Below the pieces are notes generated by a model. The model made no database searches and was not told where the DNA came from. It saw nothing but the letters and a program-made list of their open reading frames with translations. The position numbers and the translations under genes are program-made. 64,000 nt of DNA. It comes from Prevotella sp. E2-28 (GTDB taxonomy: Bacteria > Bacteroidota > Bacteroidia > Bacteroidales > Bacteroidaceae). Position 1 is the stretch's first letter. Every line of letters begins with the position of its first letter. Where the stretch lies: assembly GCF_022024055.1 (NCBI RefSeq), contig NZ_CP091788.1, positions 2,728,001 through 2,792,000 on the forward strand, given 5' to 3'. This document shows, one piece after another, positions 1 to 64,000 of the stretch.

Positions 1-1
1 C

Positions 2-700
2 AAGCGTCCTTTCACATTCGAGAACCCCATGCACCCTATCACCCAGGGCTTCATGAGCTATTCACAGAACGTCAGCAAACTGGCTGGCTTCTCTGATCGT
101 ACAGGAGAACAGGGCAGTAATGGTCGTGACATCGGTGTGCAGATTCAGGGTGACTTTCTGAAAGATGCCTCTGGCCGCAACCTGCTGCACTATCAGGTAG
201 GTGCTTTCAATGGTGAGGGTATCAACCAGAAAGACAAGAACAACCGCAAGGATATCATCGGTGGTATGTGGGTAATGCCAATTAAGGGTATGCGCATTGG
301 TGCTTTCGGATGGACCGGTAGTCGCGCCGGTGTCGGCGAGAAGAACCGCTATGCATTCTCTGGCGAATATGCCGCTAACGACTGGACTTTCCGTACAGAG
401 TATATCCACAGTCAGGGTTGGAACGCTGCTCACACTAGCGACAAGGCCGATGGTATCTATGCCCTCTGCATTGCTCCTATCCAGAAAAACAAGATGCACG
501 TAAAGGCCCGTTACGATCTGTATCGCGAGGCTAAGGAATGGAACCAGTCAAAGACTCAGTATGAGGTTGGTGCAGACTATATGTTCACCAAGAACCTGCA
601 GATTAATTTAGAGTATGCTCGCGTAAACGACCGCACCATCGCCAACCCCGACAAGCACAGCTACAACATGGTTGACGTGGAGCTGGACTTCAGATTCTAA
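2..700 (+). CDS. Outer-membrane porin, OprO/OprP (phosphate-selective) type, 5' end missing
   Basis: The reading frame is already open at base 2 (KRPFTFENPM...), so the gene begins upstream of the window. The visible 232 residues alternate polar and aromatic residues as in beta strands and end in a phenylalanine (ELDFRF), the usual last residue of an outer-membrane barrel. The wording of the strands resembles the Bacteroidetes OprO/OprP porin family (PF07396), which forms channels for anions such as phosphate. The family is recognised by eye and the substrate cannot be told. A CTAGT-rich tract and then an asparaginase gene follow on the same strand with no visible promoter, so the two may be co-transcribed. 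Confidence 0.8.
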   Translation, partial: KRPFTFENPMHPITQGFMSYSQNVSKLAGFSDRTGEQGSNGRDIGVQIQGDFLKDASGRNLLHYQVGAFNGEGINQKDKNNRKDIIGGMWVMPIKGMRIGAFGWTGSRAGVGEKNRYAFSGEYAANDWTFRTEYIHSQGWNAAHTSDKADGIYALCIAPIQKNKMHVKARYDLYREAKEWNQSKTQYEVGADYMFTKNLQINLEYARVNDRTIANPDKHSYNMVDVELDFRF

Positions 701-746
701 AGCCTAGTTTAAACTAGTATAACTAGTCTCACTAGTACTAGCATAT
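701..746. repeat. CTAGT word tract after the porin stop codon
   Basis: The whole gap between porin and asparaginase consists of CTAGT words beginning at 704, 714, 723 and 732 plus CTAG at 738, about 9 to 10 bases apart. The tract carries TAG and TAA triplets in more than one frame. I see no promoter in it. Confidence 0.75.
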
Positions 747-1787
747 ATGACCTCAAAAATACTATTGATTTACACCGGTGGTACCATCGGTATGAACCAC
801 AACCCACAGACAGGTGCTCTGGAGCCATTTGACTTTGAGCACCTGCTTAGTAGGGTACCAGAACTGGCACAGTTTCAAACCGAGATAGCCACCTATCAGT
901 TCAACCCGCCTATCGATTCCAGCGATATGTCGCCAAAACTATGGACGGAGTTGGCACATATTATTGCCGATCACTACGAGGAGTACGACGGTTTTGTGAT
1001 TCTGCACGGCACAGACACAATGGCCTATACAGCCTCTGCTCTGTCGTTCATACTTGAGAATCTCACCAAACCCGTTATCCTCACAGGTTCACAGTTGCCC
1101 ATCGGCCAGTTGCGTACCGATGGCAAGGAGAACCTCATCACCAGTATCGAGATTGCAGCCGCCCGTCGTCAGGACGGTACAGCAATGGTGCCCGAAGTAG
1201 GCATCTATTTCAACGGACACCTGATGCGTGGCAATCGCACCACAAAACAAAGTGCTGATGAGTTCGATGCATTCGAATCATTCAATTATCCACATCTGGC
1301 CGATGCGGGTGTAGAAATCACCTATCACGACGAATACATTCATCGTCCATCAGCCATCGTCCATCAGCCATCGTCCATCACCCCCCAATTCCGCCTCGAC
1401 AACAACGTCATTATCTTCTCGCTGTTTCCAGGCATCCGCGAAGACCTTATTCGTCATATCATTGCCACGCCCAACCTCCGTGCTATCGTGATGCGTACCT
1501 TTGGCAGTGGTAATGCGCCTCAGAGCCCTTGGCTACTCAATGCACTACGTGAAGGTACCCGCAACGGCAAGATTATCATTAACATCAGCCAGTGCTTACA
1601 GGGCTGCGTACAGATGGGCCGTTACGATACTGGCTACCAACTTCAGGAGGCGGGCGTCATTAGCGGCTATGACGGAACAGTAGAGGCCGCAGTCACCAAG
1701 TTGATGTATCTGCAAGGCAAATACAACGACCCAGAGCTGGTAAGAGAGCTCATGAAACAAAGCATACGCGGAGAAATCACCGTATAA
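747..1787 (+). CDS. ansA: L-asparaginase, cytoplasmic type I
   Basis: Hydrolyses L-asparagine to aspartate and ammonia. Both signatures of the family are present: TGGTIGM at residues 10-16, with the expected nucleophilic threonine at 13, and HGTDTM at 87-92, which supplies the second active-site Thr-Asp pair. There is no signal peptide, which fits the cytoplasmic type. The length of 346 residues is normal, and TGSQLPIGQLRTDG is typical. Residues 199-212 are unusual: they are encoded by three tandem copies of a 14-base word and form a Pro/Ser/His-rich loop that looks inserted between conserved segments. The gene fits the nitrogen theme of this region but lies far from glnN and glnK. Confidence 0.93.
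   Translation: MTSKILLIYTGGTIGMNHNPQTGALEPFDFEHLLSRVPELAQFQTEIATYQFNPPIDSSDMSPKLWTELAHIIADHYEEYDGFVILHGTDTMAYTASALSFILENLTKPVILTGSQLPIGQLRTDGKENLITSIEIAAARRQDGTAMVPEVGIYFNGHLMRGNRTTKQSADEFDAFESFNYPHLADAGVEITYHDEYIHRPSAIVHQPSSITPQFRLDNNVIIFSLFPGIREDLIRHIIATPNLRAIVMRTFGSGNAPQSPWLLNALREGTRNGKIIINISQCLQGCVQMGRYDTGYQLQEAGVISGYDGTVEAAVTKLMYLQGKYNDPELVRELMKQSIRGEITV
1341..1382 (+). repeat. Three tandem 14-base repeats inside ansA
   Basis: The unit catcgtccatcagc occurs at 1341, 1355 and 1369, the last copy with one change. Three units make 42 bases, so the frame is kept although 14 is not a multiple of three. Confidence 0.9.
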
Positions 1788-1809
1788 ACTAACTTTTTCT
1801 TTTCAATAC

Positions 1810-1981
1810 ATCCTTCACATACACTGTAACATATTGATTTTCTGTACAATATGCTGAAGGATGCTTTTGGGGTATGTAGTTTAGGGTAAGTCTGGATAAG
1901 TTTGGGGTATAAAATGTGCAAAAAAAAGACTCTTCACTATATCGCACATAAAATCAATATATTACAGTGTTTGTGAAGGAT
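1810..1981. repeat. Element bounded by 32-base inverted repeats
   Basis: Bases 1810-1841 and 1950-1981 are inverted copies with 30 of 32 positions identical (arms start atccttcaca and end aaggat). They enclose 108 bases with no credible reading frame. It may be a small non-autonomous mobile element or a long RNA hairpin. With the next repeat it fills the gap between ansA and the SusCD operon terminator. Confidence 0.8.
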
Positions 1982-2018
1982 ATTTTAGAAGAGAAAAAAT
2001 ATATTGTTTAGGGTTAAC

Positions 2019-2069
2019 AAGTATGCCATTTAGCACCTCTAAGTATGCCATTTAGCACTCGTAAGTATA
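2019..2069. repeat. 22-base direct repeat
   Basis: The words aagtatgccatttagcac at 2019 and 2041 are identical, 22 bases apart, and a third partial copy (aagtata) starts at 2063. The tract lies between the inverted-repeat element and the terminator. Confidence 0.75.
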
Positions 2070-2093
2070 TAGATTTGCGAGGATAAATAATAT

Positions 2094-2123
2094 AAAAAAC
2101 GGGAGGCATAGCTCTGCCTCCCG
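2094..2123 (-). terminator. Terminator of the SusCD operon
   Basis: The arms CGGGAGGCA (2100-2108) and TGCCTCCCG (2115-2123) pair perfectly around a 6-base loop. On the minus strand the hairpin is followed by a T run, and it lies 25 bases beyond the stop of the last operon gene. Confidence 0.85.
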
Positions 2124-2148
2124 CTTTTTAAATAATATCTAAGAATAA

Positions 2149-2940
2149 TTACTTATTCCAAACAAACACGAAGTTACCGAGATACAGACTAGAACCGTTT
2201 AATAACAGGTGGTTGACAACATAGGTGTTGGCCTCATTCTCCACGTAACAGTAACCGCCATAGTTCACTGTATCATAATAGACGGTGTATCCACTATATG
2301 TACAGTGCTTACCATTTTGCAGCTGAATGGTACCATCAAGATTCTGAGTGAAAGTGATGTTGCCAGTACCCTTACCGTATGCATCAACAATACGATAGAC
2401 ATTAGAACCCTCACCATTCTCAATCTTCACGCCTTCAATTACTTCTCCGTCAGAGAAGTTATAGTCAACGAATGAACATGTACCAGCTGCTACCCAGTTG
2501 TAGTCGCACATGACAACCACTTCTGCCACAGTAATAGGATTACCAATAATTGTATCAGCAGTAGCGACAGATTCTTCATCGAGTTTCAGGGTATAAGCGT
2601 ACTCCTGACCTTTTTCCAGATTCTCAGCCTTGATAGTAACAGTTGCGGTGCTAGAACCATCGGCAAAAATTGCTTCACCATTAGAGAGGTCTGTGAAAAC
2701 ACCTTCGTCTTCACTGCTACCTGTATAGTGAACGGTCAATGCGCCACTGTTTCCAAAACGAGTCAGTGTCACTTTAACTTCAACAGAAGACTCTGCTGTT
2801 ACCAAATTAGTAGTAGCATCGGCGAACGAGACATTAGGAGTATAAACATTGTACACCGTAGCTTCGTTATCTGTATCACACGAAGTGAGCAGGCCACCAG
2901 CAATGATTGCCAGTCCCATCAATATTTTGTTCATTTTCAT
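2149..2940 (-). CDS. Surface lipoprotein with Calx-beta-like domain, third gene of SusCD operon
   Basis: The protein has 263 residues. It starts with a lipoprotein signal ending in the lipobox LLTSC, followed by DTDNE, acidic residues like those that send Bacteroidetes lipoproteins to the surface. Residues about 40-125 (SSVEVKVTLTRFGNSG ... TVTIKAENLEKGQEYAY) read like a Calx-beta or similar Ig-like domain. The rest is beta-rich and unrecognised. The gene follows susD by 23 bases and precedes the terminator, so it is probably an accessory surface glycan- or peptide-binding protein of the transporter. No catalytic motif is visible. The domain call is moderate and the role is inferred from position. 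Confidence 0.7.
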   Translation of the reverse strand: MKMNKILMGLAIIAGGLLTSCDTDNEATVYNVYTPNVSFADATTNLVTAESSVEVKVTLTRFGNSGALTVHYTGSSEDEGVFTDLSNGEAIFADGSSTATVTIKAENLEKGQEYAYTLKLDEESVATADTIIGNPITVAEVVVMCDYNWVAAGTCSFVDYNFSDGEVIEGVKIENGEGSNVYRIVDAYGKGTGNITFTQNLDGTIQLQNGKHCTYSGYTVYYDTVNYGGYCYVENEANTYVVNHLLLNGSSLYLGNFVFVWNK

Positions 2941-2963
2941 AACTTTAATCTCTTTTTACTTGG

Positions 2964-4511
2964 TTAATCAAATGGATTCTGATCTTTGGCATCATCCATA
3001 TTTGCATTGCCATCGAACTCAGCCTGAGGAATTACCATTACCCACTTGTAGCTCTCAGGATCACTTGTGGCAGCATTCAACTTAGCTGATGCAGCAGCTG
3101 AAGGATGACCATCGGCAGTACTACGCACGAAACCCTGGTGCAAGCGGCGAATATCATAGATACGGCCAAACTCACCCCACAACTCAATACGACGCTGGTT
3201 GATGATTTCCTCGCGCAGTGAACCTGTAGCCAAATCGGTTGTTGCACCAAGTGCAGTACCAGTCTTTGCGCAAGTATATGCAGGATCACGCTTAGACATC
3301 AGAGCCTTCAATGTATTCTGAGCATTAACATCCTGACCCAGCATACACTCAGCCTCAGCCTTAGCCAGATACATTTCCTCAACACGCATGAAGATATAGT
3401 CACCTTCCCAAGTTGCATAGTTCACGAACTTGAATTTCTCCTGCTGGTAGCCATTGTCACCATTTGCAGGATCAGCAGGATTCCACCATGCACGGCGAGC
3501 ATCACCAGCACCCATCTTATTGTAGAGGCCACGAGTAATCTGCTGACGTGCAGAATAACCATACTTGCCCTGATCAGCATCCATGTGAGTAAAGAAACTT
3601 GCGTACATACCTGACTGATCAGCGATGATGTTCATACCCCACATCACGTTAGATGCATTAGCTTTGTTCAGACCAGCGAACTGATTCACCTCTGTAATAT
3701 CAATTCCTTCCTCCTTTGCTGCTGCAATAGCCTTGGTAGAATAAGTCAGAACATCATCCCACTTCTCCTCTACCTGTGCGATACGGGCATGGAGGCCATA
3801 GGCCACAGCCAAGCTAATGTGTGATTTGCTGTTGCGGTCATGCTCTGTAGCAGAGAGTAATGCTTCTGCCTTTGCAATATCGCTATCAATCTGCTGATAT
3901 ACCTTAGCAACAGTCTCACGAGCCTTACCCTGTGTATCCTTTGTTGTAGGCTCTGTATAGATAGGAACACAAGGCTCAGTCTCGTGACCTACCAATGTGC
4001 GAGAATACCACTGTGCCAGCATAAAATAGCTGAAGGCACGGATAGCGTAAGCCTGGCCTACTACATAATTCACGTCTGAGGGGTCACCAGTCATTGTTGT
4101 TTCAGCCGTTGTCACATAGTTGGCATTGGCAATCAGCGTATAGAAGAAGTTCCAAACACCATAAGGACGACCCTGTCTATGAGTATAGTCACCCTTCACA
4201 TCAAAGAGATAGTCATAGTAGAACCAACCACTACCAGACTTTGCCTGAATGTGGTCTTCACCCATCAGGTCGGCAGCCAGGTTGATAGCAGCGAGTCCAA
4301 ATTCCTCATGCTCCCATCCTGTTGTATAACCAGTGGTGTACATTGTACGGTAGATACCGTCAATAGCAGCAATGGCACTACCAGCAGAACCTGTCATCTT
4401 CTCAGTTGCGACAGAAGTTGAAGGTGTGGTATCCAATTGTTCATCTGAGCAGGCTGTCAACATAGTTGCACCAAGCAAGCCCATCAGTGTATATTTATAT
4501 ATTGCTTTCAT
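2964..4511 (-). CDS. SusD/RagB family surface nutrient-binding lipoprotein
   Basis: A 515-residue lipoprotein (lipobox MLTAC, then SDEQ) of normal length for SusD. It shows family features: the N-terminal IDGIYRTMY region, a TPR-like helical core (YVVGQAYAIRAFSYFMLAQWYSR), the late RVEEMYLAKAEAECML segment and the C-terminal RRIELWGEFGRIYDIRRL. SusD proteins cap the SusC barrel at the cell surface and hand oligosaccharides or peptides to it. The gene lies 20 bases downstream of susC. No glycosidase, lyase or sulfatase gene is nearby, so the substrate cannot be guessed. Confidence 0.92.
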   Translation of the reverse strand: MKAIYKYTLMGLLGATMLTACSDEQLDTTPSTSVATEKMTGSAGSAIAAIDGIYRTMYTTGYTTGWEHEEFGLAAINLAADLMGEDHIQAKSGSGWFYYDYLFDVKGDYTHRQGRPYGVWNFFYTLIANANYVTTAETTMTGDPSDVNYVVGQAYAIRAFSYFMLAQWYSRTLVGHETEPCVPIYTEPTTKDTQGKARETVAKVYQQIDSDIAKAEALLSATEHDRNSKSHISLAVAYGLHARIAQVEEKWDDVLTYSTKAIAAAKEEGIDITEVNQFAGLNKANASNVMWGMNIIADQSGMYASFFTHMDADQGKYGYSARQQITRGLYNKMGAGDARRAWWNPADPANGDNGYQQEKFKFVNYATWEGDYIFMRVEEMYLAKAEAECMLGQDVNAQNTLKALMSKRDPAYTCAKTGTALGATTDLATGSLREEIINQRRIELWGEFGRIYDIRRLHQGFVRSTADGHPSAAASAKLNAATSDPESYKWVMVIPQAEFDGNANMDDAKDQNPFD

Positions 4512-4531
4512 ATTTTAATCCTTTCTTTGTA

Positions 4532-7500
4532 TTAGAAATTAACTTCAATACCCATAGTCAACGTCTTATTCGGTGAGTAAGAATAAGTAGTGCCACCACT
4601 GAAATTATACTGAGGATCCATTCCTTCAAGATGGCTGAAGAGAGCCACGTTGTCGAAAGAACCATAAACCTTCACACCACCCAAGTTAGCTTTGTTAACC
4701 AAAGACTTTGGCAGAGTATAACTCAAAGTAATGTTCTTGATGGCGAAGTAAGAAGCGTTGATCAGATAACGATCGGTCACGTGAACATTCTCTTTAATTC
4801 CTACACGAGGAACGTCGGTAACGTCACCTGGCTTCTGCCAGCGACGCAGCACATTCTTATTCCAAGTAGAACTGAGATAGCTCAGGTTCATTGAGTTGTA
4901 ATACATGTTGTCCAGCACCTTACCACCAATAGAATAAGTTGTCAGGATTGACAGGTTAAGACCCTTGTAGCTAACATCGGTGCCAATGCTTCCATAGAGA
5001 TCGGGAATACGAGAGCCCATCTCGTAACGGCAAGAAGAAGCGGCTGAATAGCTGTCAGAAATACGCTCGTTTACACGGTTGCCATCAGCATCAAGGTCGT
5101 AAATCCAGTAGAGCTGCTTACCAGTAGCAGGATCAACACCTGCACTCTTACGCAGATAGAATGTATTCAGAGGCAGACCTTCCTTGATGATATAGTTACC
5201 AGAAAGAATCTCAGGTGACTCAGCAGTCAGCTTGGTAACCTCGTTCTTCACAGTAGATCCCATCCAAGAAACATTCCACTCGAAGTCTTGGAAACGAACA
5301 GGAGTACCAGACAGCTCAAACTCAAAACCAGAGTTCTTCATGTTACCTACGTTGGCAGAGTAACCAGAGAAACCAGTTGAAACAGCCATTGGGTAGTCGA
5401 GCAACATATCAGTTGTCTTACGAACATAGTATTCTGCACTGAAGCGGATGCGACGATCCAGAACCTGGCCTTCTAAACCAATATTCATGTTGCTGTTCTT
5501 CTCCCAAGACACTTCGTTGTTCTGCAGTGTAGAAAGTACAGCACCCACAGTGTTGGCATTAGGATAAGCTACACTTGACAGGCCCTGCCATACATAGTAG
5601 TTAGAACTACCATCGCTATAAAGGATATCATCGTTACCCTGCTCACCATAACTCAGTTTGAGAGACAAGTTGTCAACCCAAGTGATGTCCTTCATGAACT
5701 CCTCACTTGAAATACGCCAGTTACCACCCAATGACCAGAAAATACCGGTGCGGTTACCGCTCTTGAAACGTGAAGAAGCATCAGAACGCAGAGAAGCAGA
5801 GAAATAATACTTATCATCGTAGTTATAGTTGAAACGACCCAACCATGAGTTGATGCGATAATCCAAAGAATAGCTATCAGCACCCTTCAGTGTTGCACCA
5901 GGACGAAGCTCCAGCAGTCCGCTCATCAAACCAGAACGCTCTGCATCAATGTAGTTGTACTTATAAGCATAGAACTCGTGACCGGCAAGAATATCGAAAG
6001 AGTGCTTGTCAAAAGTACGGTTCCAAGTCAGCAGTTGGTTGAAAGTGTAGCTCTGAGTACGCATATTGAACTTGGTGAGCAAACCACCAGAAGCAGCCTG
6101 GTTACCATGTTCCATATTCATATAGCGCATACGATTGCGGTTGTCATAGTCGAAACCGAAGTTGATAGCCAACTTCAGGCCCTTTGCCCAACCCATCTTG
6201 TCGTCGTCGCTACCGAATACCAAACCAGAACGCATACCTGCAACGTCACGACGGTTGTCAGCCTTGTCGAGCATCAGCATACCCAGTGAGCTATGATCGC
6301 TCATAGAACCTGGACGCTGGTCGCCATTGGCCAAAGCCTCACCCCAGTCGTACTCAATCTGACCATTTCTGTAAACAGACTTACCCTCTGCATCCTTCTG
6401 ATATACAGGGAACAAGGGATTAACGAACTGAGCTGTGTACCATACATTTGAATATGAAGTACCATCGTAGTCACTGAAGTTTGAAATCGAATGAGCCACG
6501 CTCAAACCAACATTTGCGCTGAACCAGTCGTTTACTTTTGTATCCACATTAACACGGGCATTATAACGCTGGAAAGAAGTGGTCTTCAAAGTACCATCCT
6601 CGTTCAAGTAACCCAGAGACAAAGCATACTTGGTCTTCTCGCTACCACCACTCAAAGACAACTGATGCTCATGACGCAGAGCGTTGTCGCGAGTTACAGC
6701 ATCAAGCCAGTCCTCATTCCATGCAGACTGAGCGTCTGTACGAACCTGACCTGTAGCGGGGTCGATAATCTGATCCCAAGTATAGTTCTTGAATGGGTTG
6801 TAAGTCTCGCCACCCAGTTCGCCACCAAGGTTTGCACGAGCAATGGCCTCAGCATCTGTCCAAGAAGCGCCACCATCCCACTCAGCATTACGCAGAGCCT
6901 CGTAAACCAGCTGTGTGTACTCTTTCTGGCTTACGTTCTGATAACGCTTGTTAGCACGGTTTGACCAACCAATGTTAGAACGCCAAGTAACGTTTGTTTT
7001 ACCCTCCTGACCTCTCTTAGTGGTAATCATCACAACACCATTGGCACCACGAGCACCATAAAGAGCACCAGAAGAAGCATCCTTCAACACGGTCATAGAC
7101 TCGATATCAGCAGGGTTCAGCGATGACAGATTACCATCGTAAGGAATACCATCAACCACATAAAGAGGTGCGCTTGAAGCATTGATAGAACCGAAACCGC
7201 GGATACGGATGTTTGGAGAAGAACCAGGCTGACCAGATGCAGAAGTCATCTGCACACCAGATACGTGGCCTTCCAAAGCCTTTGTTGCAGTAGAAATAGG
7301 ACGGAGCTCCATATCTTCAGAACTGATGCTCTGAGCAGAACCCGTGAATGAAGATTTCTTCTGCGTACCGTAAGCCACAACGATAACCTCGTCGAGTGCT
7401 TTATTATTTGAAGTCAGCAAGATACGCATGCTAGGACGTGCGCTTACTTCCAGCGGTTCCATACCGATATAGGAAACGCGCAGAGTTTTCTTGCCCTCAG

Positions 7501-7693
7501 GCAATGTCAGCGAGAACTGACCACTAGCATTAGTAACTGCACCTACATTGGTGCCCACTACTAGGACCGTTGCACCAATAACGGGCTGTCCGTCATCCTG
7601 AGACACAACGGTACCATTGACTTTTGTCTGGGCAACTACCCCTCCTACCAGAAGGAATAATCCCACTAACAATGTCATTAGTCTTTTTTCCAT
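4532..7693 (-). CDS. SusC/RagA family TonB-dependent outer-membrane transporter
   Basis: A protein of 1053 residues. After a signal peptide (cleavage near VVAQ) come a carboxypeptidase-like regulatory domain (about 25-100), the hinge EVIVVAYGTQKK, a plug with GFGSINASSAPLYVVDGIPYDG-like residues and LYGARGANGVVMITTKRG, then a large barrel ending in VNF. With SusD it imports a ligand across the outer membrane using TonB energy. It is the first gene of a three-gene operon whose likely -7 box is at 7856-7863. No adjacent regulator (HTCS, SusR or ECF factor) was found. Confidence 0.95.
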   Translation of the reverse strand: MEKRLMTLLVGLFLLVGGVVAQTKVNGTVVSQDDGQPVIGATVLVVGTNVGAVTNASGQFSLTLPEGKKTLRVSYIGMEPLEVSARPSMRILLTSNNKALDEVIVVAYGTQKKSSFTGSAQSISSEDMELRPISTATKALEGHVSGVQMTSASGQPGSSPNIRIRGFGSINASSAPLYVVDGIPYDGNLSSLNPADIESMTVLKDASSGALYGARGANGVVMITTKRGQEGKTNVTWRSNIGWSNRANKRYQNVSQKEYTQLVYEALRNAEWDGGASWTDAEAIARANLGGELGGETYNPFKNYTWDQIIDPATGQVRTDAQSAWNEDWLDAVTRDNALRHEHQLSLSGGSEKTKYALSLGYLNEDGTLKTTSFQRYNARVNVDTKVNDWFSANVGLSVAHSISNFSDYDGTSYSNVWYTAQFVNPLFPVYQKDAEGKSVYRNGQIEYDWGEALANGDQRPGSMSDHSSLGMLMLDKADNRRDVAGMRSGLVFGSDDDKMGWAKGLKLAINFGFDYDNRNRMRYMNMEHGNQAASGGLLTKFNMRTQSYTFNQLLTWNRTFDKHSFDILAGHEFYAYKYNYIDAERSGLMSGLLELRPGATLKGADSYSLDYRINSWLGRFNYNYDDKYYFSASLRSDASSRFKSGNRTGIFWSLGGNWRISSEEFMKDITWVDNLSLKLSYGEQGNDDILYSDGSSNYYVWQGLSSVAYPNANTVGAVLSTLQNNEVSWEKNSNMNIGLEGQVLDRRIRFSAEYYVRKTTDMLLDYPMAVSTGFSGYSANVGNMKNSGFEFELSGTPVRFQDFEWNVSWMGSTVKNEVTKLTAESPEILSGNYIIKEGLPLNTFYLRKSAGVDPATGKQLYWIYDLDADGNRVNERISDSYSAASSCRYEMGSRIPDLYGSIGTDVSYKGLNLSILTTYSIGGKVLDNMYYNSMNLSYLSSTWNKNVLRRWQKPGDVTDVPRVGIKENVHVTDRYLINASYFAIKNITLSYTLPKSLVNKANLGGVKVYGSFDNVALFSHLEGMDPQYNFSGGTTYSYSPNKTLTMGIEVNF

Positions 7694-8046
7694 AAATCTC
7701 TCTCGTTTTTTAAGTTAAAAATATTAAAGTTGAATTATTATTATATTGTTCGCGTGTACTTTATATATTAATATTAGGTGAATTGCCTGTCCTCCATGCT
7801 AGAGTTTTTCTTATCATTTTTATGCTTTTTCTTTGCACATTTTGCTTACAGCGTGCAAAAATACGTAAGAATTATTAAATATACAAATAAATTGCCAAAA
7901 AAGTTTTAAAAACGTACAAATTATGTCGATTTATTATTAATTCTGCACATTTTCGTCCGTTTTGCGTAGCATTTTGAAAGATTTCCATATCAGGAAATTA
8001 CATTTCGTAATATTTCGTATAATAAAGAAATTGTCAACTAGGATTA
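7694..8046 (-). promoter_or_regulatory. susC upstream region
   Basis: This AT-rich gap carries no gene. TATTTTTG, a good -7 box on the minus strand, is at 7856-7863 and would give a leader of about 160 bases. Further upstream, 7947-7959 (ACATTTTCGTCCG) is identical to 45934-45946 in front of pyrG. Confidence 0.55.
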
Positions 8047-8083
8047 ATAAAAAAAAGCGGTTAGACTGCCTAACCGCTTTTTT
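8047..8083 (-). terminator. Terminator of the gyrA operon
   Basis: The 9-base arms AGCGGTTAG and CTAACCGCT (8056-8078) form a hairpin flanked by A and T runs, about 15 bases after the stop of the epimerase-like gene. The T runs on both sides could make it work in both directions. Confidence 0.88.
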
Positions 8084-8098
8084 CTTTCTAAATTAAAT

Positions 8099-9160
8099 TT
8101 AGCCCAACAGAATCTGTACGATGCGTTCTGCCGTACGACCATCCCATCGGTCAGGCAAGGCGCATTTTTTCCATTCACCAGCTTTCATGCGCAACAACTC
8201 TTCCTTCAAGCGTTGAGGATCTTCCCCCACAAGAACATTACTGCCCACGGTAACGGTCTCTTGATGCTCCGTGTAACTATTCAGCGTGATACAAGGAACG
8301 CCGTTGAAAGTTGCTTCCTCGGCTACATTACCACTATCCGTGATAATACCTCTTGCATTGGCAGTGAGCCAACCGAATTCTAGGTAATTCAGGGAGGTGA
8401 GAGGTTGAAAGTGAGAGGTTGAAGGTGAGAGGTTAGAAACGACCTCTAGAGCTTTGCCACGCAACGGGGCGATAATGGGGGTATCACCTGCAGACTCTGA
8501 CATTGCAACAAGCATATTCTTCAACTTCTCCTCGTCAGCTAAGAGTGTCTTTCTGTTTACAGTAAACACGAAATAAGCTCCCGGTTCTACATCCAAAACA
8601 GGTTTTTGAAGTCGCTGATGATTAAAACGGAGAGTATCCATCAGGATATTACCCACCATATAAGTATTGTTGCTATCAGACTGTTCACGACTAGCCACAC
8701 TGTTACTCTTCGTGCCCGCGGTGAAGAGGTAGTCGCTGAGTGCATCAATGACCAAGCGGTTCACCTCCTTAGGCATATTCATATCGAAAGAACGGGTGCC
8801 AGCCACAAGATGCGCCAGTTTGATGCCACGCTTCTTCGTAACGATTGCTGCTGCCATTGTCGATGCAAGGTCGTCAACAACAATCACCACATCAGCAGGA
8901 TTTTCATCCAGATAAGCATCGAAATGAGCCATCACACGACTAGTAATCTCATTCAAACTGGTACTGTCAACACCAAAAAAGACTGAGGGACGTGGCATCT
9001 GAAGATCTTCAAAAAGTGAAGATTCCAGAGTAGGGTCGTCCTCACGCCCCGTATATACCAATTCATACTCGGCACCCTCGGCCTTTTCTATAGCACGAAT
9101 CAACGGTGCCACTTTCACGAAATTTGGGCGTGCGCCCGCAACAATACAAATATTTTTCAT
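8099..9160 (-). CDS. UDP-GlcNAc 2-epimerase (WecB) homologue lacking catalytic residues
   Basis: 353 residues with the WecB GT-B layout: N-terminal VAGARPNFVKVAPLIRAI, middle AGTRSFDMNMPKEVNR and C-terminal ITDSGNVAEEA. By eye alignment with E. coli WecB the catalytic Asp95 is kept (VVDDLAST). Glu117 becomes valine (VEAGLR to LVAGTR), Glu131 becomes lysine (PEEANR to PKEVNR) and His213 becomes asparagine (GHRRES to VNRKT). The nucleotide-binding GTRPE also becomes GARPN. It may bind a UDP-sugar without epimerising it. A 14-residue stretch (8397-8438) is encoded by a tandem repeat. It is the last gene of the gyrA operon. The family call is strong and loss of activity is inferred. Confidence 0.8.
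   Translation of the reverse strand: MKNICIVAGARPNFVKVAPLIRAIEKAEGAEYELVYTGREDDPTLESSLFEDLQMPRPSVFFGVDSTSLNEITSRVMAHFDAYLDENPADVVIVVDDLASTMAAAIVTKKRGIKLAHLVAGTRSFDMNMPKEVNRLVIDALSDYLFTAGTKSNSVASREQSDSNNTYMVGNILMDTLRFNHQRLQKPVLDVEPGAYFVFTVNRKTLLADEEKLKNMLVAMSESAGDTPIIAPLRGKALEVVSNLSPSTSHFQPLTSLNYLEFGWLTANARGIITDSGNVAEEATFNGVPCITLNSYTEHQETVTVGSNVLVGEDPQRLKEELLRMKAGEWKKCALPDRWDGRTAERIVQILLG
8397..8438 (-). repeat. Three tandem 14-base repeats inside the epimerase homologue
   Basis: On the plus strand gtgagaggttgaaa starts at 8397, with near copies at 8411 and 8425 (gtgagaggttgaag, gtgagaggttagaa). This is the same 3 x 14 base layout as in ansA, with an unrelated word. Confidence 0.9.
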
Positions 9161-9176
9161 AGCGGTAGCAAATTAT

Positions 9177-10331
9177 TCACTTTTCCTTTAACAGTCTGTC
9201 TATCTCATCAAACTGCTTTCCCATGTTCAGATTCAGATAGATACGATAGAGTACCGGTGCCCATTTCTCCTTTTCCTTAGGCATCAGTTTTCTATAATGC
9301 TCCATATAGGGACAGGCCTTCAGGTAAGCCTGTTTCACAAGTTTCTTTTCCTGACGGTCATCCAGCCTGACAGCTATATTGAAATACGCCGTACCTGCAT
9401 TGAAATAAGGTTCGGCCAGATTTGGATTCACTTCTATGAGACGCTCGCTGTACTTGATACTCTCAGCATAGCGTTCCATACGCAACAGCGTGGTAGATTT
9501 TGCGAAGAGGAACAGTTCACTATTGGGATTGACAGCCAGTGCGCTATCAGCTAGCGCCAATGCCTTTTCATTATCACCCATTCCCGTATAGGCATCCATC
9601 AGTCGGGGGAAGAAATAATGGAACTGTGGATAACGGCGGAAGCCCTCTTCTAATGTCTTCACATAGAGTTCGTCATCATTGAGCCATTTACGGGCCTCAG
9701 CGATAAACTGCAACGTAAAGTCGGCTTTAGCCGTATCGCGTAATGCCTGTTTACTATAACGCAGCGTCAACACAGCATTTTTCTGCTTATAGCCACAATA
9801 GGTTGCCCAATAAGCAGCCTCAGGCATTCGCGTATCAAGCGAATCATAATGAAAAGCCTGAAACAGAGGCTGGCGGGCACAATCTAGATAAGCCTCATAA
9901 TAAGGATAAGCCTCTGTCCATTTATTCTTCCTCAGCAAGAAAGAGCCTCCATTGAAGATATTCGGGCGAAGGGTGTTTAACTGTTGCGAATGGCTCTTAC
10001 GGTTATCTGTAGTCAGACTGTCAATCGACTCAGCAATCGTCAGCAGCTGAAGAGCCTTCGAGAAGAATGCTGCTGTATCATATTGTTGTTTTAAATAAAG
10101 TTTCTCGTTGCCCTGCTCATATTGTCCAAGCACGGCATCGTAATAGGCCAGCCATATCTTCTTGTTGGTACGGTTGGTCGAGTCTTTGAGCAGATTAGTC
10201 AGTACTTTCTCTGCATCAGCATATTTGCCACTCTTGATAGACGACCGTGCTTGACTAAGCTCTTTCTTTTGAGCCATCAAGCACGGTGTCGTTATTAGTA
10301 AGAGAAGCAAGGTCGCAAAGAGTTGCTTCAT
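9177..10331 (-). CDS. Periplasmic or outer-membrane TPR protein
   Basis: A 384-residue protein with a signal peptide (LLLLLITTPCLMAQ). TPR-like helix pairs run through most of the sequence, the clearest near residues 235-320 (NEKALALADSALAVNPNSE, ESIKYSERLIEVNPNLAEPYFNAGTAYF). It has no catalytic motif and is probably a protein-protein scaffold. It resembles its upstream neighbour in plan (signal peptide plus TPRs) and lies 21 bases behind it, so the pair probably arose by duplication. It is co-transcribed with gyrA. Specific function unknown. Confidence 0.75.
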   Translation of the reverse strand: MKQLFATLLLLLITTPCLMAQKKELSQARSSIKSGKYADAEKVLTNLLKDSTNRTNKKIWLAYYDAVLGQYEQGNEKLYLKQQYDTAAFFSKALQLLTIAESIDSLTTDNRKSHSQQLNTLRPNIFNGGSFLLRKNKWTEAYPYYEAYLDCARQPLFQAFHYDSLDTRMPEAAYWATYCGYKQKNAVLTLRYSKQALRDTAKADFTLQFIAEARKWLNDDELYVKTLEEGFRRYPQFHYFFPRLMDAYTGMGDNEKALALADSALAVNPNSELFLFAKSTTLLRMERYAESIKYSERLIEVNPNLAEPYFNAGTAYFNIAVRLDDRQEKKLVKQAYLKACPYMEHYRKLMPKEKEKWAPVLYRIYLNLNMGKQFDEIDRLLKEK

Positions 10332-10352
10332 TCTATCTTTTTAGGGTTTATA

Positions 10353-11618
10353 TTATCGTCCGGCATTCACCAGGGCCTCCATCTCGTCACTCTTGGCCTT
10401 ATCGCCCAGAGAGTAGTAGATCTGATAGAGAGGATATGCCCAGTTCACCTTCTCACGATCGGGATCCAATTCCTTGGCACGCTCCAGGAATGACAAAGCA
10501 TCAGCAAGGATGGCCTTTACCTTGTCGGCATTAGCCTTAGTCAGACCGCCAGTATTCTTGTCGGCCAACTTATCCTTCAGGTCGATAGCCTTACCGTTCA
10601 GGCATACACCAGCATTGAATATACACTGGATGAACTCGTTGTCAAGTTCAATAGCTTTCTTATAAGACTCTACGGCGTTATCCCAGTCGCGGTCGTTCAT
10701 CTGGACCTCACCCTTCAGAGCCCAAGCCATTTTGTTCTCAGCATTCAAAGCGATTTCCTCTTCAGCCCACTCAGCCAGAGCCTTCTGGTTGTTTGAACGG
10801 GTGTAGTACTCCATCAGCAGGTTAAAGTAACGCTCCTCGTCAGGATTAGCCTTGTGAAGATCTTTCACGGTGTTCACATAATCCAGAGAGTCCTGAGGAG
10901 TCTTCATCGTCTCTTTCTTTGAGAAGATAATGATCTCGTTAGCCTCACCAGCCTTAGAAGGATCAGCCTCAGCCAATCTCTTTGCATAAGCTACAGCTTC
11001 ATCATAATTCTTCATCTGGTGAGAGAGGAATGCGCAGTAATACAGAATGTCGTTAAAGAACGGCTCCTTGGGGAACTCTGCCTCGGGTACATCCTTGAAG
11101 AGAGAAGTCTCACGCAGATTAGCATAAGCTTTCCACATACGGATAGCCTCCTCATTATTTTTCTTTCCATAGAAGTACTGACCACCCTGAACGAGAGGGA
11201 TAGACAGGCCCTTGAAACGGTTCTGGTTTGCAGAAAGGAACTTACGCTTTACCTTACCCTTAGCATCAGGCATCTGATCGTACTTATCAGTCTCAATAGC
11301 TGACTCCAGAGCCTTAATGGCACTGTTATACATCAGCGTAGAGTCAGCCTTTTCCTTCGCGCCAGGTATAGCACTCTTAATAGCAGCCTCAGCCTGCTGA
11401 GAATACTGCTGGAAATAAATGTCTGTTTGAAGGTTCCAGGCGGCAGCCTTGTCTAGTGTCTCACTTGAGGTAAGTGCAGGTGCCAGCGTCTGAGCAGCAG
11501 CGTTAAAGTCGCCTTTTGACAAGAGTTTTTTAGCCTCTTTCACTACTGCGTCCTGTGCATAGGCTGTGGTGGCAGCACCTGCCATCAAAGCCATCATCAT
11601 TAGCTTTTTCATAATCAC
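10353..11618 (-). CDS. Secreted TPR protein downstream of gyrA
   Basis: 421 residues. A short signal peptide ends at TTAYAQ. The second methionine (11612) is an equally good start. TPR motifs are seen near residues 190-230 and 300-350 (MAWALKGEVQMNDRDWDNAVESYKKAIELDNEF) and at the C-terminus (FLERAKELDPDREKVNWAYPLYQIYY). It begins 19 bases after gyrA and shares its transcript. From memory, a TPR gene behind gyrA is common in Bacteroidales. No enzymatic motif. It is probably an envelope scaffold, and no link to gyrase chemistry is visible. Confidence 0.75.
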   Translation of the reverse strand: MIMKKLMMMALMAGAATTAYAQDAVVKEAKKLLSKGDFNAAAQTLAPALTSSETLDKAAAWNLQTDIYFQQYSQQAEAAIKSAIPGAKEKADSTLMYNSAIKALESAIETDKYDQMPDAKGKVKRKFLSANQNRFKGLSIPLVQGGQYFYGKKNNEEAIRMWKAYANLRETSLFKDVPEAEFPKEPFFNDILYYCAFLSHQMKNYDEAVAYAKRLAEADPSKAGEANEIIIFSKKETMKTPQDSLDYVNTVKDLHKANPDEERYFNLLMEYYTRSNNQKALAEWAEEEIALNAENKMAWALKGEVQMNDRDWDNAVESYKKAIELDNEFIQCIFNAGVCLNGKAIDLKDKLADKNTGGLTKANADKVKAILADALSFLERAKELDPDREKVNWAYPLYQIYYSLGDKAKSDEMEALVNAGR

Positions 11619-11637
11619 AAGTTATTAGTTAAACGGT

Positions 11638-14184
11638 TTATTCATTATTTGTTTCCGGAGTTTCCTGAGTTTCCAGATTCTCAGCATTTTCCTCGGCCAG
11701 TTCCTCCTCGGTAGCCTTCTGCACCTTGCAGACGCTGGCGATGGTATCGTTTTTCTTCGTCAGGTTAATCAGGCGGACACCCTGAGTAGCACGACCCATG
11801 ACGCGTACCTCACTAACATTCAGACGAATCAGGATACCACTCTTATTGATGATCATCAGGTCGTTCTCATCAGTTACCACCTTGATAGCCACCAAACGAC
11901 CAGTCTTCTCTGTGACGGCAAGGGTCTTCACGCCCTTGGTACCACGGTTGGTGATACGGTAGTCCTCGATATCCGATCGCTTACCATAACCGTTCTCGCT
12001 GACCACCATGATGGTCTCAGTCTGAGGATCATTGACGCATACCATACCTACAACTTCGTCGTCACCACCATCAAGACGCATACCAATCACACCAGTAGAT
12101 ACGCGGCCCATAGTACGAACAGTATCCTCATTGAAGCGAACGGCACGTCCGTTACGGTTAGCCAGCAGAATCTCGTTATGGCCATTAGTCAAGCGAACGC
12201 CTACGACCTGGTCGCCCTCATTGATATTGATAGCAATCACACCTGCGGCACGTACATTCTTATACTGATTCAGACAGGTCTTCTTCACAATACCCTGCTT
12301 GGTAGCAAATACTACGTAGTGGCTGTTCAGGAACTCCTCATCATTGAAGTTTTTGATGCGCAATACGGCATTGATAGAATCGTCTGGCTCAATATTCAGC
12401 AGGTTCTGGATTGCGCGACCCTTTGAATTGCGGTCGCCCTCAGGAATCTCATAGCACTTCTGCCAGTAGCAGCGTCCCTTCTGCGTGAAGAACAGCAACG
12501 TGTTATGCATCGTGGCAGGATAGATATACTCTGTGAAATCGTTATCACGATGACGGGCACCCTTAGCACCCATACCACCACGGCTCTGAGCATGGAAATC
12601 GCTCAGCGGTGTGCGCTTGATATAGCCCATGTGGCTGATAGTGATGACCACGGGATCATCGGGATAGAAGTCCTCAGCGTTGAACTCATGGTCAAAGGGG
12701 ATAATCTCCGTCTTACGCTCATCGCCATATTTCTCTTTTACCTCCAGCAGGTCTTCCTTCATCACCTCCTTACAACGCTCAGGGTTGTTCAGGATTTCCT
12801 CCAAGTCGGCAATCAGTTTCATCAAGTCGTCATACTCCTGATGCAACTGATCAACACGCAGGCCGGTCAACTGGCTCAGGCGCATGTCAACGATAGCCTT
12901 CGACTGCAACTCATCCAAGTCGAAGCGCTTCTCCAAGTTACGCTGAGCATCGGTAGGTGTAGCCGACTGACGGATGATATGCACCACCTCGTCGATATTG
13001 TTCACGGCAATAATCAAGCCCTCCAAGATGTGGGCACGCTCCTGAGCCTTCTTCAGATCGTACTTTGTACGACGGATGGTTACCTCATGACGGTGCTCAA
13101 TGAAGTAGCGGATGCAGTCGCGCAAACTGAGCAACTTCGGGCGCATCTTGCCATGCGTGCCAGGAATGGGCACCAGAGCGATATTGTTCACAGAGAACGA
13201 ACTCTGCAAGGCTGTCATCTTGAACAGCTTATTCAGAATCACGTTAGCATTGGCATCGCGCTTCACATCAACAACGATACGCATACCCTGACGACCTGAT
13301 TCATCGTTCACATTTGAGATACCCTCAATCTTGTGCTGGGTAGCCAAGTCAGCGATATACGCTACGAGGTCGGCCTTGTTAACGCCGTAAGGAATCTCGG
13401 TCACCACAATCTTATCGTGAGTCTCGCCGCTCTCAATCTCAGCCTTGGCACGCATCACGATACGACCGCGACCAGTCTCATAGGCATCCTTCACGCCTTG
13501 CAGACCATAGATATATGCGCCTGTAGGGAAGTCAGGACCAGGAATATACTGCATCAAGCCTTCGCAGTCAATATCTGGATTATCGATAAAGGCGCAGCAA
13601 CCATCAATCACCTCACTCAGGTTATGGGTCGGCATATTCGTAGCCATACCTACGGCAATACCGTTACCACCATTTACCAGCAGGTTGGGCACCTTCGTAG
13701 GCATCACGCTAGGCTCCAGCAGGGTATTATCGAAGTTGGGGTCCATATCTACGGTGTCCTTCTCCAGGTCGTCCATGATGTGTTCACCCATCTTAGAGAG
13801 GCGACACTCCGTGTAACGCATGGCTGCAGGTGAGTCACCATCTACTGAACCGAAGTTACCCTGACCGTCAACCAGCATGTAGCGCATGTTCCATTCCTGG
13901 CCCATACGCACCAGGGCGCCATATACTGATGAGTCGCCGTGGGGGTGGTACTTACCGAGCACCTCACCAACAACACGCGCACACTTCTTGTGCGGCTTAT
14001 CGCTGGTGTTACCAATGCCCATCATACCATAAAGAATACGGCGATGCACAGGCTTAAATCCATCACGAACATCAGGAAGGGCACGTGCCACAATCACGGA
14101 CATCGAATAGTCGATGTACGAAGACTTCATCTCTTCCTCGATGTTAATCTTCAAAATTCTGTCGTTGTCAATCGTCTGATCCAC
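11638..14184 (-). CDS. gyrA: DNA gyrase subunit A
   Basis: 848 residues, the usual size. With GyrB it introduces negative supercoils using ATP. The catalytic tyrosine is Tyr124 in MRYTECRLS. The quinolone region reads HPHGDSSVYGALVRM, with Ser85 at E. coli position 83 and Gly89 at position 87. The C-terminal DNA-wrapping domain has six-blade repeats and a GyrA-box variant, QSRGGMG, in place of QRRGGKG. The tail is acidic (EENAENLETQETPETNNE). A -7 box at 14311-14318 gives a leader of about 120 bases. It is first in an operon with two TPR proteins and the epimerase homologue. Confidence 0.98.
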   Translation of the reverse strand: MDQTIDNDRILKINIEEEMKSSYIDYSMSVIVARALPDVRDGFKPVHRRILYGMMGIGNTSDKPHKKCARVVGEVLGKYHPHGDSSVYGALVRMGQEWNMRYMLVDGQGNFGSVDGDSPAAMRYTECRLSKMGEHIMDDLEKDTVDMDPNFDNTLLEPSVMPTKVPNLLVNGGNGIAVGMATNMPTHNLSEVIDGCCAFIDNPDIDCEGLMQYIPGPDFPTGAYIYGLQGVKDAYETGRGRIVMRAKAEIESGETHDKIVVTEIPYGVNKADLVAYIADLATQHKIEGISNVNDESGRQGMRIVVDVKRDANANVILNKLFKMTALQSSFSVNNIALVPIPGTHGKMRPKLLSLRDCIRYFIEHRHEVTIRRTKYDLKKAQERAHILEGLIIAVNNIDEVVHIIRQSATPTDAQRNLEKRFDLDELQSKAIVDMRLSQLTGLRVDQLHQEYDDLMKLIADLEEILNNPERCKEVMKEDLLEVKEKYGDERKTEIIPFDHEFNAEDFYPDDPVVITISHMGYIKRTPLSDFHAQSRGGMGAKGARHRDNDFTEYIYPATMHNTLLFFTQKGRCYWQKCYEIPEGDRNSKGRAIQNLLNIEPDDSINAVLRIKNFNDEEFLNSHYVVFATKQGIVKKTCLNQYKNVRAAGVIAININEGDQVVGVRLTNGHNEILLANRNGRAVRFNEDTVRTMGRVSTGVIGMRLDGGDDEVVGMVCVNDPQTETIMVVSENGYGKRSDIEDYRITNRGTKGVKTLAVTEKTGRLVAIKVVTDENDLMIINKSGILIRLNVSEVRVMGRATQGVRLINLTKKNDTIASVCKVQKATEEELAEENAENLETQETPETNNE

Positions 14185-14310
14185 TGTCTAATTTTCTATT
14201 TTATAATTTATAATTTCCAATTTAATTTCAATTGGGCCATTTTTCCCAATTTCACGTTTAAGGCCATTTTTAAGCCCGCTGACGCGTTTTTACCTTTTTC
14301 ATTCAGCGTA

Positions 14311-14318
14311 CAAAGGTA
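14311..14318 (-). promoter_or_regulatory. gyrA -7 box TACCTTTG
   Basis: CAAAGGTA on the plus strand reads TACCTTTG toward gyrA, matching TAnnTTTG. The leader of about 120 bases that follows is AT-rich with a repeated TGGCC word. Confidence 0.8.
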
Positions 14319-14840
14319 CGAAAATTATTAAAAACAAGAAAGGAAAAAGGTAAAAAAGAAAGGAAATACTATCCATTTTTCACTTTTTTACCTTTTCGCC
14401 CTTTTACCTTTTTATATTTTCACCTAAAAGGTACAGTTTTTCGCCCCTACACATGTATTTTAAGAAAAAACTATATTTAAGTCATACCAATGTTACTTTT
14501 AGGCATCTTTGAAACATCTTGGAACCTACATCATTGTACAACAGAAAAATAGTTCCCACTTATTCCAACATCGGAAACTATTAGTTTCATTCGAAGAAAC
14601 TAATAGTTTCTACAATAAAAACTGATAGTTCCCACCATAGTTACTACTACAGAGCTGCCTCAATTTCAATAAGTTATAAACAAAAATACAAAAATTCTGT
14701 CAAATATCCAAAAAGAAATAACGTTATATGACGATAGCATGATGTTAAAATTGACATAACATCATATATTAATCAACATATAATCAATGGTTTACAAGAA
14801 CACATGACGCTAATCTGTAAAATTATAAAAAAAATTGAAG
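14319..14840. repeat. Non-coding region with word tract and 15-base palindrome
   Basis: No gene is visible. Bases 14335-14435 are a tract of variants of aaaggtaaaaaag and its complement. Bases 14574-14588 and 14596-14610 form a perfect inverted repeat (GAAACTATTAGTTTC, 7-base loop). It is flanked by direct copies of atagttcccac at about 14529 and 14626. Confidence 0.7.
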
Positions 14841-14868
14841 AAAAAAAAAACGGAACCGCTAGATTCCG
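14841..14868 (-). terminator. Likely terminator of the DUF5715-type gene
   Basis: The short arms CGGAA and TTCCG (14851-14868) are followed on the minus strand by a ten-base T run, about 25 bases after the stop codon. The stem is weak but the T run is good. Confidence 0.6.
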
Positions 14869-14893
14869 CTTTTACAGTTCGCTTTCATCATTT

Positions 14894-15703
14894 TCACCTT
14901 ACAGTCAGATGGAAACAACCCTGCTTCACTTCATACTTCACAAAACAACGATTCTGCTGACGCATATCATTGAGCACCTCACTCAAAACAAACTTCAACG
15001 AGTCATTACGTACTACGCGACGCTTAGGACCATCAGGATCCTCCACTGTCTGATAACGGTTATAACAAATATCTACCGTTGTGCCATAAAGATGGCAAGA
15101 CCTTTCCGTAGCGTTACCGTTATGGCGACGAAGTTTTGCCACATCCTCTTGCGTACGCAACACGCTGGTCACAATGAAGCGATGCAAGGGCACACCCTTC
15201 ACCTGCAGACTATCAAAGAACGCCTGTCCAATATCCTGAAGTAGGATAGCAGCACGGGGCACCAAATAAGGAATACTACTATACAGAGGATCTATATTAT
15301 AATAAGGTGAACAACCAATATAAACCAATTCATCCTTTCTTTCTTCCGCATCCTGACGATTCCTTACAGGCTTCACCCCCCATTTCTCAGCAGCGACCAA
15401 CTGTACATCATTATTGTCAGGAAAAGTTTTCTGATAGCCGGGAACACTCATAATTCTGTGAGGACGCTCGCCATCAGCAAGATAACGAGGACTTACGCTT
15501 ATAGTGGTAATAGGAGTTGCTGGGGTTGAAAATTCCTCATTTTTCTCTGGTTCAGCGTTTTTTTCAGACACTGCAGCGACTTCTGTCTCCGTCTTTTTAT
15601 CAGTTGCACCAAACTGCCCCAACCCGCACTTCACCAGTGCAAGCACAATGACTACGACCCCCAAAATCTCAAGAAATCTGTGTTTACGTATATTCTGATT
15701 CAT
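14894..15703 (-). CDS. Membrane-anchored M15-like peptidase-fold protein (DUF5715 type)
   Basis: 269 residues. An N-terminal membrane anchor (VVVIVLALVKCGLGQF) is followed by a low-complexity acidic linker (about 35-60) and a C-terminal domain. That domain has the pattern of M15/VanY D-Ala-D-Ala peptidases: TSVLRTQEDVAKL, then SCHLYGTTVDICY (S..H..G...D, two zinc ligands), then a late histidine in QGCFHLTV. It probably acts on peptidoglycan in the periplasm. I recall this Bacteroidales family as DUF5715, without certainty. It has its own promoter (-7 box 15757-15764) and terminator. Confidence 0.7.
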   Translation of the reverse strand: MNQNIRKHRFLEILGVVVIVLALVKCGLGQFGATDKKTETEVAAVSEKNAEPEKNEEFSTPATPITTISVSPRYLADGERPHRIMSVPGYQKTFPDNNDVQLVAAEKWGVKPVRNRQDAEERKDELVYIGCSPYYNIDPLYSSIPYLVPRAAILLQDIGQAFFDSLQVKGVPLHRFIVTSVLRTQEDVAKLRRHNGNATERSCHLYGTTVDICYNRYQTVEDPDGPKRRVVRNDSLKFVLSEVLNDMRQQNRCFVKYEVKQGCFHLTVR

Positions 15704-15756
15704 TAGTTACTCTTCGCTTTATAAGAGCCTTAAACGCTCCTCATTCTTGTTGGCTG

Positions 15757-15764
15757 CAAAATTA
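15757..15764 (-). promoter_or_regulatory. -7 box TAATTTTG for the DUF5715-type gene
   Basis: CAAAATTA on the plus strand is TAATTTTG on the minus strand, 53 bases before the start codon. Confidence 0.7.
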
Positions 15765-15845
15765 CACTTTTATTCTGAGAAAAACAAACTTTCCATTGAC
15801 AAATCTTACTTTCATTCGGAAATGAATAGAAAAACAGTTTTCTTT

Positions 15846-15953
15846 TTGCATTTCGCTCATTTATTCGTAACTTTAAGGCTAACGTCTCGAAATTACTTAC
15901 GCTCGAAAAAACTCAAAAACATTTGGTTTTTTGCTCGCTTATTCGTAACTTTG
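15846..15953 (+). promoter_or_regulatory. lysS promoter with an upstream degenerate copy
   Basis: TAACTTTG at 15946-15953 is the -7 box, with TTGG at 15923 as -33 element. About 78 bases upstream the same block recurs (cgctcatttattcgtaactt against cgctcgcttattcgtaactt), but its box reads TAACTTTA (15868-15875). It may be a duplicated promoter, one copy decayed or weaker. Confidence 0.75.
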
Positions 15954-15984
15954 CACCGAAATTGCAAATATTCGAATATAAGAC

Positions 15985-17769
15985 ATGAACATACTTGAAC
16001 TGAGCGAACAAGAAATCCTTCGTCGACAGTCGCTCGACGAGCTGCGCAAGATGGGCATCAACCCCTACCCTGCCGCAGAGTATCCCGTAAACGCATGGAG
16101 CACAGACATCTTTGACAACTTCGAGGATCTACCCGTTATTGGTAAGGACGAGGAAGGCAATGATGTGCGCGAAACCGCAACACCCGAAAACAGCCGTATG
16201 GTCAGCATCGCCGGCCGTATCATGAGCAAGAGCATCATGGGTAAGGCTGCCTTTGCCAAACTGCAGGACTCCAAGGGCCGTATTCAGGTGTATGTACAGC
16301 GCGACGCCATCTGCTCTGGTGAGAATAAGGACCTTTACAATGTAGTCTTTAAGAAACTCCTCGACTTGGGCGACTTCATCGGTGTGAAAGGATATGTGTT
16401 CCGCACAAAGACAGGCGAGATTAGTGTTCACGTCATGGAACTGACTGTACTGAGCAAGAGCCTGAAGCCACTGCCTGTAGTTAAGACCGATGCCGACGGT
16501 AAAGTGTACGATGCTTTTGACGATCCTGAATTGCGTTATCGCCAGCGCTACGTGGACCTGATTGTAAACGCAGGCGTAAAGGATACCTTCCTGAAGCGTG
16601 CCACCATCATCCGCACAATGCGCCGCATCCTTGACGAGGCTGGCTATACAGAGGTTGACACACCTATCCTGCAGAATATCGCAGGTGGAGCATCAGCCCG
16701 TCCATTCATCACCCACTTCAATGCCCTGAATCAGGACATGTACATGCGTATTGCTACAGAGTTGTATCTGAAGCGTCTGATTGTTGGTGGCTTCGAGGGT
16801 GTGTACGAGATGGGTAAGAACTTCCGTAACGAGGGTATGGACAAGACCCACAACCCTGAGTTCACCTGCATGGAACTCTACGTGAGCTATAAGGACCTGC
16901 TGTGGGGTATGGACTTCACCGAGAAGATGCTGGAGGAGATTTGTACAGCCGTCAATGGTAAGCCCGAGGTAGAGATTGATGGTAAGGTTATCTCATTCCG
17001 TGCGCCATTCCGTCGCCTGCCTATTCTCGATGCTATCAAGGAGAAGACTGGCTTCGACTGCGATGGCAAGACCGAGGACGAGATTCGCGACTTCTGCAAG
17101 TCAAAGGGCATGGACGTAGATGAGACCATGGGTAAGGGTAAGCTTATCGACGAACTCTTTGGCGAGTTCTGCGAGGGTACCTTCATCCAGCCAACCTTCA
17201 TTACCGACTACCCTGTTGAGATGTCACCTCTTACCAAGATGCACCGCAGCAAGCCCGGTCTCACCGAGCGTTTCGAGTTGATGGTAAACGGTAAGGAGCT
17301 GGCCAATGCCTACTCTGAGCTTAACGATCCTATCGATCAGGAGGAGCGTTTCATTGAGCAGATGAAGTTGGCCGACAAGGGCGATGACGAAGCAATGATC
17401 ATCGACCACGACTTCCTGCGCGCACTGCAGTATGGTATGCCTCCCACATTCGGTATTGGTATCGGTATTGACCGTTTGGTAATGCTGCTCACTGGTAAGT
17501 TTGCTATTGGCGAGGTGATGCTGTTCCCCCAGATGAAGCCTGAGAAAAAAGCGCCTCAGAGCAGCATTCAGGAATGGGAGGCCATTGGCGTGCCTGAGAA
17601 CTGGGCCTACGTATTGCGTAAGGCAGGTTTCTATCTCATCCAGGACATCAAGGACGAGAAGGCACAGGGTTTACAGCAGAAGATTGGCGAAATCAACAAA
17701 AAATTCAAGCTGAACTACGAGAAGCCATCACTGGACGAGGTTCAGAGTTGGATAGATAAAGCACAATAA
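15985..17769 (+). CDS. lysS: Lysyl-tRNA synthetase, class II
   Basis: 594 residues. Charges tRNA-Lys using ATP. An N-terminal OB fold for anticodon binding (about 65-170, VSIAGRIMSKSIMGKAAFAK) precedes the class II core: motif 1 (RTMRRILDEAGYTEVDTPIL), motif 2 (NFRNEGMDKTHNPEFTCMEL) and motif 3 (GIGIGIDRLVMLLTG). After motif 3 a tail of about 85 residues continues (EWEAIGVPENWAYVLRKAGF ... VQSWIDKAQ). It looks like a helix-hairpin-type add-on absent from the E. coli enzyme and, as I recall, usual in Bacteroidales. The stop codon overlaps the start of gpsA by one base. Confidence 0.97.
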   Translation: MNILELSEQEILRRQSLDELRKMGINPYPAAEYPVNAWSTDIFDNFEDLPVIGKDEEGNDVRETATPENSRMVSIAGRIMSKSIMGKAAFAKLQDSKGRIQVYVQRDAICSGENKDLYNVVFKKLLDLGDFIGVKGYVFRTKTGEISVHVMELTVLSKSLKPLPVVKTDADGKVYDAFDDPELRYRQRYVDLIVNAGVKDTFLKRATIIRTMRRILDEAGYTEVDTPILQNIAGGASARPFITHFNALNQDMYMRIATELYLKRLIVGGFEGVYEMGKNFRNEGMDKTHNPEFTCMELYVSYKDLLWGMDFTEKMLEEICTAVNGKPEVEIDGKVISFRAPFRRLPILDAIKEKTGFDCDGKTEDEIRDFCKSKGMDVDETMGKGKLIDELFGEFCEGTFIQPTFITDYPVEMSPLTKMHRSKPGLTERFELMVNGKELANAYSELNDPIDQEERFIEQMKLADKGDDEAMIIDHDFLRALQYGMPPTFGIGIGIDRLVMLLTGKFAIGEVMLFPQMKPEKKAPQSSIQEWEAIGVPENWAYVLRKAGFYLIQDIKDEKAQGLQQKIGEINKKFKLNYEKPSLDEVQSWIDKAQ

Positions 17770-18764
17770 TGTACGACTGCGGTAAGATAGCAATCATCGG
17801 TGGCGGCTCGTGGGCCACGGCCATTGCAAAGATTGTGGTGCAACATACGCATCACATAGGATGGTATATGCGTCGCGAAGACCAGATAGAGGACTTCAAG
17901 CGCATGAGCCATAACCCCAGCTATCTGACCAGCGTACACTTCGACGTTAATGAGATTGCATTCAATAGCGATCTAAACAAGATTATTGAGGCCTACGACA
18001 CACTGGTATTCGTAGTGCCGTCGCCATACCTGAAGAACCATCTTAAGAAACTGAAAGTCAGATTAAAGGACAAATTCATCGTAACAGCCATTAAGGGTAT
18101 TGTACCCGATGAAAACTTGATTTGTACAGAGTATTTTCACCAAGTTTTCGACGTGCCCCACGATAATCTGGCGTGCATCGGTGGTCCCTCACATGCAGAA
18201 GAGGTTGCACTGGAACGACTCAGTTATCTGACCGTGGGCTGTTCGGATATGGAGAAAGCACAGGCCTTTGCCGAGGTGCTCAATAGTCAGTTCATTAAGA
18301 CAAAAACATCTACCGACGTCATTGGCATAGAATATTCCAGCGTTTTGAAGAATGTCTATGCCATTGCCGCAGGTATCTGCAACGGTTTGAAATTCGGCGA
18401 TAATTTCCAAGCCGTACTTATAGCCAATGCCGTACAGGAAATGGCGCGTTTTCTGCAAAGCGTACACCCCATAGAGCGTAATGTCTATGACTCCGTTTAT
18501 TTGGGCGACCTGTTAGTTACCGGTTACTCAAACTTCTCTCGTAACCGCGTTTTTGGTACGATGATAGGTAAAGGCTACAGCGTAAAGAGTGCCCAGATGG
18601 AAATGGAGATGATTGCCGAAGGTTACTTTGGCACGAAGTGTATGAAGGAAATCAACCGCCACTGGCACGTGAACATGCCTATTCTGGATGCTGTCTATAA
18701 CATCCTCTATGAGCGTATTGCCCCAAAAATTGAGATTAAGTTGCTGACAGACTCGTTCAGGTAA
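17769..18764 (+). CDS. gpsA: Glycerol-3-phosphate dehydrogenase [NAD(P)+]
   Basis: 331 residues, normal size. Reduces dihydroxyacetone phosphate to sn-glycerol 3-phosphate for phospholipid synthesis. The Rossmann motif IIGGGSWATAIAK is at the N-terminus. CIGGPSHAEEVA and the catalytic-lysine region EYSSVLKNVYAIAAGICNGLKFGDN follow in the expected order. It is translationally coupled to lysS (TAATG overlap) and has no promoter of its own. It ends 3 bases before the convergent histidine kinase gene. Confidence 0.96.
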   Translation: MYDCGKIAIIGGGSWATAIAKIVVQHTHHIGWYMRREDQIEDFKRMSHNPSYLTSVHFDVNEIAFNSDLNKIIEAYDTLVFVVPSPYLKNHLKKLKVRLKDKFIVTAIKGIVPDENLICTEYFHQVFDVPHDNLACIGGPSHAEEVALERLSYLTVGCSDMEKAQAFAEVLNSQFIKTKTSTDVIGIEYSSVLKNVYAIAAGICNGLKFGDNFQAVLIANAVQEMARFLQSVHPIERNVYDSVYLGDLLVTGYSNFSRNRVFGTMIGKGYSVKSAQMEMEMIAEGYFGTKCMKEINRHWHVNMPILDAVYNILYERIAPKIEIKLLTDSFR

Positions 18765-18767
18765 AAC

Positions 18768-20018
18768 TTACTGTATTGCAATATCGACTCTAAAGATAGA
18801 GCCTTCGCCTAACTTTGATTCTACGGTTACATTCCCGCCAAGGCTGAATGCCATAACACGACAGATGCTCAATCCCAAGCCAGCACCAGGAATAAACTCA
18901 TCAACCTTATAGAATCGCTCGAAGATACGTTCCAGATTCTCCTCTGCAACGCCCTTACCTGTATCGCGTACCCAAATGCACACACGTCCATCAACAGGGT
19001 TATCATAGCCAACCTCGATTTCACCTTGCTGCGTAAACTTCATAGCATTGGAAATCAAGTGTTTCGCAATGGTACTCAGACGAATCATGTCGGTAGTTAT
19101 AGTGAGAGATTCTTGAGCAAAACCGACTTTCAATTCTACGCCAGGATTCAATCTTTCTGCAAAATGACTGATTGCCTCAGCCAACATAACATTCAAGTCG
19201 AAAGTCGTCATCACCAGTTCTTCCTGACCTGATTCTATCTTCGAGATATTAACCACATCATCCACGATATGCAGCAGTTTCTGCGTATTCTCATGAATCA
19301 GATCCAACAAGCTCTTACGTTCCTCTTGGTCTTCAATATCTGGCAGTACACTGGTAAAACCAACAATAGCATTCAGCGGGGTACGGATTTCATGACTCAT
19401 ATTAGCAATGAAAGCCGTCTTCAGACGGTCGCTCTCTTCTGCTCGGTTACGCGCCTGAACCAAAGCTTCCTCCATAGCCTTCCGCTCATCAATACGCATC
19501 GTTGTACCTACAATCTTCACAGGATGGCCGTCAACATCACGTTCAGCGATTGTAGCATAGCTTTCCTCCCAATAGAAGGTATTATCATAAGGCACAGGCA
19601 CCCTATAAATCTCATGATATGAAGACTTATGTCCACTACAGAGGTCTGCCATCGACTGTCCCACGCGCTCAGCATCACGCGGATCGATAGAAGAAACGCT
19701 GTCATCCATTGACATACCATCAACATTGGTGAAGTATTTATTGCCTTTTTCACGGAAATCATGTTCAAACGTCAGGATTCCTGTTCTGACATCAAAATGC
19801 CAGATAGACAGTTTCATTGTGCCTAACACAAATTCATATTCCACATTGTGTTTGCCTACTTTCTCCAGCAGTTGAAGTTCAGATTTTAACCGCTTTCGAA
19901 ACTTCAACTGATACCAAAGGAAAACAACCAATGCTATAATCACAAGTACTAAAAGTACATGTGGCAACATATTCAGGATATGAATCTCAAGAATAATATT
20001 TAGCATTAGGTTTATCAT
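18768..20018 (-). CDS. Membrane histidine kinase with PAS-like sensor
   Basis: 416 residues. One transmembrane helix lies at about 18-38 (LPHVLLVLVIIALVVFLWYQ), then a PAS-like region (about 60-185) and HisKA with phospho-acceptor His209 (ANMSHEIRTPLNAIVGF). The HATPase domain has N box SNAMKF, G1 RDTGKG and G2 GAGLGLSI. The frame is open further upstream, but that extension runs through a promoter and into divergent rlmL. The ATG at 20018 follows the box TACTTTTG (20024-20031) by 5 bases, and the ATG at 20006 is the alternative. No response regulator gene is nearby. Confidence 0.88.
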   Translation of the reverse strand: MINLMLNIILEIHILNMLPHVLLVLVIIALVVFLWYQLKFRKRLKSELQLLEKVGKHNVEYEFVLGTMKLSIWHFDVRTGILTFEHDFREKGNKYFTNVDGMSMDDSVSSIDPRDAERVGQSMADLCSGHKSSYHEIYRVPVPYDNTFYWEESYATIAERDVDGHPVKIVGTTMRIDERKAMEEALVQARNRAEESDRLKTAFIANMSHEIRTPLNAIVGFTSVLPDIEDQEERKSLLDLIHENTQKLLHIVDDVVNISKIESGQEELVMTTFDLNVMLAEAISHFAERLNPGVELKVGFAQESLTITTDMIRLSTIAKHLISNAMKFTQQGEIEVGYDNPVDGRVCIWVRDTGKGVAEENLERIFERFYKVDEFIPGAGLGLSICRVMAFSLGGNVTVESKLGEGSIFRVDIAIQ

Positions 20019-20023
20019 CAGTG

Positions 20024-20101
20024 CAAAAGTACGAATTATTTTCGAAACGCAAAAAAAAATCACAATTAATTTTGTTTTATGCCTATTAATTTGTATCTTT
20101 G
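20024..20101. promoter_or_regulatory. Divergent promoters: histidine kinase (-) and rlmL (+)
   Basis: TACTTTTG at 20024-20031 points left, with the kinase ATG only 5 bases further on, which suggests a leaderless message. TATCTTTG at 20094-20101 points right toward rlmL. Confidence 0.75.
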
Positions 20102-20121
20102 CGAACGAAATAATAATAATA

Positions 20122-21618
20122 ATGGAAAACGAATTCGAATTAATCGCTAAAACGTTCATGGGACTGGAACCTGTGCTGGCGAAAGAGTTGGCCCAATTGG
20201 GTGCTAACAACGTGAAAATCGGTAGACGTATGGTATCGTTTACGGGTAATAAGGAGATGATGTATCGCGCTAATTTCTCGCTGCATACAGCTATCAAAAT
20301 CCTGAAGCCTATCGCCCATTTCAAGGCACAAAGTGCTGACGACGTTTACGAAGAAATCAAAAAGATAGATTGGACAGAATATTTGGACAATGATCGTACG
20401 TTTGCAGTTGACTCGGTGGTATTCTCTGAAGAATTCCGCCATTCAAAATTTGTAAGCTACAAAGTGAAGGACGCCATCGTGGACCAGTTCCGCGAAAAGA
20501 CAGGCAGTCGTCCAAACATTTCCGTAGCCAATCCTGACCTGCGTCTGCATATTCACATTGCTGATGTAGCAACTGGAAAGAGCGAATGTACACTCTGCCT
20601 TGACTCGTCAGGCGAATCACTGCATCGCCGCGGCTATCGTCAGGAGAGCGTAGAGGCGCCTCTGAACGAGGTTTTAGCAGCTGGCATGATACTGATGACG
20701 GGCTGGAATGGCGAAACAGACTTTATCGACCCCATGTGCGGCTCAGGCACTCTATTGATTGAGGCTGCCCTCATTGCCCGTAACATGGCGCCAGGTTTAT
20801 TCCGTAAGGAGTATGCCTTTGAGAAGTGGCCAGACTTTGATGCCGACCTCTTCGACCAGATTTATAACGATGACTCTAAAGAACGTGAATTTAAGCATCA
20901 CATCTACGGATATGATGTTGACATCAAGGCCGTAAACACCGCTCGTCTAAACGTGAAGGCAGCTGGACTGACAGCAGATATCACCGTAGAGGAGCAGGAC
21001 TTCAAGAACTTCACACAGCCAAAGGAGAAGAGCATCCTGGTATGCAACCCGCCTTATGGTGAGCGCATCTCTACCCCCGACCTGCTAGGCACCTATCGTA
21101 TGATTGGCGAGCGCCTGAAGCATCAGTTCCTCAATAACGATGCATGGATTCTTTCTTATCGTGAGGAATGCTTTGAGCAGATTGGTCTGAAGCCATCCAT
21201 CAAGATTCCCGTTTATAATGGTTCGCTGGAATGCGAATTCCGCAAGTACCAGATCTTTGACGGCAAGCTGAAAGATTTCCGCAGCGAAGGTGGTGTGGTG
21301 AAGACTGACGATGAGAAGCGTCAGATGGCTGAGAAGCACCGTTTCAAGAAAAACCGTGAGTTCAAACAGCGACTGGATGAGCAGGAAGAGAACGAGAACA
21401 GCGATATCCGCTCGTTCACTTTCCACAGACATGAAATAGATTCAAGAGACTCTAGAAAGCCTAGAAGTCCTAGAAACTCTAGAGATTCTAGAGATAGAGA
21501 TTCAAGGGATGCTAGGAAATCACGAGATTTCAGAGACAACAAGAACCGCGGCGGCCACGAGCGTTTCGACCGAAGCGGAGGAAAGCGCAACAAACGATTT
21601 AATAATGACGACGAGTAA
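20122..21618 (+). CDS. rlmL: 23S rRNA guanine-N2 methyltransferase (THUMP domain) with arginine/serine-rich tail
   Basis: 498 residues. The N-terminal THUMP RNA-binding region (about 45-160) is followed by a SAM-dependent methyltransferase. Its motif I-like segment is DPMCGSGT (203-210) and its catalytic NPPYGER is at 309-315, typical of N2-guanine methyltransferases such as RlmL, which modifies G2445 of 23S rRNA. The RlmK half of the E. coli enzyme is absent. The last 60 residues are a repetitive, strongly charged tail rich in Arg, Ser and Asp, coded by a 9-base tandem repeat. The final 14 bases overlap the start of the peptidase gene. Confidence 0.88.
   Translation: MENEFELIAKTFMGLEPVLAKELAQLGANNVKIGRRMVSFTGNKEMMYRANFSLHTAIKILKPIAHFKAQSADDVYEEIKKIDWTEYLDNDRTFAVDSVVFSEEFRHSKFVSYKVKDAIVDQFREKTGSRPNISVANPDLRLHIHIADVATGKSECTLCLDSSGESLHRRGYRQESVEAPLNEVLAAGMILMTGWNGETDFIDPMCGSGTLLIEAALIARNMAPGLFRKEYAFEKWPDFDADLFDQIYNDDSKEREFKHHIYGYDVDIKAVNTARLNVKAAGLTADITVEEQDFKNFTQPKEKSILVCNPPYGERISTPDLLGTYRMIGERLKHQFLNNDAWILSYREECFEQIGLKPSIKIPVYNGSLECEFRKYQIFDGKLKDFRSEGGVVKTDDEKRQMAEKHRFKKNREFKQRLDEQEENENSDIRSFTFHRHEIDSRDSRKPRSPRNSRDSRDRDSRDARKSRDFRDNKNRGGHERFDRSGGKRNKRFNNDDE
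21448..21492 (+). repeat. Five tandem 9-base repeats coding the RlmL tail
   Basis: The units gactctaga, aagcctaga, agtcctaga, aactctaga and gattctaga follow each other without a gap, then decay. They code for alternating SR, PR and DSR tripeptides. Confidence 0.85.
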
Positions 21619-23779
21619 TATCAAGCGATGGGCGCACTATGTGGCGTCCATTCTGCTCTTAACAGCAATGACACTTCCTATGTCTGCACAGAAGTTATTC
21701 ACACTGGAGGATTTGAACTTCGGTGGAACGAACTTTCACAACCTGAGGCCCCAAAATATGTACCTCACGTGGTGGGGCGACCAACTGGTGCGTACAGACG
21801 TGGAAGAGTGTTACCTTGTCAATACAAAGACTGGCAAGGAGACATTGTTGTTTACACTCGACGACATTAACAAATGGGCAGGCGGTGACGACAATTATTA
21901 CGTGCGTCACCTGACGAATGCCACCTTTCCCTACCCCAACGAAAAACTTGTATTGCTGGGATTCAAAAAATCCATGATTCTACTGGATTTTGAGAAGAAA
22001 CAGATTATATGGCAGGACAGCATTTCAAAACAGAACAGTAACGAATGGTGTACCACCTCAAAAGCCACGGTCTATAAGGAAGACAATCAACTGTTTGTGG
22101 TAGATGGTCAGGGTAATAAGCAGCAACTGAGCAAAGATGGCTCACGCGAGATTGTCTATGGAGAGTCCGTCCACCGTAATGAGTTCGGCATTGACAAAGG
22201 TACGTTCTGGAGTCCTGACGGACAGCGTCTGGCATTCTACCGCATGGATCAGTCGATGGTGACTGACTATCCTCAGGTGGACATATTCCCTCGCTCAGCC
22301 ACTTATGAGCCCGACAAATATCCTATGGCAGGTATGACCAGCCATCAGGTAACTGTAGGTGTTTATGATTTAAAGACAAAGAAAACCGTCTATCTACAGG
22401 CTGGTGACCCAACAGACCGTTATTTCACCAATATAACTTGGAGTCCTGATTCGAAAACGATTTACATGTTCGAACTTAATCGCGACCAGAACGACTGTCG
22501 ATTAGTAAGTTACGATGCAACAACAGGAAACCGCCTGCAGGAGCTCTATCGCGAGACAAGTGATAAATACGTAGAGCCCCTGAATCCCATCCTGTTCCTG
22601 CCCTGGGACAGCAACCTGTTTATCATGCAGAGTCAGCGTGACGGCTATAACCACTTATACCTGTATAATGTAAAGGGAGAGTTCGTAAAACAATTGACAA
22701 AAGGCTCTTGGGTAGTGATGGATGTATTAGGTTTTAACCAGAAGAACAATAGCATCATAATTGCTTCAAATGAGAAACACCCACTGCAACGCAATCTCTA
22801 TGCGGTAAATCTAAAAACGCTGAAGCGCACACCTCTCGATAACGGTGAAGGCGTGCATCGTGGAGCATTATCCGCTTCAGGAACCCTGCTCTACGACAAG
22901 TACAGCACCCCAACGATACCTAACGCTATTGACGTCACTAGAATATCCAACCAGAAGCCTCAGAGTTCAAATTTACTCACGGCAGAAGATCCTTGGAAAG
23001 ATTATATTGTACCACAGTTTGAGTGTGGAAGCATCAAGGCTGCCGACGGCGTAACCGACCTCTACTGGCGTATGGTGAAGCCACACGACTTTGACGCTAC
23101 GAAAAAATATCCGACAGTGGTCTATGTATATGGTGGTCCTCATGCGCATAATGTAGAAGCATCATGGCACTGGTACAGTCGTTCATGGGAGACCTACATG
23201 GCGCAGAAAGGCTATATCGTATTCATCCTCGACAACAGAGGCAGCGAGAATCGCGGACGCGACTTCGAGCAGGCAACCTTCCGCCAACTGGGACAAATTG
23301 AGATGCTGGATCAGATGAAGGGTGTGGAATACCTGAGGAGCCTGCCGTATGTGGACATGAACCGTCTTGGTGTCCACGGGTGGTCGTTTGGTGGATTCAT
23401 GACCATCTCGCTGATGACGAACTACCCCGATGTATTCAAGGTTGGCGTGGCCGGCGGTCCTGTTATCGACTGGAAATGGTACGAAGTGATGTATGGCGAG
23501 CGCTATATGGATACGCCCCAGCAAAACCCTGAGGGATATGCGAAGACTAGCCTCATAGAAAAAGCTGGCAACCTGAAAGGCAAGCTCCAGATTATTACGG
23601 GTTACAACGACAATACCGTAGTGCCACAGCACTGTCTGTCGTTCCTCGATGCTTGTATCAAGGCTGGAACACAGCCTGATTTCTTTGCCTATCCAGGCGA
23701 GGAGCACAATATGCGGGGACATGCCAGTGTGCATCTGCACGAACGCATCACCCAATACTTTGAAGATTATCTGAAATGA
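21605..23779 (+). CDS. Dipeptidyl-peptidase IV family serine peptidase (S9)
   Basis: 724 residues with a signal peptide (SILLLTAMTLPMSAQ), so it acts in the periplasm. A beta-propeller (about 40-470) is followed by an alpha/beta hydrolase domain. The catalytic triad is Ser594 in HGWSFGG, Asp669 in GYNDNTVV and His701 in GEEHNMRG. Family enzymes release X-Pro or X-Ala dipeptides from peptide N-termini. The longer open frame from 21509 was rejected because its first 32 residues are rlmL tail in another frame and the signal peptide starts at 21605. It is probably co-transcribed with rlmL and the next kinase gene. Confidence 0.92.
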   Translation: MTTSNIKRWAHYVASILLLTAMTLPMSAQKLFTLEDLNFGGTNFHNLRPQNMYLTWWGDQLVRTDVEECYLVNTKTGKETLLFTLDDINKWAGGDDNYYVRHLTNATFPYPNEKLVLLGFKKSMILLDFEKKQIIWQDSISKQNSNEWCTTSKATVYKEDNQLFVVDGQGNKQQLSKDGSREIVYGESVHRNEFGIDKGTFWSPDGQRLAFYRMDQSMVTDYPQVDIFPRSATYEPDKYPMAGMTSHQVTVGVYDLKTKKTVYLQAGDPTDRYFTNITWSPDSKTIYMFELNRDQNDCRLVSYDATTGNRLQELYRETSDKYVEPLNPILFLPWDSNLFIMQSQRDGYNHLYLYNVKGEFVKQLTKGSWVVMDVLGFNQKNNSIIIASNEKHPLQRNLYAVNLKTLKRTPLDNGEGVHRGALSASGTLLYDKYSTPTIPNAIDVTRISNQKPQSSNLLTAEDPWKDYIVPQFECGSIKAADGVTDLYWRMVKPHDFDATKKYPTVVYVYGGPHAHNVEASWHWYSRSWETYMAQKGYIVFILDNRGSENRGRDFEQATFRQLGQIEMLDQMKGVEYLRSLPYVDMNRLGVHGWSFGGFMTISLMTNYPDVFKVGVAGGPVIDWKWYEVMYGERYMDTPQQNPEGYAKTSLIEKAGNLKGKLQIITGYNDNTVVPQHCLSFLDACIKAGTQPDFFAYPGEEHNMRGHASVHLHERITQYFEDYLK

Positions 23780-23810
23780 TATATACAATCAACTAACTAT
23801 CCTGACATAT

Positions 23811-25559
23811 ATGAACCTAAGACATCTAACCTTACTACTGACAATCTCGCTAAGCAGCATCGGGCTGACTTATGCCAGAGACTGCAAGAACGATTCGACA
23901 TATATAGTCTTGCGCGACTCCATGAGTAATGCCTTTAACTTAGGCGACAGCGCACGTTTCAATAAGGCTATAACGAAATTGGAGAACTACCTGCTCCAAC
24001 AGGATGACTTGCACCTATACTATACGCAGCGCTGTAACGAGATTATCTTTCTGATGAACTCTCAGAATATCTTCGAAGCCTACAAGAAGGCACAAACGTT
24101 GTCAAAAGAACTGCGTGAGAAAGGGCTCGACAAAGAGATGTATATGGCCAAAAACATGATGGGCCACATCTATCGTTATTGCGGTAACCATGAGGCAGCA
24201 AAAAAAGCATTTAATGAGGTTATTGAACTCATGGAGAAATACGGCTATTACGAGAGTATGCCGCCTATCTACATGAATATTGTCAACGTTGAGATGGACG
24301 ATGACCCAGATGAGGCTATCGAAATGCTAGAGAAGGCCGCAGAAATAGCACGAAAATATTCACCAGACCGTTTATTTGACATTGAGTCACGCCGTTTGCT
24401 CAGCTATTACAACCAAGGCGACATGGAAAAGTTCGTAGAAGGTTATAAAGTTTATAAGGCAGGAGTAGATAGCGGACAAACTTCTGTTCACGGACGCGCC
24501 ATAGAAATTTATTATGAGGCCTACATGGGTGATGTGGATAAAGCTATCAAGATGGCGAAAGAGACTCTTGGTGATGATGCCAACGAGATAACCATCAATC
24601 TGTACAAGAATGCAGGAAGATGGCAAGAAGCCTATGAGGCACTACGGATACAACTTGAAGAGCACGACTCCATAGACAATGTCATTCTGAGCAATAGTAT
24701 GAAAGGTATTGAGGACGAGTTACAACTCTACGAGATAGAACGACAAGCAAACAAAGAGAGACTCATAGGAATGATCTCAATCATCGCCATCCTCATCTTG
24801 CTTATCTGCGCACTGTCATATATCGTATTCATACGCCGACAGCATATGAAGCAGTTGAAGATTGCCTATGAGCGTGCATTGGAATCGGACAACATAAAGA
24901 CGGCCTTTATCCGTAATGTTAGCCACGAAGTACGTACGCCTTTGAACATTATTGCTGGCTTCGCACAGATTGTTGCCGACACCAACATTAAAATGAGTCC
25001 AGAAGAGCTGAAAGATGTCTCGCAGATGGTTCTTAAAAACACAAACATCATTACCAACCACTTTGACGAACTAATTGAGTTGTCACTGAATGAGCATTCT
25101 GGTGATGTCATAAATAAAGAAGACGTAGATATACACCTTCTCATCCAGCAAGTTGCAGGCGACTACAAAGGGTTGGTGAATAGTGGAGTGGAGCTTCTAC
25201 TGGAGAATGGACTGCCCGAAGGGTTTACCATTGCCACAAATAAAAAGATGATTGCCCGTATGGTTAATCTTCTACTGGACAATGCCAACAAGAACACCAC
25301 AACGGGCAATATAACCATCAAGACATCCACTAAGGGTGCTACACTAGAAATCGCAGTTCAAGATACTGGCTGCGGCGTTGATGCCAAAGAAGCCGAACGT
25401 ATCTTCGAACGCTTCGTTAAACTCGACAATTTCAAGGAAGGATTAGGACTTGGACTTCCCTTGTGCAGGATGATTGCACACCGTATTGGTGGTAACGTCT
25501 ATCTTGACACCACCTTTGCTGGTCCTGGTGCCCGTTTCGTCATCACCCTTCCTCTGTAA
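23811..25559 (+). CDS. TPR-containing sensor histidine kinase
   Basis: 582 residues. A signal peptide is followed by a periplasmic region with TPR-like helices (about 60-300), a transmembrane helix (about 322-343, MISIIAILILLICALSYIVF), HisKA with His372 (RNVSHEVRTPLNIIAGF), and HATPase (N box LLDNANKN, G1 VQDTGCG, G2 GLGLGLPLC). There is no receiver domain and no response regulator nearby, so its partner is elsewhere. It follows the peptidase by 31 bases without a promoter, which suggests sensing linked to peptide breakdown, but this is inference. Its stop touches that of the convergent FadL-type gene. Confidence 0.88.
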   Translation: MNLRHLTLLLTISLSSIGLTYARDCKNDSTYIVLRDSMSNAFNLGDSARFNKAITKLENYLLQQDDLHLYYTQRCNEIIFLMNSQNIFEAYKKAQTLSKELREKGLDKEMYMAKNMMGHIYRYCGNHEAAKKAFNEVIELMEKYGYYESMPPIYMNIVNVEMDDDPDEAIEMLEKAAEIARKYSPDRLFDIESRRLLSYYNQGDMEKFVEGYKVYKAGVDSGQTSVHGRAIEIYYEAYMGDVDKAIKMAKETLGDDANEITINLYKNAGRWQEAYEALRIQLEEHDSIDNVILSNSMKGIEDELQLYEIERQANKERLIGMISIIAILILLICALSYIVFIRRQHMKQLKIAYERALESDNIKTAFIRNVSHEVRTPLNIIAGFAQIVADTNIKMSPEELKDVSQMVLKNTNIITNHFDELIELSLNEHSGDVINKEDVDIHLLIQQVAGDYKGLVNSGVELLLENGLPEGFTIATNKKMIARMVNLLLDNANKNTTTGNITIKTSTKGATLEIAVQDTGCGVDAKEAERIFERFVKLDNFKEGLGLGLPLCRMIAHRIGGNVYLDTTFAGPGARFVITLPL

Positions 25560-26918
25560 TCAGAACTTATAGTCGATACCTACGCCCAATACATGATTGG
25601 TGCGGCTGAAGGTATCAGAACCTGCATATGGAGTGCCAAGATAATTGGCACTCTCTACTTTATAGTCGCTGTAGAGCGTGCAGAAATAACTAACATTAAG
25701 GCGAACCTTTTCATTCAAATTAACAGCAGCACCACAACCCAAAGAATAGCTGTCGCAAGCAAAAGATGTATGGGTCTGATAGTTGTCAGACAATCCGTAG
25801 TCTGTGCGCTGACCACCTAAGCTCACCGTGAACTTCTCATTGATATCATATTCAGCACCTAACAGGACTTCATGAGTGCCATGCTCCAGTTCATCCTGAC
25901 GGTTGCCTGCCATCTTAGCACTCTTATCATCAAAGAAATGATACTCTGCAGCAGCACGCAGCTTTGGTGTAATCTCATACTGGGCAGCCACGGTGAGCAG
26001 AGAAGGCATGTCGTAACGTGTCTTAGCGCCATCCTCATAAGGAGCAACCTTATCACCAAACTGCGCTAACGCAGTAGCACCTTCAATATAAGGCATGACG
26101 GCAGCAGTAGTAGGATCTGTATTCTTGATACGGCCAGATAGCGTCTGAGTATCATTCTCCGTGTTAATCTTTGTACGGAACTCATAACGGGCAGCTACCG
26201 TAAGTGGTCCTTCGTGAAAGTCCACACTCACAATAGGCGCGAAGCCCCAGCCCTTCTGTAGGCAGTCCAACTGCAGGGCGACTAGGTTCGTACCCCCCAT
26301 GTTTGCCACCACATGACCACGACTATAGCCATCATAATAGTTCGCGCGTACACCCACAGCAGCACTCAGGAAATCAGTGATTTTGTACGCGAAATTCAAC
26401 TGTCCACCATAGATATACTGCTTACCCTTCATCTGAGCATCCATCGCATATGTTCCTGGCATAACACCTTTTTGAGCCAGCATAGTTGTGATAGGAACGG
26501 TAAACATGGGCACACCCTCATCATATTTAACGAAGCCGCCACTACCCACGATGCCAATCATCGTAGATACAGCCCAACGGTCCTGCTTGTAAGAAGCAAA
26601 AAACGCTGGCACAATAGGAGCAGAAGCCTTACCATTATATTTCTGATGGAAGTTATTGCCAGCCATCAGGAAATTAGGAATCTCAGTTTCAATATCGCGG
26701 TTCTGCCAGGGTTTCTGGAAGTTCAGTGAGAGTTGCAGCCCCTCATGTCCCCATGCCAGACCTGCGGGGTTACTATAAGCCGCATCAATCTCCGTTGTTG
26801 CACCACGTGCGAACATACGGTCGAAGGCAATGTGATAGTTAGTGTTGGTCATAAGACCACCGGCCTCAGCCATCAAAGATGCAGAAGCCATTGTCATCAA
26901 TAAGAAAAATTTCTTCAT
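25560..26918 (-). CDS. OmpP1/FadL family outer-membrane transport protein
   Basis: 452 residues from the ATG at 26918, which begins a good signal peptide (KKFFLLMTMASASLMAEAGG). The longer open frame starts inside the promoter. The N-terminus has the FadL-like ATTEIDAAYSNPAGLAWG (family NPAG motif), followed by barrel strands ending in VGIDYKF. FadL proteins take up long-chain fatty acids or other hydrophobic molecules. The promoter has TAATTTTG at 26949-26956. It converges on the TPR kinase gene with no gap. Confidence 0.85.
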   Translation of the reverse strand: MKKFFLLMTMASASLMAEAGGLMTNTNYHIAFDRMFARGATTEIDAAYSNPAGLAWGHEGLQLSLNFQKPWQNRDIETEIPNFLMAGNNFHQKYNGKASAPIVPAFFASYKQDRWAVSTMIGIVGSGGFVKYDEGVPMFTVPITTMLAQKGVMPGTYAMDAQMKGKQYIYGGQLNFAYKITDFLSAAVGVRANYYDGYSRGHVVANMGGTNLVALQLDCLQKGWGFAPIVSVDFHEGPLTVAARYEFRTKINTENDTQTLSGRIKNTDPTTAAVMPYIEGATALAQFGDKVAPYEDGAKTRYDMPSLLTVAAQYEITPKLRAAAEYHFFDDKSAKMAGNRQDELEHGTHEVLLGAEYDINEKFTVSLGGQRTDYGLSDNYQTHTSFACDSYSLGCGAAVNLNEKVRLNVSYFCTLYSDYKVESANYLGTPYAGSDTFSRTNHVLGVGIDYKF

Positions 26919-26948
26919 ATAAATAATTAATGGTTTTGTTTGCGGCTG

Positions 26949-26956
26949 CAAAATTA
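26949..26956 (-). promoter_or_regulatory. -7 box TAATTTTG of the FadL-type gene
   Basis: CAAAATTA on the plus strand, 30 bases before the chosen start. It rules out the longer start at 26987. Confidence 0.72.
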
Positions 26957-27092
26957 GCAAATATTTCCCATAAAATAGCCAAAACAAGATAAAAATGTTT
27001 ATTTTGCCCTTATTATTATTTCTTTTATTACCAACATTATCATTCTTTGGTCCATAGAGGAAGCTACTTCGAAAAAGAAAACAACTTTTCTC

Positions 27093-27123
27093 TTGGTTTT
27101 TCGCTCAGTTTGCACTACCTTTG
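27093..27123 (+). promoter_or_regulatory. purD promoter
   Basis: TTGG at 27093 and TACCTTTG at 27116-27123 are spaced exactly as in the lysS promoter (23 bases from the TTGG start to the box). The TTG-initiated longer frame starts inside this box. Confidence 0.8.
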
Positions 27124-27153
27124 TACCCGATTTCGAAATCAACTGAACTAAAT

Positions 27154-28422
27154 ATGAAAATTTTACTATTGGGAAGCGGCGGCCGCGAGCACGCCCTGGC
27201 TTGGAAAATTGCTCAGAGCGAGCGAGTGGAGAAACTGTTCATTGCTCCTGGAAATGCAGGCACCTCAAATTGTGGAGAAAACGTTAACATAAAGGCAGAC
27301 GACTTTGAATCCATCAAACAGTTTGTGGTTGAAAAAGGCATTAACATGGTAGTAGTAGGTCCTGAAGACCCACTGGTAAAAGGTATCTATGATAATCTGA
27401 AGCAAGACGAAAGAACAAAGAATATTCCCGTTATCGGTCCATCAAAGGCTGGTGCAGTTTTGGAAGGTTCGAAAGACTTTGCTAAAGGTTTTATGCAACG
27501 CCATCATATCCCGACAGCCCGCTACGAGACATTTGATGGTGAGCATCTAGAAGATGGTTTAAAGTTCTTAGAGACCCTTGAGGCTCCTTATGTGCTGAAA
27601 GCTGACGGACTCTGCGCAGGTAAGGGCGTACTGATTCTCCCCACCCTTGAGGAAGCCAAGAAAGAGTTGAAGGATATGCTGGGCGGCATGTTCGGAAATG
27701 CCTCTAGTCGTGTGGTTATCGAAGAATTTCTGAGCGGTATTGAATGTTCAGTCTTCGTGTTGACAGATGGTGATCATTACAAGATTCTGCCTGAAGCCAA
27801 AGACTACAAGCGTATTGGCGAAGGTGACACAGGTCTGAATACGGGTGGTATGGGTAGTGTATCACCAGTTCCTTTTGCCACTAAAGAATGGATGCAAAAG
27901 GTTGAAGACCGTATCATCCGTCCCACGGTAGAAGGTCTGAAGGCAGAAAATATTGATTATAAAGGTTTCATTTTCTTTGGCCTCATCAATGTGAAGGGCG
28001 AGCCAATGGTCATTGAATATAACTGTCGCATGGGTGACCCTGAAACAGAAAGCGTTATGTTGCGTCTAAAGAGCGACATCGTTGACCTCTTCGAAGGTGT
28101 GGCCGAGGGCAATCTGGAACAGCGTCAGATTGAGTTCGACGAGCGCGCAGCAGTCTGTGTGATGCTGGTTAGCGGTGGTTATCCAGAAGCTTACAAAAAG
28201 GGCTATCCTATCACGGGTATTGAGAATGTTGAAGGCAGTATTGTATTCCACGCAGGTACAACGATGAAAGACGGCCAGGTTGTAACTAATGGTGGTCGTG
28301 TCATTGCTGTTTCTTCCTATGGAAAAGACAAAGCGGAGGCTCTAAAGAAATCATTTACCGAGGCTCAGAAGATACAGTTCACCGACCAGTATTTCCGTCG
28401 TGATATCGGTAAGGACCTGTAA
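27154..28422 (+). CDS. purD: Phosphoribosylamine-glycine ligase (GAR synthetase)
   Basis: 422 residues. Catalyses the ATP-dependent joining of glycine to 5-phosphoribosylamine, the second step of purine synthesis. It begins [17 protein letters not shown], the family N-terminus. The ATP-grasp core shows [30 protein letters not shown] and the signature [25 protein letters not shown]. The start at 27154 lies 30 bases after the -7 box. The first gene of the pathway, purF, is at 42470-44215. Confidence 0.97.
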
Positions 28423-28440
28423 ATACTTGAGGTATAGGAT

Positions 28441-29376
28441 TTGAAGAGACTACAGAACAAAATAGCTGAAAGCGGATTGACGCTGCCGATTACGGCCATC
28501 TACGCTATCTGTGTGTGGGCAATCGCCATTTTTGGAGGTTCGCCCTCCTTCTTTTCATGGCCTCAGATGGCCTGTTACGTAGCAGCCTCCTACATGATGG
28601 TGGAGCTAAATAACAGCAATGCCCTACTACGCGTACGAAGTAGAATGGTTGCCACCATGTTTATTTTCCTATCCTGCATGTACATTAGCGGTTTCCAGTC
28701 ATTACTGGGCAGCATCAGCTTGATAGGATTTATCATGACCATTATCTTGCTGTTTAACACCTATCAGGATAATCTAGCCACGGGGAAGACTTTCTATGCA
28801 TTCCTTTTTCTTTCACTCTGTAGTCTGATATATCTGGAATATCTCTATTACATTCCCTTGTTCTGGGTTCTCATGGCCAGCCGCTTGCAGTCATTTGGAT
28901 GGCGTACGCTAGCAGCTTCTATTATTGGCCTTATAACGCCCTATTGGTTTGCATCCCTTTGGCTAATCTTACGATGGGATTTTACACCTATGACCGACCA
29001 TCTATCCGAATTTGGCCATTTCATTTTCCCCATTGACTATAGTTCGCTTTCTGTTGAGCAATTAACCATTTATATTTTCCTAGTCATTATTTCTGGTGTT
29101 GGCATCATTCATTTCTGGCAATACAGTTATGAAGACAAGATACGTATCCGCCAATTATTTGGATTCTTTACAGCTGTCAATATAGCTACATTGTTATTTA
29201 TTGCTTTACAACCCCACCTATATGACCATATGATTCGTCCAGCCATAGTCTGTGCAAGTCCTATTGTGGCTCATTTCTTCACAATGACCTCCCACAGGTT
29301 TACAAACATTGCTTTCATTGTTTTCTTAGTAACCTGCACGCTTATCACTATCACGAACCTATGGATGCATTTCTAG
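28441..29376 (+). CDS. Polytopic membrane protein of unknown function
   Basis: 311 residues starting at TTG. No ATG fits before the first helix. It is strongly hydrophobic, with about eight to nine predicted membrane helices (for example TAIYAICVWAIAIFGG, FIMTIILLFNT, IFLVIISGVGIIHFW and the last ANIAFIVFLVTCTLITITN-like stretch). No motif is recognised. It begins 18 bases after purD and overlaps the next gene by 16 bases, so the three form an operon. It may be an envelope protein specific to Bacteroidales. Confidence 0.75.
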   Translation: MKRLQNKIAESGLTLPITAIYAICVWAIAIFGGSPSFFSWPQMACYVAASYMMVELNNSNALLRVRSRMVATMFIFLSCMYISGFQSLLGSISLIGFIMTIILLFNTYQDNLATGKTFYAFLFLSLCSLIYLEYLYYIPLFWVLMASRLQSFGWRTLAASIIGLITPYWFASLWLILRWDFTPMTDHLSEFGHFIFPIDYSSLSVEQLTIYIFLVIISGVGIIHFWQYSYEDKIRIRQLFGFFTAVNIATLLFIALQPHLYDHMIRPAIVCASPIVAHFFTMTSHRFTNIAFIVFLVTCTLITITNLWMHF

Positions 29377-29813
29377 AGTTTCTCACAGGCTACGGATACT
29401 GGGGTATGCTGATTGCAGCTTTTCTGGCTGGTAGTGTTTTCCCGTTCTCGAGCGAAACAGTAATGGTTGCATTACTGGGTACAGGACTTGACGGTTGGCA
29501 ACTCATCATCTATGGCACGATAGGTAATGTCCTCGGCTCTGTCTTCAACTATTTCGTTGGTAGAATGGGTAAAGTAGAATGGATAGAGAAATACCTGAAA
29601 ATCAAGAAGAAAAACATGGATCGTGCCCAGCGTTTCATGGAAGGGCGCGGTGCTTGGATGGGCTTTTTCGCTTTTCTACCGATCATCGGTAGCGCCATCA
29701 CGGTGACCTTAGGTTTTATGCGGGCCAACATGTTCATCTCTTTCCTCAGCATTACCATCGGAAAATTTCTGCGCTACTGGCTGCTCATCTACGGCGCTGG
29801 ATTTCTGTTCTAA
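29361..29813 (+). CDS. DedA/YqaA-like small membrane protein (SNARE-associated Golgi family)
   Basis: 150 residues. The N-terminal pattern GYGYWGMLIAAFLAGSVFPFSSE and the later GRGAWMGFFAFLPIIGSAITVTLGFMR are those of the VTT/DedA superfamily, short YqaA branch. Such proteins are linked to lipid carrier transport across the inner membrane, though the role of YqaA itself is unclear. About four membrane segments are seen. The start lies inside the preceding gene (16-base overlap), which indicates translational coupling. Confidence 0.8.
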   Translation: MDAFLEFLTGYGYWGMLIAAFLAGSVFPFSSETVMVALLGTGLDGWQLIIYGTIGNVLGSVFNYFVGRMGKVEWIEKYLKIKKKNMDRAQRFMEGRGAWMGFFAFLPIIGSAITVTLGFMRANMFISFLSITIGKFLRYWLLIYGAGFLF

Positions 29814-29818
29814 AAAAA

Positions 29819-29851
29819 GCTATCGCCCCTCTAAATAGAGGAAGCGATAGC
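29819..29851 (-). terminator. Terminator of the lipoprotein operon
   Basis: GCTATCGC and GCGATAGC enclose an inner stem (CCTCT/AGAGG). A T run follows on the minus strand. It lies 76 bases after the stop of the large lipoprotein gene and directly after the convergent YqaA stop. Confidence 0.8.
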
Positions 29852-29926
29852 CCATCTTTACCATTATAAATTATTCACCTAATAATTAAACCGTTTAGTT
29901 TTTGTGTGTAAGTTTACTGCTGATCT

Positions 29927-32224
29927 TTACTTGCGTTTTTTTATCTTGATGCGACCATTACTATACACTGTATAGCCATCGTAAGCAATAACAGTTATTC
30001 TGCCTTGAGCATAAGTTAGGTTATACGGACTAAATTCCCTGTTACTATCCATAAAGTCTGGACGGTTTGCCTGTTTATAGTAATCATTGAAGCCGATTTC
30101 CAACCACTTTCCATCTTTGAAGAATTCGGCACTAGCACTATTACTGTAAGTATTATCGTAAACAGGCTCACCCATCTTCTCAATAGCCTTTGCTTTTAAT
30201 GTGTTATAGTCATCCATAGAGAGTGAGTCAGCAAAATACATCAACACTCCACCCTTTCCTACAACAACACTCTCGGTAACAGAAAGTCCGAAATCAGCTG
30301 GACCATTCAAGGTCGGAGCAAAACTAGGAAGAGGATTGTTGGCAGCTGTAACATCCTTCAATCTCTTGGCACGCGCATATAAAGGAATTGTAATCTCTAA
30401 AGTGGCATCACCGATATTATCATCGGTTTCATTCCAACCCCATTCGCCGCCTTGAGCTCTTGCCTTACCGCTAACCTTAATATTATAGGAATTAGCTTTT
30501 TGTGATATTGTTGCGTTACCGCTTACGAATTCTATGTTCATATATCCGCCTTCGCCTTCCGACTGCATCGATACACGGTCTGATTCACCCAATGTGAAGC
30601 TCGTCTTACCATCAGAATAATTTGAAAGATTTATCATTGCCATAACGAATCCGTCTCTTCCCTCATCTTCACTGGGATAGCCTGTGTTAGCTGAGAACAT
30701 ATTGTCAACAATAATCGCGCCACCTTCATTTTCTACGTCTACCTCACCAAATGTAAAGTTATAGGTCTGACCCTTCAGGACAAACTTACCTGTACCACCG
30801 GCATTGATATCGCTACTGAAATTGATAGTATAAGCGTGATCTTTACCGTCAAGTTCGATTTCGGCAGTCTTTACGGAGCCGTCAGCACCACGTACCTTCA
30901 GTTTAGCTTTACCAGTATAGTCGGCAGGCGCAATGATAAAGAACTGACCATCTACGTCAGTATGAACCTTCTTTGTCTGATTACCATTATATTCAATCCA
31001 CACGGTAGCCACGTTGTTGCCTTCACCCTGATTAACAACATTACCGCTAATATGAGCCACTGTAGGCAGGACAATCGTAATGGTACCATCCTTAGTCATG
31101 GGAGAGACGGTCTCCTTCACACTACCGTCGTAATTAGCATAGTCTTCAGAATGCACAGTAACGTAGAACTCAGTATCCTTAGGCACATAAGTGCTGGCCT
31201 GACCCTTGACATTCGTCGTCACATTCTTCTGGGCATCAATATCGACCTTAATACCAGGCAGCAAGTTTCCTTTATCGTCCTTAACAATAACAGTCAGGCG
31301 AACACGTACCTCGGGATAGTCAAGGTTTACCCATGAGAAGTGAGTAACTGTACCTACATACACATCATTAGAGGCATCATAGGTTGCAATACCTTCCTCA
31401 ACCCACAGACCATTACTCTCATCGAAACTCCAGAGAGGAATAGTATTAGGTTTGTTGTCCTTGAACTTTTCAGGTACGGGGAAAGTCAGCGTAGCAGGCT
31501 TACCATCAGCAAGTTGCAGTTTCTCACCAGTGTTCTGATCCGTAAGGTCAACCTTAGTCATACCATAAGAAATTAGCTGAACCTCCTGACCATTGTACTC
31601 AGCGCCATTAACATCTGTACGAACAGCTGCAAGGTCGCCACCAGGCATCATCTCGGCAAAGTTTTCCTTATCTGGATTCAGATACATCATCTGTTCATAA
31701 ACAGTACCGGTAAAGGCCTGGCCGTTGCCATCAACTTTAAAGCCATTACCCTGTAAAGCAACTGTCATGCCCTGATCAGTAGAATAGGTATTTGTAGAGG
31801 AACTAAAGCTTCCTGTCGTTACATAACCATCCCACTGGCTTACCATGACAACATCCCATACATCACCATCCAGTTTCTCTGCAGCACGAACAATCTCCAT
31901 ATAGCCATCCTTCTCGAATTTCACTATGGTACGACCGTTCTTCGTATTCACCTTACCGAGTACAAAACCACCACTACCATCGGTTCTAACAACCTCGGTA
32001 CCAGATGTTACGGTAACGCCTGACAAAGGATCACCATAGGGATCCTTAACGAAACCAGACAGGGCAGACATTTTCATGTTAGCAGGATTTACGGGCGTAC
32101 CATCTTGTATAAGAGGTGAATTAGTGCCACCACCTTTTTCATCGCTGTCACTACTGCTACATGCACTCAGAGCGAATGCACCTACGAACAGGCTCCCAAG
32201 GAGCCAAAAATTGAGTTTTTTCAT
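29927..32224 (-). CDS. Large surface lipoprotein with repeated CarboxypepD-like domains
   Basis: 765 residues with a lipobox (LSAC followed by SSSDSDEKGG, acidic, suggesting surface export). Three carboxypeptidase-regulatory-like modules are seen: about 55-120 (SGFVKDPYGDPLSGVTV), 305-375 (VIVKDDKGNLLPGIKV) and 385-455 (ISGNVVNQGEGNNVATV). The C-terminal half is unrecognised. These modules fold like transthyretin and are often found in secreted binding proteins. It follows the smaller lipoprotein by 50 bases. Together they lie opposite an AraC regulator that probably controls them. The ligand is unknown. Confidence 0.75.
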   Translation of the reverse strand: MKKLNFWLLGSLFVGAFALSACSSSDSDEKGGGTNSPLIQDGTPVNPANMKMSALSGFVKDPYGDPLSGVTVTSGTEVVRTDGSGGFVLGKVNTKNGRTIVKFEKDGYMEIVRAAEKLDGDVWDVVMVSQWDGYVTTGSFSSSTNTYSTDQGMTVALQGNGFKVDGNGQAFTGTVYEQMMYLNPDKENFAEMMPGGDLAAVRTDVNGAEYNGQEVQLISYGMTKVDLTDQNTGEKLQLADGKPATLTFPVPEKFKDNKPNTIPLWSFDESNGLWVEEGIATYDASNDVYVGTVTHFSWVNLDYPEVRVRLTVIVKDDKGNLLPGIKVDIDAQKNVTTNVKGQASTYVPKDTEFYVTVHSEDYANYDGSVKETVSPMTKDGTITIVLPTVAHISGNVVNQGEGNNVATVWIEYNGNQTKKVHTDVDGQFFIIAPADYTGKAKLKVRGADGSVKTAEIELDGKDHAYTINFSSDINAGGTGKFVLKGQTYNFTFGEVDVENEGGAIIVDNMFSANTGYPSEDEGRDGFVMAMINLSNYSDGKTSFTLGESDRVSMQSEGEGGYMNIEFVSGNATISQKANSYNIKVSGKARAQGGEWGWNETDDNIGDATLEITIPLYARAKRLKDVTAANNPLPSFAPTLNGPADFGLSVTESVVVGKGGVLMYFADSLSMDDYNTLKAKAIEKMGEPVYDNTYSNSASAEFFKDGKWLEIGFNDYYKQANRPDFMDSNREFSPYNLTYAQGRITVIAYDGYTVYSNGRIKIKKRK

Positions 32225-32274
32225 AATGTTTATAGTTTTGAATTAATGTAATTAGATATTTTTGACTTACAACT

Positions 32275-33273
32275 TTATATATTCTTTACTTCAATTTTCG
32301 AAATATCAACAAGTGCCTGTGAACTTACCGAACGCCCATTGGTTAAGGTACCGTTGAAAATCATACTAATAGTAGAATCATCCTTACTGGTAGAAAGGGT
32401 ACCACTGGTAAAGAGGCAGCCTTGAACAGGAGTGCTTTCCTGTTTAGCAACATCCCAATAAGAACTGGTTACATCTTCAAAAAAAGCATCTTGAGAAGCT
32501 GTAATTTCCTCACCATCATTAAAATAGATGGTAACCCTGTATCTTGATGCAGCCTTGTTCTCTGTTAGCAAAATAGTTTTTCCTAAACTTGCTGACGCAA
32601 CTTCAACCTTCACTATAGGTGCATTATTCTCCTGTCCAACGAGAAGATACTCATAGGACAAATCGGCATTACTAGAATATCTAACAGAAGCCTCTACCGT
32701 ATAAGAATGACCATCTACTACAATTTCATTCTTTGTAGCTTTAGACTCTGGAACGTTAGCCTGATTATAGACGATCTTATATCTCAGACGCTTATCATTG
32801 ATGAGCGTGCCATCTACCACTAAAGTCAGGTTTCCATCATTTACTATAACGGTAGCTGTACCACTCTTAAAACAGGACGAGGCACCAAGGTTATTGCCGT
32901 CAAGGAAACACCAATAGTTTTGCGGATAGTTCTGATACTGCAGATCAAGGAAGCTATCTTGGTTTTCAATATTGATGTGCGCAGCGAACATCATATCCTC
33001 ATTGTGCTTTGTAAGGTCAATAGTAGTGTTTGTATTGGCAGTACTTCCAATGTTACCACTAAGTTGGAAGCCTTCACCTGCAAGGACATACTGAATAACA
33101 TTATTAGAAGTGGTCACTCTACACTGTCCTTTATAGGTGACGCCATCATAGACAAGTGAATTGTCAGCAAGCAATGTTGGAGTGTCGCCACCCTTTTCAT
33201 CATCGTCACCACAAGCAACGGCAAACAAGGCCATTGAAATCATCAATAAAGAATAAAACTTTTTCATATTCAC
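32275..33273 (-). CDS. Lipoprotein with two similar tandem domains
   Basis: 332 residues. The lipobox is FAVAC followed by GDDDEKGG. Two segments resemble each other: about 38-66 (SLVYDGVTYKGQCRVTT...YVLAG) and about 185-215 (EIVVDGHSYTVEASVRY...YLLVG), which suggests an internal duplication of a beta-sandwich-like domain of roughly 145 residues. No family is recognised. It is the first gene of the two-lipoprotein operon. The box TAAATTTG (33299-33306) lies 26 bases upstream. The second methionine (33267) is an equal candidate start. Confidence 0.72.
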   Translation of the reverse strand: MNMKKFYSLLMISMALFAVACGDDDEKGGDTPTLLADNSLVYDGVTYKGQCRVTTSNNVIQYVLAGEGFQLSGNIGSTANTNTTIDLTKHNEDMMFAAHINIENQDSFLDLQYQNYPQNYWCFLDGNNLGASSCFKSGTATVIVNDGNLTLVVDGTLINDKRLRYKIVYNQANVPESKATKNEIVVDGHSYTVEASVRYSSNADLSYEYLLVGQENNAPIVKVEVASASLGKTILLTENKAASRYRVTIYFNDGEEITASQDAFFEDVTSSYWDVAKQESTPVQGCLFTSGTLSTSKDDSTISMIFNGTLTNGRSVSSQALVDISKIEVKNI

Positions 33274-33298
33274 ATTTAGTAGCTTTAAAAATATGATG

Positions 33299-33306
33299 CA
33301 AATTTA
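33299..33306 (-). promoter_or_regulatory. -7 box TAAATTTG of the lipoprotein operon
   Basis: CAAATTTA on the plus strand, 26 bases before the start codon and next to the tandem repeats. Confidence 0.7.
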
Positions 33307-33330
33307 ACAAGAACCATCTTCTTTTGTATT

Positions 33331-33411
33331 TCATTACTGCAAAACATGTTCTCATTACTGCAAAATATATTCCTAAAATTACAATTATTCATTCCCAAAA
33401 TTGCAATTATT
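33331..33411. promoter_or_regulatory. Two pairs of direct repeats, candidate AraC operators
   Basis: TCATTACTGCAAAA starts at 33331 and again at 33352, inside abutting 21-base units with 19 of 21 matches. AAAATTACAATTATT (33375) and AAAATTGCAATTATT (33397) follow, 22 bases apart. Spacings near two helical turns, between two divergent promoters, suit direct-repeat sites for an AraC-family dimer. Confidence 0.75.
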
Positions 33412-33444
33412 TTATAAAAAGCTTGTATTTAAAGGGATTTTGAC

Positions 33445-33452
33445 TACCTTTG
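33445..33452 (+). promoter_or_regulatory. araC-type gene -7 box TACCTTTG
   Basis: The box lies inside the longest open frame and only 8 bases before the ATG at 33461. It sets the start and implies a nearly leaderless message. Confidence 0.78.
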
Positions 33453-33460
33453 CAATTGCT

Positions 33461-34600
33461 ATGACCTACCTTTTAATCACATCACTACCACTATTGGTAT
33501 CTATCGTAATGCTATTTGTTACAGCAATGGCATTATCAAAACAAAACGACAAACCCATACGCAGACTATTTGTATGGAACATTGCTGTTATGATGCTTTA
33601 TTGTGGGCATTTCATCTATTTCAACCATTTTACATCGATTATACCTGTCAGCGACACCATCTATGCCGCCATGAACCTATTAGTATATCCGCTATACCTT
33701 ATTTATATAAGCGAGATTACTGACCGAACGCCACTGTCTAGCAAACCCAACTTTCTCTGGGTGGCATTCGGCATTCCGTCTATAACGGTGGTAGCAATTG
33801 GTAGCACCTATCTTGCAATGAACGCCGGAACACGCCTCGAATTTATCAGTAACTACTTATATCAAAGGCAAGATAGTCCCATAGAAGGAATAATACTGCT
33901 CCAGAAATGGCTACACATAGGCTGTCACACCATATTCGCATTCCAGGTAATATTTGTTATCACTGCAGGATTCCGCCGCATACGGCGTTTCAACAAGACC
34001 ATCAGGCAATTATATGCTGACACAGACCATCGTGAGATTAAATACATCCCCACCCTTTTGCTGATCTTCATCCTGACATCAATGCTATCTACCATTGTCA
34101 ATTTCATTGGTCGTCAGTTCTTTGTTGACTCTTTGATTGTGGCGTTACCCTCTATAGGATTTTCTGCATTGTTGGCTGCGCTGATATGGTTGGGTACAAA
34201 ACACCGTTTTACCATTCACGACATTCCCCAAGATCAGGAGGATGAGACCATTGATAGCGATACGAAAGCCGACAGCGTGCCAACAGCTCAGAGTGCACAG
34301 ATATATATCAAACTGGAAAACATCATGAATGAGCAGCAAACATTCCTACAACAGGACGTTCTGCTTAACGATGTAGCCAAGCTTCTAGGCACCAACCGCA
34401 CCTATCTGTTACGTGCTTTGAGCAGTTGTGCCCACATGACGTTCAAGGAATACGTCAACCGCAAACGCATAGCCCATGCTGAGCAGTTGATAGCAAGCAA
34501 TCCAACCATGCCAAAGAGCGAGGTAGCAACGCTTTCCGGCTATAACAGCCTGTCATCATTCTACAGAAACTACAATACTTATAAAAAAGAGAATCGTTAA
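33461..34600 (+). CDS. Membrane-embedded AraC-family regulator
   Basis: 379 residues. The N-terminal half has about seven hydrophobic helices (LLITSLPLLVSIVMLFVTAM, then NIAVMMLYCGHFIYF, and so on) and the C-terminal 100 residues are an AraC-type double helix-turn-helix (LNDVAKLLGTNRTYLLRALS and SEVATLSGYNSLSSFYRNY). Such regulators keep the DNA-binding domain on the inner membrane and sense through the helices. The longer frame from 33401 is rejected because a -7 box lies within it. It is divergent from the lipoprotein operon, with paired repeats between, so it probably controls that operon and itself. Confidence 0.85.
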   Translation: MTYLLITSLPLLVSIVMLFVTAMALSKQNDKPIRRLFVWNIAVMMLYCGHFIYFNHFTSIIPVSDTIYAAMNLLVYPLYLIYISEITDRTPLSSKPNFLWVAFGIPSITVVAIGSTYLAMNAGTRLEFISNYLYQRQDSPIEGIILLQKWLHIGCHTIFAFQVIFVITAGFRRIRRFNKTIRQLYADTDHREIKYIPTLLLIFILTSMLSTIVNFIGRQFFVDSLIVALPSIGFSALLAALIWLGTKHRFTIHDIPQDQEDETIDSDTKADSVPTAQSAQIYIKLENIMNEQQTFLQQDVLLNDVAKLLGTNRTYLLRALSSCAHMTFKEYVNRKRIAHAEQLIASNPTMPKSEVATLSGYNSLSSFYRNYNTYKKENR

Positions 34601-34659
34601 TAAATGTAGAGTGGCAGGAAATTCTCAATTCTTCATTCTTAATTTATAATTATAATTTG

Positions 34660-34667
34660 TACCTTTG
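34660..34667 (+). promoter_or_regulatory. -7 box TACCTTTG of the DUF2723 gene
   Basis: A perfect TAnnTTTG match 41 bases before the start codon, after an AT-rich tract of taatttataattat words. Confidence 0.78.
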
Positions 34668-34708
34668 CACGCTAGAAGAAATTTTAACGTTAAAATAAAC
34701 CTATTAAA

Positions 34709-37700
34709 ATGAAACAATTCCGTCTCGTGGACAATATCCTCGGATGGCTGACATTCTTTATAGCAGCATTCGTTTATTGTTCAACTATCGAGCCGACAGC
34801 CTCATTCTGGGACTGCCCTGAGTTTATTACTACTGGTTATCGTTTGGAAGTTGGTCACCCACCTGGCGCACCTTTCTTCATGCTGACAGCCAACCTATTC
34901 TCACAGTTTACCAGTGATCCCACGCAGGTAGCACGTATGGTCAATATAATGAGTGCGTTGCTTTCGGCCACGTGCATTCTATTCCTGTTCTGGAGTATCA
35001 CACATTTGGTACGCCGACTATTCATCAACGGTTGGGAAGACCTAAGCCCTGCTAAGCTGGTAGCTATTGAGGCCAGTGGACTGGTAGGCGCACTGATTTA
35101 CACATTCAGCGACACGTTCTGGTTCTCAGCTGTTGAGGGTGAGGTATATGCCTATTCATCGGCTTTCACCGCAGTAGTATTTTGGTTGATTCTAAAATGG
35201 GAAGACCATGCTGACGAGCCTCACTCAGACCGTTGGCTGGTATTGATTATGTATATGACGGGCCTCAGTATCGGTGTACACCTGCTGAACCTGCTATGTC
35301 TGCCTGCCATTGTGCTGGTATATTACTTCAAGCGTTTCCCCAATGCCAACGTTAAGGGTAGTATCCTTGCGCTGCTCATCTCATTCGTTATCCTAGCAGC
35401 CGTGCTTTATGGTGTAGTGCCAGGCATTATCACTGTGGGCGGATGGTTCGAGCTGTTCTTTGTCAACACACTGGGCATGTCGTTCAACACAGGTGAATAT
35501 ATCTATCTGTTCCTTCTTGTTGCACTCGTTATTTGGGCTATCTATGAAACCCAGATGGCCAAAGAAACTAAGGGCAGCTGGATTCGTCAGAACGTTGCAT
35601 TCCTCATTGCCATCGGCATGTTAGGAATACCTTTCTACGGCTATGGATGGAGCGCTTTCTTCATCGGTGTTGTGGTACTGGCAATCATTGCTGCAATATT
35701 GTTTGTTCCTGGTGTAAAGAAGCAGATTATCTCACCACGTGTTAAGAACACTGCGCTGCTCTGTATGCTGATGCTAATGATTGGCTACTCTACTTATGCT
35801 GTCATCGTTATCCGTTCATCAGCCAACCCACCAATGGACCAAAACTCACCTGAGGATATCTTCACCTTGGGTAACTATCTGAGCCGCGACCAGTATGGCT
35901 ATCGCCCACTGGCTTTCGGACAGGCCTATAGCTCTGAGTACAAGATTGACCAAAGCGGTCATGTACAGATGGACGAAGGTGCTCCCGTGTATCAGCGTAA
36001 GGAGAAGAAGACTGCTGACGAGCCCGATACTTATTTCGTGGTAAGCACGAAGGACAAGCCCGTTTACGCTCAGAACATGTTCTTCCCACGCATGTACTCC
36101 AACAGCCAGCGTCATATCAATGCCTATAACAGTTGGGTTGGAGGTATCAAGGGTAAGAAAGAGCCATCGAACTATCGTCCTGGTTCCTTCGTCACCATCC
36201 CTACACAGATGGAAAATCTGGAGTTCTTCTTTGCATATCAGTGCAACTGGATGTACTGGCGCTACTTCCTCTGGAACTTTGCGGGTCGCCAGAACGATAT
36301 TCAAGGTCACGGAGAACTGGAACACGGCAACTGGATTACAGGTTTCTCGTTCCTCGACAATGCTCGTCTAGGCGATCAGTCACTTCTGCCTGACGACCTA
36401 AAGAATAACAAGGGGCATAATGTATTCTATTGTTTGCCTCTACTGCTGGGTATTCTGGGTATCTTCTGGCAACTGTTTATGCGCGGCAAGAAAGGTGTAC
36501 AGCAGTTCTGGGTAGTATTCTTCCTGTTCTTCATGACAGGTCTGGCTATCGTTCTCTACTTGAACCAGACACCAGAGCAGCCCCGTGAACGTGACTATGC
36601 TTATGCGGGTTCGTTCTATGCATACGCAATTTGGTGTGGTATGGGTGTTGCTGCCCTGGCACAAATGGCTTGGAGCATCTTCAAGAAGGAGCAACTTATT
36701 CCAGCTACCATCATTGGTGCTGCTGCATTACTGGTACCCATCCAAATGGCTTCGCAGACTTGGGACGACCACGATCGTAGCGGACGCTACACCTGTCGCG
36801 ACTTCGGCCAGAACTACCTGATGTCTCTGCAGGAAGAAGGTAACCCCATTGTCTTCACCAATGGCGACAACGATACCTTCCCACTCTGGTATAATCAGGA
36901 CACAGAAGGTGTACGTACCGATGCCCGCGTATGCAACCTGTCGTATCTGCAGACCGACTGGTATATTGACCAAATGATTCGTCCTGCTTACGACTCACCT
37001 GCCCTGCCTATCACTTGGAGCAGACTAGAATACTGTTCTGGCACTAACGAATATGTACGCGTAGATAATAAGATACGTAAGGCTATCGAACTATTGAGTC
37101 GTGAATACCCACAGGAGGCAGAAGAACTCTTTGGTAAGAATCCCTTTGAGCTCAAAAACGTGCTGGAATACTGGGTACGCGACCATCGTAGCAGCGAATT
37201 GAAAGAACGCCAGAAAAATGCTATTGAATACGCATTCCTAAAGATGCCTGAGGTCATGAACGACCAGTACTACAGTCTGGATGAAACACTTTGCGTCATC
37301 CCTACTGATACAGTTTACATCACCATTGACAAACAGGCTGTCAAGGAAAGCGGTATGCTTATCCAAGGTGCTGAAGCAGGAAACGACTCTGTAGATGTTG
37401 ATGCGCTCATCCCTGACCGAATGACAATCTCACTGGCAGGACTTGGTGGACTGGACAAGAGTAAGTTGATGATGCTCGAGATGGTGGCAAATGCCAACTG
37501 GCGTCGTCCTATCTATGTGGCTTACACCGTTGGACAGGAGAACTACATGAATCTAGGCGATAACTTTGTACAAGAAGGTCTTACAAACCGCATTACGCCG
37601 TTCACCACTAACATCAACGAGCAGCCGTTGCCTGGTATGACCAACTTCGATACAGAGAAGACCTACAACAACGTGATGCATCGCTTCAAGTTCGGTGGCG

Positions 37701-38206
37701 CCAAGACACCTGGCATTTACCTTGACGAAACCGTGATGCGCATGTGTTACACCCACCGCCGACTGATGATTAAGCTGGCTATGAACCTCATTAATGAGAG
37801 CATGAACGAGAATCTTACAGATGAAGAAGCCAAAAGAAAGTTGAAGATGGCTACTGCCGTTCTCGACAAGGCAGAAGAAGAATTCCCCGCATGCAATGTG
37901 CCTCACGACTTCCAGAGTTCATCAGTAGAGATGGCACAAGCTTACGCTGCCGTTGGCAACAAGGCAAAAGCCGTTGAAATTATCAAGCAGTTGTGGGCAA
38001 AGTACAACCAGTATATGGTTTACTACAACTCTCTGTCACCTAGCAAGTTCAAGGTAGCAGAACCTAGTTGTCAGTTACCTATTTACATGCTGAAGCGCCT
38101 CGTAGATTTGTCGGAACAGATTGACGAGAATCTTTACGAAGAATACGCTCCACGCTTTGAAAGTCAGTGGCAGCAATTCACTAGTAAGGGTGGTGGTCGT
38201 CAATAA
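34709..38206 (+). CDS. DUF2723 (TMEM260-like) membrane glycosyltransferase-type protein
   Basis: 1165 residues. It opens with the DUF2723 signature (ASFWDCPEFITTGYRLEVGHPPGAP), in which the D and E after the first helix resemble the acidic motif of GT-C glycosyltransferases. About a dozen membrane helices extend to residue 670. The C-terminal half is soluble, beginning near TWDDHDRSGRYTCRDFGQNYL, and ends in helical repeats. The human relative TMEM260 is a protein O-mannosyltransferase, so protein O-glycosylation in the periplasm is likely but not proven. It is followed 30 bases later by a polysaccharide deacetylase. Confidence 0.85.
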   Translation: MKQFRLVDNILGWLTFFIAAFVYCSTIEPTASFWDCPEFITTGYRLEVGHPPGAPFFMLTANLFSQFTSDPTQVARMVNIMSALLSATCILFLFWSITHLVRRLFINGWEDLSPAKLVAIEASGLVGALIYTFSDTFWFSAVEGEVYAYSSAFTAVVFWLILKWEDHADEPHSDRWLVLIMYMTGLSIGVHLLNLLCLPAIVLVYYFKRFPNANVKGSILALLISFVILAAVLYGVVPGIITVGGWFELFFVNTLGMSFNTGEYIYLFLLVALVIWAIYETQMAKETKGSWIRQNVAFLIAIGMLGIPFYGYGWSAFFIGVVVLAIIAAILFVPGVKKQIISPRVKNTALLCMLMLMIGYSTYAVIVIRSSANPPMDQNSPEDIFTLGNYLSRDQYGYRPLAFGQAYSSEYKIDQSGHVQMDEGAPVYQRKEKKTADEPDTYFVVSTKDKPVYAQNMFFPRMYSNSQRHINAYNSWVGGIKGKKEPSNYRPGSFVTIPTQMENLEFFFAYQCNWMYWRYFLWNFAGRQNDIQGHGELEHGNWITGFSFLDNARLGDQSLLPDDLKNNKGHNVFYCLPLLLGILGIFWQLFMRGKKGVQQFWVVFFLFFMTGLAIVLYLNQTPEQPRERDYAYAGSFYAYAIWCGMGVAALAQMAWSIFKKEQLIPATIIGAAALLVPIQMASQTWDDHDRSGRYTCRDFGQNYLMSLQEEGNPIVFTNGDNDTFPLWYNQDTEGVRTDARVCNLSYLQTDWYIDQMIRPAYDSPALPITWSRLEYCSGTNEYVRVDNKIRKAIELLSREYPQEAEELFGKNPFELKNVLEYWVRDHRSSELKERQKNAIEYAFLKMPEVMNDQYYSLDETLCVIPTDTVYITIDKQAVKESGMLIQGAEAGNDSVDVDALIPDRMTISLAGLGGLDKSKLMMLEMVANANWRRPIYVAYTVGQENYMNLGDNFVQEGLTNRITPFTTNINEQPLPGMTNFDTEKTYNNVMHRFKFGGAKTPGIYLDETVMRMCYTHRRLMIKLAMNLINESMNENLTDEEAKRKLKMATAVLDKAEEEFPACNVPHDFQSSSVEMAQAYAAVGNKAKAVEIIKQLWAKYNQYMVYYNSLSPSKFKVAEPSCQLPIYMLKRLVDLSEQIDENLYEEYAPRFESQWQQFTSKGGGRQ

Positions 38207-38236
38207 GAAGATTTATTAAGCTCACTACATAGTTTT

Positions 38237-38851
38237 ATGTTCATAGAGCAACCAGCGATATACCTCAGATGGCTTTACCCTAAAGCCCTATGGAGAATGG
38301 ACCGTCACGAACGCGCAGTTTACCTGACGTTCGATGACGGCCCCATCCCAGAGGCTACGCCATTTATTCTCGACACCCTTCGCGATGAAGGTATCAAAGC
38401 AACGTTCTTTTGTGTCGGTGATAATGTACGTAAGTATCCAGAACTCTTTAAAAGGATTCTGGACGAGGGACATCAAGTGGGCAATCATACGCATAACCAT
38501 ATAGGAAGTTTGCGCCACTCCATCAAGGAATATAGCTATAATGTGGAGAAAGCCAATGCTTATATCCATAGCCGACTGATGCGCCCACCCCACGGATGGA
38601 TGCGTCTGCCGCATTATGCATGGCTATCAAGGAAGTTCAAGATAGTCATGTGGGATCTTGTTACTCGCGATTACTCCAAGTGGCTAACAGCTGAGGATGT
38701 GGTGAACAATGTAAAGCGTTATGCCCGTAACGGTTCTATTATCACCTTTCATGACTCTCTGAAGTCTATCGAGAAATTGAAAACAGCCTTGCCCCAGAGC
38801 ATTCAATGGCTCAAAGAACAAGGCTATGAATTCAAAATTTTTGAGATTTAA
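38237..38851 (+). CDS. Polysaccharide deacetylase (NodB homology domain)
   Basis: 204 residues. The NodB motifs are complete: TFDDGP (catalytic base and metal aspartate), HTHNH (HxxxH metal ligands), MRPPHGW (motif 3, RPPxG) and IITFHDS (motif 5). The domain removes N- or O-acetyl groups from glycans. No signal peptide is visible, although the N-terminus (FIEQPAIYLRWLYPKALWRM) is hydrophobic and may associate with the membrane. It is in an operon with the DUF2723 protein, which suggests a role in a surface glycan or glycoprotein. Confidence 0.88.
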   Translation: MFIEQPAIYLRWLYPKALWRMDRHERAVYLTFDDGPIPEATPFILDTLRDEGIKATFFCVGDNVRKYPELFKRILDEGHQVGNHTHNHIGSLRHSIKEYSYNVEKANAYIHSRLMRPPHGWMRLPHYAWLSRKFKIVMWDLVTRDYSKWLTAEDVVNNVKRYARNGSIITFHDSLKSIEKLKTALPQSIQWLKEQGYEFKIFEI

Positions 38852-38927
38852 TCGATATCACGTTATTACGTTATCCCGTTATTACGAGACGTTATTACGA
38901 CATCACGTAATAACGTTATAACGAGAA
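38852..38927. repeat. CGTTATTACG word tract between convergent genes
   Basis: The gap is a patchwork of cgttattacg, cgttataacg, cgtaataacg and gatatcacg, rich in TAA on both strands. The same vocabulary occurs at 44216-44262 behind pyrG. Confidence 0.75.
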
Positions 38928-40004
38928 TTATACCGTTATCTCGCCACTTCCGTAACAACGGTGGTGGCGATTGTCATATATGACGCAGAACTGTCCTGGT
39001 GCCACTCCATGAATCTTATCCTTTGAATGCACCATGAAACGCCCATCACCCAGTACCTCCAAGGTAGCAGGATGATACTCTGGCGTGTGACGAATCTTAA
39101 ATGTAATATCACTTTCAGGCATTACTCCATTGATACTATGAAAACCATGAATGGGGAAATCCTGCTTATAAGCCGTTTCTGGATCGTAACCGTGAGAAAC
39201 GTATAATACATTCTTTTCTATATCTTTCTTGACAATAAACCAAGGTCCACCGCCAAAACCTAAGCCCTTACGCTGACCGATAGTATAAAACCAGTGGCCA
39301 TTATGACGACCTATCAGCTTGCCCGTCTCCAGTTCCAACACATCACCGGGTTTCTCACCCACGTACATCTTAATATAGTCCGTATAATTTATCTTGCCTA
39401 GGAAACAGATTCCCTGTGAATCCTTACGCTTGGCATTCACTAAATGCTCACGTTCAGCTATCTGGCGCACTTCATCCTTCATATAATGACCTATAGGAAA
39501 TATTGCTTTCTGCAACTGCCAGTCATAGATTTGTGCCAAGAAGTCTGTCTGATCCTTCACGGGATCAGGACTCGTAGTAAGCCATTTCTTACCGTCTATC
39601 ATTTCCGTCTGTGCGTAATGTCCCGTAGCTATCAAGTCGTAGTCATGTCCACGTTTCTCATGGAAGGCACCAAACTTAATAATTCTGTTGCACATCACGT
39701 CAGGATTAGGCGTCAGTCCTGCCTTTACCTTATCCATTGTGTATTTCGTTACCTGATCCCAGTATTCGCGATGACAGTCAACAACCTCCAACTTGCAGCC
39801 ATATTTATATGCCACAGCGGTAGCCATCTCCATATCCTCCTCGCTACTACAGTCCCATTCCTCCTTCTCTTCAGGTCCGATTTTGATATAGAAACAGTCT
39901 GGATGCAGTCCTAATCGTGCAAACTCATATACGACCACACTACTATCAACGCCTCCTGACAGTAGCACCGCAATACGCTTATCTTCTAAATCTTTCACAT
40001 TCAT
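38928..40004 (-). CDS. mnmA: tRNA-specific 2-thiouridylase
   Basis: 358 residues. Inserts sulfur at U34 of Lys, Glu and Gln tRNAs using ATP. The PP-loop LLSGGVDSSV is at the N-terminus, the catalytic cysteine is in NPDVMCNRIIKFG and the second cysteine in SQGICFLGK. The start at 40004 was chosen because the longer frame (40034) crosses the -7 box at 40010-40017. No other methionine lies before the PP-loop, so the message should be leaderless, with five bases between box and ATG. The last codons run into a word-repeat tract. Confidence 0.95.
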   Translation of the reverse strand: MNVKDLEDKRIAVLLSGGVDSSVVVYEFARLGLHPDCFYIKIGPEEKEEWDCSSEEDMEMATAVAYKYGCKLEVVDCHREYWDQVTKYTMDKVKAGLTPNPDVMCNRIIKFGAFHEKRGHDYDLIATGHYAQTEMIDGKKWLTTSPDPVKDQTDFLAQIYDWQLQKAIFPIGHYMKDEVRQIAEREHLVNAKRKDSQGICFLGKINYTDYIKMYVGEKPGDVLELETGKLIGRHNGHWFYTIGQRKGLGFGGGPWFIVKKDIEKNVLYVSHGYDPETAYKQDFPIHGFHSINGVMPESDITFKIRHTPEYHPATLEVLGDGRFMVHSKDKIHGVAPGQFCVIYDNRHHRCYGSGEITV

Positions 40005-40009
40005 GGGGG

Positions 40010-40017
40010 CAAAGGTA
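40010..40017 (-). promoter_or_regulatory. mnmA -7 box TACCTTTG
   Basis: CAAAGGTA on the plus strand. The ATG follows the final G after only five C residues. The box abuts the T run of the glnN terminator. Confidence 0.8.
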
Positions 40018-40056
40018 CAAAAAAAAATCCGCAATCAGCATATACCAATCGCGGAT
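40018..40056 (-). terminator. glnN terminator
   Basis: ATCCGC and GCGGAT (40027-40056) pair on the minus strand and are followed by nine T residues, 22 bases after the glnN stop and directly before the mnmA promoter. Confidence 0.8.
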
Positions 40057-40077
40057 TCTCTTAAAAAACCTATAGTT

Positions 40078-42294
40078 CTATCTTATGAATAGCAGCTCAC
40101 GGTATTTAGGCAGAGGCCAAAGGGCATCGTCAACGATGAGTTCGAGTTTGTCAATCTGATAGCGAATCTCGTCAAGATAAGGCTCCACCTTGTCATGGTA
40201 GGCAATAGCCTTCTCATGCTCGTCAGCAATCTTATTGGCCTTCTTACGAGCCTCAACCAGTTCCTCAACGCCCTTCTCGATAGCAGAGGTACGCTCAGAA
40301 ATCTCCTGGATAATCTTCTTGTTGCGAGCAGAAAGCTTATCAGCAGTATCGATGGGGAATACTACAGACATGTGGTTCAGGTTGGTGAGCAACTCACTCT
40401 GATAGCGTGTAGCCACAGGAATAATATGGTTCATTGAGAGGTCGCCCAGTACACGAGCCTCAATCTGTATCTTCTTGGTATAAGTCTCCCACTTCACCTC
40501 GTTACGAGCCTCAAGTTCCTTCTTGGTCATCACGCCAAGGCTCTCGAACATATCGATACTCTCCTTGTCAAGGTAGCGTTCAAAAATCTTCGGACAGCTC
40601 TTCTCGACATCCAGACCGCGCTTCTCTGCTTCAGCCACCCATTCATCAGAGTAGCCGTTACCATCAAAGCGGATGGGCTTGCAGGTCTTGATATCCTCGC
40701 GCAATACGTCGATGATTGCGTGGAAAGTAGCGCTGTGACCAGTACCAGCCAACTGCTTCTCGAATTCTGGAATGCGAGCGTCCACACGCTTCTTGAAATT
40801 AACCAGAGCCTCAGCAACGGCACTGTTCAGGGCAATCATTGCGCTAGCGCAGTTAGCCTCTGAACCTACAGCACGGAACTCAAAGCGGTTGCCGGTAAAG
40901 GCGAATGGAGACGTACGGTTACGATCGGTATTATCGATGAGCAATTCAGGAATCTCAGGAATATCCATCTTCATACCCTGCTTGCCAGCCATTGCCAACA
41001 GATCTTCCTTGTCAGCCTTTTCGATGTGGTCAAGCAACTCTGAGAGCTGTTTGCCAAGGAATGAAGAAACGATTGCAGGAGGTGCCTCATTGGCGCCCAG
41101 ACGATGAGCGTTAGTAGCACTCATGATAGAAGCCTTCAACAGGCCATTGTGCTTGTAAACACCCATCAGTGTCTCAACGATGAACGTTGCAAAACGCAGG
41201 TTGGCTTCAGGTGTCTTACCAGGTGCATGCAGCAGCACACCCGTATCGGCACTCAAGCTCCAGTTATTGTGCTTACCGCTACCATTGATTCCAGCGAAAG
41301 GTTTTTCATGCAGCAGTACACGGAAGCCATGCTTGCGAGCCACCTTCTTCATGACTGACATCAGCAACATGTTGTGATCAACAGCCAGATTTGTCTCTTC
41401 GAAGATCGGAGCCAACTCAAACTGGTTGGGAGCTACCTCGTTGTGACGCGTCTTACAAGGAATACCAAGTTCCAGAGCCTCAATCTCCAAATCCTTCATA
41501 AAGGCCTGCACACGCTCGGGGATAGCGCCAAAATAGTGGTCATCCATCTGCTGGTTCTTTGCAGAGTCATGTCCCATCAAGGTACGACCAGTGAGCAGCA
41601 GGTCAGGACGGGCTGCATAGAGCCCCTCATCCACGAGGAAGTACTCCTGCTCCCACCCCAGGTTAGAGGTAACCTTCTTGACAGCGGGATCAAAATAGTG
41701 ACAAACATCTACAGCAGCGACGTTCACTGCATGCAGAGCACGCAGCAGAGGTGCTTTATAGTCGAGGGCCTCACCGCTATAAGAGATAAATACGGTGGGG
41801 ATACACAAGGTATCATCAATGATGAACACAGGCGATGTGGGATCCCATGCAGAGTAACCACGAGCCTCAAAGGTAGAACGGATACCACCAGAGGGGAAAC
41901 TTGAAGCATCAGGCTCTTGCTGTACAAGCAACTTTCCAGAGAATTCCTCAACCATACCGCCCTTACCATCGTGCTCGATAAACGAGTCGTGCTTCTCGGC
42001 AGTACCTTCGGTCAGAGGCTGGAACCAGTGTGTATAGTGAGTGACGCCATTCTCGGTAGCCCACTGCTTCATACCAGCAGCAACAGCATCGGCTACAGCT
42101 CTATCAAGACGAGCGCCATTGTCCATTACGTCAATCATCTTCTCGTACACGTCCTTGGGCAGGTACTTGTACATTTTCTCACGATTGAAGACCTTCTTAC
42201 CAAAATACTCGCTAGGTCTCTCACTTGGTGCTTTTACGTCGAGCGGCTTCTTTTTGAATGCCTCACCGACAACCTGAAATCTTAATGCTTCCAT
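40078..42294 (-). CDS. glnN: Glutamine synthetase type III
   Basis: 738 residues, the size of the GSIII family and unlike the 450 or so of type I. Forms glutamine from glutamate, ammonia and ATP. Recognised segments include LGWEQEYFLVDEGLYAARPDL, CKTRHNEVAPNQFELAPIFE, GSGKHNNWSL, NAHRLGANEAPPAI and NRTSPFAFTGNRFEFRAVGS, the GSIII-specific wording. GSIII is the main ammonia-assimilating synthetase of Bacteroidales. Its promoter has the bipartite element shared with glnK and pyrG, and it is separated from upstream purF by a terminator-like hairpin, so it has its own nitrogen-responsive unit. Confidence 0.96.
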   Translation of the reverse strand: MEALRFQVVGEAFKKKPLDVKAPSERPSEYFGKKVFNREKMYKYLPKDVYEKMIDVMDNGARLDRAVADAVAAGMKQWATENGVTHYTHWFQPLTEGTAEKHDSFIEHDGKGGMVEEFSGKLLVQQEPDASSFPSGGIRSTFEARGYSAWDPTSPVFIIDDTLCIPTVFISYSGEALDYKAPLLRALHAVNVAAVDVCHYFDPAVKKVTSNLGWEQEYFLVDEGLYAARPDLLLTGRTLMGHDSAKNQQMDDHYFGAIPERVQAFMKDLEIEALELGIPCKTRHNEVAPNQFELAPIFEETNLAVDHNMLLMSVMKKVARKHGFRVLLHEKPFAGINGSGKHNNWSLSADTGVLLHAPGKTPEANLRFATFIVETLMGVYKHNGLLKASIMSATNAHRLGANEAPPAIVSSFLGKQLSELLDHIEKADKEDLLAMAGKQGMKMDIPEIPELLIDNTDRNRTSPFAFTGNRFEFRAVGSEANCASAMIALNSAVAEALVNFKKRVDARIPEFEKQLAGTGHSATFHAIIDVLREDIKTCKPIRFDGNGYSDEWVAEAEKRGLDVEKSCPKIFERYLDKESIDMFESLGVMTKKELEARNEVKWETYTKKIQIEARVLGDLSMNHIIPVATRYQSELLTNLNHMSVVFPIDTADKLSARNKKIIQEISERTSAIEKGVEELVEARKKANKIADEHEKAIAYHDKVEPYLDEIRYQIDKLELIVDDALWPLPKYRELLFIR

Positions 42295-42333
42295 CTTTTT
42301 ACTTTTTGGTTACACTTTGTTTGTTTACGGCTG

Positions 42334-42444
42334 CAAAGTTATATCATCTTGTAAGAATATTCTCTTTTTTTGTTACTTCAAAAATCTACAAACTTTATTA
42401 TTCTTACAATTTGAAAGAAAAATGGGTCACAATTCTTGCAAAGT
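42334..42444 (-). promoter_or_regulatory. glnN promoter with shared bipartite element
   Basis: The -7 box TAACTTTG is at 42334-42341. ATCTACA (42384-42390) starts 43 bases beyond its outer end. After exactly 15 bases comes ACAATTTGAAAG (42406-42417). A degenerate mirror copy (AATTCTTGCAAAGT) is at 42431-42444. TTGTAAGAATA (42349-42359) and TATTCTTACAA (42399-42409) also form a perfect inverted repeat. Compare 45880-45989 and 55189-55301. Confidence 0.8.
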
Positions 42445-42461
42445 GTAAGACTGCAACCCAT
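42422..42461 (-). terminator. Branched hairpin after purF
   Basis: ATGGGT and ACCCAT pair across 42422-42461, with an inner stem CTTGCA/TGTAAG, then a short T run on the minus strand. It lies 9 bases after the purF stop and overlaps the outer part of the glnN control region, so it could serve both roles. Confidence 0.55.
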
Positions 42462-42469
42462 CACACCTT

Positions 42470-44215
42470 TCAGTTTTTATTTCGATGATTATATATTTTC
42501 TCTACATAATTCACGAAAGCCTGATTTACAAGACGCGTACCACCTGGCGTTGGATAACGACCTGTGAAGTACCAGTCACCTGGATGGTTAGGACAGGCCT
42601 CGTGCAATCCTTCGATGCTTTGGAACACCAGTTCGATAGGTGCCTTCATATCGGCAGGACGGAGCATCTCTACTATTTTATGATTGATTTCCTCTACAGT
42701 AAAGGGTTCATAGAGTGCTCGAACGTGATTCTCGCTATTGGGATCTCGCTTGCAAGCCAGATAGACATCATTTACCAATTGCCACAGGCCGCGCTCCTCA
42801 ATCAAAGCCATCGTAGCACGGAAGGCACAGAACTCCTCCAAACGTGCCATATCGATACCATAGTAATCTGGATAACGAATCTGTGGCGATGAGCTCACCA
42901 TCACAATCTTCTTTGGATGCAAGCGATCCAGAATCTTGAAGATACTCTCACGAAGCGTTGTGCCACGAACGATAGAGTCATCTATTATCACGAGATTATC
43001 CACGTTTGGACGCAGCGAGCCATAACTGATATCATAAACGTGAGCAGCAAGGTCATTACGCTCACTATTATCGGCAATAAAAGTGCGCATCTTGATATCC
43101 TTCCACACCACTTTCTCTGTACGCACGTTATAGCCCTGCTGGCGGAAGCCATCAGTCATACCATAATAAGCCACTTCAGCCGTATTAGGGATATACGAGA
43201 AAACCGTATTTTCCACATCGCCATCAATAGCTTTCAGAATGGCTGGCGTAAGTTGCACGCCCAAGCGCTTACGCTCCTGATAGATATCACAGTCTGAGCC
43301 ACGACTGAAATAGATACGTTCAAATGAGCAGGCGCTGAGTTTCTGAGCAGGCATAATCTGCTCCAAGCGACTCTCACCATTCTTACGAACGATAAGTGCC
43401 TCACCTGGTTTCAGTTCGCAAATATCCTCCGCATTCAAGTCAAAGGTTGTCTGAAGCACTGGACGTTCACTGGCCAAAGCCACAATCTCTTCATCACGAT
43501 AATAGAACGCAGGACGGATACCCCAGGGATCACGAACAGAGAACATCTCGCCACTTCCTGTCAATCCACACATCACGTAACCACCATCATAGTGTTCCAT
43601 CGTGGTACGTAACACATTGGCCATCTCCACATGCTCATCAATATAACGGGTAATATCTATTCCCTCCAATCCTTTCTGCTTAGCCTCATCATAGAGACGC
43701 TCCACTTCGCGGTCTAAGCGATGGCCCATCAGTTCCAGCGTGATATAAGAATCGCCATAAATACGGGGCGACTGTCCCTGAGCTGTAAGAAACTGGAAGA
43801 CCTCATCAATATTAGTCATGTTGAAGTTGCCACACAGACAGAGGTTCTTTGCTCGCCAGTTATTACGGCGCAGAAAAGGATGAACGAAGGTTAGACCACT
43901 TTTGCCTGTTGTAGAGTAGCGCAGATGCCCCATCAGCAACTCGCCCTTCATCTCCTCCGTGACGCGAGAAAAAATCTCCGTGATAGCAGTCTTACCCTCA
44001 GCCTTCTCACGGAACATATATTCGCGCCCAGGTTCCGTATTCAGGCTTACCGATGCGATACCTGCACCTTCCTGTCCACGGTTGTGCTGCTTCTCCATCA
44101 TCAGGTAGAGCTTATTGAAACCATAAGCCCACGTACCATATTTCTTCTCGTAATAATCCAGCGGTTTTAGTAAGCGAATCATCGCCACACCGCATTCATG
44201 CTTTAATTGCTCCAT
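42470..44215 (-). CDS. purF: Amidophosphoribosyltransferase, long Bacteroidales form
   Basis: 581 residues, about 100 longer than typical PurF. First step of purine synthesis: PRPP plus glutamine gives phosphoribosylamine. The glutaminase cysteine is Cys8 in KHECGVAMIRLL, so a short propeptide must be removed to expose it. The N-terminal nucleophile domain continues with MEKQHNRGQEGAGIAS, and the phosphoribosyltransferase domain has the PRPP loop VIIDDSIVRGTTLRES. It follows pyrG by 38 bases and shares its promoter, so two glutamine-consuming enzymes are made together. It could be a paralogue of another PurF elsewhere in the genome. Confidence 0.82.
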   Translation of the reverse strand: MEQLKHECGVAMIRLLKPLDYYEKKYGTWAYGFNKLYLMMEKQHNRGQEGAGIASVSLNTEPGREYMFREKAEGKTAITEIFSRVTEEMKGELLMGHLRYSTTGKSGLTFVHPFLRRNNWRAKNLCLCGNFNMTNIDEVFQFLTAQGQSPRIYGDSYITLELMGHRLDREVERLYDEAKQKGLEGIDITRYIDEHVEMANVLRTTMEHYDGGYVMCGLTGSGEMFSVRDPWGIRPAFYYRDEEIVALASERPVLQTTFDLNAEDICELKPGEALIVRKNGESRLEQIMPAQKLSACSFERIYFSRGSDCDIYQERKRLGVQLTPAILKAIDGDVENTVFSYIPNTAEVAYYGMTDGFRQQGYNVRTEKVVWKDIKMRTFIADNSERNDLAAHVYDISYGSLRPNVDNLVIIDDSIVRGTTLRESIFKILDRLHPKKIVMVSSSPQIRYPDYYGIDMARLEEFCAFRATMALIEERGLWQLVNDVYLACKRDPNSENHVRALYEPFTVEEINHKIVEMLRPADMKAPIELVFQSIEGLHEACPNHPGDWYFTGRYPTPGGTRLVNQAFVNYVEKIYNHRNKN

Positions 44216-44262
44216 TGCAAATTCTTTTTTTTCGTTATTTCGTTATAACGTTATTACGATAT
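44216..44262 (-). repeat. CGTTATAACG word tract from the pyrG stop to purF
   Basis: The last pyrG codons GTG ATA TCG TAA run straight into taacgttataacgaaataacg. The words taacg and gatatcg are those of the tract at 38852-38927, 5.3 kb away. Confidence 0.7.
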
Positions 44263-45855
44263 CACGCAGGCTTTAATAAAACTCATAAATAATGGATGCG
44301 GATGCAGCACCGTAGAAGAATATTCCGGATGGAACTGTGTACCAATGTACCAACGGTTTTCTGAGATTTCTACAATCTCCACGAGGTCAGCATCCGGGTT
44401 GATACCCACGCACTTCATGCCCTTTGTTTCGTACTCGTTCTTATAGGCATTATTAAATTCATAACGATGACGATGACGTTCCTTAATAAGTGTCTCTTCG
44501 CCATAGGCCTCATAAGTCTTACTTCCTTTTATAAGTTCACACTCATAAGCGCCCAGTCGCATGGTGCCACCCATCTGCGTGATATTTTTCTGTTCCTCCA
44601 TAATATCTATCACGTTATGAGGAGTCTTTTCGTCCATCTCACGACTATTGGCATCCTTATATCCCAACACGTTGCGTGCAAACTCGATAACCATCATCTG
44701 CATACCCAAACAGATACCAAAGGTTGGGATATCATGAGTGCGGGTATATTCGGCTGCAATAATCTTACCTTCTATACCACGATTACCAAAGCCTGGGCAA
44801 ACCACGATGCCTGCCACACCAGCGAGCTTTTCAGCCACGTTCTCTTCAGTAATTTCCTCGCTATTGATAAAATGAAGTTTTGCTTTTACATTATTATATA
44901 TACCGGCCAGGTTCAGACTCTCACGGATACTCTTATAAGCATCCTGCAAGTCATACTTACCTACGAGTCCGATATGCACTTCGCGTGTAGCATGACGTTG
45001 TTTCTTCAGGAACTCATGCCAAGGTTTCATGGCTGGTGTCTCTCCCACGGGGATACCAATCTTACGCAAAATAGCTGCATCAAGTCCTTGCTTCTGCATA
45101 CTTACAGGCACTTCATAGATGGAAGGCATATCCTCGCTCTGTACCACGCACTCCAAGTCGACGTTACAGAATGATGCCACCTTCATTCTCATGCCATCAT
45201 CCAAATGGCGCTCCGTACGCAGCACCAATATATCAGGCTGGATACCCATACCCTGCAACTCCTTGACAGAGTGCTGTGTGGGTTTCGTCTTCAACTCATC
45301 AGCAGCCTTCAGATAGGGCACGTAGGTCAGATGCACACACACGGCATTTCTACCCAACTGCCAGCGCAACTGTCGAATGGCCTCCATAAAAGGTGCGCTC
45401 TCAATATCGCCAATGGTACCGCCCACCTCGGTTATCACAAAGTCCAGTTGCTCATCTTTTTCGTCCTCGCGCAGCATTCTGCGCTTAATCTCATCCGTGA
45501 TATGAGGCACCACCTGAATGGTCTTGCCCAGATAATCGCCACGACGCTCACGATCTATCACCGTCTTGTAGATACGTCCAGTGGTAATTGAATTATGACG
45601 TGTGGTATGAATACCCGTAAAGCGCTCGTAGTGGCCCAGATCCAGGTCGGTCTCCATTCCATCAGCCGTTACATAGCATTCGCCATGCTCATAAGGGTTC
45701 AGCGTACCTGGGTCAATGTTAATGTAGGGGTCAAACTTCTGGATGGTTACTTTATAGCCGCGTGCTTGCAGCAATTTTCCTATTGAGGCGGAAATAATGC
45801 CTTTTCCCAACGAGGAAACAACACCGCCTGTAACAAAGATATATTTTGTGTCCAT
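44254..45855 (-). CDS. pyrG: CTP synthase
   Basis: 533 residues. Converts UTP to CTP using ATP and glutamine. The N-terminal synthase domain starts KYIFVTGGVVSSLGKG and contains KFDPYINIDPGTLNPYEHGE. The C-terminal glutaminase has the cysteine in FGICLGMQ and the His-Glu pair in QFHPEYSS. The start at 45855 is used because the longer frame (45882) begins inside the -7 box. It heads an operon with purF, under a promoter with the bipartite element also found at glnN and glnK. Confidence 0.97.
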   Translation of the reverse strand: MDTKYIFVTGGVVSSLGKGIISASIGKLLQARGYKVTIQKFDPYINIDPGTLNPYEHGECYVTADGMETDLDLGHYERFTGIHTTRHNSITTGRIYKTVIDRERRGDYLGKTIQVVPHITDEIKRRMLREDEKDEQLDFVITEVGGTIGDIESAPFMEAIRQLRWQLGRNAVCVHLTYVPYLKAADELKTKPTQHSVKELQGMGIQPDILVLRTERHLDDGMRMKVASFCNVDLECVVQSEDMPSIYEVPVSMQKQGLDAAILRKIGIPVGETPAMKPWHEFLKKQRHATREVHIGLVGKYDLQDAYKSIRESLNLAGIYNNVKAKLHFINSEEITEENVAEKLAGVAGIVVCPGFGNRGIEGKIIAAEYTRTHDIPTFGICLGMQMMVIEFARNVLGYKDANSREMDEKTPHNVIDIMEEQKNITQMGGTMRLGAYECELIKGSKTYEAYGEETLIKERHRHRYEFNNAYKNEYETKGMKCVGINPDADLVEIVEISENRWYIGTQFHPEYSSTVLHPHPLFMSFIKACVIS

Positions 45856-45879
45856 AAAACGAATGTATTTTATGGACTG

Positions 45880-45989
45880 CAAAGTTACGCATTATTCTGC
45901 TATCCAGCCAAAAACCGCCTCATATTTCAATCTACATTTTCGTCCGAAATAACAATCTGCAAGAAAAGGAATGCATTTTCTTGCAGATT
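45880..45989 (-). promoter_or_regulatory. pyrG-purF promoter with shared bipartite element and palindrome
   Basis: The -7 box TAACTTTG is at 45880-45887. ATCTACA (45930-45936) starts 43 bases beyond it, then 15 bases, then ACAATCTGCAAG (45952-45963). The second half is the left arm of a perfect 14-base inverted repeat, AATCTGCAAGAAAA (45954-45967) with TTTTCTTGCAGATT (45976-45989). The rest of the gap to the sigma factor promoter holds no gene. Confidence 0.82.
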
Positions 45990-46074
45990 ACTATCGGTTT
46001 ATCAAAAATACGCACTCATTTATCACAAACTATCAAAGATAAGCAAAACCATTGGGAAATACAAAGAATCTTTG

Positions 46075-46082
46075 TACCTTTG
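46075..46082 (+). promoter_or_regulatory. -7 box TACCTTTG of the sigma factor operon
   Basis: A perfect TAnnTTTG match 129 bases before the sigma factor start, leaving an untranslated leader of about 125 bases. Confidence 0.72.
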
Positions 46083-46101
46083 CAAGCGAAACCAAGCAGA
46101 C

Positions 46102-46140
46102 ATGAACAAAATCAAGCACTTATCCGTTAAAGAACCTTAA
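46102..46140 (+). CDS. Possible 12-residue leader peptide
   Basis: ATG to TAA codes for MNKIKHLSVKEP within the leader of the sigma factor message, about 15 bases after the expected transcription start. It may be an upstream regulatory reading frame or chance. No ribosome-binding signal can be judged in this phylum. Confidence 0.25.
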   Translation: MNKIKHLSVKEP

Positions 46141-46211
46141 ACCTCAATCATGATGCGTTATATTTTGCGGCGTTGATTGTTATATAGGCAAAAAACATAT
46201 GTAAAACGTTT

Positions 46212-46736
46212 ATGCAAGAAGAACTGTTTACAGATATAGTTATCCGCCTGCGCCCACGACTCATGAGCCTTGCACGCGGCATCCTCCACAATGACGAGGA
46301 GGCAGCAGATGCCGTACAGGATGCACTCGTTTCACTATGGCGCATGGGTGACAGGGTACAGCAGCCCACGGAGGCCGAACGACTGGCGATGCGCATTACT
46401 CGTAACGTCAGCCTGAACAAACTGAAACGCCGGTCTTTTGTCATTGCTGCCCTAGACAATATGCCCAGCGACACGATTCATCCGCTGACCGCCCGACAGG
46501 ACAATCCACACGAAAGCATGGAGCGACAAGAAACAGAACGCCAGGTCAACGATGCCATTGCTGCCTTACCTAAGAATCAGCAGGCAGTCATACTTCTGCA
46601 TCACATGGACGGCCTCTCCTATCAGCAGATTGCGGCTATACAGGGAAGCACAGAGAATGCTGTCCGCATGACTGCCAGTCGCGCCAAAGCGAATCTTATG
46701 AATAGTTTAAAACAACCAAAACAAGAAGCATCATGA
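46212..46736 (+). CDS. ECF-type RNA polymerase sigma factor
   Basis: 174 residues. Region 2 (about 15-80, RLRPRLMSLARGILHNDEEAADAVQDALVSLW) and region 4 (about 110-165, LPKNQQAVILLHHMDGLSYQQIAAIQGSTENAVRMTASRAKANL) are typical of ECF factors. It directs polymerase to a small regulon, usually including its own operon. The stop overlaps the anti-sigma start by 4 bases (ATGA), so the products are coupled. The target promoter is not evident. Confidence 0.92.
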   Translation: MQEELFTDIVIRLRPRLMSLARGILHNDEEAADAVQDALVSLWRMGDRVQQPTEAERLAMRITRNVSLNKLKRRSFVIAALDNMPSDTIHPLTARQDNPHESMERQETERQVNDAIAALPKNQQAVILLHHMDGLSYQQIAAIQGSTENAVRMTASRAKANLMNSLKQPKQEAS

Positions 46737-47260
46737 AAACGAATCATAACATACCAACCGACGAACAGCTATGGAACGAGGTTCTGGACGTTCTACATGA
46801 TAATCGTCGTGAACTGACTGACGAGGAAATCGAAAAGCTCACGAGCGAACCCAAGCCATCACGCCGTTGGATGCGTATTGCGGCTACATTTTTTGCCGTC
46901 GCCCTGCTCAGCGGACTGGCCTATGCTGCCTATCATTTCCTTTCTCCACAGTCAACAGAACCGTCAACGGAAACAACAATAGCCGAGTCTAAGACAGATG
47001 ATGCCAGTTCCACCGATGATGCGCTAATGCGTTTTGCGGATGTCCGCTTGGACAGCATTCTCTCTGTAGTGGGCAGCCATTATAGCCATCAGGTTTGTTT
47101 CCGTGAAGAGACACTACGTAATCTCCGTTTCACCATCGCCTGGGATAGCGTTCAGCCACTAAGCACCTTCCTCAATAACGTAAATGAGTTTGAGGGACTA
47201 CACCTTTCTGACGAGCGCGATACCATCTTTGTTCATGCAGAGAAGGAGGTTAAACCATGA
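46733..47260 (+). CDS. Short anti-sigma factor with DUF4974/STN-like C-terminus
   Basis: 175 residues. The cytoplasmic N-terminus (about 1-45) should hold the sigma factor. One membrane helix follows (about 50-68, IAATFFAVALLSGLAYAAYHF). The periplasmic end (about 100-170) has the VRLDSILSVVGSHYSHQVCF...STFLNNVNEFEGLHLSDERDTIFV pattern of DUF4974, which folds like the STN domain. The FecR domain that normally lies between helix and DUF4974 is missing, making the protein about half the usual length. It overlaps both neighbours by 4 bases. Confidence 0.75.
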   Translation: MKTNHNIPTDEQLWNEVLDVLHDNRRELTDEEIEKLTSEPKPSRRWMRIAATFFAVALLSGLAYAAYHFLSPQSTEPSTETTIAESKTDDASSTDDALMRFADVRLDSILSVVGSHYSHQVCFREETLRNLRFTIAWDSVQPLSTFLNNVNEFEGLHLSDERDTIFVHAEKEVKP

Positions 47261-50200
47261 AGCGCATCACCTTATTATTAATAATGGTGGGCATCGTGAT
47301 ATGCGTTTCAGCACAAACACTTTCTTTGGCTGACGCATTGGCCCGATTGAACCAACAGCAGGATGACTACGAGATTTCCTTTATCCATAACGACTTGGAG
47401 CACCTGCAGGTGGTAGCCGACGCACGGGGACTGAGTGTGCCTAAGGCCGTCAAGCAAATGACGAAAGACCAACCCGTGCGTGTCGTCACCAAAGGAAAGC
47501 AGATATATGTGCAATACAAGCCGAAGTCCGACAAACGCTATATGGTACTTGAAGGCAAGGTGAAGGACTACGTGACACACCTTGACCTGCCCCATGCTGC
47601 CGTTCGCCTGCTAAATGCCGATGGTGTCTGCATTGATTCCTGCGAGGCCATCTCTTATTTGCAGTATGGCAACAATACGCCCATAGAACTGGCAAACTTT
47701 GCTTTCAGAGTACCTGCACGCCCTACGAAATATACGATTCAGGCCAGCTATGTGGGCTTTAAGCCTACCGAAATGCCCTATGAACTGAGCAATATCTACC
47801 GTCGTGAACAACGTCGCAATCTGCCTCCCGTCTATATGAAGCGCGAATCAAAGATGCTGAAGGAGGTGGTTGTTACCTCGACTAAGGTACAGTTCTACTA
47901 CAAAGGCGATACGCTGGTGTTCAATGCCGATGCCTTTGAACTAGCCGAGGGCTCTATGCTCGATGCACTGGTGAAGCAGTTGCCTGGCATCGAACTGAAA
48001 GAGGGTGGACGTATCTATCACAACGGTAAGTATGTGGATGCGCTGCTCCTCAATGGCAAAGACTTTTTCCGTGGCGACCACACCATTATGCTCGACAATC
48101 TGCCTGCCTATACGGTAAAGAACATACAGATTTATGATAAGTGGGGCGACAAGAGCGAGTTTCTTGGGCAGCATGTGGCTGGCGACAACCGCTATGTGAT
48201 GGATGTAAAACTCAAGAAGGAGTACAGCATCGGCACACTTGCAAATGCTGAGGCTGGTGGTGGAACGCCGGATCGTTGGCTTGCCCGACTCTTTGCCCTC
48301 CGTTTCTCTGACCACTCCCGCATCGCAGCCTATGCCACCGCCAACAACCTGAATGGAGACACCAAACCTGGCGAGACGGGCAGCTGGAACCCTCAGCGCA
48401 TACAGGACGGCGGACAACTCAAACAGCAGCAGGCTGGTATCGACTATAACGTAGAGGACCGCAACAGCAAGTGGAAAGCCGATGGCAACCTGCAGGTGAC
48501 TCATACCGACCTGAATCGCGAGGCCAACACCAATCGCCAGAACTACCTGGCTACGGGCGATACTTACGAACGCATGACTAATGTCAACAGGAACAAGAAC
48601 CTGAGGTTGAATACCAGTCACCATTATTATCGGGATTTCAAGATGTGGAACCTCGATATTCGTCCATCACTCAACTATCAGAAGTTCGACAATACTGACC
48701 GTAGTATCGCCTCGGCCTTCTATCAGAACGACAGTCTCATCCACCGCAATCTGCAACGAGGCATTACCAAGGGACACACTCTCGATGGAGAACTACGTCT
48801 CAGCAGTACGTTGAAGTTTCACCACAGTCCCGACTGGGCTTCACTTGACGCCGAGGCCAGTTTCAGCGACCAGCAGGAGGACCGCTATCATCGGCAGTCT
48901 GTTGAGTATGCTGCAACATCGTCGCAGCCCTCAAAAAGCCTCAACCGCTACTACCGCAACCATCCTAACCGCTCATGGCATGCGATGGGTGGCGGCACCT
49001 ATCAGATCAACTTCACCCCTCAAATCCGACTGCAATTGAATGCGGACTATACGCATAACGACCGCCAACGAGAGTCGTCGCTCTTCGACATCGACACCAC
49101 CTACGCCCTTGGTCAGTTGCCGTCCGCTCACGAATATGAGCAGTACATTAATCGTCGTAACAGTTATACGAGCCACTTCACAGAAGACATCTACGACTTC
49201 AATCCGCGCTTCTTCTACAACTGGAACAAAGGAAAGGAGAAGAAAGTATGGGCGCAACTCGGATTCCCTGTCACACTCGTTCGTCAACAGCTAAGCTACC
49301 AGCGCGGCAGCATTGACACCCTCGTGACGCGCAACACTATGCCCATCAACATCTGGGACTGCTTTATCCAGTACACAACCATCAATGCAGAGACGGGAAA
49401 TGCCCAGAAGCTGCACCTACAGTATATGGCCCAGACCTCAACACCTGATTTGCTGAACCTCGTCGATATGCACGATGATACTGACCCACTGAACATCCGT
49501 CTGGGTAATAACAGCCTGCGCAATGCCGTTAACCACGAGTTCTCGTTCAGTCACCAATGGGGAAACGCTAACCGTAAAGAGGCAAGCCATCGGTACTATC
49601 TCAGTTACACGATCATCCAAAATGCCCTTGCCATGGGTTATCGTTACGATCGTGCCACAGGCGTCCGCACCTGGCAGGCCGACAACGTGAACGGAAACTG
49701 GAACGCCAGCGCGGACTACCGTTTCAACACAGTCATTGGCAAGAAGCACCCTCTCCGCCTCAATGTCAGTCCGAGTGTCAGTTACCAGCATAGCGTGGAC
49801 CTGGTGGACCAAGCGCGTAGCACCGTCAACACGCTTTCTTTCAACAACACGCTGAATCTCTCCTATAAGATTGGACAGCACGCACTCACCTTCAAGAGTA
49901 CCACGCTTTGGCAGCGTTTCAGCAGTCAGCGCACGGACTTTGAGACGCAGCAGCCCTTGACGCTTACCAATGGGATGACAGCCATCGTCAAACTGCCTTG
50001 GAACTTGGAACTGAGTAGTGACATGACGCTCTACAGTCGCACGGGCTATACCGACTCACAACTCAACACCAACGACCTGGTATGGAATGCCCGCCTCGCA
50101 CGTCCGTTCCTTAAAGGAAAGCTGGTAGTGATGCTCGACGGCTTCGACATCCTTGGTCAACTTGACAACGTTACCCGTAGCGTCAATGCGCAAGGTCGCA

Positions 50201-50283
50201 CAGAAACCTATACCAATGTCATGCCCCGCTACGCCTTACTGCACGTAGCATACAGATTCAACAAGATGCCGAGAAAGAAATAA
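47257..50283 (+). CDS. Outer-membrane receptor with STN-like N-terminus, partner of the sigma/anti-sigma pair
   Basis: 1008 residues. A signal peptide (IMVGIVICVSAQ) is followed by an STN-like signalling domain (about 25-85, LADALARLNQQQDDYEISFI), a CarboxypepD-like domain (about 95-180), the hinge LKEVVVTSTKVQFYYKGDT, a plug-like region (LDALVKQLPGIELKEGG, LLLNGKDFFRGD) and a long barrel ending in AYRFNKMPRKK. Unlike SusC it lacks the SusC plug signatures and has no SusD partner. It probably binds a ligand outside and signals through the STN domain to the anti-sigma factor. Its last 48 bases overlap convergent pdxT. Confidence 0.82.
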   Translation: MKRITLLLIMVGIVICVSAQTLSLADALARLNQQQDDYEISFIHNDLEHLQVVADARGLSVPKAVKQMTKDQPVRVVTKGKQIYVQYKPKSDKRYMVLEGKVKDYVTHLDLPHAAVRLLNADGVCIDSCEAISYLQYGNNTPIELANFAFRVPARPTKYTIQASYVGFKPTEMPYELSNIYRREQRRNLPPVYMKRESKMLKEVVVTSTKVQFYYKGDTLVFNADAFELAEGSMLDALVKQLPGIELKEGGRIYHNGKYVDALLLNGKDFFRGDHTIMLDNLPAYTVKNIQIYDKWGDKSEFLGQHVAGDNRYVMDVKLKKEYSIGTLANAEAGGGTPDRWLARLFALRFSDHSRIAAYATANNLNGDTKPGETGSWNPQRIQDGGQLKQQQAGIDYNVEDRNSKWKADGNLQVTHTDLNREANTNRQNYLATGDTYERMTNVNRNKNLRLNTSHHYYRDFKMWNLDIRPSLNYQKFDNTDRSIASAFYQNDSLIHRNLQRGITKGHTLDGELRLSSTLKFHHSPDWASLDAEASFSDQQEDRYHRQSVEYAATSSQPSKSLNRYYRNHPNRSWHAMGGGTYQINFTPQIRLQLNADYTHNDRQRESSLFDIDTTYALGQLPSAHEYEQYINRRNSYTSHFTEDIYDFNPRFFYNWNKGKEKKVWAQLGFPVTLVRQQLSYQRGSIDTLVTRNTMPINIWDCFIQYTTINAETGNAQKLHLQYMAQTSTPDLLNLVDMHDDTDPLNIRLGNNSLRNAVNHEFSFSHQWGNANRKEASHRYYLSYTIIQNALAMGYRYDRATGVRTWQADNVNGNWNASADYRFNTVIGKKHPLRLNVSPSVSYQHSVDLVDQARSTVNTLSFNNTLNLSYKIGQHALTFKSTTLWQRFSSQRTDFETQQPLTLTNGMTAIVKLPWNLELSSDMTLYSRTGYTDSQLNTNDLVWNARLARPFLKGKLVVMLDGFDILGQLDNVTRSVNAQGRTETYTNVMPRYALLHVAYRFNKMPRKK

Positions 50284-50808
50284 CTCGTGTAGGCGAGTGT
50301 CGTTATCTAGCTCCGGATGGAAGGCTGTAGCTATCTGATTGCCCTGACGGGCAGCCACGATATGACCATCGACGGTGGATAGGACCTCAACTTTATCGCT
50401 CAGCACGCGCTCGATATAGGGGGCGCGGATAAAGGTCATGGGAACATCGGTGCCAATACCTTTGACGGCGTCAACGGTATGAAAACTGCCCAACTGCCGA
50501 CCATAGGCGTTGCGACGCACCTCGATGTCCATCGTACCCAAGCGTCCCTCTGACAGGAGTATCATGCCAGCACAAGTACCCAAAACGGGCAGGCCGTCAA
50601 GAATGGCTTGGCGGATGGGGTCATAGAGGCCAAGTTCCTTCAGCAGGCGCATCTGCACGGTGCTCTCGCCGCCAGGCAAGACCAGTCCGTCCTTAGGTTG
50701 CTGCCAGTCACTGAGCTGACGCACCTCGAAAGTCTCTACGCCTAAACGATGAAGCATCTGTTCGTGTTCAATAAATGCTCCCTGTAATGCTAAAACGGCT
50801 ATTCTCAC
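50236..50808 (-). CDS. pdxT: Pyridoxal 5'-phosphate synthase glutaminase subunit
   Basis: 190 residues starting at GTG. Releases ammonia from glutamine and passes it to PdxS. The triad is visible: the cysteine in VLGTCAGMILL, and His-Glu in AFHPELD. LVLPGGEST is also present. The family normally ends near the HELFL segment. Here about 13 further residues (SRHLVESVCYVQ) are read from the antisense of the receptor gene end. It lies 44 bases after pdxS, and the gap is an AAAGAGTG word tract. Confidence 0.94.
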   Translation of the reverse strand: MRIAVLALQGAFIEHEQMLHRLGVETFEVRQLSDWQQPKDGLVLPGGESTVQMRLLKELGLYDPIRQAILDGLPVLGTCAGMILLSEGRLGTMDIEVRRNAYGRQLGSFHTVDAVKGIGTDVPMTFIRAPYIERVLSDKVEVLSTVDGHIVAARQGNQIATAFHPELDNDTRLHELFLSRHLVESVCYVQ

Positions 50809-50852
50809 TTTTTTTACTCTTTTACTTTTTCACCCTTTCACTCTTTCACTCT
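50809..50852 (-). repeat. AAAGAGTG word tract between pdxS and pdxT
   Basis: From the pdxS stop the minus strand reads as variants of aaagagtg and aaagagta every 9 to 10 bases, ending in the GTG start of pdxT. Confidence 0.75.
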
Positions 50853-51728
50853 TTACTTCCCTCTCTCGGCCATGAGGAGTTCAATCTCGTGCTCGTTGAT
50901 ACCTACCATTGCCTCACCCAGATCTTCTGACAGCTCAGCCAGCAGTTTGGCATCCTTGTAGTTAGTCACAGCCTGTACGATGGCGGCGGCACGTTTTGCA
51001 GGGTTGCCACTCTTAAAGATACCACTACCCACAAACACGCCCTCGGCACCAAGTTGCATCATCAGCGCAGCATCGGCAGGCGTAGCCACACCACCAGCAG
51101 CAAAGTTGACCACGGGCAGTTTGCCTTCCTCATGCACAAACTTCACCAGTTCATAGGGTGCCTGCAGTTGTTTGGCAGCCTCGAAGAGCTCATCCTCACT
51201 CATGCTGACCAGTTGGCGAATCTCGCTCTGCATCAACCGCATGTGACTCACAGCCTGAACCACATCGCCCGTGCCTGGCTCACCCTTGGTACGAATCATC
51301 GTGGCTCCCTCGGCAATACGACGCAGGGCCTCACCCAGGTTCTTCGCACCGCACACAAAGGGCACGTCAAACTTCGTCTTGTCAATATGATAGATGTTAT
51401 CAGCAGGACTAAGCACCTCGCTCTCGTCGATATAATCTATCTCAATAGCCTGCAGAATCTGAGCCTCAGCAATATGGCCGATGCGGCATTTCGCCATCAC
51501 AGGAATGCTCACAGCCTCCTGAATACCACGTATCATCTTGGGGTCGCTCATACGACTCACGCCACCCGCAGCACGAATGTCGGCAGGGATACGTTCAAGG
51601 GCCATTACAGCACAGGCACCTGCTGCTTCAGCAATCTTTGCCTGTTCGGGAGTAGTCACGTCCATGATAACACCACCCTTCAGCATCTGAGCCAACTGGC
51701 GGTTGAGCATTGTTCTTTCGTTTGTCAT
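50853..51728 (-). CDS. pdxS: Pyridoxal 5'-phosphate synthase lyase subunit
   Basis: 291 residues, the standard length. With PdxT it makes pyridoxal phosphate from ribose 5-phosphate, glyceraldehyde 3-phosphate and ammonia. Family signatures are [35 protein letters not shown] wording near the start, the PLP/ribose lysine in VMAKCRIGH, and [21 protein letters not shown]. It begins 5 bases after the ThiD/AraC fusion gene and is followed by pdxT, so the three are one operon. Confidence 0.97.
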
Positions 51729-51733
51729 TCTAT

Positions 51734-52630
51734 TTATTTGTTTTTGTGTTGAAATTCCGTTGGGGAAAGTCCCTTGTGCTTCTTGAAGAAGCGCGAGAGG
51801 TGAGCCTGCGACGAGAAGCCGAGGCGCTGAGCGATGTCCTTCAGGGGACGGTTAGTTGAAGAAAGCAATATCGTTATCTCGTTGATGATGCGCTCATCTA
51901 TAATCGCTTTCGGAGAACGATTAACAGTTTTACGGGTTACCTGTCCCAGATAGCGGGCACTAACGTTAAGCTGTTCTGCATAAAACGCCACGTCAGCATA
52001 GCGGTTGTAGTAACGCTCAACAGCACCCAGGAACTGGTTATAGAGTTCCTCACTACGACTGTTACCATCAGCATAATCAGCTGGCAACGCCTTCAAATAA
52101 GTCTGTGCATGCAGCATGGCATCATCCACATTCTCACCTAGGCTTAAATAATAAGCCAAAGCCGAGGCCAACTGGTTTGCACCACCGTGATGACGCGGTC
52201 CTACGGGCAGGTCCGAAGGTGTCAAAACTACCGTACATAATGGCAGCAAGCACTTCTCTATAGTCTTATAGACACTGGCCGATACCAGTTGCTCGCCCTT
52301 CGCTGATGTCAGCACAGGCGCATAGATAATGTGCTGTGGCTGGTATTTGCGCAGAACCTCTGCTAACATCTCCACCACATCCGTGCGACGCAACAGTCCT
52401 ATTTTTATGATTTGAGGTTGCAGGTCATTGATAATTGCCTCCACCTGTTGGCGCACCACCGTAGCAGGCAGGTCGTGAAACTCCTGAATACCCAGCGTGT
52501 TTTGTACGGTTATCGAGGTAATGGCTGAAGCCGCCTTTCCGCCCAACTCACTAATGAGCCGGATGTCAGCCTGCACGCCTGAACCGCCTGTCCCGTCGCT
52601 GCCTGTAATTGTCAGAATGGTTGCGCTCAT
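51734..52630 (-). CDS. Candidate regulator: inactive ThiD/PdxK-like domain fused to AraC DNA-binding domain
   Basis: 298 residues. Residues 1-185 align with ThiD ([39 protein letters not shown]). The segment after LTPSD (140) jumps to [19 protein letters not shown], so about 65 residues with the KGG motif are missing and the catalytic HGTGC reads HGGAN. D-x-V-M before the phosphate loop also reads APVL. Residues 205-298 are an AraC-type double HTH ([40 protein letters not shown]). It is the first gene of the pdxST operon, which fits a B6 or pyrimidine sensor. The frame extends to a TTG at 52660, but that lies in the promoter. Automatic annotation may call it a kinase. Confidence 0.85.
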
Positions 52631-52657
52631 ATTTTTGTTATCGCTAAAATACGGGTG

Positions 52658-52665
52658 CAAAGGAA
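52658..52665 (-). promoter_or_regulatory. Probable -7 box TTCCTTTG of the pdxST operon
   Basis: It matches TAnnTTTG at all but one fixed position and lies 27 bases before the ATG at 52630. It overlaps the T run of the porin operon terminator. Confidence 0.55.
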
Positions 52666-52701
52666 CGAAAAAAAGCGGAAATCGCCAAACGATGTTCCGC
52701 T
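52663..52701 (-). terminator. Terminator of the glnK-amtB-porin operon
   Basis: AGCGGAA (52674-52680) and TTCCGCT (52695-52701) pair, and the minus strand continues with a T run. It lies 50 bases after the porin stop. Confidence 0.85.
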
Positions 52702-52735
52702 TCTGGTAAAAGAAAATGCAGTTTTTGAAAACAAA

Positions 52736-52765
52736 TTATGGTATCAATGTTTATGGTATCAATGT
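52736..52765 (-). repeat. Exact tandem duplication of the last 15 bases of the porin gene
   Basis: On the minus strand ACATTGATACCATAA occurs twice in a row: 52765-52751 contains the last four codons and the stop, and 52750-52736 is an identical copy after the stop. Confidence 0.92.
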
Positions 52766-53461
52766 GAATCCAAGTACCAAATAGGCTTTCTGCGTACAGG
52801 GGTTAGCTGCAACCTGCGCAAAAACAGGAACTGAGAACGATTCTGTTACCTTGACATCCTTTGTTGCCTTCAGCGACAGGTTGGTCACAGCGAAGCCACT
52901 CGTCCATCCATTATAGAAATCGGTAGCGAAGGGGACGGCACCGGCCGTAGCAGTCCAGTCTACAGAAGCAAACTTAAATGGGACAATGGCCTCGACATAG
53001 CTGCTGTAGGCACGTTTGCCGTCCTTGTTTGCGCCATCATTACCTGAGAAATTGGTGAACCACTGCAGAGAGGCTACACCGAAATCATAACCTACATTGG
53101 CCTCGAACACATGGTTGGTTCCGTGAGCATCATACTTGAAGTATCTGCCAGCAGGATCCAGACCAGCATTGAACCAGTAGTCGGTCACACCAATATTAAA
53201 TCCACCTACAGTATAGGCTGCAGTCAGGTCAAACTCCTTTGTATCTGTAGGATCTGTCAGTCCTACACTACCCCATCCTGTGAGGCTGAATCCTTTATAG
53301 GCAATACCAAGTGTGGGCTGCAACGAAACACCACCCAGGTCCTGGCCACGCCAGATATAGTTACTTACTACGTCAGCACTAATGGTTGTCTCTACTTCAT
53401 CCTGTGCAAAGGTGGTCATACTCATGGCCATACCCAATGCGAATAAAACAATCTTCTTCAT
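52751..53461 (-). CDS. Small outer-membrane porin-like protein of the ammonium operon (TorF-like)
   Basis: 236 residues. A signal peptide (KKIVLFALGMAMSMTTFAQ) is followed by ISADVVSNYIWRGQDLGGVSLQPTLGIAYKGF. The YIWRG opening is typical of TorF-type (Gcw_chp) putative porins. The rest is beta-strand-like. It follows amtB by 36 bases of word tract in the glnK-amtB operon, which suggests an outer-membrane route for ammonium or small nitrogen compounds. Family assignment is moderate and function is inferred from neighbours. Confidence 0.72.
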   Translation of the reverse strand: MKKIVLFALGMAMSMTTFAQDEVETTISADVVSNYIWRGQDLGGVSLQPTLGIAYKGFSLTGWGSVGLTDPTDTKEFDLTAAYTVGGFNIGVTDYWFNAGLDPAGRYFKYDAHGTNHVFEANVGYDFGVASLQWFTNFSGNDGANKDGKRAYSSYVEAIVPFKFASVDWTATAGAVPFATDFYNGWTSGFAVTNLSLKATKDVKVTESFSVPVFAQVAANPCTQKAYLVLGFTLIP

Positions 53462-53497
53462 ACGCTTTACTTTTTTTACCTTTTTACTTTTTTACCT
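53462..53497 (-). repeat. GTAAAAAAG word tract between amtB and the porin gene
   Basis: Directly after the amtB stop the minus strand reads aggtaaaaaagtaaaaagg and further variants up to the next start codon, with TAA in several frames. Confidence 0.75.
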
Positions 53498-54754
53498 TTA
53501 GTTATAACAAGCCTCTCCGTGTTCGTAGATATCGAGTCCTTCCTCCTCAATACGTTTGTTGACGCGCAGACCGTGGATATACTTGATGCCATAGAACAGG
53601 ATGAATCCGCAAGCAGCAGCCCAGAGGTCGATTACGAGTACACCGAAGCACTCAGCACCGAAGAATCCCCAACCGCCACCGTAGAAGGCACCTGTCTCAG
53701 TAGCCAGCAGACCAGTCATGATAGTACCAAGGATACCGCAGACACCGTGTACAGAGCTTGCACCTACAGGGTCGTCAATGTGTAGCTTGTGATCAATAAA
53801 CTCAATGGCGTAAACCAGTACGATACCGCAAACCAAACCGATGATGACAGCGCCGAAGGGTGATACGAGGTCACAACCAGCGGTGATACCTACGAGACCA
53901 GCCAGCACACCGTTAAGAGTCAGAGAGAGTGAGGGCTTGCCATACTTGATATAGGTAAGGAACATGGTAGCAACACCACCTGCAGCTGCAGCGAGGTTAG
54001 TTGTCAGGAACACGTGAGAGATAGCCACGCGGTTTACCTCACCACTTGCAGCCAACTGAGAACCGGGGTTGAATCCGAACCATCCCAACCAGAGGATGAA
54101 TACACCCAGAGCAGCCATAGCCAAGTTGTGACCAGGAATAGCGCGGCTTTTACCGTCCTTAGCATACTTACCAACACGGGGACCCAGTGCCAGAGCACCA
54201 ATCAGAGCCAATACACCACCTACAGAGTGAACGATGGCAGAACCAGCAAAATCATGGAACACATCACCGAAGGTGGTCATCATGAAGCTATCAACAGCAT
54301 CATTGCACAACCAGCCACCACCCCAGGTCCAGTGACCCTCAACAGGATAGATGATCAGCGAGATAACGGCACTATAAATAAGGTACATAGAGAACTTGGT
54401 GCGCTCAGCCATAGCACCGCTGACGATGGTAGCAGAGGTTGCACAGAAAACGGTCTCGAAAATCAAGAATCCCTCTACAGGCAGTTCGCTCTCGTAGAAA
54501 CTCAGGTCACCCCAATTGGGCAGACCAATAAAACCACCCAGGGTATCGGCACCAAACATAAAGCCGAAGCCGAGGAAGAAGAACAGCAATGAGCCGAACA
54601 TGAAATCGACAAAGTTCTTCATCAGGATGTTTGCCGTGTTCTTACTACGTGTAAAACCAGCCTCACACAGCGCAAAACCGGGCTGCATCCAGAAAACCAA
54701 CATGGCTGCCAATAGCATCCATACGGTATCGAGTGAAATTCCTATTTCGTTCAT
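53498..54754 (-). CDS. amtB: Ammonium transporter
   Basis: 418 residues with eleven membrane helices. Conducts ammonium or ammonia across the inner membrane. The pore twin histidines are in FAGSAIVHSVGGVLAL and GASSVHGVCGILGT, and the signature DFAGSAIVH is intact. The N-terminus (LDTVWMLLAAMLVFWMQPGFALCEAG) lacks a cleaved signal peptide. It lies between glnK and a porin gene in one operon, so uptake is coupled to PII control of the channel. Confidence 0.97.
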   Translation of the reverse strand: MNEIGISLDTVWMLLAAMLVFWMQPGFALCEAGFTRSKNTANILMKNFVDFMFGSLLFFFLGFGFMFGADTLGGFIGLPNWGDLSFYESELPVEGFLIFETVFCATSATIVSGAMAERTKFSMYLIYSAVISLIIYPVEGHWTWGGGWLCNDAVDSFMMTTFGDVFHDFAGSAIVHSVGGVLALIGALALGPRVGKYAKDGKSRAIPGHNLAMAALGVFILWLGWFGFNPGSQLAASGEVNRVAISHVFLTTNLAAAAGGVATMFLTYIKYGKPSLSLTLNGVLAGLVGITAGCDLVSPFGAVIIGLVCGIVLVYAIEFIDHKLHIDDPVGASSVHGVCGILGTIMTGLLATETGAFYGGGWGFFGAECFGVLVIDLWAAACGFILFYGIKYIHGLRVNKRIEEEGLDIYEHGEACYN

Positions 54755-54784
54755 AACTTTTTACCTTTTAATCTTTTTACCTTT
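54755..54784 (-). repeat. AAAAAGGT word tract between glnK and amtB
   Basis: The last glnK codons GAT AAA AAG TAA continue as aaaggtaaaaagattaaaag and a further copy up to the amtB ATG, so the repeated word contains the end of the coding sequence. Confidence 0.78.
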
Positions 54785-55132
54785 TTACTTTTTATCACGT
54801 AGTACGGTGTCACCCTTCTCGCCTGTGCGAATAGAATAGGTCTCCAGTACATCGCTCACGAAGATACGTCCATCACCGACCTCACCTGTATGAGCCACCT
54901 CAAGCAGCACTTTGATGGTGGGGTCCAAAAATTGGTCACGACAAACAATAGTGATCGCTACACGCTCAATGACATCCGTTGAATACATCACACCACGGTA
55001 GATACGTTCCTGACGGCTCTGTCCGATGCCATGCACGTCGTGATACTCAAACCAGTTGATGTCCGACGTAAGCAGGGCTTCCTTGACCTCTTCAAACTTG
55101 GTCTTACGGATAATTGCTTCAATCTTTTTCAT
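54785..55132 (-). CDS. glnK: Nitrogen regulatory PII protein
   Basis: 115 residues. PII trimers sense 2-oxoglutarate and ATP/ADP and plug AmtB when nitrogen is plentiful. It begins MKKIEAIIRKTKFEEVKEAL. The T-loop (about 37-55, GIGQSRQERIYRGVMYSTD) keeps tyrosines at positions matching E. coli Tyr46 and Tyr51, the latter being the uridylylation site, but the surrounding loop differs. The C-terminal GEVGDGRIFVSDVLETYSIRTGEKG is typical. Linkage to amtB favours glnK over glnB. The promoter carries the bipartite element shared with glnN and pyrG. Confidence 0.93.
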   Translation of the reverse strand: MKKIEAIIRKTKFEEVKEALLTSDINWFEYHDVHGIGQSRQERIYRGVMYSTDVIERVAITIVCRDQFLDPTIKVLLEVAHTGEVGDGRIFVSDVLETYSIRTGEKGDTVLRDKK

Positions 55133-55188
55133 ACCTTAATACCTTTAATTAATACTACTTGTCACTGTGACTCTTCTGAATTCGGTGG

Positions 55189-55301
55189 CAAAATTACAAC
55201 CATTTCCTGACATAGCAATTATCCCTTTCTTCCTTTCATTCTACAAAATTTCGCAAAATGACAATCTGTAAGGCAAAACACTGATTTTGCTTACAGATTG
55301 T
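55189..55301 (-). promoter_or_regulatory. glnK-amtB promoter with shared bipartite element and palindrome
   Basis: The -7 box TAATTTTG is at 55189-55196. TTCTACA (55239-55245) starts 43 bases beyond it, then 15 bases, then ACAATCTGTAAG (55261-55272). That half is the left arm of an inverted repeat: 55261-55278 with TTTTGCTTACAGATTGT at 55285-55301, one bulged base. TTTCA precedes the first half here and at pyrG. Confidence 0.82.
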
Positions 55302-55422
55302 AAATTTCACTCAAAATGTAGATTTTCTTTTGCCCGTAATCTTGCACAATATTATTACACTAGTATCTTTTACCATGATTCTAATATTGGTCATTTTACC
55401 GCACACATCTACAGAAACATTC

Positions 55423-55461
55423 AAAAATGTTTGTTATATTAAACATTTTTACTTATATTTG
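55423..55461 (+). promoter_or_regulatory. hipB promoter with 10-base inverted repeat, candidate HipB operator
   Basis: AAAAATGTTT (55423-55432) and AAACATTTTT (55441-55450) form a perfect inverted repeat with an 8-base spacer, immediately before the -7 box TATATTTG (55454-55461). The known HipB operators of E. coli also have an 8-base spacer. Confidence 0.75.
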
Positions 55462-55480
55462 CACCCGATAATATACAATT

Positions 55481-55780
55481 ATGGGAAAGAATACTTTCGG
55501 AAAGACGATGCCAAGGGCTTTGACCCAGCAGTTGCAGCTCATGGGCGAACAGATTATGCTGGCACGTAAGCGCAGGCATCTTTCAATGCAGGACATAGCA
55601 GACAGGGCAACGGTGACACGTCTGACAGTCTCTAAGGTGGAACATGGCGACCCTACAGTTTCTATGGGTATCTATGCACGAGTACTCTTTGCACTTAACC
55701 TAGAAAAGGATATCTCATTGCTCGCTGCCGATGACGCTCTCGGCCGTCAGCTTCAGGATGCAGAATTGCTGAAAAAATGA
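55481..55780 (+). CDS. hipB: HipB-like antitoxin, XRE-family DNA-binding protein
   Basis: 99 residues. An XRE helix-turn-helix occupies about 22-80 (LMGEQIMLARKRRHLSMQDIADRATVTRLTVSKVEHGDPTVSMGIYARVLFAL), and the ending EKDISLLAADDALGRQLQDAELLKK is typical of HipB relatives. It should bind and silence the HipA kinase and repress its own promoter. The inverted repeat in front of the -7 box is the likely operator. Its stop overlaps the hipA start by 4 bases. Confidence 0.88.
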   Translation: MGKNTFGKTMPRALTQQLQLMGEQIMLARKRRHLSMQDIADRATVTRLTVSKVEHGDPTVSMGIYARVLFALNLEKDISLLAADDALGRQLQDAELLKK

Positions 55781-57027
55781 AAAGAATAACGGTTTACGCA
55801 GATTTCCACTTTCTTGCCACTCCCCAAGAAATTGGAACCTTGGGCTACGAACGAGTTCGCGGCAAAGACCACTTCGTCTTTGAGTATTCGCATGAATGGC
55901 TGAAACAGTATGGTGGTATCATATTAAGTGGCGACTTGATGAATGTCCCTTCGTTGCAACATCCTCGTGGCACAAATAGTGTGTTTGGTTTCGTCAAGGA
56001 CTCTTTCCCTGACCGTTGGGGATGTTTGTTGCTCGATCGCAGAGAACGCCTAAAAGCACAAGCAGAGGGGAGACCCGTGCAGATGCTCACCAACTACGAC
56101 TACCTTACGGGTATTGAGGATTTTACACGCATGGGTGGCATACGCTATAAAAGTGACGACTCCAAAGATTACATCAATGCGAGCACAAAATATCTAGTTC
56201 CTCCCATTGAGAGTCTTCGTGTTCTGTGCGATGCCTGCCATGAGATTGAGTCGGCCGAAGAACGTAACGAGTTGCCCGAACAGCGTTGGATCGACCAGTT
56301 GATTGACCCAGGAACATCGCTTGGAGGCGCTCGTCCCAAAGCCAATGTCACAGATGCCGACGGCAAGCTCTATGTGGCTAAATTCCCTTCAAAGAAAGAT
56401 TTGGAGAACACAGAACTTATCGAGCATTTCTCACACCGACTGGCAGCAGCAGCTGGCATCAACGTGGCGAATACGCGTACCATCAAGATTTCAAAAGAGC
56501 GCGATTTGTTGCTTTCGGAGCGTTTTGACAGGACCACCGAAGGCCGTCGCATACACTTCGCTTCTGCAATGTCGTTGCTTGGTTTGGACGACGGAGCCGG
56601 CAGCAGCACAGGCAATGGATATCTGGACATCGTAGATTTCATCCTGCAAGGATGTGTGGACGTGCATCAGAACCTAAGAGAACTCTACCGCAGAGTGGCG
56701 TTCAACGTGATGTTTGGCAATACCGACGACCATTTCCGTAATCACGGCTTCCTGCTTACCCCGAAAGGGTGGACGCTCTCACCAGCCTACGACATAAACC
56801 CAGGAACGAAGTCGCATCAATGCCTGCTTATCGACCAATATTCAGAGCTGTCGGATGTCTCTACCCTACTCCAAGCATCAAGCAACTACATGCTTGAACA
56901 GCAGGAGGCCTCAGAAATCATAGAGGAAGTTCGTAATACCATCAAAGACTGGCGTAAGACGGCCACTGAACTTCAGATTTCCCACAAAACACTTGAGTCT
57001 TATTGTAATCGATGGGATAATCTTTAA
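55777..57027 (+). CDS. hipA: HipA-family serine/threonine kinase toxin
   Basis: 416 residues, near the full size of E. coli HipA. The N-terminal subdomain (GTLGYERVRGKDHFVFEYSHEWL) precedes the kinase core: the GTSLGGARPKA loop near 185, the ATP lysine in KLYVAKFPSKKD, the catalytic loop FGNTDDHFRNHGFLL near 313 and the metal-binding SPAYDINPG. HipA of E. coli phosphorylates glutamyl-tRNA synthetase and causes dormancy; the target here is unknown. All kinase motifs are intact, so the toxin should be active. It forms a two-gene toxin-antitoxin unit with hipB. Confidence 0.9.
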   Translation: MKRITVYADFHFLATPQEIGTLGYERVRGKDHFVFEYSHEWLKQYGGIILSGDLMNVPSLQHPRGTNSVFGFVKDSFPDRWGCLLLDRRERLKAQAEGRPVQMLTNYDYLTGIEDFTRMGGIRYKSDDSKDYINASTKYLVPPIESLRVLCDACHEIESAEERNELPEQRWIDQLIDPGTSLGGARPKANVTDADGKLYVAKFPSKKDLENTELIEHFSHRLAAAAGINVANTRTIKISKERDLLLSERFDRTTEGRRIHFASAMSLLGLDDGAGSSTGNGYLDIVDFILQGCVDVHQNLRELYRRVAFNVMFGNTDDHFRNHGFLLTPKGWTLSPAYDINPGTKSHQCLLIDQYSELSDVSTLLQASSNYMLEQQEASEIIEEVRNTIKDWRKTATELQISHKTLESYCNRWDNL

Positions 57028-57336
57028 AATCACAACTAGGCCACTTACGGACCACAACTAGGCCATTCGCGGACCACGAAGTGCCTAGTTGTAGGTCGCG
57101 AGCAGGCTTGTTTGATGAGATTATGCCTCGTTTTAGATGCAAAAGGCCCTCAAATTGATTGAATACCTGTATTTCTCCGTCAACCATTTTTGCAGAAAAT
57201 GCATGTGTCTTACCCTGAAACGCAACGCAAAACAGGCTGAAACGGCATTTCTCAAATTTTCTTTTCCTATAACACATAATATTATTTATGCTGTGCATTT
57301 CTTTCATTATAATTTGCATAGTTTAGAAATTCTATT
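57028..57336. repeat. Gap after hipA with two 22-base repeats and an inverted copy
   Basis: Units starting cacaactaggcca lie at 57031 and 57053, 22 bases each. The inverted core gcctagttgt follows at 57083-57092. The rest of the gap holds no recognised gene. A 13-base piece, taggccacttacg, recurs at 60135. Confidence 0.7.
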
Positions 57337-57344
57337 TACCTTTG
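57337..57344 (+). promoter_or_regulatory. -7 box TACCTTTG of the gene at 57388
   Basis: A perfect TAnnTTTG match 44 bases before the start codon. Confidence 0.75.
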
Positions 57345-57387
57345 CGAGGTAAAAACAATTACCAATATAAATCAACTATTATTAATA

Positions 57388-58068
57388 ATGACATATAGAT
57401 TCTTACAATTGCTTTTTAGCGCAGTCTTGCTTTTAAACGCAAACTCAATGAATGCGCAGTGTGCTTATTGCAACACCTTTGAGGATTTTATGGAAAACAA
57501 ATGGATTCCGTTGGATACATTGATAAATGAAGAACCTAGTAAGAATCAACAGTCGCAGTGGGATGGTAATCGTTACATATTTACTACAGGCAATAAAGCC
57601 ACAGACAAAATTCTCAAGAAAAAGGCTTTTGTCGTCAAGAGGAATGATACTCTTTATGTTAATTGCCGCAATCTTATATTCTCTGATGTACGTTTTGGGA
57701 ACGGCTATACCCAAACTAAGAGAATAGGTAAACATAGTATGCTTTTTGTGAATCAAATGAACATTGGCAAAGCTAAAAATTCTGTAGCTTTTGGTTTAAT
57801 GTTTGGTGCTATTGGTGGTGCTATTGGTGGTGCTATTGATGTTTTAGCAAGCAATCCGGCTGATCGGCAAGTATGCTATATTATTTCCTCTGGTGAAAAT
57901 CGTTATGGAGATATAAATACACGTATACTAAACGATGAAATGATGGATATGATAATGACAGACCACGAAGACTTGAAAAACGAATATTACTCCGAAAAAA
58001 ATAAAAGGAAACGCCTGTTGGCCTCATATATTATACCCATTCTTAAGAAAGCTGGTCTTTTCAATTAG
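57388..58068 (+). CDS. Secreted protein of unknown function with glycine-rich hydrophobic segment
   Basis: 226 residues. A signal peptide (FLQLLFSAVLLLNANSMNAQ) is followed by CAYCNTFEDFMENKW. Residues about 130-150 (AFGLMFGAIGGAIGGAIDVLAS) form a small-residue hydrophobic stretch that could be a membrane helix with GxxxG-type packing. The C-terminus is basic and helical (YYSEKNKRKRLLASYIIPILKKAG). No family is recognised. It has its own promoter and stands alone between hipBA and another lone lipoprotein gene. Confidence 0.65.
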   Translation: MTYRFLQLLFSAVLLLNANSMNAQCAYCNTFEDFMENKWIPLDTLINEEPSKNQQSQWDGNRYIFTTGNKATDKILKKKAFVVKRNDTLYVNCRNLIFSDVRFGNGYTQTKRIGKHSMLFVNQMNIGKAKNSVAFGLMFGAIGGAIGGAIDVLASNPADRQVCYIISSGENRYGDINTRILNDEMMDMIMTDHEDLKNEYYSEKNKRKRLLASYIIPILKKAGLFN

Positions 58069-58302
58069 CGAGGCCTCAGTTTTTTCATCACAAGGAATCG
58101 CGGGGCATGAATCTGAATCATGGGGACAGATTTTGAAGTGAACCCACGATTCTGTGCAGCAGCTTTGCTGTTTGGATTTTTCACGCGGTGGAATCACGGA
58201 GACAAATTCTCGATTAATATATATTAACGGATACTGGTGATATCGTATTAATAAAATTATTATCTTTGCACGCACATAACTATACCTAAAACAATAACGA
58301 CA
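58069..58302 (+). promoter_or_regulatory. Gap with imperfect repeats and -7 box TATCTTTG
   Basis: TATCTTTG at 58261-58268 is the box for the lipoprotein gene at 58303. Before it, imperfect copies of gaatcatggggacagatt (58112) and gaatcacggagacaaatt (58190) suggest another word tract. Confidence 0.6.
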
Positions 58303-59562
58303 ATGAGAAAGACATTCCTATTTATTGCTGCAATATGCTGCGGCGCACTGTTGACAGCTTGCGGAGGCTCATCAAACAGTAGTGAATCAACGACTGACGG
58401 TATCCTTGGTGAACTGGACGAATACGTACAGGATTACTATGCCAAGAGCAACGAATTGGCTTCACTGGGACGGTTATATGGTAGTGATGATGCTACCTTC
58501 GAAGAAGGCTACAAGCTAAGTCCTGGGCTGATTGAAGCTTTTAACAAGTTGATGGAAGTAAAAGATCAAGCTGTTGGCCGCGAACTACCAACTGCTGTGC
58601 GTGAGGGGACTCCCATGAAAATCATCAAGCCAATGACGGTCATGGGTGTACAAATATTACCAGAAAACATCAAGCATTATGAACCCAACGAGCATTACGA
58701 AAAGAAGTTGCAAGATCTGGAATATGCAGAACTTCTTAGTAAAGGCATTCTGTATGTAAAGTTAGAGTGTGAAGTGGAACTGACTGAGGACATTCGTGCC
58801 CAAAAGGGAAAATACAGTGGTGTAAGAATTTGCTATGATAACTATATTACCAGTTTCGGTTTGAATAGCGCTGACAGCATCATTAGTATTAGCGAGGACA
58901 ATGATGTAAGGTATGACGAACCGATGAAGGCAGGAACACGTCTGAAGCTTAGAATTTCTGTACAAGATAAGAATTACCGGCCATATGATAAGGCTCCGAA
59001 GGAGGAATATTACTACGACAATCGGATTAATCAGATAACGAAATTTGAAATTGTATATGGTGCTGCTACCTCAGCCGCTCTCAGCGACAATGGCGTGAAG
59101 GGTGAGTTAGGCCTTTTCGAACTGCAGGGGCCGGTAAAGAAGTGCACAATTCTCAATGATTGGGGCAATGTGGTACGTACCTTTGATGAACAGGGGTTCT
59201 GGCTGACTCACGACGGCAAGAAGCTGAGCGAAGTCTATCCAGGAGGCATTGAGCGTGACGAGTACGGACGAATTATCAAGGGACTGGTTGATACGGAAGG
59301 TAATGGTGAGGACTACTCTTACAATAAGTTCGGCAAGGTACTGAAATACAACTGCCACATCTACGACAGTATTGAGGAAGACGTCTATACTTACGATGAC
59401 AAAGGCAATCTGTTGAAAAAGCACATTGAGATAGGAGGTATGGATGCCGAAGAGCCTTATGACGAGACTTACACAGAGATAGTTACCGATAATAATGGCA
59501 ACTGGATAAGCCGTAAAGCAAACGGAGAAGTTCAGATACGTGCGATAGAATACTATTTTTAA
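58303..59562 (+). CDS. Lipoprotein with YD/RHS-like repeats at the C-terminus
   Basis: 419 residues. The signal ends in a lipobox (LLTAC followed by GGSSNSS). Residues about 20-250 are unrecognised, with a helical start and then beta-rich sequence. From about 285 several short units occur with the YD pattern of RHS-like proteins: DEYGRIIKG, YSYNKFGKVLKY, YTYDDKGNLLKKH and ending ANGEVQIRAIEYYF. Such repeats bind carbohydrate or form shells; a few units only suggest a small adhesive or folding module. A clear promoter and a terminator make it a single-gene unit. Confidence 0.7.
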   Translation: MRKTFLFIAAICCGALLTACGGSSNSSESTTDGILGELDEYVQDYYAKSNELASLGRLYGSDDATFEEGYKLSPGLIEAFNKLMEVKDQAVGRELPTAVREGTPMKIIKPMTVMGVQILPENIKHYEPNEHYEKKLQDLEYAELLSKGILYVKLECEVELTEDIRAQKGKYSGVRICYDNYITSFGLNSADSIISISEDNDVRYDEPMKAGTRLKLRISVQDKNYRPYDKAPKEEYYYDNRINQITKFEIVYGAATSAALSDNGVKGELGLFELQGPVKKCTILNDWGNVVRTFDEQGFWLTHDGKKLSEVYPGGIERDEYGRIIKGLVDTEGNGEDYSYNKFGKVLKYNCHIYDSIEEDVYTYDDKGNLLKKHIEIGGMDAEEPYDETYTEIVTDNNGNWISRKANGEVQIRAIEYYF

Positions 59563-59572
59563 CTGTTTAAAG

Positions 59573-59607
59573 TCCGTTAGAACCACAAAATTCTAACGGA
59601 TTTTTTA
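59573..59607 (+). terminator. Terminator of the YD-repeat lipoprotein gene
   Basis: TCCGTTAGAA and TTCTAACGGA pair perfectly around an 8-base loop and are followed by six T residues, 11 bases after the stop codon. Confidence 0.93.
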
Positions 59608-59767
59608 TGTCAGCTCTTTTCGTTTTTGTCTCAAGAATCTTTTCTTAACCCTTTTGATGTAGTAATTACAAAAACAAAATACTATGCAAAAGGGTGTCAC
59701 ATTCTCAACAAATATGTGAGATTCAAAAAGATATGGTGAAACCACATTTTTGCGTGCTAAGATTATA

Positions 59768-59891
59768 ATAAACCTTAGAGTTATTTTCATAAGTCTAAGA
59801 GTTACGATGATAAGTCTAAGACTTATTATCATAAGTCCTAGAGTTAGCACATCAAACTTACGGAGTTACGATGTCAAAACTCACCAATTTC
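59768..59891. repeat. Six degenerate repeats of 20-21 bases
   Basis: Variants of ataagtctaagagttacga start at 59768, 59789, 59810, 59831, 59851 and 59871. The gap from 59608 to 59986 holds no credible gene. The minus-strand reading of the array gives a heptad-like peptide, probably by chance of the 21-base period. Confidence 0.75.
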
Positions 59892-59986
59892 GAAGGCTTC
59901 AAAATGGGGTTCACAAAAACACACTGTAAATGAATAATTTACGGTGACGGTGAAACCCCAAAACAATACTACGAGTGTCTTTGAAT

Positions 59987-60142
59987 TTACCTCACGGTAG
60001 TGAATGTCTCGTTTAGCGTGAAGGTTTTCTCGTAGCCTTTTGCTTTGACGGTATAGGTGTTGCCCAGTTTGAAGGCAGGACGGGTAACAAGGCTGGCGCT
60101 GCGACGCAACGAGAAGGGATTAGCGGTATCTATATAGGCCAC
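59987..60142 (-). pseudogene. C-terminal remnant of a secreted protein gene
   Basis: About 51 codons are open up to a TAA at 59989-59987 and read like a protein C-terminus (NPFSLRRSASLVTRPAFKL, GNTYTVKAKGYEKTFTL, NETFTTVR). Upstream, an in-frame stop comes directly before the segment and no start is available. It probably remains from a deleted gene. The parent family is not recognised. Confidence 0.55.
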
Positions 60143-60208
60143 TTACGAAATTATCATGCAAATTAGGTGATTTTTTGAGGAATTGAACTGTTATTCCTTA
60201 TTATTTTG

Positions 60209-60216
60209 TACCTTTG
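60209..60216 (+). promoter_or_regulatory. -7 box TACCTTTG of the glycosylase-like gene
   Basis: It lies 25 bases before the ATG at 60242. The longer TTG-started frame begins inside it. Confidence 0.78.
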
Positions 60217-60241
60217 GAGTCAAAAACTGACTGTTGATTGT

Positions 60242-60904
60242 ATGGAGTCTTATCTGAACACAGAGAATATTGCACGGAGCATGGATGGCGTAGAGTATCA
60301 TCCACTCATTCCGTTCTTGCCTGAGAATGCGAAGGTACTGTTTCTGGGCAGTTTCCCACCACAGCGCAAGCGATGGTGTATGGATTTTTATTATCCCAAC
60401 TTCATCAATGACCACTGGCGTATTGAGGGAGAGATATTCTTTGGAGACAGAAATCATTTCGTAAATCTCGAAGCGAAGCGCTTCAAGTTAGAAGAGATAG
60501 TTGCATTCTGTAAACAACAGGGACTCGCTTTCTTTGATACTTCTTCTGCCATTCGCCGTTTGCAGGATAATGCTTCAGATAAATTTCTTGAAGTGGTGGA
60601 GCCTACAGATATCAACGCCCTTATCCAGCGCTTACCACATCTTAAAGCCATCGTGACCACAGGCGAGAAAGCCACAGAGACCATCTGCGCCTCACTCCGC
60701 ATCCCCGTTATCCCCAAGGTTAACACCTCAGCCCCTATCCCACCCACATCATCCATCCAACATCATCCATCATCCATCTTACATCCCACATCACCCCTCC
60801 TCCTCTATCGCCTTCCCTCTTCTTCCCGTGCCTACCCGCTTGCCTTTATGAAAAAGGTGGAAGCCTACCGACAGATGTTTGCCACCATAGGGATGTTGGA
60901 ATAA
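60242..60904 (+). CDS. Uracil-DNA glycosylase superfamily protein
   Basis: 220 residues. The N-terminal HPLIPFLPENAKVLFLGSFPP and the following DFYYPN have the motif pattern of the uracil-DNA glycosylase superfamily (motif 1 G-x-x-P and an F/Y-x-x-P/N follow-up). The central AIVTTGEKATETI matches the next strand of the fold. No classic HPS motif is visible near the end; YRLPSSSRAYPLAF may be the equivalent (LPS.S.A). Residues about 169-187 are a Pro/Ser/His-rich insertion coded by 14-base repeats just before that motif. The exact DNA substrate is unclear. The start is set by the promoter. Confidence 0.72.
   Translation: MESYLNTENIARSMDGVEYHPLIPFLPENAKVLFLGSFPPQRKRWCMDFYYPNFINDHWRIEGEIFFGDRNHFVNLEAKRFKLEEIVAFCKQQGLAFFDTSSAIRRLQDNASDKFLEVVEPTDINALIQRLPHLKAIVTTGEKATETICASLRIPVIPKVNTSAPIPPTSSIQHHPSSILHPTSPLLLYRLPSSSRAYPLAFMKKVEAYRQMFATIGMLE
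60746..60801 (+). repeat. Four degenerate 14-base repeats inside the glycosylase-like gene
   Basis: acatcatccatcca (60746), acatcatccatcat (60760) and two more degenerate units (60774, 60788). The unit resembles the ansA word catcgtccatcagc and has the same period. Confidence 0.78.
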
Positions 60905-60938
60905 AAAATGCTGGAGGGTACATCACTGTAGCCTCCAG
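60903..60938 (-). terminator. Terminator of the secreted lipocalin-like gene
   Basis: CTGGAGG (60911-60917) and CCTCCAG (60932-60938) pair, and the minus strand continues CATTTTTTATT. It lies 67 bases after the stop codon, against the end of the convergent gene. Confidence 0.78.
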
Positions 60939-61005
60939 ATTTCCCTAGGTATTATTTACTATTACTAACTTTACTATTCGTAGTTTTTATATTCCTGTCA
61001 GGAAT

Positions 61006-61500
61006 TTACTTGAACATATTCTGCTTGATAACCTGCTCAACATCGGCAGGAACACTCTTGCTCTTACAGCAATCAACGAGATATTTCACAACCTTGGCAG
61101 GCAGATTCTTTTTCTTCCAGATGTCATGACGGGTCTGCCAAACACCTTCGATAGTGGTCTTATCAATCCATGTCAGGGCATCCTTAATCTTTTCGCGTCC
61201 CATCTCTGAGTACCAACCATCCTTGAAAGTATAGGTTCCATACTCATGAGGCATCACCACAATCTTACCATCCTTGGTCAATGCCAGTTCTGCACAGGCA
61301 TACTCACCATCAGCACCATAGTATTTGAACTGCGAGTAGCCCGTCTGCTTGCCACAAATGGTTTTCTTCTCACCCTCCCATTGCATGGACTCCATAACCC
61401 ATGCACCAACAAGTTCCTTGTCGGCAATCTTCACCTTCTGGGCACTCACCTGCAGCACACTCATAAGTGCTACTGCGATTACTAACATTACTTTTTTCAT
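61006..61500 (-). CDS. Secreted lipocalin-like protein (DUF4488 type)
   Basis: 164 residues from the ATG at 61500, which begins a good signal peptide (VMLVIAVALMSVLQVSAQ). The longer frame starts inside the promoter. The mature part opens ELVGAWVMESMQWEG and continues with short beta strands (QFKYYGADGEYACAEL, KIVVMPHEYGTYTFKDGWY), as in small lipocalin-like proteins; I recall DUF4488, without certainty. The periplasmic part of the neighbouring regulator opens similarly (QGAWILEQQAYPMG). Six TTTGCA repeats precede the promoter. Confidence 0.7.
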   Translation of the reverse strand: MKKVMLVIAVALMSVLQVSAQKVKIADKELVGAWVMESMQWEGEKKTICGKQTGYSQFKYYGADGEYACAELALTKDGKIVVMPHEYGTYTFKDGWYSEMGREKIKDALTWIDKTTIEGVWQTRHDIWKKKNLPAKVVKYLVDCCKSKSVPADVEQVIKQNMFK

Positions 61501-61548
61501 ACGCTTTAAGTTTTTAATTGGTTGATAATTGTTTTGAATTGTCGAGGG

Positions 61549-61654
61549 CAAAATTACGGTCTTTCTCCCAACCGGCCAAGCTTTTCACTTTGCATCTGCT
61601 TTGCACGTTGTTTGCATTTTCTTTGCAGGGAGTTTGCAAACAGTTTGCATACCG
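61549..61654 (-). promoter_or_regulatory. Promoter with six TTTGCA repeats at exact 11-base spacing
   Basis: The -7 box TAATTTTG is at 61549-61556. TTTGCA starts at 61589, 61600, 61611, 61622, 61633 and 61644, once per helical turn. The first copy lies 33 bases beyond the box. The 13-mer TTTCACTTTGCAT (61583-61595) recurs at 62735-62747 in the regulator promoter. Confidence 0.88.
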
Positions 61655-61655
61655 T

Positions 61656-62681
61656 TTACGCCCCGATGGAAAGGATGAATTCATCCCATTCCCTGGTACC
61701 ACCCTTCTGGCCAAACACCTTTTTATATAATCGGCTGCGCACGGTACTAATGGTGCTGGCATCACGAGCTAATACTGCTGCCATATCTGAGGGTGAAATA
61801 CGTAGTTTGATAAGCAGACAGACCTGATACTCCAGTTCTGACATCGCATAAAGTCCGCGCAACTGACTGGCAAAGCCTGGATACACCTTACGAATCTGAC
61901 TCTCTATCTCACCCCAGTCACCCACCTTCAGTTTCTGTCCCGTAGCGATACGACGTTGCAAAGTTTGGTATTCATCAGATGCAAAGTAGGCCGTTTCCAC
62001 TGATTCTATCGCTTTCCTCACTGCCTGCGGACGCTCCTCCTGTATCTCCTGAATCTGCTGCAACTGCAACTGAAGGGTGCGTTTGGCCTTTCGGTTGTAA
62101 ATAGCAATACGGGTAATCAGCAACAACAAGACGATAGCAAAGACGGTCAGGAAGATAAAACCATGAATCAAACTGGCCTGTTTGCGCTCTTTAGCCGACA
62201 GCACATAACTCTGCTGACTGGCTCCCCCGTCTTTCTGCATGGCCACCATGGTGAGATTCCTGATTTCATCGCCCCATTCTTCAGCAATTTCATTGGCACT
62301 TCTCCAGGTATGAAGAACACCACTCTGCTGCGTCACAATAGTAGAATCATCCTCCTGTCTTAGAGGGTGCGGATCATCATCTTCCAGATAGATATGCTCA
62401 CCACCGCCCTTATCGATCAATGTAATATTGCATACCCAGTCGGGCCTTATGATCAGACCTGATTCCGTTTTCGCCATCCAGCACTGATACATCACGCTGT
62501 CGCCCTCATAAAGCCTCAACCATGTACCTTCTGTTTCCGAATACGTAGCCTGATGCCCCATAGGATAGGCTTGTTGCTCTAAAATCCATGCCCCTTGCAG
62601 GAAATAATGGTTATCGTCTTGGTTGTTAGAAGTGCATCCCAGCAAAATACATGCTGCTGCAATGATTGGTAAAAGTCTCAT
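61656..62681 (-). CDS. Transmembrane regulator with lipoprotein-type N-terminus and cytoplasmic HTH
   Basis: 341 residues from the ATG at 62681. A signal with lipobox (ILLGC followed by TSNNQ) precedes a periplasmic domain (about 20-165) that opens like the neighbouring lipocalin-like protein. One membrane helix (about 172-192, IHGFIFLTVFAIVLLLLITRI), a coiled coil (TLQLQLQQIQEIQEE) and a C-terminal LuxR-like helix-turn-helix (LEYQVCLLIKLRISPSDMAAVLARDASTISTVRSRLYKKVFG) follow. It is probably a one-component membrane regulator whose sensor is anchored at both ends. TTTGCA repeats stand before its own promoter and that of the next gene. Confidence 0.82.
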   Translation of the reverse strand: MRLLPIIAAACILLGCTSNNQDDNHYFLQGAWILEQQAYPMGHQATYSETEGTWLRLYEGDSVMYQCWMAKTESGLIIRPDWVCNITLIDKGGGEHIYLEDDDPHPLRQEDDSTIVTQQSGVLHTWRSANEIAEEWGDEIRNLTMVAMQKDGGASQQSYVLSAKERKQASLIHGFIFLTVFAIVLLLLITRIAIYNRKAKRTLQLQLQQIQEIQEERPQAVRKAIESVETAYFASDEYQTLQRRIATGQKLKVGDWGEIESQIRKVYPGFASQLRGLYAMSELEYQVCLLIKLRISPSDMAAVLARDASTISTVRSRLYKKVFGQKGGTREWDEFILSIGA

Positions 62682-62698
62682 TACTTTTTGAATTTGTG

Positions 62699-62757
62699 TG
62701 CAAATATAGCAAAAAGAATGCAAAGTGACGCTTGTTTCACTTTGCATTTTATTTGCA
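62699..62757 (-). promoter_or_regulatory. Regulator promoter with phased TTTGCA sites
   Basis: The -7 box TATATTTG is at 62701-62708. TTTGCA starts at 62741 (33 bases beyond the box) and 62752 (11 further), with an inverted copy TGCAAA at 62719, 22 bases before the first. This mirrors the layout at 61549-61654. Confidence 0.82.
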
Positions 62758-62775
62758 TTCGCCTGTTTTTAGGCA

Positions 62776-63285
62776 TTATTCTTGGTTAAGGAAGAAACGC
62801 TGAAACTCACGTTCGAAATTAGGGGTGAGAATACCTTGTCCCATTGCCTCACGGATTTCCTGCATCGACCAAAAGCGTCCGCCGTCCAGTTCCTCCTCTG
62901 ATGGTTTCACCTCGCCAGTATAAGTAGTACGGTTCACATATACCAACTCACGCTCACGCTGACTGTCGAACACATATTTCCCGATGAACTCTGGCGTAAA
63001 ATCGGTAATGCCCAGTTCCTCACGTACCTCACGACTCAGTGCCAACTCTGGTGTCTCGCCGTAATCAATATGTCCGCCTACGGCCGTATCCCATTTCCCT
63101 GGCTGAATATCCTTCCACTCCGGACGCTTCTGCAGATACACATCACCCTGCGCGTTAAATACATGCAGATGAACCACCGCATGAAGCAGTCGTGAACCGT
63201 TATGGCACTCGCCACGTGTGGCCTTTCCTATCACCGTTCCTTCCTCGTCAACCAAAGGGAACAGCTCTTGCAAATTATCTTTCAT
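62776..63285 (-). CDS. Nudix hydrolase
   Basis: 169 residues. The Nudix box is complete: GHIDYGETPELALSREVREELGI (G-x5-E-x7-REVxEELG). The N-terminus (LFPLVDEEGTVIGKATRGECHNGSRLLHAVVHLHVFN) resembles isopentenyl-diphosphate isomerase-like Nudix proteins (YfcD type), but the isomerase active-site cysteine pattern is not evident. It hydrolyses a nucleoside diphosphate derivative that cannot be named. The promoter at 63355-63362 is divergent from the AlbA_2 gene. Confidence 0.88.
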   Translation of the reverse strand: MKDNLQELFPLVDEEGTVIGKATRGECHNGSRLLHAVVHLHVFNAQGDVYLQKRPEWKDIQPGKWDTAVGGHIDYGETPELALSREVREELGITDFTPEFIGKYVFDSQRERELVYVNRTTYTGEVKPSEEELDGGRFWSMQEIREAMGQGILTPNFEREFQRFFLNQE

Positions 63286-63354
63286 TAATGAAATACTCCT
63301 TAGTCAAAAACAATCTATTAACCTTTTCACAAGCCCAAGCGGGAAATTTAGGTG

Positions 63355-63401
63355 CAAAATTAAGCAAAAGTTTTGATTATCCAAAAAATATCGTAACTTT
63401 G
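63355..63401. promoter_or_regulatory. Divergent promoters: Nudix gene (-) and AlbA_2 gene (+)
   Basis: TAATTTTG at 63355-63362 points left. TAACTTTG at 63394-63401 points right, only 9 bases before the ATG at 63411. Confidence 0.78.
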
Positions 63402-63410
63402 CAGTCAACT

Positions 63411-64000
63411 ATGGACGACAAACGCTATCTTCAAAGCCTCATTAGGGAGGGTGAACACCAACAACAGGATTTCAAATACAGGGTATCCGATGCCATGAAA
63501 CTGGCAAAATCTGTATCAGCATTTGCAAATACTGACGGCGGACGGCTACTTATTGGTGTTCGTGACGATGGTCACATGTCGGGTGTTCGCGATGAGGAAG
63601 AAATATACATGATGCATCAAGCCGCCTACCGTTATTGTCGCCCTCAGGCCAGTATCAAGTTTGATACCTACCACATCGAAGGCCGTCATATTGTCATTGC
63701 CACCGTTCCCCCTACAGACCATCGTCCTGTCTGTGCCATCGACGATGAAGGCAAGCAACGAGCCTATATCCGTATTGCCGACGAAAACATCGTTGCCTCA
63801 CCTGTTCATCTGGCTATCTGGCGCGAATCACAAAACCCTCAAGGCACTATGATGACTTATACGGATACCGTCCGTAAACTGATTGAGGCCATGCAGGATC
63901 AGCGCCTCACGCTCAATCAACTGGTGCGTCGTTCTGGCATTCCGCGCCCAAAGGTTATCACGCTCTTGGCACGCCTTATCCGGTTTCACGTTGCTCAGTG
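63411..64000 (+). CDS. AlbA_2 (Schlafen-like) domain protein, 3' end beyond the window
   Basis: An open frame of 196 codons runs off the window end. The N-terminus has the AlbA_2 pattern: IREGEHQQQDFKYRVSD, then KLAKSVSAFANTDGGRLLIGVRDDG (the family E.ofK and AFANTxGG...GV.D.G motifs), then IVIATVPPTDHRPV. Residues about 150-195 look like a winged helix (LTLNQLVRRSGIPRPKVITLLARLI). Such proteins are putative DNA- or RNA-binding regulators, and Schlafen-type domains can be nucleases. The gene is nearly leaderless (9 bases after the -7 box). Confidence 0.8.
   Translation, partial: MDDKRYLQSLIREGEHQQQDFKYRVSDAMKLAKSVSAFANTDGGRLLIGVRDDGHMSGVRDEEEIYMMHQAAYRYCRPQASIKFDTYHIEGRHIVIATVPPTDHRPVCAIDDEGKQRAYIRIADENIVASPVHLAIWRESQNPQGTMMTYTDTVRKLIEAMQDQRLTLNQLVRRSGIPRPKVITLLARLIRFHVAQ

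Follow-up and report, generated by a model that had tools for sequence, protein, structure and literature searches.

Promoters of nitrogen-assimilation genes in Prevotella sp. E2-28 carry a phased row of palindromes held at a constant distance from the -7 box. This row has the appearance of the switch by which the Prevotella-type group controls nitrogen assimilation, with an AsnC/Lrp-type protein as the best candidate for its regulator. Three of these promoters, preceding glnN, pyrG and glnK, lie in the window, the stretch of 64,000 nucleotides analyzed here. Direct computation showed the row itself, how its sites are spaced, that they concentrate at nitrogen genes and that lrp2 promoters of relatives carry the same palindrome; we regard the regulon and its array as very probably real. 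On balance, the row is probably the control region of a nitrogen-assimilation regulon on which an Lrp/AsnC protein, most likely Lrp2, would act.

Promoter elements in the window

The three window promoters share the element CARATTGT-N15-TGTAGANT on the minus strand (42383-42413 at glnN, 45929-45959 at pyrG and 55238-55268 at glnK). As claimed in the first-pass annotation, the three copies match with 15 bases between the halves in each, and the 43-base distance from element to -7 box is exact in all of them, since the boxes begin at 42341, 45887 and 55196. That annotation overlooked inverted partners about 32 bp upstream and a fourth, mirror-image copy of the element near glnK (Table 1). The mirror-image copy matches only positions 3-43 of sequence model R1 (described below), and therefore no -7 part was found behind it by this model.

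Without mismatches, the pattern is found four times in the 3.76-Mb genome, each time within the cluster in the window, and 22 matches with one or two mismatches lie outside the window. No array was seen by eye around 16 pattern matches outside the window (19 of 26 surroundings were viewed in all). Searching the window alone with up to three mismatches returned six matches against 4.46 expected, which is uninformative on chance. Because the pattern was derived from the sites themselves, independent support had to come from gene families absent from training and from a scan of the genome.

The two halves had been read as direct repeats 25 bases apart, which is not the best reading. The upstream half is one palindrome of the phased row, and the reported bipartite site is this palindrome (B) plus a separate TGTAGA/AGA element. 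The TGTAGA half starts at -49, beside the -38 palindrome, and belongs to a conserved element of its own: AGA at -46 to -44 occurs in 29/89 regulon promoters versus 0/171 control promoters, and TGTAGA in the window is the same element.

Three gene assignments need comment. Translation of pyrG likely begins at a later ATG, because the listed TTG start and the -7 box overlap. The gene previously called purF encodes a 581-aa PurF-like paralogue, with 155 bits against a curated PurF cut-off of 350. No NCBIfam or Pfam match was obtained for orf236, which by gene order is likely the counterpart of PRU_1977.

Table 1. Control sites and genes of the regulon in the window, and regulon promoters elsewhere in the genome (marked as genome positions). 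Centers and starts are given relative to the first T of the -7 box.
Feature	Position	Strand	Remarks
glnN promoter palindrome B, TCTTTCAAATTGTAAGA	42402..42418	-	center -69; score 15.9, maximum 19.0
glnN promoter palindrome A	42434..42450	-	center -101; score 12.8
glnN promoter TGTAGATT element	42383..42390	-	starts -49
glnN promoter site D, overlaps -7 box	42340..42356	-	center -7; score 7.4
glnN leader site E	42308..42324	-	center +25; score 9.8
glnN -7 box TAACTTTG	42334..42341	-	
glnN, type III glutamine synthetase	40078..42294	-	PF12437 and PF18318; relatives
pyrG promoter palindrome B	45948..45964	-	center -69; score 12.1
pyrG promoter weak palindrome A, inverted partner of B	45979..45995	-	center -100; score 4.4
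pyrG promoter TGTAGATT element	45929..45936	-	
pyrG -7 box TAACTTTG	45880..45887	-	
pyrG, CTP synthase (glutamine-hydrolyzing)	44254..45882	-	listed start TTG
PurF-like class II amidotransferase paralogue, downstream of pyrG	42470..44215	-	
glnK promoter palindrome B	55257..55273	-	center -69; score 14.5
glnK promoter palindrome A	55289..55305	-	center -101; score 15.0
glnK promoter TGTAGAAT element	55238..55245	-	
mirror-image copy CAGATTGT-N15-TGTAGATT	55294..55324	+	renders glnK control region symmetrical
glnK -7 box TAATTTTG	55189..55196	-	
glnK, PII signaling protein	54785..55132	-	PF00543
amtB, ammonium transporter	53498..54754	-	TIGR00836
orf236, conserved, after amtB in relatives too	52751..53461	-	gene order
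gltB-gltD promoter	2809134 (genome)	-	R1 match
dapF-dapL-asnB promoter	2809275 (genome)	+	R1 match; divergent from gltB
amt2 promoter	1188350 (genome)	-	R1 match

The phased row of palindromes

Lrp/AsnC-family operators are built from pseudo-palindromic dimer sites of about 13-17 bp, and the palindrome found here, about 17 bp long (ACTTACAAATTGTAAGT when the B site is symmetrised), agrees with them. Successive palindromes are spaced 31-32 bp apart between about -132 and +56, about three helical turns, a phasing that Lrp/AsnC-type arrays also show. Measured from the -7 box, their centers fall near -132, -101, -69, -38, -7, +25 and +56. The row is anchored by the -69 site, and the remaining positions differ by promoter: glnN has -101, -69, -7 and +25, glnK has -101 and -69, and pyrG has -69 and, weakly, -100. 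None of the three window promoters has a -38 site scoring above 3.

Across 89 non-redundant promoters whose spacing is 64, C...G pairs are conserved at -72/-66, -41/-35, -10/-4 and +22/+28, with a weaker pair at -104/-98. A palindrome matrix made from the -69 site only peaks also at -133/-132, -101/-100, -38, -7, +25 and +56, and a pair of peaks at -143/-142 and -112/-111 lies one turn off this line. The -69, -38 and -7 peaks fall within the matrix by which the promoters were selected, and the other peaks fall outside it. The -69 site, which thus helped to select the promoters, is present in 97% of the 89, while non-anchor positions are occupied in 13-61% of them versus 1-5% of the 171 controls. 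Sites outside the selecting matrix (-100, -133, -143, +25 and +56) are about 4-18 times commoner than in controls, most of them in the 31-bp phase.

Spacing in related loci

A position matrix was trained on 23 promoters (11 glnN, 8 glnK and 4 pyrG, the three of the window included) drawn from 80 named glnN loci and from cluster regions of relatives. Scanning the window and loci L027-L106 and L159-L188, with spacing restricted to 63-65 (training assumed 64), gave 130 matches above 14. Matches of at least 20 with a downstream ORF numbered 120, every one of them in one of six families (glnK 37, gltB 29, dapF 20, glnN 16, pyrG 11 and amt2 7); two more had no ORF. Most of the scanned loci are glnN neighborhoods, which biases these counts to nitrogen genes, and other genes are present in them too. 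The matrix check proposed earlier, run on these related loci, thus found gltB, dapF and a second amt, all absent from training, at the same distance.

The untrained families were also scanned with the spacing allowed to vary between 20 and 124; gene starts lacking a TAnnTTTG box, 44 in number (7 gltB, 32 dapF and 5 amt2), were dropped. Scores above 6 were obtained for 63 of 91 promoters, 51 of them at 63-65 and nine at 94-96, where the offset is larger by one 31-bp repeat. With five column-permuted matrices there were 0-6 matches, 0-2 of them at 63-65, and 25 of the 171 control promoters scored, three of them at 63-65. Random placement relative to the -7 box, which the first-pass annotation had named as the counter-case to its proposal, is not what these 51 of 63 promoters show.

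Regulon members and their distribution

Sequence model R1 (96 columns) was built from 81 of the 89 non-redundant promoters, leaving out eight in the low-scoring tail. In the genome, where 150 of 2903 candidates from a first pass were scored with R1, six promoters stand at 35.6-51.3 bits and the next at 26.8. The six precede glnN, glnK-amtB, pyrG-purF-like, gltBD, dapF-dapL-asnB and amt2, and most of the weaker matches (9.7-26.8 bits) are confined to the region close to the -7 box. A nitrogen or glutamine regulon with fixed promoter geometry, as first suggested from the three window promoters, is strongly supported by these six.

In four named relatives, all 13 matches of at least 33 bits lie at regulon genes: four each in X. 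ruminicola D31d (glnN, gltB, pyrG and dapL) and X. brevis (glnN, gltB, glnK and amt2), three in P. aff. ruminicola Tc2-24 (dapL, dapF and pyrG) and two in AGR2160 (glnK and dapF). The X. rarus, P. pectinovora and Marseilla genomes have no R1 match above 31.4 bits. Across 40 genomes, matches of at least 34.8 bits occur in the present genome and in 9 of 23 others of the genus, and in 0 of 16 genomes of other families. All ten array-bearing genomes have gltB; four more genomes of the genus have it at 77-84% identity without a match of at least 34.8 bits. Of these four, genome G015 has gltB palindromes in a different register (+15, -16, -68 and -99), G011 has them at gltB at +15, -69 and -142, and glnK of G002 keeps the usual register without -69 (+57, +25, -6 and -38). 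Among 200 genomes of the genus, 108 have matches at E 1e-8 or better. Annotation of 66 matches (26 new loci and 40 chosen from the lower end of the list, some genomes overlapping the training set) placed 64 before regulon genes and one before carA, with one left unassigned.

Most regulon genes appear among the published ammonium responders of Prevotella ruminicola 23, a strain other than the present genome. As reported there, amtB responds 69-fold, PRU_1977 58-fold, glnK 46-fold, asnB 38-fold, glnN-2 35-fold and the two GOGAT subunits 33- and 27-fold, with dapF, pyrG and PRU_2766/2767 (phosphomethylpyrimidine kinase and a pyridoxine biosynthesis gene) among further responders (PMC5552732). The direction of the response is self-contradictory in this paper, being assigned to limiting ammonium in one sentence of the Results and to excess in Figure 4, Table 2 and the Discussion, and its main text contains neither the word "promoter" nor the word "Lrp" (PMC5552732). 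The genes gdhA, glnA, cysK, purN and purT are also ammonium-responsive in strain 23 (PMC5552732); a genome-level scan, in which these five were not located singly, found no array beyond the six promoters. In the window, phosphomethylpyrimidine kinase and pyridoxine biosynthesis genes follow orf236 on the same strand.

Candidate regulator

Among gene clusters recurring in at least five of 107 loci, no locally encoded regulator was found. None of the matched clusters looks regulatory, two (823 and 721 aa) being unnamed, so that the binder must be identified indirectly. HipBA, beside glnK, was set aside as it was not found near glnK in annotated relatives, and a CRP-type site was rejected because its half-sites point the wrong way. 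The length and phasing of the palindromes are consistent with an Lrp/AsnC-type protein, which is quite likely the binder of the row.

The genome encodes three PF01037 proteins (Lrp1, Lrp2 and Lrp3). The AsnC-like Lrp2 (gene at 3314506-3314976 of the genome) scores over the PF01037 cut-off and aligns at near full length to AsnC, FL11 and LrpA, making it a member of the Lrp/AsnC family, whose proteins combine an HTH with a RAM domain. Its closest solved relative is E. coli AsnC (2cg4, E 3e-29), and it reaches 139.4 bits against the AsnC equivalog model, below the cut-off of 227. A class I amidotransferase-like gene directly follows lrp2. Lrp2 is present in all ten array-bearing genomes, Lrp3 in four, and Lrp1 (at least 80% identity) in seven, with relatives at 57% and 49% in two more; several genomes in this count are incomplete. 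The converse fails, as 13 genomes of the genus have Lrp2 but are array-negative, and the co-occurrence may reflect shared descent if the array-bearing genomes form one clade.

With no lrp gene in its training set, the nitrogen palindrome matrix reaches at least 15 within 200 bp upstream of lrp2 in 7/26 genomes, of lrp3 in 0/15 and of lrp1 in 0/11; the background is 3% of 1098 upstream regions, a figure inflated by regulon genes. At a score of at least 11 the counts are 11/26 for lrp2, 1/15 for lrp3 (11.4) and 0/11 for lrp1 (best 10.6). Relative to the lrp2 -7 box, a palindrome scoring at least 3 at +14 to +16 was found in 18/47 promoters versus 7/171 controls (Mann-Whitney p 2e-7), 7 of 54 lrp2 loci having been dropped for want of a -7 box. 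This holds for 13/21 promoters within the genus (p 1e-7) and for 5/26 from other genera and families (p 0.005). Since the palindrome sits just behind the -7 box, its position suggests that lrp2 may be autorepressed. In the lrp2 promoter of the present genome the site is weak (6.9), and the link is weak outside the genus, as four of 29 order-wide upstream regions reach 11 and none reaches 13. Taken together, these observations point to Lrp2 itself as the probable regulator of the row.

A real nitrogen operator with a different binder, be it one of the other Lrp paralogues or an unrelated regulator whose gene lies elsewhere, seems unlikely. The lack of a regulator-like gene among the recurring clusters agrees with this possibility, and Lrp1 is the paralogue most like E. 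coli Lrp; however, lrp1 adjoins an O-acetylhomoserine sulfhydrylase gene, Lrp3 was not found in 6 of the 10 array-bearing genomes, and high palindrome scores are concentrated upstream of lrp2. Lrp1 is further disfavored by upstream regions that lack a strong palindrome, several of which contain by eye a CAGAAAATTT-like sequence, presumably resembling the E. coli Lrp consensus.

Proposed mechanism

An Lrp/AsnC-family protein, most likely Lrp2, would bind the row as linked dimers along one face of the DNA, and the bound complex would bend or wrap the promoter. Glutamine synthetase, GOGAT, PII-AmtB, the second Amt, pyrG/PurF-like and dapF-dapL-asnB would then switch jointly with nitrogen state, the signal likely being glutamine or asparagine. 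Binding by Lrp2, its ligand, wrapping, and activation or repression are what we infer from sequence. The first-pass annotation proposed an activator touching polymerase at a set position; such a contact may still occur, but the row as a whole is better explained by a wrapping Lrp-type complex. We consider it improbable that a single dedicated activator contacts polymerase from the bipartite site with the other palindromes incidental. The near-universal (selection-aided) -69 site, the lower occupancy of the other positions and the specificity of the TGTAGA/AGA element would suit such an activator, but the excess of phased sites outside the selecting matrix argues against it. A general promoter feature, terminator or repeat without a regulator is highly improbable: the long inverted repeats are terminator-like by eye and many weaker R1 matches lie mostly near the -7 box, but the repeats sit upstream of that box, the feature is rare in the 171 control promoters of the same loci, and 120/120 matches with an ORF are at nitrogen genes.

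In a bolder reading, somewhat less likely than not, control of the NtrC, GlnR or NtcA kind would have been replaced in Prevotella-type Bacteroidota by a single master regulator of the AsnC family. Such a protein would sense glutamine or asparagine and wrap entire promoters on a nucleosome-like row holding as many as seven dimers, three helical turns apart.

Comparison with known systems

Prevotella can grow on ammonium, and among rumen genera it is reported to be the most abundant (PMC5552732). The literature listings searched contained no description of a transcriptional regulator of nitrogen genes in Bacteroidota. The analysis yields a testable operator, a specific candidate protein and, for this genome, a regulon of six promoters in broad agreement with the published ammonium-shift data, together with an unusually regular natural case in which to test promoter wrapping by an Lrp-type protein.

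NtrC, GlnR/TnrA and NtcA do the same physiological job as the proposed regulator, but their binding sequences and promoter types differ from those of the present arrays, which sit on TAnnTTTG promoters. E. coli AsnC is the nearest protein of solved structure, yet Lrp2 does not attain the AsnC equivalog cut-off, and the known role of AsnC is asparagine-linked and not that of a GS-GOGAT regulon.

Two- or three-turn site spacing and DNA wrapping are described for the Lrp family (PMC2995911). Sa-Lrp of Sulfolobus acidocaldarius is glutamine-responsive, binds the control regions of gltB, gdhA and glnA, and bends and wraps DNA (PMC3584215). It differs in being archaeal and in using bipartite AT-rich sites; its deletion left gltB expression unchanged in three conditions, and a conserved promoter-locked array was not found described in that account (PMC3584215). 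In E. coli, the Lrp sites at gltBDF are centered at -152, -215 and -246, which is 63 and 31 apart (PMC1784095). The present regulon resembles that system in placing glutamate synthase under Lrp-family control, with a binder that is here a candidate, and in its 31- and 63-bp site distances. Whereas gltBDF has three distant sites (-152 to -246) acting with IHF (PMC1784095), in the arrays described here as many as seven phased positions span the promoter, the palindrome is a different one, and six promoters share the arrangement as a regulon.

Possible further regulon members and a possible separate Lrp1 circuit

The row of regularly spaced palindromes that marks the regulon promoters also lies upstream of carA in one relative (L459, G305:C4:69889-69983, plus strand). 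Since carA encodes the small subunit of carbamoyl-phosphate synthase, a glutamine-using enzyme like others of the regulon, the regulon may extend to further genes such as this one. Scanning with R1, the sequence model of the regulon promoters, gave a weak but full-length match (25.9 bits) on the minus strand at G000:C1:2951101-2951193 (L276) in this genome, upstream of a phosphofructokinase gene (PF00365); this could be a marginal regulon member or a chance match.

CAGAAAATTT-like sequence recurs near the promoter of the Lrp/AsnC-family gene lrp1 (upstream of lrp1 in L191, L194 and L195). An O-acetylhomoserine sulfhydrylase gene is divergent from lrp1 in this genome, and Lrp1 possibly governs a separate circuit for sulfur or methionine.

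Neighboring genes

Genes adjoining pyrG and the glnK operon.
Feature	Position	Strand	Context
ECF sigma factor, FecR_C-domain protein, 1008-aa protein (no NCBIfam match)	46212-50283	+	Divergent from pyrG
ThiD-like kinase fused to AraC-type HTH domain, pdxS, pdxT	50236-52660	-	Same strand as glnK-amtB-orf236, downstream of orf236
HipB/HipA-type gene pair	55481-57027	+	Divergent from glnK; adjoins mirror-image copy of glnK promoter element

No HipB/HipA-type pair was found near glnK in those relatives whose glnK surroundings were annotated. The ThiD-like/AraC-HTH fusion, pdxS and pdxT may form one long operon with glnK-amtB-orf236, because the similarly annotated PRU_2766/2767 of P. ruminicola 23 respond to ammonium, according to PMC5552732.
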